Below, in pieces: positions 1 through 32,433 of a stretch of DNA of 32,433 nt. Every line of letters starts with the position of its first letter. Within the stretch, counting starts at the first letter, position 1. This stretch comes from Pseudomonadota bacterium (GTDB lineage: Bacteria; Pseudomonadota; Gammaproteobacteria; Steroidobacterales; Steroidobacteraceae), in NCBI GenBank assembly GCA_021845825.1, contig JAJZVF010000009.1, positions 1 through 32,433 on the forward strand, given 5' to 3'. A program made the position numbers and the translations under genes. The notes beneath the pieces are model-generated. The model was not told the DNA's origin. It searched no databases and worked only from the letters and a program-made list of their open reading frames with translations.

Positions 1-1
1 G

Positions 2-1174
2 GAGTTTCTCGTCGACGGGGGCGAGTTCTACTTCCTCGAGATGAACACGCGCCTGCAGGTCGAGCACACCGTCACCGAGGCGGTGACTGGTCTTGATCTG
101 GTGGAGTGGCAGTTGCGCGTCGCCGCCGCGCAGCCCCTGCCGCTCGCGCAGCCGCAGATCGGCATCAGCGGGCATGCCATCGAAGCGCGGGTGTGCGCCG
201 AGGACCCGGCGCGCGATTTCCTGCCGAGCGCCGGTGTTTTGCGCCTCGCCGAGTGGCCGCAGGGCGAGGGGGTGCGCGTGGATGCGGGCTTCGCCGCAGG
301 AGACACCGTGCCGGCGGTCTATGACTCGCTGCTCGCCAAGGTGATCGCCTGGGCGCCGGAGCGCCAGAGTGCGGCGCACCTGCTGGAGCAGGCCCTGGAG
401 CGGACCTGCCTCGCGGGCGTGCACACCAACGAGCGCTGGCTCAGCCGGATCCTGCGCTCGGCAGTGTTTCTCGAGGCCCGCCACACGGTGGCATTGCTCG
501 GCGAGCGCGGCGGGGAATTCTGCGCCGCGGTGCCGGCGGATGCCGCAGTCCCGGCGCTCGCGGCGCTCGCCGTGCAGGCCGTACCGGGCCGGCGGCCCAA
601 CCCCTGGACCCTGGGCGACGGCTTCGCGCCGAATCTGCCGGCGCAGGCCTTCGTCACCTTCTCGACAGCCGGCCGCGAATGCAAGGTGAGGCTGCAGTTC
701 GAGCAGGGCGCGCCGCGCGCGGCGAGCGTCGATGCACAGGATGGCGAGTACTCGGGCGGTTCGGTGGAGGTGGGCGAGGTCAGGTTGGAGGACGGCACCA
801 TCGGCGCGCAGCTGCAGGGGCGTTGGCAGCAGGGGCGGTTTTTCCGCGACGGCTCGCACCTGCACCTGTGGGTGGGCGGGAGGCATCACGAGTTCGTGAT
901 CGACGATCCGCGCATCCGCGAGTTTGCCGCCTGCGCCGCGACCGGCGGCCTGACGACCCCGCTCCCCGGGGTTGTGTCGGCGGTGATGGTGGGGGCGGGA
1001 CACAAGGTGCGCGCGGGTGAGCTGCTGATGATCATCGAGGCGATGAAAATGGAGCACCGCATCAGCGCTCCCTTCGACGGCGTCGTCGAGGCCGTGCATT
1101 TCTCGCCGGGGGATCGTGTGCCGGAGGGCAGCGAGCTGCTGTCGCTGTCGCCGCGCGCAGACGGCGCGGCTTGA
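2..1174 (+). CDS. Biotin-dependent acyl-CoA carboxylase alpha subunit, 3' part
   Basis: This is the C-terminal 390 residues of a biotin carboxylase/biotin carrier protein; the reading frame is open at the left edge, so the N-terminus lies outside the window. The first residues carry the biotin carboxylase active-site segment EMNTRLQVEHTVTE, followed by the biotin carboxylase C-terminal domain (GHAIEARVCAEDP, VYDSLLAKVIAW). The last 75 residues are a biotinyl domain with EAMKMEH; the lysine that would be biotinylated is the codon at 1046-1048. By family knowledge the alpha subunit carboxylates biotin with ATP and bicarbonate and passes CO2 to a partner beta subunit acting on an acyl-CoA. The layout fits 3-methylcrotonyl-, geranyl-, propionyl- or acetyl-CoA carboxylases. 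The substrate cannot be decided here because the beta subunit gene is not in view. The family is certain, the specificity open. Confidence 0.9.
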   Translation, partial: EFLVDGGEFYFLEMNTRLQVEHTVTEAVTGLDLVEWQLRVAAAQPLPLAQPQIGISGHAIEARVCAEDPARDFLPSAGVLRLAEWPQGEGVRVDAGFAAGDTVPAVYDSLLAKVIAWAPERQSAAHLLEQALERTCLAGVHTNERWLSRILRSAVFLEARHTVALLGERGGEFCAAVPADAAVPALAALAVQAVPGRRPNPWTLGDGFAPNLPAQAFVTFSTAGRECKVRLQFEQGAPRAASVDAQDGEYSGGSVEVGEVRLEDGTIGAQLQGRWQQGRFFRDGSHLHLWVGGRHHEFVIDDPRIREFAACAATGGLTTPLPGVVSAVMVGAGHKVRAGELLMIIEAMKMEHRISAPFDGVVEAVHFSPGDRVPEGSELLSLSPRADGAA

Positions 1175-1241
1175 ATTTAGGCTCCGTTCAGCTTCCCGAA
1201 GGAACAATTCCGGCATCGAAGGCTGAGGGGAGCTGAAGTCC

Positions 1242-1865
1242 ATGAACAGGTCCTTGTTGGTGGGTGTGGCCATAGGCACGGCGAGCGCGGTCGCCGCCGG
1301 GGCCTTCGCCGGCTATAGGCTCGGCGCACACGGCTCGCAGGCCGCAGTCGGCGTTGCAAGCGACGCGAACACGTCCGGTCCGGACGGCGGCCGTCAGCGG
1401 CGGCACTCGCCGCCTGCGCGCTATGCCCGGGTGGTGCAGGTGATCCCGCTCACACGCCGCGTCGTCACCCCCAAGCAGGCATGTCGTGACGTGACGGTCA
1501 CGCACAGGCGCCCGGCCGCCGACAACCATCAGGTTATCGGCAGCATCGCCGGCGCGCTGATCGGCGGGCTGCTCGGCAATCAAGTCGGCGGCGGCACGGG
1601 CAAGGACATCGCGACCGCCGCGGGCGTGGTCGCCGGCGGCTATGCCGGCAACCGGATCGAGAAGCACATCCAGGACGGTAACACCTACACGACCACGGAG
1701 CGGGTCTGCCGCACGGTGTATACGCAGACCCTCGAGCCCGACGGCTATCGGGTGCGGTACCGTCTGAACGGCCGGGAAGGCACCGTGCGCATGGCCCACG
1801 ACCCCGGGCAGCGGATCCCGGTCCGCAACGGGGTGCCGGTTTTGAGCGGCGGACAAAGCACCTGA
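1242..1865 (+). CDS. Glycine-zipper 2TM domain envelope protein
   Basis: A 207-residue protein whose first 28 residues form a signal peptide or membrane anchor (RSLLVGVAIGTASAVAAGAF). A basic, proline-containing linker follows, then a glycine zipper at about residues 99-137 (IGSIAGALIGGLLGNQVGGG, then AAGVVAGGYAGNRIEKHI). This pattern is typical of the Rick_17kDa_Anti/glycine zipper 2TM family of outer-membrane-associated proteins. Cys81 and Cys156 lie either side of the zipper and could form a disulfide in the periplasm. The C-terminal 50 residues resemble the Tyr/Arg-rich tail seen in such proteins (YRVRYRLNGREGTVRM). The ATG at 1242 has an AGGGGAG ribosome site about nine bases upstream. 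It lies 67 bases after the carboxylase gene and appears unrelated to it. The exact role is unknown; envelope integrity is the usual guess. Confidence 0.8.
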   Translation: MNRSLLVGVAIGTASAVAAGAFAGYRLGAHGSQAAVGVASDANTSGPDGGRQRRHSPPARYARVVQVIPLTRRVVTPKQACRDVTVTHRRPAADNHQVIGSIAGALIGGLLGNQVGGGTGKDIATAAGVVAGGYAGNRIEKHIQDGNTYTTTERVCRTVYTQTLEPDGYRVRYRLNGREGTVRMAHDPGQRIPVRNGVPVLSGGQST

Positions 1866-2011
1866 TCCGGGTGCGAGCGCTGCGGGTGAGCGGCCTCGGA
1901 GGCGAAGGAGCGCGCGGGATTGCACAGGCCGGAGGTGCCCGGCGCGAGGGCAGGCCCGGGGATGTGCCGCTTATGGCTTGCGGGAGATCCGGCTCGGCCG
2001 AGTGCCGAAGG

Positions 2012-2590
2012 TCAACGCTTGCGCTGCACGCCCCGACCGGAGACGAAGGCCGAGTCACGATCGAAGAATCGCCAGGGCCGCCGTGCCCACTGTCCGGCGT
2101 AATCCACTCCTACGCGCGGGCTGTGTCCGATGCGCACCGCGGGCGCGCGCGGCGGCCGCTCGATCCACAGCACGCTCCCGCAAAGATCCGCCCCATTCAG
2201 TCGCAGGTCGATGCCCATCGCCCGGCACAGCAATCCGGGGCCGCAGGTCCGTCCGGCGATCCCGCTCACAGGCTCGGCGGCCCGCAGCAGCACCGCGTGC
2301 GGCACCCCTTCGGGGGCCGTAACCACGTTGAGGCAGTGCCAGAAGCCGTAGATGAAGTAGACATACGCGTGGCCGGCCGGACCGAACATGACTTCGGTCC
2401 GCGCGGTTCGGCCGCGCGAGGAATGCGCCGCGCGGTCCTGCGGTCCCTGGTACGCCTCGGTCTCGACGATGCGGCCGATGCGCGCGGTGGCGCCGGTTCC
2501 GTGCACCAGGTGCATCCCGAGGAGCTCGCGCGCCACGGTCAAGGTGTCCTGCAGGTAAAAGTCGCGAGGGAGCTTGCGTGACAGGTCCAT
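2012..2590 (-). CDS. DNA-3-methyladenine glycosylase (AAG/Mpg family)
   Basis: A 192-residue base-excision repair enzyme of the mammalian-type AAG family, which removes alkylated purines such as 3-methyladenine from DNA. The hallmark segment is present at residues 39-90: [20 protein letters not shown], then [15 protein letters not shown] and CLNVV. Glu45 and Tyr47 align with the catalytic glutamate and the intercalating-loop tyrosine of the family, and the [12 protein letters not shown] segment is also typical. I chose the ATG at 2590 because the protein then begins with [20 protein letters not shown], the usual N-terminus, and has the usual length. A longer frame upstream is open for 63 codons but shows no family similarity. 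It is convergent with the glycine-zipper gene and lies downstream of the response regulator, with 210 bases between them. Confidence 0.92.
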
Positions 2591-2688
2591 GGAGCCCGGC
2601 GTTACAAAGTCCCGCTTGTTGAGCGGTGCCGCACCATTCCGGCCGAGCCTGAGACTGACAGTGCTCGAGGCAGCCTTGCGCACGGCGG

Positions 2689-2724
2689 TCTGCCTGCCGC
2701 CGCAGGTAGCGCGCGGCAGGCAGA
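2689..2724. repeat. 12-bp perfect inverted repeat (possible stem-loop)
   Basis: TCTGCCTGCCGC at 2689-2700 is matched by its exact reverse complement at 2713-2724, leaving a 12-base loop. It lies in the 210-base gap between the response regulator stop (2801) and the glycosylase start (2590), both read on the minus strand. It could end or attenuate the regulator transcript. No T-run follows on either strand, so a standard intrinsic terminator is not supported. Confidence 0.6.
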
Positions 2725-2800
2725 GGTCGTGCGTCGCGCACGCCGCGCGGGTGCGGGTGCGGGTGTGACTGAAGTCCACCTCGCGTCGAGCAAAGCAGGC

Positions 2801-3421
2801 TCAGCCCTCGGTGTCGAGCACCATGCGTACGAGCTGGGCGAAGGACGAGGCACCCATCTTTTCCATGACCCGTGCGCGGTGGATCTCCACCGTTCGCTGG
2901 CTCACCCCGAGGTCCGCGGCCACCACCTTGTTGGGTTTGCCGCGGGTGATCAGGGCGAGCACCTCGTGCTCGCGCGGGGTGAGGGAGGTCAGGCGATCCC
3001 GGATGCGGTCCTTTTCCTTCAGCTCCTGACGGGTCCGATCGTCTCGCTCGAGCGCCCGCTGCACCCGATCGAGCAGATCCTGATCGCGGAAGGGCTTCTG
3101 CAGGAAGTCGAAGGCCCCGTGCTGCATGGCCTCGACGGCCATCGGGATATCGCCGTGGCCGGTGATGAAGATGACCGGGATCGTGGCGCCGCGCATGTTG
3201 AGGATCTGCTGCAGCTCGAGCCCGCTCATGCCCGGCATGCGCACATCGAGGACCACGCAGCCGGGGAGCCTCGGATCGTAGCCGGCGAGGAATTCCTGGG
3301 CGCTGCTGTACGCTGTCGCGGGCAGTCCCACCGATTTCAGCAGCAGCCGCAGCGAGGCGCGCACCGCCTCATCGTCATCTACGACAAAAACGGTGGATTG
3401 GGGTTCTCTCGTTTTTTCCAT
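2801..3421 (-). CDS. FixJ/LuxR-type two-component response regulator
   Basis: A 206-residue regulator with an N-terminal receiver domain and a C-terminal LuxR helix-turn-helix. The receiver shows the acidic triad DDD at 15-17, the phospho-acceptor Asp59 (VVLDVRMPG), Thr87 (FITGHGD) and Lys109 (LQKPF). FITGHGDIPMAVEAMQ is characteristic of the FixJ/TodT/StyR subgroup. The DNA-binding domain spans about 143-206 (LTPREHEVL, then KVVAADLGVSQRTVEIHRAR). Start: the ATG at 3421 gives MEKTREPQSTVFVVDDDEA, normal for the family; 27 upstream in-frame codons are rich in Pro/Arg and look non-coding. No histidine kinase lies nearby, so it is an orphan here and its target genes are unknown. It diverges from the SAM hydroxide adenosyltransferase across a 324-base gap holding a strong inverted repeat. 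Confidence 0.92.
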   Translation of the reverse strand: MEKTREPQSTVFVVDDDEAVRASLRLLLKSVGLPATAYSSAQEFLAGYDPRLPGCVVLDVRMPGMSGLELQQILNMRGATIPVIFITGHGDIPMAVEAMQHGAFDFLQKPFRDQDLLDRVQRALERDDRTRQELKEKDRIRDRLTSLTPREHEVLALITRGKPNKVVAADLGVSQRTVEIHRARVMEKMGASSFAQLVRMVLDTEG

Positions 3422-3518
3422 GGGCGGATTATCGCTGCGCCGGGGCGCCCCGGCGGCGCTCCGGGCGGGGTGGTCGGGGAGGCATGGACAGGGGTTGCTC
3501 ACCTGCGAGAGTATGTTG

Positions 3519-3601
3519 CCTGCACGCCGTGCGGCGCGCTAGGTAGTTTCCGCAAGCGGCCGCATGGCGGTAATCGGCGGGCAAGCCGCACGGCGTGCAG
3601 G
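3519..3601. repeat. 83-bp unit with perfect 17-bp inverted-repeat ends
   Basis: CCTGCACGCCGTGCGGC at 3519-3535 recurs as its exact reverse complement at 3585-3601, with a 49-base spacer. The spacer itself contains two mini-hairpins, CCGC-AA-GCGG at 3550-3559 and CCGC-ATG-GCGG at 3560-3570. No flanking direct repeat (target duplication) is evident, and I found no second copy in the window. It could be a REP- or MITE-like palindromic element, or a two-site operator for the divergent genes. Confidence 0.7.
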
Positions 3602-3659
3602 AGCAGACGGATGGGCAGGCCGCGCCGGGTTTGTGCGGCATGGGGCAGCGGACCCGATG

Positions 3660-3722
3660 CTCCGGGGCTTGCGCCGGAGGGGATGTGCAGTGCAGTGCAA
3701 TGGCCCGGGCGGTGCGCCCGGG
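3660..3722 (+). promoter_or_regulatory. Structured leader ahead of the SAM hydroxide adenosyltransferase
   Basis: Two potential RNA hairpins precede the start at 3746. The first is CTCCGG (3660-3665) with CCGGAG (3674-3679). The second is CCCGGGCG (3704-3711) with CGCCCGGG (3715-3722), which has a three-base loop. The second ends about seven bases before the AGGAG ribosome site at 3729-3733, so folding could affect translation. It does not match any SAM or SAH riboswitch I can recognise. The regulatory role is inference. Confidence 0.3.
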
Positions 3723-3745
3723 GCGCGCAGGAGCTGGCTTACCGT

Positions 3746-4561
3746 ATGACCAACCCGAGACCTTCCGGCGTCATCACGATCACCACCGACTTCGGCCATC
3801 AGGGCCCGTTTGTCGGGGTCATGAAAGGGCGCATTCTCGGCCGCTTTCCGCAGGCGCGCCTGGTGGACCTCACGCACGAGATCCTGGTCCACTGGCCGGC
3901 CGAGGCCGGTTTCTGGCTCTCAAGGGCATTCGAGTACTTTCCGCCCGGCACGGTACACGTGGCCGTGGTGGACCCGGGGGTGGGTACTTCGCGGGACATC
4001 CTCGTGGTGAGCGCGGCGGGCCATCTGTTCACTGCGCCGGACAATGGCCTGCTCGCCCCCATCGTGAGCCGCCATCCCGAGGCCGAGATCGTGCGGTTGC
4101 GCGCCGCAGGCCTGGCGCTCCTCAACATTCACCGCGTCAGCGCCACCTTTCACGGCCGGGACATTTTCGCACCCCTCGCGGCCGAACTCGCTGCGGGGCG
4201 CTGCCGCCTGCACGAGCTCGGCGAGCCGGTGGAAGCGGGCTCCCTGGTGCCGGCCTGGATCGAGGAGCCGCTCGCCGAGCCCGACTGCATCACCGGCCTC
4301 GTCATCACCGTGGAGCACTTCGGCAATCTGATCACCAATATCGAGGGCTCCCTCATCGAGCGCTTCCGCCTGCCGCTGGTCCATGCGGGCCAGCACGCCG
4401 TGCCGCTGCTGCGCACGTATGCCGATACCCGTCCGGGTCAGTACCTGGCGCTGGTCAATTCCTTTGGGGTGGTGGAGATCGCGCGAGCCGAGCAGAGCGC
4501 TGCTGAAGGACTGGGTCTTGGCCGGGGGGCACCGGTCATCGTACGGGACAGAACGACGTAA
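3746..4561 (+). CDS. SAM hydroxide adenosyltransferase (DUF62 family)
   Basis: A 271-residue member of the S-adenosyl-L-methionine hydroxide adenosyltransferase (DUF62/SAM_adeno_trans) family, relatives of the fluorinase. By family knowledge these enzymes use water or hydroxide to split SAM into adenosine and methionine. Visible motifs in order are ITTDFG (11-16), DLTHEI (41-46), VVDPGVG (74-80), APDNGLL (97-103), HGRDIFAPLAAEL near 138-150, and HFGNLITNI in the C-terminal barrel. I chose the ATG at 3746 because the protein begins right before the conserved first beta strand, and an AGGAG site lies 12 bases upstream. A much longer open frame upstream is antisense to the response regulator and is an artefact. 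The physiological role of this family is still poorly defined. Confidence 0.9.
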   Translation: MTNPRPSGVITITTDFGHQGPFVGVMKGRILGRFPQARLVDLTHEILVHWPAEAGFWLSRAFEYFPPGTVHVAVVDPGVGTSRDILVVSAAGHLFTAPDNGLLAPIVSRHPEAEIVRLRAAGLALLNIHRVSATFHGRDIFAPLAAELAAGRCRLHELGEPVEAGSLVPAWIEEPLAEPDCITGLVITVEHFGNLITNIEGSLIERFRLPLVHAGQHAVPLLRTYADTRPGQYLALVNSFGVVEIARAEQSAAEGLGLGRGAPVIVRDRTT

Positions 4562-4574
4562 CCCCTTGTGCCTA

Positions 4575-4602
4575 TTGCTCCGCGACCGAATTTCATTATA
4601 GT
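4575..4602 (+). promoter_or_regulatory. Candidate sigma70-type promoter
   Basis: A short AT-rich patch just after the preceding stop holds TTGCTC (4575-4580), a 16-base spacer and TATAGT (4597-4602), close to the -35 and -10 consensus. It would drive the small acidic protein gene starting at 4669 and perhaps lysAC. The low GC of this patch compared with its surroundings supports a promoter, but it is a pattern match only. Confidence 0.4.
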
Positions 4603-4668
4603 TCGCTGTCTTGCTGCGTGCTGAATTCGCACTACTCTATTGATTTGACTCAGGATTTACATCGCTAG

Positions 4669-4884
4669 ATGTCGGAACGAGACACCGAGAGCTTCGATCT
4701 CGACGAGGAATTCCTGAGCGGGGCCTCCGAGGAGAGCACCGACTATGACCGGCTGCTCGATCGGGTGGATAAGCGCCGCAATGTGCCGGTCAAGCGCGGT
4801 AAGGCCGCGTGGAGCCGGCTCGAGGAAGTCCTGGCGGACAAGAAGCTCGAGAAGGATCTTCGCGATTTCGACGAAGAGCTTTAG
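4669..4884 (+). CDS. Small acidic hypothetical protein (71 aa)
   Basis: A 71-residue, highly charged protein with an acidic first half (SFDLDEEFLSGASEESTDYD), a basic centre (DKRRNVPVKRGKAAW) and an amphipathic, probably helical acidic tail (RLEEVLADKKLEKDLRDFDEEL). It has no signal peptide or membrane segment. The charge layout and the SRLEEVLADKKLEKDLRDF tail loosely recall the small PA3496-type proteins of Pseudomonas and relatives, but I cannot confirm homology by eye. The start is supported by an upstream promoter-like sequence, although the nearest ribosome-site-like AGGA is about 15 bases away, further than usual. It lies 129 bases before lysAC. Function unknown. Confidence 0.6.
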   Translation: MSERDTESFDLDEEFLSGASEESTDYDRLLDRVDKRRNVPVKRGKAAWSRLEEVLADKKLEKDLRDFDEEL

Positions 4885-5013
4885 CGCTTCACCCAAGCGT
4901 AGAGCCGATTCGATCGATTCAAGAGCAGGGCGACCGAAACCCGGTACCGCCAGGGGGTCTGCTCGACCTCAAGAGTCTGATCCGGCTACCCCGCCGGCCG
5001 GCCAGGAATAACA

Positions 5014-7593
5014 GTGACCCGCAGCGCTTCCGAATGGATCGTCCTCAAGTTCGGGGGGACCAGCGTCTCCTCGCTCGCCAACTGGTGCAATATCGTGCGG
5101 GTGGCCGCCGACCGCGCGTGCGACGGTGCGCGGGTGCTCATCGTGCACTCCGCCGTGAGCGGCATCACCGATCGGCTGGAGAAGCTGCTCGATGCGGCTC
5201 GCAGCGGCACGCACGAGGAGGAGCTGCGTTTCATCGAGGCGCGTCACCTCGGCCTCGCCGCCGAGCTCGGCATCCCCTTGGGCGAGCTCTGCGAGCGCCA
5301 GCTCGCCGAGCTCAGGCAGATCGCCGCCGGCGTCGCCCTCATCGGGGAGGCGAGCGACCGCACCCGAGCGCGTGTCATGGCCTCCGGAGAGCTGATGGCC
5401 ACCGACCTCGGTGCGCGGTTCCTGCGCGCGCAGGGCCTTGAGGCGCAGTGGGCCGATGCACGCACCATGTTGAGCGCCGAGCAGCAGGCCGACGCATCGG
5501 CGAAGGCGAGCGTGCTTTCGGCGGTATGCAATTTCGCGCCCGAGCGCGCGCTCGAGGAGCGCCTGCGTGCAATGGCGCCGATCGTGGTGACGCAGGGGTT
5601 CATTGCCCGTGACGCCGACGGCAACACCGTGTTGCTCGGGCGCGGCGGCTCGGATACCTCGGCAGCGTACTTCGCCGCGAAGCTGCGCGCGCAGCGGCTG
5701 GAGATCTGGACCGACGTTCCGGGCCTGTTCAGCGCCAACCCGCGCTCGACGCCCACGGCGCGTCTGCTGCGCGCCCTGCACTATGACGAGGCGCAGGAGA
5801 TTGCCACCAGCGGCGCCAAGGTGCTGCACCCGCGCTGCATCCTGCCGGTGCGCCAGTACGGCATCCCGCTGCACGTCTATGCCACGCAGGCCCCGCAGCT
5901 CGAGGGCACGGTGCTCTCGGCCGAAGGCGACGACACGGCGCAGGTCAAGGCGGTCTGCACCAAGAAGGGCATCACGCTGGTTTCACTCGAGAGCCCCGGC
6001 ATGTGGCATCAGGTGGGCTTCCTCGCCGACGCCTTCCAGGTGTTCAAGCGCCACGGCATGTCGATCGACCTGGTCTCGACCTCGGAGACCAACGTCACCG
6101 TGTCGCTCGATCCGGCCGCCAACACCCTGGATGCGGCTTTGCTCAATGCGCTGGTGAGCGATCTGTCGCGACTGTGCCGCGTGCAGCTGATCGGCCCTTG
6201 CGCCTCGGTGAGCCTGGTCGGGCGCAACATCCGCGCGATCCTGCACCAGCTGGGCGGTGCGTTCGAGTTCTTCGAGGAGCAGAAGATCTACCTGGTGAGC
6301 CAGGCGGCCAACGACCTGAACTTCACGTTCGTGGTCGACGAAGCCCAAGGCGACCGCCTCGTCGATCAGCTGCACGAGCTGCTCATCCGGCCGGTGGCGG
6401 GCGATCGCGTGCTCGGTCCGACCTGGGAGCAGCTGTTCGCCGGGACGGTGTCCGCGGCGCAGGTCCCTCCGCCCTGGTGGCGCGAGCAGCGCGAGCGGCT
6501 GCTGGCGGCGCTCGGGGAGCGCGACTGCGCGTTTGTCTACCATCTGGAGAGCGCGCGGGCGCGGGCGCGGGCACTGCGCTCGATGGGCTCGGTGGCGCGC
6601 GTGCACTATGCCATGAAGGCCAACCCGCATCCGCAGCTGCTGCGTGCCCTCAGGCAGGAGGGAATCGAGCTGGAGTGTGTCTCGCGCGGCGAGCTCGAGC
6701 GCGTACTCGGATTGTTCGCGGATCTGGATCCGCGCCGCGTGCTCTACACGCCCAATTTCGCCTCGCGCGAGGAGTACCGTTGGGCGCTCGAGCGCGGCGC
6801 GCGGCTGACGGTCGACAACCTGCACGTGCTCGGCTGGGAGAATCTGCTGCGGGGCCGGGAGATCTTCGTGCGGGTCGACACCGGTGTGGGGGCCGGTCAC
6901 CACCAGCATGTGCGCACGGCCGGTGCGCATGCGAAGTTCGGCGTGCCGGTCGCGGATCTCGAGCGCTTCACGCACGAAGCGCAGCGCCGAGGCGCACGCA
7001 TCGTGGGCCTGCAGGCGCACGTGGGCAGCGGGATCTTCGATGTGAGAACCTGGGAGCACACCGCCCGCCAGCTGGCGGGGCTCGCCCGGCACCTGGGCGA
7101 GGTGCGCGTCATCGACATCGGCGGAGGTCTCGGCGTCCCGGAGCGCAGCGATCAGCGTGAGCTCGATCTCGGCAAGCTCGATACGCTGCTCGCCGCCGTG
7201 CGGGCGGAACATCCGCAGCTTGAGATCTGGATGGAGCCCGGGCGGTATCTTTCGGCGCCCGCCGGTGTGCTGCTCGCCCGTGTCACTCAGGTCAAGACCA
7301 AGGGTCAGGTGCGCTACGTCGGTGTGGCGACCGGCATGAACTCTCTGATCCGGCCGGCGCTCTACGGGGCATACCACGAGATCGTCAATCTCACCCGCCT
7401 CGCCGAGCCGGCGAGCGAGGTCGTGAATGTCGTCGGTCCGATCTGCGAAAGCGCCGATGTGCTCGGCCATGATCGTCTGCTGCCCCCGACGCTCGAGGGG
7501 GATGTGCTGCTCATCGCCAACGCCGGCGCGTATGGCCGGGCCATGAGCTCGCACTACAATCTGCGCGATCCGGCCGAGGAGATCGTTCTCTGA
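5014..7593 (+). CDS. lysAC: Bifunctional aspartate kinase / diaminopimelate decarboxylase
   Basis: An 859-residue fusion that catalyses the first and last steps of lysine synthesis: phosphorylation of aspartate and decarboxylation of meso-diaminopimelate. Residues 1-460 are a LysC-type aspartate kinase, with the KFGGTSVSS ATP/aspartate motif, GRGGSDTSAAYFAAKL, and a C-terminal ACT region (HGMSIDLVSTSETNVTVSLD) that would sense lysine. Residues from about 485 are LysA, a PLP fold-III enzyme with the cofactor lysine Lys535 (HYAMKANPHPQ), HVGSGIFD, IDIGGGLG, EPGRYLSAPAG, CESADVLG and the terminal MSSHYNLRDP. The start is the GTG at 5014, with AGGA about seven bases upstream. The fusion is known from Xanthomonadales. 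Its stop overlaps the probable CTG start of mrcB, suggesting coupled translation with cell-wall synthesis, which consumes diaminopimelate. Confidence 0.95.
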   Translation: MTRSASEWIVLKFGGTSVSSLANWCNIVRVAADRACDGARVLIVHSAVSGITDRLEKLLDAARSGTHEEELRFIEARHLGLAAELGIPLGELCERQLAELRQIAAGVALIGEASDRTRARVMASGELMATDLGARFLRAQGLEAQWADARTMLSAEQQADASAKASVLSAVCNFAPERALEERLRAMAPIVVTQGFIARDADGNTVLLGRGGSDTSAAYFAAKLRAQRLEIWTDVPGLFSANPRSTPTARLLRALHYDEAQEIATSGAKVLHPRCILPVRQYGIPLHVYATQAPQLEGTVLSAEGDDTAQVKAVCTKKGITLVSLESPGMWHQVGFLADAFQVFKRHGMSIDLVSTSETNVTVSLDPAANTLDAALLNALVSDLSRLCRVQLIGPCASVSLVGRNIRAILHQLGGAFEFFEEQKIYLVSQAANDLNFTFVVDEAQGDRLVDQLHELLIRPVAGDRVLGPTWEQLFAGTVSAAQVPPPWWREQRERLLAALGERDCAFVYHLESARARARALRSMGSVARVHYAMKANPHPQLLRALRQEGIELECVSRGELERVLGLFADLDPRRVLYTPNFASREEYRWALERGARLTVDNLHVLGWENLLRGREIFVRVDTGVGAGHHQHVRTAGAHAKFGVPVADLERFTHEAQRRGARIVGLQAHVGSGIFDVRTWEHTARQLAGLARHLGEVRVIDIGGGLGVPERSDQRELDLGKLDTLLAAVRAEHPQLEIWMEPGRYLSAPAGVLLARVTQVKTKGQVRYVGVATGMNSLIRPALYGAYHEIVNLTRLAEPASEVVNVVGPICESADVLGHDRLLPPTLEGDVLLIANAGAYGRAMSSHYNLRDPAEEIVL
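7577..7592 (+). promoter_or_regulatory. Ribosome site and CTG start codon for mrcB
   Basis: AGGAG at 7577-7581 is followed after eight bases by CTG at 7590-7592, which shares bases with the lysAC TGA (7591-7593). The geometry matches the usual ATGA start/stop overlap with C in place of A. It is the only plausible initiator upstream of the membrane-anchor codons. Confidence 0.55.
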
Positions 7594-9902
7594 AGCGCGC
7601 AAGCCAACGCCGGGCGCCGGGCAGATCTTCCGCGCGTGCCAGCCGCGGCGCGCAACGTCCATGGCGCAGGCGGCTCCTCGGGGCGGGACTCGCCGTCGCG
7701 CTCCTCGCCTCCGGCGTCTTCGCCGGCTATGTGTTGTATCTCAACAGGCGGGTCACGAGCCGGTTCGAGGCTCTGCACTGGACGCTGCCGGCCCGTGTGT
7801 ACGCCGCTCCGATGCAGCTGTACGCGGGACTGCCGCTTACCGAGGCGCAATTCACGCATGAGCTGAGGCGCCTCTCCTACCGCCGGGTGGCGTGGCTGCG
7901 GGGACCCGGAACCTATCGCATCGGGGACGCACGCGTCGTTGTGATGCTGCGGCCGGCACAGTTCCCCGACCGTGCCCGCGGGGCGATGCGCCTCGCGGTG
8001 ACTTTCGGTGCGGCCGGCATTGCCGGCCTGCGCGCGGGCGCCGGCCGGCAGGTGCCGGTGATCCGCCTCGATCCGCTGCTCATCGGCAGCATCTTTCCGA
8101 GCGACGGGGTCGATCGCATCGTCGTCACCCCGCAGCAGGTCCCGCCGCTGCTGCCGGCGGCGCTGATAGCGGTCGAGGACCGCACGTTCGATACAAACTG
8201 GGGCATCGACCCGCTGGCCATCCTGCGCTCTGCGTGGGTCGATCTGCTCGCCCACCGGTACGCGGAGGGCGCGAGCACCCTGACACAACAGCTCGTGCGC
8301 AGCTACTTTCTCAACGACCGGCGGACGCTGTGGCGCAAGCTGCGCGAGGCCATCATGGCGGTCTCGCTGACCATGCACTTCAGCAAGGCGTCCATCATGA
8401 ACGCCTACCTCAACGACATCTTCCTCGGCCAGGACGGGAGCCGCTCCATCCACGGCTTCGGGCTGGCGAGCGAGTTCTACTTCGGCGAGCCGCTCGCCGA
8501 GCTCGATCTGCCGCAGATCGCGACCCTGGTGGCCATCGTGCGCGGTCCGACTTACTACAATCCGCGCCTCCATCCGCGGCGCGCGCTGGCGCGCCGCAAC
8601 AGGGTGCTGCGCATCCTCGCCCGCCGAGGGATCGTCACCGCGGAGCAGGCCGGGGCGGCCATCCGCGAGCCGCTCGGCGTGACGCCGCTTGCCGCGGGAG
8701 CCTACTATCCGGCCTATATGGACCTGGTACGTCAGACGCTCAAGCGCGATTACCCGCAGCGGGAGCTGACGGAGGCGGGCTTGAGGATCTATACCAGTCT
8801 CGATCCGAGGGTGCAGGCGATCGCCCAGCACGCCCTCGATGCCGAGCTGCACGCTCTGGATCGCTGGCATCACCGCGCTCACGAGCGGCTGCAGGGAGCG
8901 GTGGTGGTGACCTCGCCCCAGACGGGCGATGTGCTGGCGATCGTCGGCGGGCGCGATGCCGATTATGACGGTTTCAACCGTGCGCTCTATGCGCGCCGGT
9001 CAATCGGCTCGACGGTCAAGCCGTTCATCTATCTGACGGCCCTTGAGACAGGCGATTACAATCCGGCAACGATCATCGAGGACGAGCCGATCACCGTCAA
9101 TCTGGGCGCGGGCCGGTACTGGCGCCCGAGGGATTACACACGCGTCGACCTCGGGCCGGTTCCCCTGGTGCGCGCGCTCGCCGATTCGCTGAACGATGCC
9201 ACCGTGAGGCTCGGCATGCGGATCGGTCTTGTCAAGGTGGCTGACACCCTCAAGCGTTTCGGTCTCACCGAGCCGATCGACGAGGTGCCCGCGATGCTGC
9301 TCGGAGCGAGCGATTTGTCGCCGTTCGAGCTGGCGCAGTTGTATAACGGACTTGCAGACGGAGGATTCCGCACGCCACTGCGCGCCGTGCAGGCCGTGGT
9401 CAGTGCCGACGGCAAGCCGCTGCAGGCGTTCCCGGTGCAGGTGACGCAGGTGGCGCCGTCCGCCGATGTTTACCAGGTCACCACCATGATGGAGCAGGTG
9501 GTGCAGCACGGAACGGGAACCCCGGCGCTCGGCATCCTGCCGCCGGGCCTCACGACCGCGGGCAAGACCGGCACTTCGCAGAACGACCGCGACAGCTGGT
9601 TCGCGGGCTTCTCGGGCAGCGACCTGGCGGTCGTCTGGGTCGGATACGATCACGATCAGCCGACCGGCCTCACCGGCTCGATGGGCGCACTGCCGGTGTG
9701 GGCGCACATCATGGCTTCCATCGGCACGCTGCCGCTCAGCATGCCGCCGCCGCAGAGCCTCACCGACGCCTGGATAGACTTTGCAACGGGCCTGCAGACG
9801 ACGCCGGCTTGTGACGGAGACAACGCAGTGCAGATCGCCGTGCCGCAAGGCACGCAGCTGCCGCAGATGGGAGGCTGCGGCCTGGGTGAGGGTCTTCTAT
9901 GA
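7590..9902 (+). CDS. mrcB: Penicillin-binding protein 1B (bifunctional peptidoglycan synthase)
   Basis: A class A PBP that polymerises lipid II and cross-links the chains. From the proposed start it has 770 residues: an Arg-rich cytoplasmic tail, a membrane anchor (LAVALLASGVFAGYVLYL), a UB2H-like regulatory domain (RVYAAPMQLYAGLPLTEAQF), a GT51 glycosyltransferase (Glu196 in AVEDRTF, EGASTLTQQLVRSYF, RNRVLRIL) and a transpeptidase with Ser474 in GSTVKPF, SLN and Lys659 in KTGTS. All key residues are intact. The start is odd. The anchor is coded in frame upstream of the first GTG (7731), but no ATG, GTG or TTG exists in that frame after the stop at 7470. CTG at 7590 overlaps the lysAC stop as CTGA and has an AGGAG site eight bases upstream. 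The 3' end overlaps the next gene by ATGA. Confidence 0.93.
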   Translation: MKRASQRRAPGRSSARASRGAQRPWRRRLLGAGLAVALLASGVFAGYVLYLNRRVTSRFEALHWTLPARVYAAPMQLYAGLPLTEAQFTHELRRLSYRRVAWLRGPGTYRIGDARVVVMLRPAQFPDRARGAMRLAVTFGAAGIAGLRAGAGRQVPVIRLDPLLIGSIFPSDGVDRIVVTPQQVPPLLPAALIAVEDRTFDTNWGIDPLAILRSAWVDLLAHRYAEGASTLTQQLVRSYFLNDRRTLWRKLREAIMAVSLTMHFSKASIMNAYLNDIFLGQDGSRSIHGFGLASEFYFGEPLAELDLPQIATLVAIVRGPTYYNPRLHPRRALARRNRVLRILARRGIVTAEQAGAAIREPLGVTPLAAGAYYPAYMDLVRQTLKRDYPQRELTEAGLRIYTSLDPRVQAIAQHALDAELHALDRWHHRAHERLQGAVVVTSPQTGDVLAIVGGRDADYDGFNRALYARRSIGSTVKPFIYLTALETGDYNPATIIEDEPITVNLGAGRYWRPRDYTRVDLGPVPLVRALADSLNDATVRLGMRIGLVKVADTLKRFGLTEPIDEVPAMLLGASDLSPFELAQLYNGLADGGFRTPLRAVQAVVSADGKPLQAFPVQVTQVAPSADVYQVTTMMEQVVQHGTGTPALGILPPGLTTAGKTGTSQNDRDSWFAGFSGSDLAVVWVGYDHDQPTGLTGSMGALPVWAHIMASIGTLPLSMPPPQSLTDAWIDFATGLQTTPACDGDNAVQIAVPQGTQLPQMGGCGLGEGLL

Positions 9903-10453
9903 ATGGTAACTTTCGCAACACTCTGACGGCGGTCACGCTGGCGGCGGCGGCCGTACTGTCCGGATGCACCGTGTACGGGCCGCCGCGCACCACCCGCGCA
10001 TCCGAGCCGCCGCCACTGTCGGCCCGGCGGGGTGTGATTCAACAGCCGCCCGCAGGAGCGCAGCGGCCGCCCACGCCCGCGCCGGCACCGCTGCAACCGA
10101 GGCCCGCGCCGCGGCATTTCCAACTGAGCCCGCCTGCCGCGGCGCTGGTGAGCATGGCGCAGGCGCAGCAGCGCGGCGGCAACTACGGACTCGCGGCGCA
10201 GACCCTGGAGCGGGCGCTGTCGATCGAGCCGCGCAATCCTCTGGTGTGGATCGCCCTGGGCAAGGAGAGTCTCGCGGCCGGCAACCCCGCCCAGGCCTAC
10301 GGCATGGCGCGCAAGGCTTTGTATCTTGCCGGCGGCGCACCGGACGCGCAGGCCCGCGCCTGGGGGCTGATCGCCGCGGCGCTGCGCGCGCAGGGGCGCA
10401 ATCAGGCCGCGGTAGCCGCCGAGCAGAAAGCGGCCGAGCTCTTTCCCCAGTGA
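9899..10453 (+). CDS. TPR outer-membrane lipoprotein, LpoP-like PBP1B activator
   Basis: A 184-residue lipoprotein. The signal peptide ends in the lipobox LSGC (Cys22), with Thr at +2, which favours outer-membrane sorting. A flexible Pro/Ala/Arg linker (about 25-75) would cross the periplasm, and the C-terminal 100 residues form TPR-like helical repeats (AQQRGGNYGLAAQTLERALS, PRNPLVWIALGKESLAAGN). The gene overlaps the mrcB stop by ATGA, so the two are co-translated. LpoP, a TPR lipoprotein that activates PBP1B in Pseudomonas aeruginosa and is conserved in many Gram-negative bacteria, has this same architecture. Together with the UB2H domain in the upstream PBP1B, this makes an activator role likely. 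The match rests on layout and context rather than on an alignment, so no symbol is assigned. Confidence 0.8.
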   Translation: MNGNFRNTLTAVTLAAAAVLSGCTVYGPPRTTRASEPPPLSARRGVIQQPPAGAQRPPTPAPAPLQPRPAPRHFQLSPPAAALVSMAQAQQRGGNYGLAAQTLERALSIEPRNPLVWIALGKESLAAGNPAQAYGMARKALYLAGGAPDAQARAWGLIAAALRAQGRNQAAVAAEQKAAELFPQ

Positions 10454-10475
10454 GTGAGGGCCGGCGACCGAGCGC

Positions 10476-12455
10476 TCAGCTGTACGAGCCGTGCAGCAGC
10501 GCGGCGAAAGCCGCCGCCTCCGGCGCCAGACTCGTCTCGGCTCCGGGCGGACCGCCGGCCGCCTCCGACTCGGGAAACAGCCGGTAGCTCTCGCTCATGA
10601 CGGCGCGGCCGAACTCGGGGGCGAGCGCCTCGATGAGCTGCGCGAGCCTGCCGCGAGGGGTCGCGAGCCGCACGGGGCGGTGCACGAGTGCCGCGCAGAC
10701 GATATCGGCCGCCTGCTGCGGCTCAAGCAGCGGGACGCGTTGATAGACCCGGGTCGGGGCCACCATGCCCGTGCGCACGAGCGGCATATTGATCACGGTG
10801 AAGCGCACGCCTCGGTCGCGATATTCCGCGGCGGCGCAGCGCGTAAACGCCTCGAGCGCCGCCTTGGAGGCATTGTAGGCGGCGAAACGGGCGGCGTTGC
10901 TCAGCACCCCGATGGAGGAGATGCTGATGACATGCCCCGACCCTCGCGCGGCCATCGCCGGCAGCACACCCAGCGTCACGCGCACCGCGGCGAAATAGTT
11001 GATCCGCATCAGCCGCTCGTAGTCGTGAAACCGGTCGTAGGTGTTCTCGACCGCCCTGCGGATCGAGCGGCCTGCGTTGTTGATGAGCACGTCGATGGGG
11101 CCGTGCTCGCCGAGCAGCCGGGCGATGAGTGCGGTGGCGGCTTCGGCGTCGGTGAGATCGCAGGCATAGGCGGCCACCTCGGCCCCCTGGGCGCGCAGTT
11201 GCGTGGCCGCGTCCTCGAGCTTGACCGGATCGCGCGCCACGATGATCAGCTTCGCGCCGGCGGCGGCGAGCTTTTGCGCCGTTGCGCGTCCGATCCCGGA
11301 CGAGCCTCCCGTGATCAGCACCGTGGCGCCCCGCACCGCATCGCCGAGGTGGCGGCCGCCGGGGCGGTCCGGGTCGAGCTGGCGCTCCCAGTAGTCCCAC
11401 AGCCGCCAAGCATAATCCTCGAGCGCAGGCACGCGGATCCCGGCGCGGGCGAGCAGCTCGGCGGCGCGGCCGGGGTCGAACACGGTCGGATATTCGAGCA
11501 GGCCGATCGCCGATACCGGGATCTTGAGCTCCGCAAGAGCTTCGCGCGCCATCCGTGCGAGCGGCTGCTGCGCCGCGCCGAGCACATGCGCCGAGGCCGT
11601 AAGCGCCTCGAGCAGGGCAGGCTCGATCCAGGATGAGACCGTGGGAGCATGCGCGGCCTCGGCAAACAGGTTCAACGCCTCCATGACGTGCCGATCGCGC
11701 GGATCGGTGAGGTGAAAGCAGCGGCCGTCCTCGCCGGCGAGGTGCGCCAGATGGTCGAGCCCAGCGGCCACGAAGTCGACCGGCACGAGGTTGATGTGCC
11801 CGCCCCGCGGTCCGATGAGCGGCAGCCAGCGGGGCAGGGCATCGCGAAGGCGCTGGATCAGCTTGAAGAGGTAGTAGGGACCGTCGATCTTGTCCATGAC
11901 CCCGCTCTCGGAGTCGCCGACCACCATGCCTGGACGATAGATTCGCCACGGCATGCGGCTCGCGCGCACCAAAGCCTCCGCCTCGTGCTTGCTGCGGAAA
12001 TAAGGATGCTCAAGCCCCTCGGCTTCCTCGAACATCTCCTCCGTGAACACGCCGGGATATCGCCCCGCCACGGCGATCGAGCTCATGTGGTGGAAGCAGC
12101 CCGCCTCGAGCGCCTGTGCAAGCTCGAGCGCATTGCGGGTGCCGAGCACGTTGGCCTGCTCGAGCGGCGCGGCCGGCGCGGCCAGGTCATAAAGCGCACC
12201 CAGGTGAAAAAAATGCCGGATCCGGCCGCGCAGCCTCGCCTGCTCGCCCGGCGCAATGCCGAGGCGCTCGGTGTCGAGGTCTCCCGCGATCGGTACGAGC
12301 AGATGCGCGGCTTGTCCGAAGCCGGTGCGCAGCCGCTCAAAGCGCGCCAGGGAGGCGGGCCGCACGAGCAGGTAGATCGGCTCGCCCCTCAGCGCCAGGC
12401 GCCCGAGGAGCCGCCGGCCGATGAATCCGGTCCCGCCGGTGATGAAGTAGCCCAT
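10476..12455 (-). CDS. Two-domain fatty acyl-CoA reductase (SDR-SDR fusion)
   Basis: A 659-residue protein made of two short-chain dehydrogenase folds. Residues 1-365 are an extended SDR with TGGTGFIG (6-13), HLGALYDL, and Tyr152/Lys156 (PYFRSK), resembling the male-sterility/acyl-CoA reductase type. Residues 376-620 are a classical SDR with TGGSSGIG (382-389), NNAG (459-462), ISSIG and Tyr527/Lys531 (YNASK). This order and length match the Marinobacter Maqu_2507-type fatty acyl-CoA reductase, which reduces acyl-CoA through the aldehyde to a fatty alcohol with NADPH. I chose the ATG at 12455 because the Rossmann strand starts immediately after it; an open extension upstream runs antisense into the next gene. 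It diverges from a wax ester synthase gene, which would use the alcohol product. It is convergent with the lipoprotein gene, 22 bases apart. Confidence 0.88.
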   Translation of the reverse strand: MGYFITGGTGFIGRRLLGRLALRGEPIYLLVRPASLARFERLRTGFGQAAHLLVPIAGDLDTERLGIAPGEQARLRGRIRHFFHLGALYDLAAPAAPLEQANVLGTRNALELAQALEAGCFHHMSSIAVAGRYPGVFTEEMFEEAEGLEHPYFRSKHEAEALVRASRMPWRIYRPGMVVGDSESGVMDKIDGPYYLFKLIQRLRDALPRWLPLIGPRGGHINLVPVDFVAAGLDHLAHLAGEDGRCFHLTDPRDRHVMEALNLFAEAAHAPTVSSWIEPALLEALTASAHVLGAAQQPLARMAREALAELKIPVSAIGLLEYPTVFDPGRAAELLARAGIRVPALEDYAWRLWDYWERQLDPDRPGGRHLGDAVRGATVLITGGSSGIGRATAQKLAAAGAKLIIVARDPVKLEDAATQLRAQGAEVAAYACDLTDAEAATALIARLLGEHGPIDVLINNAGRSIRRAVENTYDRFHDYERLMRINYFAAVRVTLGVLPAMAARGSGHVISISSIGVLSNAARFAAYNASKAALEAFTRCAAAEYRDRGVRFTVINMPLVRTGMVAPTRVYQRVPLLEPQQAADIVCAALVHRPVRLATPRGRLAQLIEALAPEFGRAVMSESYRLFPESEAAGGPPGAETSLAPEAAAFAALLHGSYS

Positions 12456-12567
12456 AAGTCGAGCGCCACGCGCCACGGTGATGGCACGGTATGCCCGGGA
12501 AGGGCCCATTCGCGCATCGTGACAAACCGAGGGGCACAATCGGAGCGACTCGCGGGAAACTAGCCCC

Positions 12568-13995
12568 ATGTCGGCCGAACGCATGTCCAGCGTCGATCGG
12601 GCATGGCTGTTGATGGACCGCCCCGCCAATCCGATGACGATTGTCGGGCTGATCGTGCTCGAGCAGCCGATCGAGCTCGAGCCGCTGCGCGCGCTCATCG
12701 GCCAGCGCCTGCTCGCCTTCCCGCGCTTTCGGCAGACACCGGTGGCCGGTGTGCTCGAGGGCAGCTGGGTCGAGACTGCCGCCTTCAGCCTCGATGACCA
12801 CGTGCGCTCGATCGCGCTGCCCTCGCCCGGGAACCAGCGACAGCTCGAACTTCTCGGCGGTGAGCTCGCCAGCACGCCGTTTCCACCCGGCCGTCCGCTT
12901 TGGTCGTTTCATCTTATCGGCGAGTATCGCGGCGGCAGCGCCATCATCGTGCGGATCCATCACTGTTATGCCGACGGAGTTGCCCTGCTTAAGGTCTTGC
13001 TCGCGCTTGCGGATGCGCAAGGTGCAGGCGCAAGCCCCCTGCAGTTGAGCAGCTCGCTGCAGGCTGCCGTGCCGCACACGGGGCAGCGCCTCTGGTCGGC
13101 ACTGCTCGACACGTTCCGCCAGGGGGCTGATCTGCTCGAGGCAGGGCTGCATTACACTTTGCACCCGGGGGAGGCTGCGGGGCTTGCCGGTGAGGCGCTC
13201 GGCATCGGCGCGCAGTGGCTGCGGCTCGCCGCGCTTGCAGGCGAGCCGTCCACGCGTCTCAAGCGCCCGCTTTCCGGCAGTCGCCGACTCGCCTGGGCGC
13301 GGGCGCTGTCGCTCGAGGAGGTGCACACGATCGGCCGCTTTCTCGGCTGCACGGTCAACGACGTATTGATCTCGATCCTGGCCGGAGCGCTCGGACGGTA
13401 CTTGGACACCGCAGGCGAGTCGGTCGCCGGGCTGACGATTCGGGCGGCGGTTCCCGTGAACCTCAAGCCGGCGGCCCTGGAGCAGCCGGCGGCGGATCAG
13501 CTCTCCCTCGGCAATCGCTTCGGTCTGGTGTTCGTCGAGCTGCCGATCGGTGTGCGCCACCCGCTCGAGAGGCTGTATACGGTGCAGGCCGGGACGAAGG
13601 CGCTGAAGGGCTCGGCACAGGCGCTCGCCACCTTCGATCTGCTGTGGCTGGTCGGCGCGCTTCCTCCCAACGTGGAGGAGTATGCGCTTTCCCTGTTCAG
13701 CGCCAAGGTCAGCCTCGTGGCCTCGAATCTTCCCGGCCCTGCCGAGGCGCTAGCGCTCGCCGGCCGGCGCATCAGCGAGGTACTCTTCTGGGTGCCGCAA
13801 TCCGGCAGCGTGGGCGCGGGTGTCAGCATGCTCACGTACTGCGGACGGGTTCAGTACGGCGTCATGGCCGATCGCGAGCTGATTCCTGATCCGGCCCGCC
13901 TGGTCGCGCTTCTTGCCGAGGAGTTCGAGCGGCTGGCGCTGTTGGTGCTTCTCGGCAGCGTCGCTCTCGAGCCGCAGTGCGCATCGCTCCCTTGA
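12568..13995 (+). CDS. Wax ester synthase / acyl-CoA:diacylglycerol acyltransferase (WS/DGAT)
   Basis: A 475-residue acyltransferase that joins acyl-CoA to a long-chain alcohol (wax ester) or to diacylglycerol (triacylglycerol) at the membrane or lipid-body surface. It carries the catalytic HHxxxDG motif (HHCYADG, His131-Gly137), the Asn264-Asp265 motif (TVNDVLISILAGALGRYL), RPLSGSRRLAWARALSLEEV near 233-252, and SNLPGP followed by a hydrophobic C-terminal domain (VSMLTYCGRVQYGVMADRE). The N-terminus SSVDRAWLLMDRPANPM is typical, so the ATG at 12568 is secure, although its ribosome site is weak. Only 112 bases separate it from the divergent fatty acyl-CoA reductase. A C-terminal stretch after about residue 455 (LALLVLLGSVALEPQCASLP) has no clear family match. 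Which product dominates cannot be read from sequence. Confidence 0.93.
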   Translation: MSAERMSSVDRAWLLMDRPANPMTIVGLIVLEQPIELEPLRALIGQRLLAFPRFRQTPVAGVLEGSWVETAAFSLDDHVRSIALPSPGNQRQLELLGGELASTPFPPGRPLWSFHLIGEYRGGSAIIVRIHHCYADGVALLKVLLALADAQGAGASPLQLSSSLQAAVPHTGQRLWSALLDTFRQGADLLEAGLHYTLHPGEAAGLAGEALGIGAQWLRLAALAGEPSTRLKRPLSGSRRLAWARALSLEEVHTIGRFLGCTVNDVLISILAGALGRYLDTAGESVAGLTIRAAVPVNLKPAALEQPAADQLSLGNRFGLVFVELPIGVRHPLERLYTVQAGTKALKGSAQALATFDLLWLVGALPPNVEEYALSLFSAKVSLVASNLPGPAEALALAGRRISEVLFWVPQSGSVGAGVSMLTYCGRVQYGVMADRELIPDPARLVALLAEEFERLALLVLLGSVALEPQCASLP

Positions 13996-14055
13996 AAGGG
14001 AGTGCCCGCGGACAATACAAGTGCAGTCCGGGGAGCGCGCGCGCTCGGCGGGCGC

Positions 14056-14087
14056 CGCGCAGCGGGGGGGCGTAAACCCGCTGCGCG
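14056..14087. terminator. Candidate bidirectional terminator hairpin between convergent genes
   Basis: CGCGCAGCGGG (14056-14066) pairs perfectly with CCCGCTGCGCG (14077-14087), leaving a ten-base loop. It sits in the 111-base gap between the WS/DGAT stop (13995, plus) and the TPR gene stop (14107, minus), where a shared terminator is expected. No T-run follows on either strand, so efficiency is doubtful. Confidence 0.4.
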
Positions 14088-14106
14088 CGTGCTGCGGATC
14101 TGCCGA

Positions 14107-14961
14107 TTAGGGCAGCCCCGCCTTGGCGCGCTCGATGTCGAGCCGCTCCATCTCGTCGGCGGGCTTGCACGCGGCCGCGTCCCGGTAAAGTGCTTGCGCC
14201 TGCGCGCGATAGCGCGCCGCATCGAGCAGCATCAGTCCGTGGGCGAACTCCATGTGCACGATCGGCGAGTCCGGGGCGAGGGCATTCGCCCGCCGGAAGT
14301 GCTCGAGCGCCTCGCGCTGCGAGGCGCCGTAGGCGAGGCCCGCGGTGAGCGCGCCGAGCTTGGCGAGGATCTCGGCGTGGAACAGCCCGAAGGCGAGATG
14401 CGCCTCGGCATGCCGAGGCTCGAGCGCGAGAGCACGCTCGAGGTGCGTGCGCACCCGGCCCGCCAGACCCTTGGCGAGGGCGGCGGCGATCGAGATGCGC
14501 TGGCTGTAGCGGCCCAGAACCAACGCCAGCGTGTAATGCGTGTTGGCGTGCTCGGGAAGCTCGCCGACCGCGCGCTCGCCCCGCTCGATGGCGGACTCGA
14601 GTGCGCTCAGCGTCGCGGCGGCGCTGCGCCTGGAGTAGAGCGAGTCGACGGCCGCCGCCTTGTTGGCGACGGCTGCGCCGAGCGCCCCGAGCGCCCCGCC
14701 GAGCCGGACCGCTCTTACGAAATCTCCCGCGTGAAACTCTTGCCAGGCTTCTTGCAATACCCGGGCCACCGCGGCGGCCCCGCCGTGGGCGTCGATCCAG
14801 GAGGCCAGGTGCGGGTGGCCGGCGCCGAGGCGGCCGAGGAGGCGCTCTTCGGGCCAGGGTTCCCGGTCGGTGCGATGCAGCCGCGCCCAGCGCTCGTGCA
14901 GCCGCGGCGGCGGGCCGCGGCGGGCGGTGGAGGCGCGGACCGGAGCGTTTGTTCGACTCAT
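14107..14961 (-). CDS. TPR-like hypothetical protein beside the phasin gene
   Basis: A 284-residue protein I do not recognise. It is predicted soluble, with no signal peptide. The N-terminal third has a conserved-looking block (ERWARLHRTDREPWP, then VLQEAWQEFHAGDFVRAVRL). The rest is helical with TPR-style pairs: HANTHYTLALVLGRYSQRIS near 135-155, LERALALEPRHAEAHLAFGL near 175-195, and HFRRANALAPDSPIVHMEFA near 220-240. Start: the ATG at 14961 is the first that leaves a plausible protein; a long open extension upstream crosses the phasin and patatin genes antisense. It diverges from the phasin gene over 123 bases and lies tail-to-tail with WS/DGAT. Position suggests a role in storage granules, perhaps as a scaffold, but this is inference. 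Confidence 0.75.
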   Translation of the reverse strand: MSRTNAPVRASTARRGPPPRLHERWARLHRTDREPWPEERLLGRLGAGHPHLASWIDAHGGAAAVARVLQEAWQEFHAGDFVRAVRLGGALGALGAAVANKAAAVDSLYSRRSAAATLSALESAIERGERAVGELPEHANTHYTLALVLGRYSQRISIAAALAKGLAGRVRTHLERALALEPRHAEAHLAFGLFHAEILAKLGALTAGLAYGASQREALEHFRRANALAPDSPIVHMEFAHGLMLLDAARYRAQAQALYRDAAACKPADEMERLDIERAKAGLP

Positions 14962-15084
14962 AAGGCCCTGCTGTGGCAAGTACGAATCCAGCCGATCGAT
15001 CGTGTCCTCTATAGTACGTAGGCCGGATATGGCGCCCAGTCGGGCAAATACGCATAGGCGGCCGTGGCCGCAAAGAGGAATGGC

Positions 15085-15570
15085 ATGGCAACCCGGAGCA
15101 AGTCCCGCAAAACCTCCCGCGCGGCCGCGGGCAGCACCTCGGCCGCGCTGCTCGCTGCGCTGCATCAGATCTACCTCGCCGGCCTCGGCGCGGCCAACCG
15201 GGCGCGCAGCGGCGCTCCCGAGCTGTTCGAAGAGCTCGTCGCCGAGGGCGCGCGCGTCCAAGCCGACAGCGGCGCCGCCGCCGCGCGGGCGTTTCAGGCG
15301 ATCGTCAGCGATGCGCAATCGAAGGTGAGCGCACGGGTCGGGCAGGTGCGCACTCAGGCGGCCGATGCGCTCGAGGGGCTGGAGAAGATGTTCCAGACGC
15401 GGGTGCATCGCGCGCTCACGCAGCTCGGCGTGCCGAGCGCCGAGCAGCTCTCGGCGCTGTCGAAGCGGGTCGATGCGCTCAACACAAACATCGAGCGTCT
15501 GGCGCGCCGGCCGCAGGCCGCACGTGCGGCGCGCCGCAAGCCGGCCAGGTCCCCGATGTCCGCGCGCTGA
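15085..15570 (+). CDS. Phasin-like granule-associated protein
   Basis: A 161-residue protein with a basic N-terminus (MATRSKSRKTSRAAAG), a long amphipathic helical centre with no membrane segment (LFEELVAEGARVQADSG, then SKVSARVGQVRTQAADALEG) and a Lys/Arg/Ala-rich tail (RRPQAARAARRKPARS). This matches the PhaI/PhaF type of poly(hydroxyalkanoate) granule-associated phasins, which coat storage granules; the basic tail resembles the DNA-binding tail of PhaF-like proteins. ALTQLGVPSAEQLSALSKRV is also typical of this group. The start at 15085 is supported by AGAGGA about six bases upstream. It begins a co-directional row with the patatin gene (6 bases later). No PHA synthase is in the window, so whether it coats PHA or neutral-lipid bodies is open. 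Confidence 0.85.
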   Translation: MATRSKSRKTSRAAAGSTSAALLAALHQIYLAGLGAANRARSGAPELFEELVAEGARVQADSGAAAARAFQAIVSDAQSKVSARVGQVRTQAADALEGLEKMFQTRVHRALTQLGVPSAEQLSALSKRVDALNTNIERLARRPQAARAARRKPARSPMSAR

Positions 15571-15576
15571 GGCCGG

Positions 15577-16809
15577 ATGCTGACCCTTGAGCCCGCCCTG
15601 GCGCAGGACAGCTCCCGCCGCCGGGCAGGCGCCGGCAAGCTGGCGATCGCGCTCGCCGGCGGCGGGCCGCTCGGAGCGTTCTACGAGATCGGCGCGCTGC
15701 ACGCACTCGGTGAGGCAATCATCGGCCGCGCGCTCACCGACTTCGATGTCTACGTCGGGGTGAGTTCCGGGGCGCTGGTGGCCGCCGGTCTCGCCAACGG
15801 CTTCGACACGACCACCCTCGGCTCGACGTTCATTCACGATGAGTCGACGGCGATTCCATTTTCACCGGCGACGCTCATGCGTCCGGCCCTGGGCGAATAC
15901 GGCAGGCGGATCCGGCTGTTCCCGGAGGTGCTTGCGGGCCTCGTCCGCCTGTACTCGCGCAGCGCATGGCCCGGCGCTGCCGATGCCCTGGGTGCGCTCA
16001 TACCGGGCGCGCTGTTCGACAACGAGCCTCTCGAGCGCTATTTGCACGCGGCCTTCAGTGCGCAAGGCCACACGGATGACTTCCGCGAACTCGCCCGTCG
16101 CCTCTATGTCGTCGCCACCGACCTCAACACGGGTGAGTCGGTCTCCTTCGGCACACGGCAGCACGCCCGGGTGCCGATCTCTCGGGCGGTTGTGGCGAGC
16201 GCGGCGCTGCCGGGACTTTATCCGCCGGTGAGAATCGACGGACACGAATACGTCGACGGCGCGCTCGTACACACCATGCATGCATCGCTCGCGCACGAGC
16301 AGGGCTGCCGACTGGTGATCTGCATCAATCCGCTGGTTCCCTTCGACGCCGCGCACGCCTCGGGCGCCGAGCGCATCAACCTCACCCGCCGCGGCCTGCC
16401 CGCTGTCCTCGGCCAGACGTTCCGCGCGCTCATCTACTCGCGCATGCAGGTCGGCATGGCCGGCTATCGCGCGCGCTTCCCGCTCGCCGACACACTGCTG
16501 CTCGAGCCGGACCGCCACGACGAGAAAATTTTCTTCGCGAACGTGTTCGGCTACACCGGCCGGCGCCAGCTCGCCGCTCATGCCTACGAGCGCACGCGCG
16601 CCGATCTGCTGGCGCAGGCGGACAGGCTTGCGCCCATCCTGCGCCGGCACGGACTCGAGCTCGACGTGCATCGGCTGCGCGACCGCGAGCGCACGTTCTG
16701 CACATCGGCGAAGGAAAGGCACCGCGACGTCCGGCACCTCACGCGTAAGCTGGATGGCGCGCTCGACCGCCTGGAGCATCTGCTGGTGGGCGGGTTTGCG
16801 GGAGAATAG
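15577..16809 (+). CDS. Patatin-like phospholipase / lipid-body lipase
   Basis: A 410-residue patatin-domain hydrolase with a Ser-Asp catalytic dyad. The oxyanion loop GGGPLG is at 28-33, the nucleophile Ser63 lies in GVSSG (61-65), and the catalytic Asp227 is in the DGA box (HEYVDGALV). VVASAALPGLYPPVRIDG is the expected segment before the DGA box. No export signal is evident, so it is probably cytoplasmic. Patatins of this layout hydrolyse acyl esters, including triacylglycerol, phospholipid and possibly PHA. Lying six bases after the phasin gene and five before an alpha/beta hydrolase, it is likely a storage-lipid mobilising enzyme. The C-terminal 80 residues (ERTRADLLAQADRLAPILRR) form a helical extension, rich in charge, that could bind granules. 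Confidence 0.9.
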   Translation: MLTLEPALAQDSSRRRAGAGKLAIALAGGGPLGAFYEIGALHALGEAIIGRALTDFDVYVGVSSGALVAAGLANGFDTTTLGSTFIHDESTAIPFSPATLMRPALGEYGRRIRLFPEVLAGLVRLYSRSAWPGAADALGALIPGALFDNEPLERYLHAAFSAQGHTDDFRELARRLYVVATDLNTGESVSFGTRQHARVPISRAVVASAALPGLYPPVRIDGHEYVDGALVHTMHASLAHEQGCRLVICINPLVPFDAAHASGAERINLTRRGLPAVLGQTFRALIYSRMQVGMAGYRARFPLADTLLLEPDRHDEKIFFANVFGYTGRRQLAAHAYERTRADLLAQADRLAPILRRHGLELDVHRLRDRERTFCTSAKERHRDVRHLTRKLDGALDRLEHLLVGGFAGE

Positions 16810-16814
16810 ACGCC

Positions 16815-17720
16815 GTGGCGGCGCGCTTCTGGGCGCTCGTGCTGGCGGCGCGGCTGTTGGTAGCGGTGGCCGCGGCCGCCGCGGCGGCCGCACTCCTGCG
16901 TCTGTCCATTGTAGCGACAGTGGCGGCCGGTGCGACGGTCTGGTGTCTTATTTCCCTGACGGCGGTTGCGGCCTCGTTCGCCGCCGCGCGAGCCGGCGCG
17001 CATTCGACCCGGACCCGACCGGGGGCGATGAGGCTGGTGCGGATCGTTTGCGCCGAGACGCTGGCGCTCGACATGACGCTGTGGCGCATGGCGGCCGAGC
17101 CGCTGCTCGCACGCCTCGATCGATTCGTCGGGTCCGGCAGTCAGCCGCCGGCCAGGGTCGTGCTGGTGCACGGTCTCGCCTGCAATCGCGCGGTGTGGGG
17201 ACCGCTGCGCGCGGCGCTGCGTCTTGCGGGCATCGAGGGGGTGTATGCGGTAAACCTGGAGCCGCTGTTTGCCGACATCGACAGGTACGCCCGGGATCTG
17301 CTCGCCGGGCTCGAGGCACTCGGGGCTTCGCCCGCCCGGCCGGTGGCGATCGTTGCCCACAGCATGGGCGGCCTGGTTGCCCGCGCGGCGCTGCGCGAGG
17401 CGAGGACGGGAACCATCAGCCGGATCATCACCATCGGCACGCCGCATCTTGGCACGGTCGTGGCCTGCCGATTTCCGTGGCTGAACACGCGGCAGATGTG
17501 CTGCGGATCCCGTTGGCTTCTCGAGCTCAACGCGCAGCAGGAGGCGCGGCTCGCTCTGGCCGTGACGAGCCTCTACAGCCACGACGACAACCTCATCGTC
17601 CCGGCGAGCGGCGCGGCCCTCTGCGGTGCCCGCTCGATCGGTTTTCCGGACCTGGGGCATCTCAGTCTGTTGTACTCGCCCAGGATCCTGCGCACGATCG
17701 TCGCTGAGCTCGGCGCGTGA
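16815..17720 (+). CDS. Membrane-anchored alpha/beta hydrolase (lipase-like)
   Basis: A 301-residue esterase/lipase. The first 65 residues contain two hydrophobic segments (ARLLVAVAAAAAAAALLRL and VAAGATVWCLISLTAVAASF), a likely membrane or granule anchor. The catalytic domain follows, with VVLVHGLACNRAVWGPL (oxyanion region), the nucleophile Ser183 in AHSMGG, IIITIGTPHLGT-like strand and cap residues (ITIGTPHLGTVVA), an Asp in YSHDDNLIVP, and a His in DLGHLSLLYSP. This is a lipase-class triad resembling bacterial triacylglycerol lipases. The GTG start at 16815 is supported by GGAGA eight bases upstream. It lies five bases after the patatin gene, and its stop overlaps the next GTG. The substrate is inferred from context as a storage ester. 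Confidence 0.85.
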   Translation: MAARFWALVLAARLLVAVAAAAAAAALLRLSIVATVAAGATVWCLISLTAVAASFAAARAGAHSTRTRPGAMRLVRIVCAETLALDMTLWRMAAEPLLARLDRFVGSGSQPPARVVLVHGLACNRAVWGPLRAALRLAGIEGVYAVNLEPLFADIDRYARDLLAGLEALGASPARPVAIVAHSMGGLVARAALREARTGTISRIITIGTPHLGTVVACRFPWLNTRQMCCGSRWLLELNAQQEARLALAVTSLYSHDDNLIVPASGAALCGARSIGFPDLGHLSLLYSPRILRTIVAELGA

Positions 17721-18481
17721 TCGATGTTCTCTCCCGCAAGGAGACCGACCGGCTGCTCGAGCGCAAGGCGCGGCTGAGCGCGTGGCTCGCCGCGCGGCCG
17801 CAGCTTGCGGCCCGGCTGCGGGTGCTGCGGACGTGGCAGGCCGAGCGGCTTGCCCGCACCTATGCGGATCTGCGCGCCGATCCGCAAGGCGAGGGAGCCG
17901 TGGACTTTTTTCTGACCGATCTCTACGGCCCGCGGGATTTCACGCGCCGCGATGCCGAGCTGAGGCGCGCCTGGGGCGTGCTGCGGCGCACGCTGCCGCC
18001 TTTCATGCGCGCCGTGCTCGCTCTGGCCATCGAGCTCGAAGTGTTGAGCGAGGAACTCGATCTCGATGTGGCGCGACATCTGCCGCCCGGGCAGATCACG
18101 CCCGAGTCCTATGCGCGCGCCTATCGGGCCGCCGGCCGGCCCGAGGCACGTCGCCGTCAGATCGAGCTCACGCTGGAAGTCGGCCGGCGCCTCGCCCGGG
18201 CGGTGCGCATGCCGCTGGTCGGGCGCGCGTTGCGAGCGGCACGTACGCCGGCACGTATGGCTGGCTTCGGCCTGCTCCAGGATTTCCTCGAGCGCGGCTT
18301 TGCCGCCTTTGCACGCATGCCGAGTGCCGCGCCGCTCCTTGCGGCCATTCGCGAGCGCGAAACCGCGTTCATGTCTTCGCTGCTTGCAGGGACGCCGGGC
18401 GATCCTGTGGCCGCCGCCGACGGCGGCCCCGCGACGGCGGTCAATCAAAAGCTTCCTGGCGGTCGTCGCCGACCTCGATGA
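17717..18481 (+). CDS. Uncharacterised FFLxxLYGPxDFxxRD-motif protein
   Basis: A 254-residue predicted helical, Arg/Ala/Leu-rich cytoplasmic protein. I do not recognise a named function. The most conserved-looking part is VDFFLTDLYGPRDFTRRDAE at about 62-81, with an acidic patch later (AIELEVLSEELDLDVARHLP). The C-terminal part is amphipathic (RMAGFGLLQDFLERGFAAFA), which could contact lipid. It starts with a GTG that overlaps the preceding hydrolase stop (GTGA), so the two are translationally coupled. This makes it the last member of the phasin-patatin-hydrolase row. The last 41 bases overlap the tail of the convergent Rieske gene, so its final dozen residues are under double constraint. A role in storage-granule metabolism is inferred from position only. 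Confidence 0.75.
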   Translation: MIDVLSRKETDRLLERKARLSAWLAARPQLAARLRVLRTWQAERLARTYADLRADPQGEGAVDFFLTDLYGPRDFTRRDAELRRAWGVLRRTLPPFMRAVLALAIELEVLSEELDLDVARHLPPGQITPESYARAYRAAGRPEARRRQIELTLEVGRRLARAVRMPLVGRALRAARTPARMAGFGLLQDFLERGFAAFARMPSAAPLLAAIRERETAFMSSLLAGTPGDPVAAADGGPATAVNQKLPGGRRRPR

Positions 18482-18770
18482 TCCCGCCGCGCACGCGCAC
18501 CGGGAAGCTGTGCACCGGATCGTGCGCGGGAGCTTTGCGGACCGCGCCGGTGCGCACGCAGAACTCGGCAAGATGGCGCGGGCAGACGACGTGATCGCCC
18601 TCGAGCCAGCCGGTCGAGAGCGGGCTGCCGTAGTGCGAGCACACGTCCTCGATGGCGAAATACTCGCCCTCGAGGTTGAATACGGCGACGTCCGTACCGT
18701 TCACTGCGAGCACCGTCCACTCGCGGTTGGCGAGATCGCCAACCCGGCCCGCCTCGAACCACTGCGGCAT
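18441..18770 (-). CDS. Rieske-type [2Fe-2S] ferredoxin
   Basis: A 109-residue single-domain Rieske protein. The iron-sulfur ligands are Cys44 and His46 (CSH) and Cys63 and His66 (CPRH), 16 residues apart between the two pairs, in the normal order. The length and the sequence around the ligands (VCSHYGSPLSTGWLEGDHVV) match small non-heme ferredoxins such as NirD-like proteins and the ferredoxin components of aromatic-ring dioxygenases. It carries single electrons in the cytoplasm. A GGAG site lies eight bases before the ATG at 18770. No oxygenase or nitrite reductase lies beside it, so its partner is unknown. Its 3' end overlaps the convergent upstream gene by 41 bases. Confidence 0.93.
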   Translation of the reverse strand: MPQWFEAGRVGDLANREWTVLAVNGTDVAVFNLEGEYFAIEDVCSHYGSPLSTGWLEGDHVVCPRHLAEFCVRTGAVRKAPAHDPVHSFPVRVRGGIIEVGDDRQEAFD

Positions 18771-18880
18771 CGGTCTTTCTCCGCCTGCACAGGCAAGCCC
18801 CGGTCAGCGCGCGGGGCGGCGGAATTCTACGGGCGCTGTGCGGCGGCGGCGTTGACGTATGTCATCAGGCCGCGTTCCCT

Positions 18881-19684
18881 TCACGCCTCGAGCGTGATGC
18901 TGACCGGGCAGTGATCGCTCCCCATGACATCGGCGTGGATCTCGGCGGCCTTGACGGCCTTGCGCAGGCTCGCGGAGACCAGCACGTAATCGATTCTCCA
19001 CCCGACGTTGCGGGCGCGGGAGTTGGCGAAATGGCTCCACCAGGTGTAATAGCCCTTGCCCTGCTTGAACAGGCGGAACGTGTCGAGGAAGCCCGCGTCG
19101 ATGAACTGCTGGAAGCCTGCGCGTTCCTCGTCCGTGAAGCCCTTCTTGCCGCGATTGGGTCCGGGGTTGGCGAGGTCGAGCTCGGTGTGCGCGACGTTCA
19201 GGTCGCCGCAGACCACCACCGGCTTTTTCCTCTCGAGCTGCTTGCAGTGGGCGAGGAAGGCCGGATCCCAGTGTTTATACCGCAGGTCGAGCCGGCTGAG
19301 GTCGTCCTTGGCGTTGGGTGTGTAGACGGTAACGAGGTGGAAATTGGCGAATTCGGCGCTGATCACCCGTCCCTCGTTCAGGCTGTCGCGCCCCTCACCG
19401 TCGGTGAACCGGTAGTCCCGGGCGAGCGTCGGGGAAAAGCCGTTGGCGACCGAGAGCGGCTCGATGCGCGAAAACACGGCCGTTCCCGAGTAGCCCTTCT
19501 TGACGGCGGAGTTCCAGTACTCATGGTAGTCGTGGCCGTTGAGGTCGATATCGGCCTGGCCGCGCTCGGCCTTGGTCTCCTGGAGGCACAGGATGTCGGG
19601 CCGGTGCGTCTTGATGAAGCTCTGCAGCGTGCCTTTCTTGGTCACCGAGCGGATGCCGTTGACGTTCCAGGAATAGATTTTCAT
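18881..19684 (-). CDS. xthA: Exodeoxyribonuclease III (AP endonuclease)
   Basis: A 267-residue member of the exonuclease III/APE family, which cuts DNA 5' of abasic sites and trims 3' ends in base-excision repair. Motifs in order are MKIYSWNVNGIRS, LCLQETK (metal-binding Glu), VYTPNAK, VVCGDLNVAHTELDLANP (catalytic Asp and Asn), RIDYVLVS and the terminal GSDHCPVSI (Asp-His pair). All catalytic positions are intact and the length is normal for the ExoA/Xth type. The start follows from the conserved N-terminal MKIYSWNVNG. A promoter candidate and a perfect 20-base palindrome lie upstream. The glycosylase at 2012-2590 acts earlier in the same repair pathway, although it is far away. Confidence 0.96.
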   Translation of the reverse strand: MKIYSWNVNGIRSVTKKGTLQSFIKTHRPDILCLQETKAERGQADIDLNGHDYHEYWNSAVKKGYSGTAVFSRIEPLSVANGFSPTLARDYRFTDGEGRDSLNEGRVISAEFANFHLVTVYTPNAKDDLSRLDLRYKHWDPAFLAHCKQLERKKPVVVCGDLNVAHTELDLANPGPNRGKKGFTDEERAGFQQFIDAGFLDTFRLFKQGKGYYTWWSHFANSRARNVGWRIDYVLVSASLRKAVKAAEIHADVMGSDHCPVSITLEA

Positions 19685-19730
19685 CAGCGCGAGCCTTTGC
19701 GCACCAAGACGGCGGCTTCAGGAACGGATT

Positions 19731-19750
19731 CGCCCGCAGGCCTGCGGGCG
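19731..19750. repeat. Perfect 20-bp palindrome upstream of xthA
   Basis: CGCCCGCAGG is followed directly by its reverse complement CCTGCGGGCG. It lies 47 bases before the xthA ATG and just downstream of a candidate -10 box, at about +1 to +20 of the inferred transcript. It may be an operator or an mRNA 5' hairpin. Confidence 0.6.
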
Positions 19751-19758
19751 GCTGATGA

Positions 19759-19787
19759 AATCTACAGACCGAAAGACCCGCCCTCAA
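19759..19787 (-). promoter_or_regulatory. Candidate sigma70-type promoter for xthA
   Basis: On the minus strand TTGAGG (19787-19782) is followed after exactly 17 bases by TAGATT (19764-19759); each box matches four of six consensus bases. The inferred start of transcription would be near 19752, at the edge of the 20-base palindrome. It lies about 70 bases upstream of the xthA start codon. Confidence 0.4.
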
Positions 19788-19880
19788 GTGCCGCAAGGAA
19801 GCGCCGGATGCGCACGTCCCGGCCGGTTCGGCGCGGCGATGCGCGTCCTGTTTCCGGGCCGTCCGCCGGCGATGGACCGC

Positions 19881-20414
19881 TTAGGCGTCGGGAACCGGCC
19901 AGACCTTCACCCCGGGCGTGCCCTGCATGCGCTCCCAGACCTCCGAGAGACCGAGCAGCGGGATGCCGACGTAGCCGCGCATCACGAGCTTTCGTCCGCC
20001 GTCGATGAGGCGCAGCTCGCAGTCGTACACGCGGCCCGTGCGCGGGTCGAGGATATTGCCACCGACGTACTTGCCGTTGCGGTAGCGCAGGTGCTGCATC
20101 AGCACCAGGCCGTCCATGAGCTGGTTCTTGCGGCTGCCGGTGCAGTGGGTGCAGCGAGCCGCGCGGTTGTCCGCGGGCGATAGCGGCTCGATGCGTCCGT
20201 AGTACAGGCCGTTCTTCTCGTAAATGGCGACGAGCCCGACCGGCTTGCCCGAGCGGTCGAGCGGCGACCACAGGCCCACGGGGCTCGACCAGGCGCCGGT
20301 CGCCGCGGCGGCGCGGAGGACCGGCAGCGCCAGCAGGAGCGCAAGGAAAGCGAGGGCCCGCAGGACAGGCGCGGCGGCGAGGAGACGCAAAAGGCGGGTA
20401 TTCGCGAGGCGCAT
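19881..20414 (-). CDS. Exported DUF2147 domain protein
   Basis: A 177-residue protein with an N-terminal signal peptide (LRALAFLALLLALPVLRAAAA, cleavage probably after Ala36-38) and a DUF2147 domain over the rest: VGLWSPLDRSGKPVGLVAIY, YYGRIEPLSP, RYRNGKYVGGNILDPRTG, then MRGYVGIPLLGLSEVWERM. The family is widespread in Proteobacteria and is thought to form a small beta-barrel in the periplasm. Two cysteines in CTHC (with Asn/Arg neighbours) may form a disulfide or bind metal. No function is established. The ATG at 20414 sits in a GCATATGC palindrome. It is flanked by non-coding stretches of about 196 bases on both sides, so it is probably transcribed alone. Confidence 0.88.
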   Translation of the reverse strand: MRLANTRLLRLLAAAPVLRALAFLALLLALPVLRAAAATGAWSSPVGLWSPLDRSGKPVGLVAIYEKNGLYYGRIEPLSPADNRAARCTHCTGSRKNQLMDGLVLMQHLRYRNGKYVGGNILDPRTGRVYDCELRLIDGGRKLVMRGYVGIPLLGLSEVWERMQGTPGVKVWPVPDA

Positions 20415-20477
20415 ATGCGTAAGAGCCTATCGGGGCAAGTGCCGCGCCAGGAAGTAAATGGATCTCAAAATTTCTTG

Positions 20478-20492
20478 TCCGGCTGCGCCGGA
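20478..20492 (-). terminator. Weak candidate terminator downstream of the YccF gene
   Basis: On the minus strand, TCCGGC-GCA-GCCGGA is a six-base-pair hairpin followed by CAAGAAATTTTGAG, an unusually AT-rich tail for this region. It lies about 120 bases after the YccF stop. The stem is short and the T-run interrupted, so support is modest. Confidence 0.3.
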
Positions 20493-20610
20493 TCGATCCA
20501 TCATGTCGTGACACGGCGACAGCGTGCCGCAAGCCCGGCGGCGGCGCAGCCGCCAGCAGGATGCGTCTGCCTCGAGCGAGCCGCGTGCCGAGCTGAGGGC
20601 ACGAGAGCGC

Positions 20611-21003
20611 CTACCCGGTGCGCACGGTGACGATGCTCTTGCCATAGGGGGTGAGCGAAAGGTGCGCGAGCTTCAGGTGCTGCACGGCGAAGGGAATGCC
20701 GATGATCGTCACGGCCAGTATCAGCGCGAGGATCAGGTGTCCGAGGGCGAGCCACAGGCCGCCGAAGACGATCCAGACGATGTTGCCGAGCAGGGAGAGC
20801 ACCTTGCCGGCTTCGCCGCGCTCCGGCTTGTCGACGATTTCCCTGCCGAAGGGCCAGAAGGAGAAGGTCCCGATGCGAAACGCCGCAATGGCATAGGGGA
20901 TGCCGACGATCGTCAAGGCGGCGAGGATCCCCGCCAGCCACCAGCCGAGCCCCATGGCAAACCCGCCGAAGACGAACCAAAGGAGATTGCCGAGCAGGCG
21001 CAT
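20611..21003 (-). CDS. YccF domain inner-membrane protein
   Basis: A 130-residue protein with paired YccF domains: LLGNLLWFVFGGFAMGLGWW followed by IVGIPYAIAAFRIGTFSFWP, then a repeat unit LLGNIVWIVFGGLWLALGHL followed by IIGIPFAVQHLKLAHLSLTP. Each repeat contains two hydrophobic segments, giving about four membrane helices. The match to E. coli YccF is strong in length and in the duplicated LLGNxxWxVFGG pattern. The family function is not established. The ATG at 21003 starts directly at the first repeat, as in homologues. It is a single gene between DUF2147 and the ferredoxin, with a 136-base non-coding gap upstream. Confidence 0.93.
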   Translation of the reverse strand: MRLLGNLLWFVFGGFAMGLGWWLAGILAALTIVGIPYAIAAFRIGTFSFWPFGREIVDKPERGEAGKVLSLLGNIVWIVFGGLWLALGHLILALILAVTIIGIPFAVQHLKLAHLSLTPYGKSIVTVRTG

Positions 21004-21139
21004 GGAAGCTTCCCCTGAAGAGGCTGTGAGGCCGGCCGTTGCGCCGGCAGATCATCGTTTGTAGCCGCCGGCGCGATCGCGGTCAACGCCCGCCCTGCCG
21101 GCGGCGTGCCGGTCGCGTGTCCGGGTGAAGGGCGCGCCT

Positions 21140-21406
21140 TCAGCGCTCGATCACCACGTCCGTGAGCGGGCTGGTGCAGCAGGTGAGGATGTAGCCGAGA
21201 TCGATGTGGCGCGATAGCAGGCCGCCCCGCTGGCGCATGTCGACCCGACCGGAAAGGAGCTTCGCGCGGCATTTGCCGCACGTGCCGTCGCGGCAATTGC
21301 TCGGCAACGGCACGCCCGCCGCCTCGCCTGCCTCGAGGAGGGTCTCGCCGGGGCGGCACTCGACGGTGCACCCGGAGATGCTGAAGGTGACCGTGGTGGC
21401 GGCCAT
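21140..21406 (-). CDS. Plant-type [2Fe-2S] ferredoxin
   Basis: An 88-residue ferredoxin with the four cluster cysteines Cys38, Cys43 and Cys46 (NCRDGTCGKC) and Cys76 or Cys77 (ILTCCTSP). The beta-grasp start VTFSISGCTVECRPGETLLE is typical. It resembles both free-standing ferredoxins and the C-terminal electron-transfer domains of oxygenase reductases such as vanillate or glycine betaine demethylase reductases, but the flavin and NAD domains are absent here. It transfers electrons in the cytoplasm. The partner is unknown; the sarcosine oxidase locus 2 kb away is a speculative link. It diverges from the ABC transporter genes over 143 bases. Confidence 0.92.
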   Translation of the reverse strand: MAATTVTFSISGCTVECRPGETLLEAGEAAGVPLPSNCRDGTCGKCRAKLLSGRVDMRQRGGLLSRHIDLGYILTCCTSPLTDVVIER

Positions 21407-21549
21407 GCGCGCACTGTGGTGCGCTCCGATGGCCGTGTCAATCCGGCCTGCGGCAGGGCAGCTCGACAGGACCGGGCGTGAGATGAATGCGGTGAGCTCC
21501 GGTGCGGGCCGTGCAGGGGACCGGTGCCACCGGCTATCCTTGAGGAACG

Positions 21550-22476
21550 ATGAGCGATATCGTTGAGATTGCCGGCGTCTCTAAGACCTATGCCTCGGGT
21601 TTCACCGCCCTCAAGGGCATCGATCTCACCGTCCGCCGCGGCGAGATCTTCGCCCTGCTCGGACCCAATGGAGCGGGCAAGACGACGCTGATCGGCATCG
21701 TCTGCGGCATCGTCCAGGCGAGCTCCGGCACGGTGAGGGTCGACGGGCACGACATCGTGAGCGCCTGGCGCAAGGCGCGCTCGCTCATCGGGCTGGTGCC
21801 CCAGGAACTCACCACCGATGCGTTCGAGTCGGTGTGGAATACGGTCTCGTTCACCCGCGGTCTGTTCGGCTTGCGAGTCGATCCGGCGCACCTCGAGAGC
21901 GTGCTGCGGGCGTTGTCGCTGTGGGATAAGCGAGACAGCCGGATCATGACCCTGTCGGGCGGGATGAAGCGCCGGCTGCTCATTGCCAAGGCGCTCGTGC
22001 ATGAGCCGCGGGTTCTGTTCCTCGATGAGCCGACGGCGGGAGTCGACGTTGATCTGCGGCACGATATGTGGCAGCTCGTGAGCCGCCTGCGTGATGAAGG
22101 AGTGACGGTCATCCTCACCACCCATTACATCGAAGAGGCCGAAGAGATGGCCGATCGTGTCGGCGTGATCAACAACGGCGAGCTCGTGCTGGTGAGGGAT
22201 AAGGCCGATCTCATGCGCGAGTTCGGCACGAAGCGGCTGTCGCTGCGGCTGCGACGGCCTCTTGCCGCGGTGCCCGAGTCGCTTTCGGCCTGGCGGCTCG
22301 AGCTCTCCGGCGACGGCGGCGAGCTCACCTACCTCTACGATGCCAGAGATGCGCGCGGCGGGATCGGCGAGTTCCTCGAGCGGGTGCGCGCGGCGGGCAT
22401 CGAGTTCACCGACCTCGGGACGACCGAAAGCTCGCTCGAGGACATCTTCGTGAGTCTGGTGAGGCGACGACCATGA
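21550..22476 (+). CDS. ABC-2 type transporter ATP-binding protein (YadG-like)
   Basis: A 308-residue ATPase subunit. The Walker A motif is [11 protein letters not shown] (about 38-48), the signature [15 protein letters not shown] (about 136-150), Walker [14 protein letters not shown], and the switch histidine is in [18 protein letters not shown]-terminal regulatory extension of about 90 residues follows, as in NodI/YadG/DrrA-type export ATPases. A GAGGAA ribosome site precedes the ATG. It overlaps the next gene by ATGA, forming a two-gene exporter operon in which this protein energises the membrane subunit. The exported substrate is unknown; E. coli yadGH is the nearest familiar pair. Confidence 0.93.
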
Positions 22477-23234
22477 ATCTCGAGGCGATCGGTGCCATCT
22501 ACAAATACGAAATGGCGCGCGCGCGGCGGACGGTGACCCAGACCATCGTTTCGCCCGTGATCTCCACTTCGCTCTACTTCGTGGTGTTCGGCGCGGCGAT
22601 CGGCTCGCGCATCCAGAGCGTGGGAGGAGTGGAATACGGCTCGTTCATCGTGCCGGGGCTGGTGATGCTGTCGCTCCTCGGGCAGAGCATCTCCAATGCC
22701 TCCTTCGGCATCTACTTTCCCCGTTTCACGGGCACGATCTACGAGATCCTTTCGGCGCCGGTCTCGCCGGTGGAGATCGTGCTGGGATACGCCGGCGCCG
22801 CGGCGACCAAATCAGTCATTCTCGGGGTGATCATCCTGCTCACCGCGGGCCTGTTCGTGCCGCTGCATTTCCTGCACCCGGTATGGATGGCGGCGTTTCT
22901 CGTGCTCACGGCGATCACCTTCAGCCTGGTCGGATTCATCATCGGTATCTGGGCCGACGGCTTCGAGAAGCTGCAGATCGTGCCGCTGCTCATCGTCACT
23001 CCCCTGACGTTCCTCGGCGGCAGCTTCTATTCGATCAACATGCTGCCGCGCCCGTGGCGCACGCTGGCGCTGTTCGATCCGGTGGTGTACCTGGTCAGCG
23101 GCTTTCGCTGGAGCTTTTACGGGATCGCCGACGTGAACGTCGCAGTGAGCCTGGCGATGACCGCGCTGTTTCTCGCGATATCGCTCGCCGTCGTCTGGTG
23201 GATTTTCCGTACCGGCTACCGGTTGAAGACCTGA
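22473..23234 (+). CDS. ABC-2 type transporter permease (YadH-like)
   Basis: A 253-residue membrane protein of the ABC-2 family with about six transmembrane helices, including [77 protein letters not shown] and [17 protein letters not shown]. The loop [20 protein letters not shown] is typical of NodJ/YadH permeases. Its ATG overlaps the ATPase stop, so the two subunits are coupled. It ends 13 bases before the convergent soxG stop, with no clear terminator between. Confidence 0.93.
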
Positions 23235-23247
23235 GCGGGACCGGCCC

Positions 23248-23796
23248 TCACGCGGTGAGCTCGCGGGCGGCCTGCGCCAGGACCTTCGACACGTAGGCGG
23301 CGAACGAGCGCCAGACCTCGAGGTGGAAGCTGTGCTCGCCGGTGCGCCAGAGCACGATTTCCGCCTTGGCGAGCACGGTGCGGGTGCACATGCCTACGGG
23401 GAAGGCACTTGGATCGAGGTCGAGCGGGCAGCCGCAGTTGAGCAGCACGCCGGCTTGCGGACCGCTTACCTCGAGTGCGCACTGGCGGTGTGTGACATCG
23501 ACCAGGGAGTGGGCCCGGCCGGCGAGCGCCGCGCTCAGCCGCTCGCTCAGCTCCATGAGCTGACTTTGCGGGGCGAGCAGCAGCCGCTCATCGGGTCCGA
23601 GCCACAGGCCCGCGCGGCCGGATGCGCAGACGGCGCGACAGGCGGTGTCGGTAAAGGGCAGGCCGAGTGCTGCCAGAGCTGCCGCCCTGGCATCGGCGCC
23701 GCCCCGCAGCAGCAAACGCGTCATGGGCGAAAGGGGACGCACGAGGGGGCTTGCCGCGACGTACGGCCCCTGGCGGGCGGCGGACAGGTCACGCAT
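23248..23796 (-). CDS. soxG: Sarcosine oxidase gamma subunit
   Basis: A 182-residue gamma subunit of heterotetrameric sarcosine oxidase, and the last gene of the soxBDAG operon. It resembles a shortened aminomethyltransferase fold: LGPDERLLLAPQS, LVDVTHRQCALEVSGPQAGV, LNCGCPLDLDPSAFPVGMCT, RTVLAKAEIVLWRTGEHSFH and WRSFAAYVSKVL are all familiar for SoxG. The subunit helps assemble the alpha-beta core in the cytoplasm. Its start overlaps the soxA stop by eight bases, indicating translational coupling. The family is confidently assigned through both sequence and position. Confidence 0.93.
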   Translation of the reverse strand: MRDLSAARQGPYVAASPLVRPLSPMTRLLLRGGADARAAALAALGLPFTDTACRAVCASGRAGLWLGPDERLLLAPQSQLMELSERLSAALAGRAHSLVDVTHRQCALEVSGPQAGVLLNCGCPLDLDPSAFPVGMCTRTVLAKAEIVLWRTGEHSFHLEVWRSFAAYVSKVLAQAARELTA

Positions 23797-26791
23797 TCTG
23801 GCGGCTCCCCTTCGGGTCGTAGAATATCGGTGAGGTAACCTGCACGGCCAGGTTGCCCCTTGGCGTCGGTACGTACAGGGTCTGTCCCATGCGCGCGCGG
23901 CCCCCGCGCACGAGTGCCAGCGCGATGGATCGGCCGAGCGTCGCGCTGTAGTAAGAGGATGTCACGTGGCCGATGGGACGGGTGGGGGGCGCGGCCCGTG
24001 CATCCAGCACGACCTGTGCGCCCTCCTCGAGCACGACATGGGGCTCGGCGGTGAGCAGACCCACCAGTTGCTTGCGCTGCGGGGAGTGCATGGCGGGCCG
24101 CTCGAGCGCACGCTTGCCGACGAAGTCGGGTTTGCGCGCGCCGACAGCCCAGGCGAGCCCCGCATCATCCGGCGTCACTGTGCCGTCGGTGTCCTGACCG
24201 ACGATGATGTAGCCCTTCTCGGCGCGCAGCACGTGCATGGCCTCTGTGCCATAGGGAGTGATGCCATGGGGCCGGCCGGCTTCATAGACCGCCTCCCACA
24301 CCGCCTGACCGAAATCCGCCGGCACGTTGATCTCGAACCCGAGCTCGCCCGTGAAGCTCACGCGGAAAAGACGCATCGGCACGCCACAGATCCGCCCCGG
24401 GGCCACGCTCATGTGCGGCAGGGCAGCCGCCGACAGATCGACGTCCTGCACCAGACCCTCCAGCACCTGGCGGGCGCTCGGGCCCTGCACGGCAATCACC
24501 GCCCACTGCTCCGTGGTGGAGGTCAGCCATACGCTGAGATCCGGCCATTCGGTCTGCAGGTAGTCTTCCATCATGGCGAGCACCCGGGCCGCGCCGCCGG
24601 TGGTGGTGGTGACGTGAAAACGGTCCTCGGCGATGCGGGCGACGACGCCGTCGTCGTATATGAACCCATCGTCGCGCAGCAGGATGCCGTAGCGGCACCG
24701 TCCGACTGCGAGGCTCGTCCAGCCGTTGATGTACAGACGGTTCATGAACGTCACGGCATCCTTGCCGACGACCTCGATCTTGCCGAGCGTCGAGCCGTCG
24801 AACAGGCCGCAGTGAGCGCGCACGGCTTGGCACTCGCGGGTCACGGCCGCGTGCATGCTCTCGCCGGGGCGGGGAAAGTAACGGGCACGCTTCCAGAGGC
24901 CGACGTCCTCGAACACTGCTCCCTTGCCCGCCGCCCAGTCGTGGATTGGTGTCGTGCGAACCGGATCGAACAGCTCGCCCCGCGAGTAGCCGGCGAAGCC
25001 GCCGAAGGTTACCGGCGTGTAGGGCATGCGAAAAGTCGTGAGGCCCACCTCCGGGATGGGCTTGCCGATCTGCCGCGCCACGATGGCGAGCGCGTTGAGA
25101 TTGGAAGTCTTGCCCTGATCGGTCGCCATGCCGGTCGTGGTGTAGCGCTTGATGTGCTCGATGGAGCGGAATCCTTCGCGGGCCGCGAGCAGCAGGTCCC
25201 GCGAGGTGACGTCGTTCTGCCAGTCGACGAACGCCTTGCTGACGGGGCGGCCCGCGGGCTGGGGCAGCTCGCCTGAGGCGGCTGCGCCATGGGCCGGCCC
25301 GAGCGCAGGCTCGCCGATGACGGCGCCGACCACGAGGCCCGCGTCCCGGGCGGCCAGGGTCCCGGCATTTTCCCCGTCACGCCGCGCTGCGGCCGCCGAG
25401 AATATGCCTCGGCACGCGCCGGCGCAGCGCGCCCTCTCGGGCGACTCCCCGGGCAGGAAGGCCTGCAGCGCCTCATTCCAATGAAGCTTGCCGCGCGACT
25501 GTGAAAACAGGTGAGCGCTCGGGGTGTGACCGCCAGACATCAAAACCAGGTCGCAGGCGATGCGCTCAACGGCTCCCCGGGGCTCGCCGTGCGCATCGAG
25601 CTTGCGGATCCGGATGCTCTTGACGCGCAGACGACCGGCGGTGCCGACAACGGTGGTTCCGGTGTGCACGGGCAATCCCGCCCGGCGGGCCGCTTCGGGC
25701 AGCTCACCGGCGACCTGCGGGCGCACATCGATGATCGCGGCAACAGGGGTGCCCGCCCGGTGCAGATCGAGAGCGCAGCGGTACGCCTCGTCGCTCACGG
25801 TGACCAGAACCGCGCGTCTGCCGGCGAGAACGCCGTAGCGGTTGAGATAGGAGCGGGCCGCGCCGGCGAGCATGATGCCGGGCCGGTCATTGCCGGGAAA
25901 CACGAGCGGGCGCTCGATTGCCCCGGTGGCGAGCACCACCTCTCTGGCGCGGACCTGCCATTGCCGCTCGCGCGGCTGGGCGGGATCCGGCTGCGCCAGA
26001 TGGTCGGTCAGGCGCTGCTCGAGCCCGAGCAGGTTGTGGGGGAAGTACCCGAAGGCCGTGGTGCGCGTGAGCACGGTGACCCGCGGGTGGGCCATCAGCC
26101 CCGCGATGGTGCGTGCAAGCCATGCGCCGTCCTCGAGCGCCGCACCCGGATCCTGCTCGCACAGCAGCGAGCCGCCGAGCTGCGGCTGCTCGTCGCAGAG
26201 GATGACCCTCGCGCCGCTCTCGGCGGCGGCGTGCGCGGCGGCGAGCCCGGCGGGCCCGCCGCCGACGACCAGCACGTCGCAGTGGGCAAAACGGTTGGAG
26301 TAGCTGTCCGGATCGGGGTGTTCGGGGGCGCGGCCGAGGCCGGCCGCGGCGCGGATCCTCGGCTCATAGAGCCGCTTCCAGGCGCGCCGCGGCCACATGA
26401 AGGTTTTGTAGTAAAAGCCCGCGGGGATGAACGGGGAAAGCAGGCCGTTCACCGCGCCCACATCGAGCTTGAGGCTCGGCCAACGGTTCTGGCTGTGCGC
26501 CGTGAGCCCCTCGTACAGCTCCACCTCGGTGGCGCGCAGATTGGGCGTCACCCGCACGGCGTCGCGGCGGATGGCCACCAATGCGTTCGGTTCCTCCGGT
26601 CCGGCGGTGAGCACGCCCCGCGGACGGTGGTACTTGAACGAGCGGCCCACCAGGTGCACGCCGTTGGCGAGCAGCGCCGAGGCGAGGGTGTCGCCTTCGA
26701 AGCCGCGCAGCTCGCGGCCATCGAAGGTGAAGCGGACGGTTCGCGCGCGGTTGATCCGGCCGCCGGAAGGGGTACGCAGCGTCGGGCTCAT
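23789..26791 (-). CDS. soxA: Sarcosine oxidase alpha subunit
   Basis: A 1000-residue alpha subunit, the usual size. It begins with a ferredoxin-like domain (FTFDGRELRGFEGDTLASAL), followed by a dinucleotide-binding domain (VLVVGGGPAGLAAAHAAAES near 170, second Rossmann segment near 320-350), a middle Cys-containing region, and a C-terminal GcvT-like domain from about 610 that binds tetrahydrofolate (FMNRLYINGWTSLAVGRCRY, LRDDGFIYDDGVVARIAEDR). With SoxB it oxidises sarcosine to glycine, giving H2O2 and 5,10-methylene-tetrahydrofolate. I chose the ATG at 26791 because it overlaps the soxD stop (ATGA) and gives MSPTLRTPSGGRINRARTV, the usual start. All domains appear complete. Confidence 0.96.
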   Translation of the reverse strand: MSPTLRTPSGGRINRARTVRFTFDGRELRGFEGDTLASALLANGVHLVGRSFKYHRPRGVLTAGPEEPNALVAIRRDAVRVTPNLRATEVELYEGLTAHSQNRWPSLKLDVGAVNGLLSPFIPAGFYYKTFMWPRRAWKRLYEPRIRAAAGLGRAPEHPDPDSYSNRFAHCDVLVVGGGPAGLAAAHAAAESGARVILCDEQPQLGGSLLCEQDPGAALEDGAWLARTIAGLMAHPRVTVLTRTTAFGYFPHNLLGLEQRLTDHLAQPDPAQPRERQWQVRAREVVLATGAIERPLVFPGNDRPGIMLAGAARSYLNRYGVLAGRRAVLVTVSDEAYRCALDLHRAGTPVAAIIDVRPQVAGELPEAARRAGLPVHTGTTVVGTAGRLRVKSIRIRKLDAHGEPRGAVERIACDLVLMSGGHTPSAHLFSQSRGKLHWNEALQAFLPGESPERARCAGACRGIFSAAAARRDGENAGTLAARDAGLVVGAVIGEPALGPAHGAAASGELPQPAGRPVSKAFVDWQNDVTSRDLLLAAREGFRSIEHIKRYTTTGMATDQGKTSNLNALAIVARQIGKPIPEVGLTTFRMPYTPVTFGGFAGYSRGELFDPVRTTPIHDWAAGKGAVFEDVGLWKRARYFPRPGESMHAAVTRECQAVRAHCGLFDGSTLGKIEVVGKDAVTFMNRLYINGWTSLAVGRCRYGILLRDDGFIYDDGVVARIAEDRFHVTTTTGGAARVLAMMEDYLQTEWPDLSVWLTSTTEQWAVIAVQGPSARQVLEGLVQDVDLSAAALPHMSVAPGRICGVPMRLFRVSFTGELGFEINVPADFGQAVWEAVYEAGRPHGITPYGTEAMHVLRAEKGYIIVGQDTDGTVTPDDAGLAWAVGARKPDFVGKRALERPAMHSPQRKQLVGLLTAEPHVVLEEGAQVVLDARAAPPTRPIGHVTSSYYSATLGRSIALALVRGGRARMGQTLYVPTPRGNLAVQVTSPIFYDPKGSRQNA

Positions 26792-27093
26792 GCGGTGGCC
26801 TTTCGCGGCTGCGCCTGCGCTGGCACCGGAGGCTGCTCGCCGATTTTGTACGTGGCAAGGAATTGATCCGATGTCGTGTCGCGCAAGGCGTTGAAGAAGC
26901 GGCCGCACCCGTGGGTGTGCCGCCAGCGCTCCGCGTGCACGCCCTTGATGTTGTCACGGCGGTAGAGGTAATCCGCCCATTGCTGGTCGGAACACTCGGC
27001 GGGACTGCCGGGACGGGCGATGTGAGCCTGGCCGCCGTGCACGAACTCGAGCTCCGGGCGCTCGCCGCAGTAGGGGCAGTTGATCAGCAGCAT
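26788..27093 (-). CDS. soxD: Sarcosine oxidase delta subunit
   Basis: A 101-residue zinc-binding delta subunit. It has the CPYCGERPELEF knuckle (Cys6, Cys9), then His/Cys residues around HAERWRHTHGCGRFFNALRD, and WADYLYRRDNIKG between; all are family hallmarks. By family knowledge it binds Zn through three Cys and one His and stabilises the alpha-beta complex. It lies 17 bases after soxB and overlaps soxA by ATGA. The length is normal. Confidence 0.95.
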   Translation of the reverse strand: MLLINCPYCGERPELEFVHGGQAHIARPGSPAECSDQQWADYLYRRDNIKGVHAERWRHTHGCGRFFNALRDTTSDQFLATYKIGEQPPVPAQAQPRKATA

Positions 27094-27110
27094 CGAATGC
27101 TCCTTGTCCC

Positions 27111-28361
27111 TCAGTGGGCGACCGCGGCGGCGGCGGCCTCGTCGATCAGGTTGCCGTCGCGGAAGCGCTCGATGGTGAAGGGAGCGTTGATCGGATGGGG
27201 GGCGTCGTGGGCGATGGTCCAGGCGAGCAGGTGAGCCGCGCCCGGGGTGGCCTTGAACCCGCCGGTGCCCCAGCCGCAGTTGACATAGAGCCCGGGCACG
27301 GGCGTCTTGGCGATGATGGGCGAGCGGTCCGGTGTGACATCGACGATGCCGCCCCAGCTGCGCAGCATGCGCAACCGCCTGAACATGGGAAACAGCTCGC
27401 AGATCGCCTCGAGCGCGTGGCGGCTGATGTGCAGCCCGCCGCGCTGGGTATACGAGGTGTACGCGTCCGTGCCGGCGCCGATCACCATCTCGCCCTTGTC
27501 CGACTGGCTGATGTAGGCGTGTATGGTGTTGGACATCACCACGCAGGGGAAGATCGGCTTCACCGGCTCGGATACCAGCGCCTGCAGCGGGTAGCTCTCG
27601 ATCGGCAGATCGACGCCCGCCATCCTCATGATGACGCTGCTGTGACCGGCGGCCGAGACCCCGATCCTGGGTGCGCGGATCGTACCGCGGGTGGTGTCGA
27701 CGCCGCTGACGGCGCCGCCGGCGTCACGGCGGATGCCGAGGACCTCGCAGTTCTCGATGATGTCCACGCCGAGCGCGTCGGCCGCCCGGGCAAATGCCCA
27801 GGCCACCGCATCGTGACGGGCGGTCCCGCCGCGCCTCTGGAATGCCGCACCGAGCACCGGGTAGCGGATGTCGTCGACCTTCAACAGCGGGCAGTGCGCG
27901 CGCGCTTCTTCCGAGGTCAGCCATTCGTTGTCGACGCCGTTGGCGCGATTGGCGTGCACGTGCCGCTGGGACACCTGGACGTCGTGAACCGTGTGCGCGA
28001 GCATCATGACGCCGCGCTGGGAAAACATCACGTTGTAGTTGAGGACCTGCGAGAGGCTTTCCCACAACTGCACCGAGTGATCGTAGAGCGCGGCGCTTTC
28101 GTCGAACAGGTAGTTCGAGCGGATGATGGTGGTGTTGCGCCCGGTGTTGCCGCCGCCGATCCAGCCCTTCTCCAGCACCGCAACCCTGGTGATGCCGTGC
28201 TCCTTCGCCAGGTAGAAGGCCGCCCCGAGGCCGTGGCCGCCGCCGCCGACGATGATGGCGTCGTAGTCGGGCTTGGGCTCTGCCCGGCGCCATTGAGGCT
28301 GCCAGCCGCGCTGACCGTTGAGACCCCGCCGGATGAGCGACAGGCCGGAGAAGCGTTGCAT
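27111..28361 (-). CDS. soxB: Sarcosine oxidase beta subunit
   Basis: A 416-residue flavoprotein of the DAO family and the catalytic subunit. The FAD-binding Rossmann motif is [20 protein letters not shown] (36-55), followed by [16 protein letters not shown]. His183 in [10 protein letters not shown] is at the position of the histidine that covalently binds FMN in heterotetrameric sarcosine oxidases. The C-terminal [15 protein letters not shown] and [15 protein letters not shown] segments are typical. I chose the ATG at 28361 because the protein then starts [20 protein letters not shown] as in relatives, with AAGGA eight bases upstream. It is the first gene of soxBDAG and diverges from the MttB homologue across 302 bases. 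Confidence 0.96.
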
Positions 28362-28387
28362 GGTCGGGTCCTTCGGTGGCGAAAGGG

Positions 28388-28427
28388 GGACGGCTGCGGC
28401 GCATGATGCCGTCTGGATGCGCCGTCC
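28388..28427 (-). promoter_or_regulatory. Nested stem-loop in the soxB leader
   Basis: GGACG (28388-28392) can pair with CGTCC (28423-28427), enclosing GCGCAT (28399-28404) paired with ATGCGC (28417-28422). A competing pairing of GACGGC (28389-28394) with GCCGTC (28408-28413) is also possible. If soxB is transcribed from upstream, this lies in its 5' leader shortly before the ribosome site. It matches no riboswitch class I know. Confidence 0.3.
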
Positions 28428-28589
28428 ACGAGCATGCGCGCGCCGGGGCGCTTGTACGGTAGCGACATGCGTGCGGCGGCCGCCCGAAGGTTCCGCAGCG
28501 TAGGGTTCCCGCAGGGGCGCCGTCCGTGCGGCCTGAACCGGCCGAAGCCCGGCGCGACGGTTCTGGGCAAGTCGAGGCCGCAAATCGGT

Positions 28590-28642
28590 CATGCCGTGCG
28601 CTGTGGCAGCGCTCATACTATCGCCAGCGCCCACACGGCATG
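28590..28642. repeat. 9-bp inverted repeat upstream of the mttB-like gene
   Basis: CATGCCGTG (28590-28598) and its exact reverse complement CACGGCATG (28634-28642) enclose 35 bases. Inside, GCGCTG (28598-28603) can pair with either of two CAGCGC copies (28607-28612 or 28625-28630), giving two competing folds. The right arm ends 21 bases before the methyltransferase ATG. It may be an operator or an RNA switch-like structure. Confidence 0.5.
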
Positions 28643-28646
28643 TCAT
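28617..28646 (-). promoter_or_regulatory. Candidate promoter for soxBDAG
   Basis: On the minus strand ATGACA (28646-28641, five of six matches to the -35 consensus) is followed after 18 bases by GATAGT (28622-28617, four of six). It overlaps the right arm of the 28590-28642 inverted repeat, so a protein bound there could block transcription. The implied leader of about 250 bases is long, which lowers confidence. Confidence 0.28.
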
Positions 28647-28663
28647 TTAACGGGGGAGTTCCC

Positions 28664-30232
28664 ATGGACGAGCAGCCAGTCCAGGTTTCCCGGTCGCATC
28701 GTGCAAGCGGTCGCGAGGCCAAGAGAGCCGCGCGCACCGCGCGCAGCCACGTCAGCGTTCCCTATATCACGCGCAAGATCCCGTACTACGAGGTGCTCGG
28801 CAGCGAAGGGCTGGAGCTGCTCGAGCACAACGCGGACACCATTCTGGCGGAGATCGGCATCGACTTTCGGGACGACCCGGAGACGCTCGCGATTCTGCGC
28901 GATGCCGGCGCCGACGTTGAGGGGGAGCGGGTGCGTTTTCCGCGCGGCATGTGCCGCACCATAGTGCAGCGCTCGGCTCCGCGGGAGTTCACCCAGCACG
29001 CGCGCAATCCGGCGCGCAGCGTGCTGATCGGCGGCGCCCGGACCGTGTTCGCGCCCGCGTATGGGTCCCCGTTCATCCGCAGCCTGGACGAGGGCCGCCG
29101 CTATGCGCGCATCGAGGACTTTCGCAATTTCGTGAAGCTCACGTACGCGTCGCAGTGGCTGCACCACTCCGGCGGCACGATCTGCGAGCCGGTCGACCTG
29201 CCGGTCAACAAGCGGCACTTCGATATGGTCTACAGCCATATGAAGTACAGCGACAAGCCTTATATGGGATCGGTGACGGCGGCGGAGCGAGCGCAGGATA
29301 CGGTCGAGATGACCCGGATCCTCTTCGGCGACCAGTTTCTCGATCCGGCCACCGGCAAGCCCAAAACCTGCGTGATCAGCCTGATCAACGCCAACTCGCC
29401 CATGACCTGGGATGCGACGATGCTGGGTGCACTGAAGACCTACGCGCGCGCCAACCAGGCGACCATTCTCACCCCCTTCATCCTGGCCGGAGCCATGTCG
29501 CCGGTTACGGTGGCCGGTACGGTTGCCCAGACCCTGGCGGAGGCGCTGGCGGGAATGACGGTCGCGCAGCTCGTCAATCCGGGCGCGCCGGTCGTGCTCG
29601 GCAGCTTCGCGTCCTCTTTGTCGATGCAGTCCGGGGCACCCACTTTCGGTACACCCGAGCCGGCGCTGGTGCTGTACGTCATGGCTGCGTTGGCGCGTCG
29701 TCTGGGGGTGCCGTTCCGCTCGGGTGGGGCGCTTTGCGGGGCGAAGATCCCTGATGGCCAGGCCGCGTTCGAGTCGGCCAACACACTGCTGCCCACCTGC
29801 CTCGGGGGCGTGAATTTCGTGCTGCACACCGCCGGCTGGCTCGAGGGGGGGCTCACCATGGGATATGAGAAGTTCGTCATGGACGCCGACCAGGCGGGCA
29901 TGATGCACACGTTCCTCCAGGGCGTCGATCTCAGCGAAAACGGCCAGGCCATGAGCGCCATCCGCGAAGTCGGCCCCGGCCGGCACTTCCTCGGCTGTGC
30001 CCATACCCAGGCGAACTTCGAGTCGGCGTTCTACCGCTCCCCGCTTGCCGACAACAACAGCTTCGAGCAGTGGGAGTCGGAGGGCTCGGCGGACATCGTC
30101 GAGCGCGCCAATACGCTGTGGAAGAGGCAGCTCGCCGAGTACGAGGCGCCGCCGCTCGATGCGGCGGTCGATGAGGCTCTGCTCGATTACATCAACCGCC
30201 GCAAGGCGTCCTTTGCGGACTCGAACGTCTAG
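28664..30232 (+). CDS. MttB-family methyltransferase without pyrrolysine
   Basis: A 522-residue protein of the trimethylamine methyltransferase (MttB/COG5598) superfamily. Family-like segments include LEHNADTILAEIGIDFRDDP, FAPAYGSPFIRSLDEGRRYA, FRNFVKLTYASQWLHHSGGT, LINANSPMTWDATMLGALKT and MGYEKFVMDADQAGMMHTFL. There is no internal TAG, so it is a non-pyrrolysine homologue. Known homologues of that kind, such as MtgB, demethylate quaternary amines like glycine betaine and pass the methyl group to a corrinoid protein. Start: the ATG at 28664 has GGGGGAG six bases upstream; an open extension upstream looks non-coding. No corrinoid protein or reductive activase gene is in the window. It diverges from soxBDAG and is followed by purU, which places it in one-carbon metabolism of methylated amines. 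The substrate is unknown. Confidence 0.9.
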   Translation: MDEQPVQVSRSHRASGREAKRAARTARSHVSVPYITRKIPYYEVLGSEGLELLEHNADTILAEIGIDFRDDPETLAILRDAGADVEGERVRFPRGMCRTIVQRSAPREFTQHARNPARSVLIGGARTVFAPAYGSPFIRSLDEGRRYARIEDFRNFVKLTYASQWLHHSGGTICEPVDLPVNKRHFDMVYSHMKYSDKPYMGSVTAAERAQDTVEMTRILFGDQFLDPATGKPKTCVISLINANSPMTWDATMLGALKTYARANQATILTPFILAGAMSPVTVAGTVAQTLAEALAGMTVAQLVNPGAPVVLGSFASSLSMQSGAPTFGTPEPALVLYVMAALARRLGVPFRSGGALCGAKIPDGQAAFESANTLLPTCLGGVNFVLHTAGWLEGGLTMGYEKFVMDADQAGMMHTFLQGVDLSENGQAMSAIREVGPGRHFLGCAHTQANFESAFYRSPLADNNSFEQWESEGSADIVERANTLWKRQLAEYEAPPLDAAVDEALLDYINRRKASFADSNV

Positions 30233-30241
30233 GTCCCGCCG

Positions 30242-31174
30242 ATGTCCACCCTTGCCGCTGAAGCGCCCGCCGTCCGTGAGCAACACGCCGCGGGTCCCTC
30301 ATCCGCAGCCACCCACCCCGCGCTTTACGTCCTGACCACCGCCTGCCCGGACGTCACCGGGATCGTGGCGGCGATCGCCGGGTTCCTTGCCGAGCACAAC
30401 GCGACGATCACCGAAGCGCAGCACCACAATGATCCGGACAGCCGCACCTCGTTCATGCGCACGGTGTTTCACGACAACGGCCGGGGTCTGCTGCGGGCGC
30501 ACGCGCTCGATGAGGCGTTCGCCGAGCGGGTCGGCCGGCGCTTCAAGATGCACTGGCGCTTCCATGAGGTCCAGAGCCGCTGCCGGGTGCTGATCGCGGT
30601 CTCCCGCCAGGGGCATTGCCTGAACAGCATCCTGCACCGATGGAGCACCGGGACGCTGCCGGTCGAGGTGGTGGCGGTGGTCTCGAACCACCAGGACTTG
30701 AGAAGCCTGGCGGAGTGGCACGGAGTGCCCTACCACTACCTGCCGATCATCGATGGGCGCAAGGCCGAGCAGGAGCGGCGGCTGATCGAGCTGTTCGAGA
30801 AGGCGGAGGCCGAGCTTCTGGTGCTCGCCCGCTACATGCAGATCCTCAGCACCGATGCCTGCCGGTACTTCGAGGGCAGGGCAATCAATATTCATCACTC
30901 CTTCCTGCCGGGCTTCAAGGGCGCCAAGGCCTACCACCAGGCCTACGAGCGGGGCGTGAAGCTGATCGGCGCCACCGCGCACTACGTGACGACCGACCTC
31001 GATGAGGGGCCGATCATCGAGCAGGAGGTCGAGCGGGTCGATCACACCCAATCGGCCGAGGACCTGACGGTGGTCGGCAGTGAGCTCGAGACCGTGGCCC
31101 TCAATCGCGCCATCAAGTGGCACGCCGAGTGGCGCGTTTTCCGCAACGGCCACAAGACGGTGGTGCTGAAGTAA
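30242..31174 (+). CDS. purU: Formyltetrahydrofolate deformylase
   Basis: A 310-residue enzyme that hydrolyses 10-formyl-tetrahydrofolate to formate and tetrahydrofolate. The N-terminal ACT domain (about 28-110: VLTTACPDVTGIVAAIAGFL) precedes a formyltransferase fold. Catalytic residues are Asn216 and His218 (INIHHSFLPGFKGAKAYHQA) and Asp254 (VTTDLDEGPIIEQ). The N-terminus has about 25 extra residues compared with common PurU, rich in Ala/Pro. The gene starts nine bases after the mttB-like stop, so the two are co-transcribed. Next to sarcosine oxidase it would recycle tetrahydrofolate and release one-carbon units as formate, avoiding folate trapping. Assignment is secure, the pathway link is inferred. 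Confidence 0.95.
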   Translation: MSTLAAEAPAVREQHAAGPSSAATHPALYVLTTACPDVTGIVAAIAGFLAEHNATITEAQHHNDPDSRTSFMRTVFHDNGRGLLRAHALDEAFAERVGRRFKMHWRFHEVQSRCRVLIAVSRQGHCLNSILHRWSTGTLPVEVVAVVSNHQDLRSLAEWHGVPYHYLPIIDGRKAEQERRLIELFEKAEAELLVLARYMQILSTDACRYFEGRAINIHHSFLPGFKGAKAYHQAYERGVKLIGATAHYVTTDLDEGPIIEQEVERVDHTQSAEDLTVVGSELETVALNRAIKWHAEWRVFRNGHKTVVLK

Positions 31175-31445
31175 GTCTCATCCAGGGCCTGCCGGACCTC
31201 GCCTGGAGCGCTCCGGGCAGCCGCCCGAGGCCCACAGGCGCTGCGCACGGGTAAACCACAGGCGCGCAGGCACGAGAGGGGAGTGCGGCGGCCGGGCGAT
31301 GGCCCCGGGGTGCGCGCATACCCGCGGCCTGGCGGGTGCTTTTCCGGGGTCGCGAAGGAACCTGGCGCCTCGAGCGCAGCAGCAAGCCTTGCGGCATTCG
31401 GCTACGCTGCGGCTTGCTCCCCTCCTGTGGCTCGTACCGCGTCCG
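31175..31445. other. 271-base non-coding gap, purU to permease
   Basis: No gene is convincing. It contains an imperfect hairpin with eight-base arms (AGCAAGCC at 31381-31388 and GGCTTGCT at 31411-31418) about 28 bases before the permease start. No T-run follows it. The in-frame open extension upstream of 31446 is Arg/Ala/Leu-rich and lacks the family N-terminus. Confidence 0.5.
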
Positions 31446-32255
31446 ATGTTTCTTCCCATTACAGTGCTCCTGCTCGCCGGCGCTTCGGCCGGCTTTCTCG
31501 GCGGCCTGCTCGGCATCGGCGGCGGACTGCTGGTGGTGGCCGCGCTCAGCATGGCGCTGCCGGCGCTCGGGGTGCCCAAGGCGGAAGTGATGCACGTGTC
31601 GGTGGCCACCTCGATGGCCACGATCGTCCTGACGTTCGTCTCCTCGGCCACGGCGCACATCCGCCGAGGCGGCGTGGTATGGCCGAGCTGGAGATGGCTT
31701 GCCCCCGGCATGGTGATCGGCGGCTTTGCGGGGGCGCACGTCGCTCAGCTGCTCTCGGGCAAGGCGCTGCGCTGGGGAATCGCTGCGTTCTGCGTGGTGA
31801 CCGCGTGGCGAATGGCATTGGGCAGAATACGCGCACGGCACGCCGATTCACCCGAGGCAGTGCCGCGCTCGCCCTGGCTGCTGCCCGCCGGCGTCGGCAT
31901 CGGCGCGATCTCGGCGGTGGTGGGCATCGGCGGCGGGTCGATGACCGTACCGTTGCTGATGTCGCTCGGGGTCAAACCAGTGAAGGCGGTGAGCACCAGC
32001 ACGGTGTGCGGGCTCGCGATCGCGAGCGCGAGTGCGTTGAGCTACGCCCTTTCGGTGCGACCGCCGGTCCAGGCTCTGCCCTGGGGCTCGGTGGGCTATT
32101 TGTACCTGCCGGCCGCGGCCGTCGCTGCGCTCGGGTCGGTGACGCTCGCACCGGTGGGTGCCCGCGTCGCGCACACCATCCCAAGCGCTGCGCTGAAGCG
32201 CGTGTTTGCATTGTTTCTGATCGCGGTCGGTGCTTTGATCGCCCTCGGCGGATAA
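31446..32255 (+). CDS. TauE/SafE family sulfite/anion exporter-type permease
   Basis: A 269-residue inner-membrane protein of the TauE/SafE (DUF81) family with about eight helices in two related halves. Each half carries the family motif: GFLGGLLGIGGGLLVVAALS in the first, then GAISAVVGIGGGSMTVPLLM in the second. KAVSTSTVCGLAIASASALS follows, as usual. The ATG at 31446 places the first helix (ITVLLLAGASAGFLGGLLGI) at the N-terminus, as in homologues; a ribosome site is not obvious. Members export sulfite, sulfoacetate or other small anions. With no sulfur genes nearby the substrate is open; a link to the upstream one-carbon genes is possible but unsupported. It is followed by a strong terminator. 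Confidence 0.92.
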   Translation: MFLPITVLLLAGASAGFLGGLLGIGGGLLVVAALSMALPALGVPKAEVMHVSVATSMATIVLTFVSSATAHIRRGGVVWPSWRWLAPGMVIGGFAGAHVAQLLSGKALRWGIAAFCVVTAWRMALGRIRARHADSPEAVPRSPWLLPAGVGIGAISAVVGIGGGSMTVPLLMSLGVKPVKAVSTSTVCGLAIASASALSYALSVRPPVQALPWGSVGYLYLPAAAVAALGSVTLAPVGARVAHTIPSAALKRVFALFLIAVGALIALGG

Positions 32256-32309
32256 GGCCTATCCGATCATCATTGCCCACGGGGGCACTCGCAGGCCTGC
32301 TCATCTGCG

Positions 32310-32345
32310 GGCCCGCCGCGCACGAGGTGCGGCGGGCCTTTTCGT
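32310..32345 (+). terminator. Intrinsic (rho-independent) terminator
   Basis: GGCCCGCCGC (32310-32319) pairs perfectly with GCGGCGGGCC (32329-32338) across a nine-base loop, and is followed at once by TTTTCGTTT. This is a textbook stem and T-run, 54 bases after the permease stop, and the clearest terminator in the window. Confidence 0.88.
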
Positions 32346-32433
32346 TTGTGGCGGGGCTTGCCGGTCCGTGGGCGCGCGCCTGCGCCCGCGGGCCGCGTGT
32401 CGCGAAGGCTGCCGCCCGCTTCGGTCTAACCGA
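32346..32433. other. Right-edge tail with no gene seen
   Basis: The last 88 bases after the terminator are GC-rich and contain no convincing start or coding frame. They may hold the promoter region of a gene beyond the window. Confidence 0.4.

What the first reader, a model, noticed from the sequence alone, without database searches (positions are those of the whole stretch)
12568..18481. Possible storage-granule locus: synthase, phasin, patatin, hydrolase and two unknowns
Seen: phasin, patatin, lipase-like hydrolase and the FFLxxLYGP protein run in one direction with gaps of 6, 5 and -4 bases, next to WS/DGAT and a TPR protein. Known: phasins coat granules and patatins mobilise stored acyl esters. 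Inference: the whole segment makes, coats and consumes neutral-lipid bodies, making it a self-contained storage system with uncharacterised parts.
Basis: partly seen in the sequence, partly recalled or inferred. Interest (0 to 1): 0.7.

Follow-up and report, generated by a model that had tools for sequence, protein, structure and literature searches.

The report
Bacterial wax-storage gene cluster
A cluster of seven bacterial genes that appears to make, coat and break down droplets of storage wax; the set recurs in shuffled orders in many related bacteria and suggests a role for a protein family of unknown function.

Summary
The segment is a neutral-lipid (most likely wax-ester) storage cassette, one gene longer than reported: divergent from WS/DGAT lies a 659-aa NF005539-type fatty acyl-CoA reductase (10476-12455, minus strand) that would supply fatty alcohol. 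Near the FFLEELY gene in 80 relatives lie patatin (49), phasin (45), alpha/beta hydrolase (31), WS/DGAT (30), reductase (29) and TPR (26), in shuffled orders; the window's flanking Rieske and exonuclease genes recur once each. In 78 genomes of the order all 28 with FFLEELY have a WS/DGAT match (two only partial, below cut-off), against 3 of the other 50. All 23 with phasin have WS/DGAT, while phasin is independent of PHA synthase (9 of 23 against 23 of 55). No PHA synthase was found in this genome (90.5% complete) or its congener (99%). So the phasin probably coats lipid bodies, not PHA. FFLEELY is an all-helical family with no solved sequence relative or confident fold match, here tied to neutral-lipid storage. 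The core enzymes, and a phasin binding TAG inclusions heterologously, were known; the conserved cassette and FFLEELY's link to it appear new. Function is inferred, not shown.

The parts
10476..12455 (-). Two-domain fatty acyl-CoA reductase (659 aa, PRK07201 / NF005539 type); proposed to make fatty alcohol for wax esters
   Evidence: NF005539 838.8 bits, cut-off 549; NAD_binding_4 and adh_short domains; both YxxxK motifs conserved; ATG at 12455 read
12456..12567 (.). Divergent reductase / WS-DGAT promoter region with the conserved element CATCGTGRYAAACCGA at 12515-12530
12568..13995 (+). Wax ester synthase / diacylglycerol acyltransferase (475 aa)
   Evidence: TIGR02946 362.6 bits, cut-off 309.95; HHCYADG conserved; PDB relatives 7nxg and 6chj
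14107..14961 (-). TPR-like protein, conserved member of the cassette; role unknown (scaffold proposed)
   Evidence: 14 relatives with 57% mean column identity; in 26 of 80 loci; weak TPR matches only
14962..15084 (.). Divergent TPR / phasin promoter region with two direct copies of GGCAARTACGNAT (14975-14988, 15043-15056)
15064..15570 (+). Phasin (PF05597); proposed coat of the lipid body; start may be ATG 15085
   Evidence: PF05597 97.6 bits, cut-off 28.8; TIGR01837 80.7 bits, under its cut-off 94.7
15577..16809 (+). Patatin-like acyl hydrolase; proposed to mobilise stored esters
   Evidence: PF01734 103.7 bits, cut-off 27.7; GxSxG and DG conserved
16815..17720 (+). Alpha/beta hydrolase with N-terminal hydrophobic segments, probably membrane-anchored
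17717..18481 (+). FFLEELY motif protein (NF047641), all-helical, function unknown; proposed droplet-surface partner of the hydrolases
   Evidence: NF047641 218.7 bits, cut-off 55; model pLDDT 87.9, pTM 0.81

Best explanation
The locus is a conserved proteobacterial wax-ester (neutral-lipid) body cassette. Proposed working: the two-domain reductase turns acyl-CoA into fatty alcohol with NADPH; WS/DGAT esterifies the alcohol (or diacylglycerol) with a second acyl-CoA; the ester forms a droplet; the phasin coats the droplet as other phasins coat PHA granules; the patatin and the membrane-anchored alpha/beta hydrolase release the acyl chains when needed; FFLEELY, an all-helical protein most often encoded next to one of the two hydrolases or the phasin, acts at the droplet surface as a gatekeeper or hydrolase partner; the TPR-like protein is a scaffold. 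Shown here: gene identity, intact catalytic residues, conserved linkage, co-occurrence with WS/DGAT, lack of association with PHA synthase. Inferred: every biochemical step, the droplet itself, and the roles of the phasin, FFLEELY and TPR-like proteins.
For: Family matches over curated cut-offs. Conserved catalytic residues. Linkage: 80 loci, 71 after dereplication; of 28 dereplicated loci with at least 7 kb on both sides, 27 hold at least one and 6 all six partners; the window's flanking Rieske and exonuclease genes recur in 1 of 80 each, a built-in control. Orders differ between lineages; L140 (titled Kiloniellales) has all seven genes in another order. Co-occurrence in 78 genomes: FFLEELY 28, all with a WS/DGAT match (26 over cut-off); 3 WS/DGAT genomes without FFLEELY (Fisher p 4e-18; by genus 13 of 13 against 3 of 21, p 6e-7); phasin over cut-off 23, all with FFLEELY and WS/DGAT; phasin and PHA synthase unassociated, p 1.0. 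Reductase over cut-off in 16 of 78, all FFLEELY genomes. Phylum sample of 299: 14 of 15 FFLEELY genomes carry WS/DGAT. Unbiased ORF clustering over 95 sources also finds acyl-CoA synthetase (23), PHA_gran_rgn (31) and ACBP (8) genes. PMC6273058 (passages) states that phasin PhaP1 binds TAG inclusions when expressed in TAG-storing bacteria.
Against: No experiment; no droplet has been seen in this organism. 12 of 28 FFLEELY genomes lack the reductase over cut-off: the product may be TAG there, or the alcohol may come from another enzyme. 18 WS/DGAT genomes of other classes, and 3 of 17 in the class, lack FFLEELY, so WS/DGAT does not need it. One genome (G119) has FFLEELY without a WS/DGAT match. 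Of 28 FFLEELY genomes in the order, four (G008, G019, G022, G033) have no phasin match and a fifth (G004) only one below cut-off. In family f7 (5 genomes) FFLEELY and phasin are not linked. The phasin falls under the TIGR01837 cut-off. 12 of 28 FFLEELY genomes do carry PHA synthase. 11 of 80 loci show none of the six partners, some of them cut by contig ends. TPR-like relatives at E about 1e-42 occur in 5 genomes without FFLEELY. Patatins and alpha/beta hydrolases have other roles elsewhere.
Confidence: 0.75

Rival explanations
1. It is a PHA granule locus: the phasin coats PHA, the hydrolases degrade it, and WS/DGAT is an unrelated neighbour.
For: PF05597 phasins are named for PHA granules; PHA_gran_rgn genes recur in relatives' clusters; 12 of 28 FFLEELY genomes of the order have PHA synthase; PMC10351704 section 23 reads a phasin near WS/DGAT as PHA metabolism.
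Against: No PHA synthase found in G000 or G066; 14 of 23 phasin genomes lack PF07167; phasin and PhaC unassociated while phasin and WS/DGAT co-occur 23 of 23; score under the PHA-granule model TIGR01837.
Confidence: 0.08
2. It is a TAG (or mixed acyl ester) cassette rather than a wax-ester one; the reductase serves another pathway.
For: WS/DGAT enzymes are bifunctional (established knowledge); 12 of 28 FFLEELY genomes of the order lack the reductase over cut-off.
Against: In the window and the 8 same-order relatives the reductase shares a divergent promoter with WS/DGAT, with a conserved element; a full-length reductase is present in 29 of 80 loci.
Confidence: 0.2
3. It is a membrane or lipid-remodelling operon (phospholipase plus esterase) that happens to sit beside wax-ester genes; FFLEELY and the phasin act in membrane stress.
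For: Patatins and alpha/beta hydrolases are often phospholipases (established knowledge); in five family f7 genomes FFLEELY is not linked to the phasin; G119 has FFLEELY beside a GDSL lipase and no WS/DGAT match.
Against: Near-perfect co-occurrence of FFLEELY and phasin with WS/DGAT over 78 genomes, and 14 of 15 in the phylum sample; reshuffled but retained clustering with WS/DGAT and reductase.
Confidence: 0.1

Closest known systems
Marinobacter / Acinetobacter wax-ester pathway (fatty acyl-CoA reductase MAQU_2507 or ACR1, plus WS/DGAT)
   Same: Same two enzyme families and logic; reductase of the long, alcohol-forming type by family score and architecture
   Different: Here both genes share a divergent promoter and sit with phasin, two hydrolases, a TPR-like protein and FFLEELY; whether Marinobacter has such a cluster was not tested by name
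PHA granule systems (Pseudomonas phaC-phaZ-phaD-phaF-phaI arrangement recalled; PF05597 phasins)
   Same: A PF05597 phasin next to hydrolases; coat-and-consume logic
   Different: No PHA synthase found in the genome or its congener; the phasin tracks WS/DGAT instead
WS/DGAT neighbourhoods of coastal sediment metagenomes (PMC10351704; passages and section 23)
   Same: MAQU_2507-like SDR, ACBP, a PHA-system protein and, in one scaffold, a phasin near WS/DGAT
   Different: The word patatin does not occur in the main text and the section read does not describe the seven-gene cassette or FFLEELY; the phasin there is read as PHA metabolism
Actinobacterial lipid droplets with MLDS (PMC5504291, listing only) or HBHA (PMC6176652, listing only)
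   Same: Neutral-lipid inclusions with dedicated surface proteins
   Different: Other coat proteins; FFLEELY and PF05597 were not searched in Actinomycetota here
NCBIfam NF047641 FFLEELY motif protein
   Same: The window protein is a member (218.7 bits, cut-off 55)
   Different: The family name carries no function; the storage link is proposed here

Membership tests
WS/DGAT (TIGR02946) | score over curated cut-off | tested here: met
   362.6 against 309.95 bits
WS/DGAT (TIGR02946) | HHxxxDG catalytic motif | tested here: met
   HHCYADG at 131-137; H, H, D, G in 28 of 28 aligned sequences
WS/DGAT (TIGR02946) | acyl transfer to alcohol or diacylglycerol | not testable with these tools
   needs an assay
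Alcohol-forming fatty acyl-CoA reductase (PRK07201 / MAQU_2507 type) | NF005539 score over cut-off along the whole model | tested here: met
   838.8 against 549 bits, positions 1-649 of 657
Alcohol-forming fatty acyl-CoA reductase (PRK07201 / MAQU_2507 type) | two Rossmann domains, each with YxxxK | tested here: met
   Y and K in 28 of 28 and 29 of 29
Alcohol-forming fatty acyl-CoA reductase (PRK07201 / MAQU_2507 type) | direct identity to MAQU_2507 | not tested
   its sequence was not at hand; literature values for other bacteria only (PMC10351704, PMC3522743)
Phasin (PF05597) | Pfam gathering score | tested here: met
   97.6 against 28.8 bits
PHA granule-associated protein (TIGR01837) | score over curated cut-off | tested here: not met
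   80.7 against 94.7 bits
PHA granule system | PHA synthase in the same genome | tested here: not met
   no PF07167 match, and no TIGR01836 match at E <= 1e-30, in G000 (90.5% complete) or G066 (99%)
FFLEELY motif protein (NF047641) | score over curated cut-off | tested here: met
   218.7 against 55 bits
Patatin (PF01734) | score over cut-off, GxSxG and DG dyad | tested here: met
   103.7 against 27.7 bits; 44 of 44 and 46 of 46
Magnetosome TPR protein MamA (NF040959) | score over curated cut-off | tested here: not met
   20.6 against 200 bits
CBASS phospholipase (NF041079) | patatin score over curated cut-off | tested here: not met
   43.7 against 200 bits
Lipid-droplet coat protein (functional class) | localises to the droplet surface | not testable with these tools
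   needs microscopy or droplet proteomics

The most novel reading that the evidence does not exclude
Proteobacteria have a dedicated, modular wax-ester organelle kit with its own phasin coat and a new class of lipid-body protein: FFLEELY, a helical gatekeeper that docks the patatin and the membrane hydrolase onto the droplet, the bacterial analogue of a perilipin.
Probability: 0.3. Interest if true: 0.8.

Novelty: new variant of a known kind. Interest (0 to 1): 0.6.

Why it matters
[quoted passage not shown] This locus names candidates for a proteobacterial coat (phasin) and for mobilisation, reassigns a 'PHA' phasin group to lipid bodies in genomes without detected PHA synthase, and gives an unexplained protein family a specific, testable role. 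Cultured carriers exist: Chitinimonas taiwanensis (L092) and Parachitinimonas caeni (L084) each hold five of the seven genes together.

Tried and rejected
PHA-granule reading: set aside. PF09361 (Phasin_2): no match in the own genome.

Known fold for FFLEELY: the only PDB sequence matches up to E 1 are two myosin entries at E 0.3; Foldseek best E 0.49 with TM-score 0.16; VIA-align best Z 5.5 at rmsd 5.0 over 122 residues, which the tool's note calls common for helical bundles. I make no claim of a new fold.

Regulon search: the phasin-promoter element GGSAARTACGCAYC has 123 matches with up to 2 mismatches in the own genome against 66 for the reversed control; too unspecific, not pursued. Of the stretches around other sites, four were looked at as ORF lists (L172, L177-L179) and no lipid-storage gene was recognised. 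A home-made motif finder found no convincing motif shared by the two promoter regions. The consensus scan found no sigma-70-type promoter.

Magnetosome MamA reading of the TPR-like protein, and CBASS or anti-phage readings of the patatin: matches far below cut-off, rejected.

The partner counts come from profiles that I built from the window proteins and iterated on these loci. My reductase profile also hit two short SDR genes (L103, L113): one search prints 31, I report 29. The second structure job was not used. Statements about what is not in print rest on the listings (29 papers hold both 'wax ester' and 'phasin', 25 listed, only PMC10351704 opened of those), plus the passages and section read.
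Full report
Observation. The ORF list and family scans confirm the genes named, in the strands and spacings stated: phasin, patatin, alpha/beta hydrolase and FFLEELY protein on the + strand with gaps of 6, 5 and -4 nt, WS/DGAT upstream, and a TPR-like protein on the minus strand between them. The FFLxxLYGP protein already has a family name, NF047641 'FFLEELY motif protein', without a function. PMC3522743 (passages) describes the mycobacterial enzyme FCR1/Rv3391, 650 aa and 40% identical to MAQU_2507, which makes fatty aldehyde and alcohol from acyl-CoA; PMC10351704 (passages and section 23) reports SDR genes 49.5-61.9% identical to MAQU_2507 near WS/DGAT in sediment bacteria. That the window protein is of this type rests on family score and architecture; I had no MAQU_2507 sequence to align.

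Are the enzymes intact? In the aligned sequences from the linked loci (28 to 46 per family, window included) the catalytic residues are fully conserved: both YxxxK motifs of the reductase, HHxxxDG of WS/DGAT, GxSxG and DG of the patatin, and S, D, H of the alpha/beta hydrolase. The hydrolase has a hydrophobic segment before its domain in 27 of 32 cases by a simple hydropathy cut, so it is probably membrane-anchored.

Linkage. A scan of the genome collection (84,980 species) with an FFLEELY alignment gave 80 loci, by their record titles mostly Gamma- and Betaproteobacteria with a few Alphaproteobacteria (the best 80 of 128 confirmed). Within the fetched flanks (up to 8 kb a side, often less) lie patatin in 49, phasin 45, alpha/beta hydrolase 31, WS/DGAT 30, full-type reductase 29 (31 with two short SDR matches, L103 and L113, that I discount) and TPR 26 of 80. 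The genes flanking the window cluster, a Rieske protein and exonuclease III, recur in 1 of 80 each, both in the close relative L117. Dereplicated at 85% FFLEELY identity (71 loci) and restricted to those with at least 7 kb on both sides (28), the figures are patatin 21, phasin 20, reductase 16, WS/DGAT 13, TPR 12, hydrolase 12; 27 of 28 have at least one partner and 6 have all six. The gene order of the window occurs in 8 loci (L110, L114, L116, L117, L121, L123, L136, L138). Loci with four or more of the families show 19 distinct order strings, some of them only truncations of one another; L140 (titled Kiloniellales) has all seven genes in another order. In 52 of the 71 dereplicated loci the nearest cassette gene lies within 1 kb of FFLEELY: alpha/beta hydrolase 23, phasin 11, patatin 10, WS/DGAT 6, reductase 2; 19 have none within 1 kb. 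Against the reading, 11 of 80 loci show none of the six partners, some because the contig ends.

An unbiased clustering of ORFs in 95 sources (80 loci, 14 more from the phylum sample, the window) recovered the same families and added PHA_gran_rgn (31), AMP-binding acyl-CoA synthetase (23), a TetR regulator (15) and acyl-CoA binding protein (8) (one member of each named by Pfam). The head of that output was cut, so its FFLEELY and patatin lines were not seen. PHA_gran_rgn has no match in the own genome; in the order it occurs in 7 of 78 genomes, all of family f7.

Co-occurrence. In 78 genomes sampled from the order (statistics): FFLEELY in 28, all with a WS/DGAT match; 26 of these are over cut-off and two (G004, G019) are partial matches below it. 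WS/DGAT matches without FFLEELY: G028, G065 and a weak one in G070. Phasin over cut-off in 23, all with FFLEELY and WS/DGAT; three more genomes have weaker matches (G004 with FFLEELY, G027 and G076 without). Reductase over cut-off in 16, all FFLEELY genomes. PHA synthase (PF07167) in 32 (31 over cut-off): 12 of 28 FFLEELY genomes and 20 of 50 others; 9 of 23 phasin genomes and 23 of 55 others; that is, no association. At genus level FFLEELY against WS/DGAT gives 13 of 13 and 3 of 21 (p 6e-7). By the coordinates, phasin lies within 3 kb of FFLEELY in 18 of 23 genomes; the other five are all of family f7, where the phasin lies within 2 kb of WS/DGAT in two. In 299 genomes of the phylum (the own genome is in both samples) FFLEELY occurs in 15, of which 14 have WS/DGAT at E <= 1e-70. 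In the window's class 14 of 17 such WS/DGAT genomes have FFLEELY; in other classes 0 of 18. The own genome (90.5% complete) and its congener G066 (99%) have no PHA synthase match by PF07167 or, at E <= 1e-30, by the class III model TIGR01836. The TPR-like family at E <= 1e-117 occurs in 6 of 78 genomes, all at this locus type; five genomes of family f12, without FFLEELY, have relatives at about 1e-42.

FFLEELY. Seventeen members align with 45% mean column identity and 17 invariant columns, which looks more like a binding or docking surface than a bare amphipathic coat (inference). AlphaFold2 gives a confident all-helical model (pLDDT 87.9, pTM 0.81), and no transmembrane-like segment appears by hydropathy. 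No solved relative by sequence, no significant Foldseek match, only middling VIA-align scores. Its role is inferred: the hydrolases and the phasin are its commonest neighbours, and in the window its start overlaps the hydrolase stop by 4 nt, so I favour a droplet-surface partner of the hydrolases.

Regulation. The 112-nt divergent reductase/WS region holds CATCGTGRYAAACCGA, exact in the window (0.03 matches expected with up to 2 mismatches) and in all 8 same-order relatives, and in no other of the 183 loci apart from L056, which is the contig of L116; more distant loci with the same divergent pair (L107, L112, L118) do not have it. The TPR/phasin region holds two direct copies of another element, both visible in the 8 relatives printed, the second degenerate in L123. 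Conserved control elements fit a co-regulated unit, but no regulator was identified.

What is known and what is new. WS/DGAT, MAQU_2507-type reductases, their adjacency, and heterologous binding of a phasin to TAG inclusions are in print (PMC10351704 section 23; PMC3522743 passages; PMC6273058 passages, which cite Hanisch 2006, itself not read). In the library searched 'FFLEELY' occurs in no paper, and the listings show no title or abstract that describes this cassette; most papers listed were not opened. New here, as far as these searches go: a conserved, reshuffled seven-gene cassette; the statistical tie of its phasin to WS/DGAT; and FFLEELY as a family tied to neutral-lipid storage. Filed as a new variant of a known kind, because the core chemistry is known and the new components are untested.

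Noticed in passing
window 12515-12530: Conserved element CATCGTGRYAAACCGA in the divergent reductase/WS region, exact in 8 of 8 same-order relatives and absent from more distant loci; regulator unknown.
   Followed up: partly
window 14975-14988 and 15043-15056: Two direct copies of GGCAARTACGNAT in the TPR/phasin region, conserved in relatives; 123 matches with up to 2 mismatches genome-wide against 66 for the reversed control.
   Followed up: partly
L162 6945-13912: FFLEELY lies directly upstream of ubiE (Pfam) and a UbiB-like gene (named from recall), with a WS/DGAT gene 1.2 kb away and an ORF without a Pfam match (8682-9605) between them; UbiB-like genes recur in L154 and seven of L162-L170.
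   Followed up: partly
L171 9503-10213: G119, the one genome of the phylum sample with FFLEELY but no WS/DGAT match; a neighbour is a GDSL lipase gene. A divergent use of the family?
   Followed up: no
31 of 95 sources, L092, L093 and L104 among them: PHA_gran_rgn (PF09650) genes recur near FFLEELY, though this genome has no match; the family may also serve lipid bodies.
   Followed up: partly
window 23789-31174: Sarcosine-oxidase-like subunit genes next to an MttB-family methyltransferase (PF06253) that reads without an in-frame stop, then a PurU-like ORF (named from recall): a possible methylamine or betaine catabolic cluster.
   Followed up: no
window 5014-7593: Amino acid kinase/ACT and diaminopimelate-type decarboxylase domains fused in one 859-aa protein.
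   Followed up: no
L071, L072, L073, L074 (family f7 genomes): Tandem phasin-like genes away from FFLEELY.
   Followed up: no
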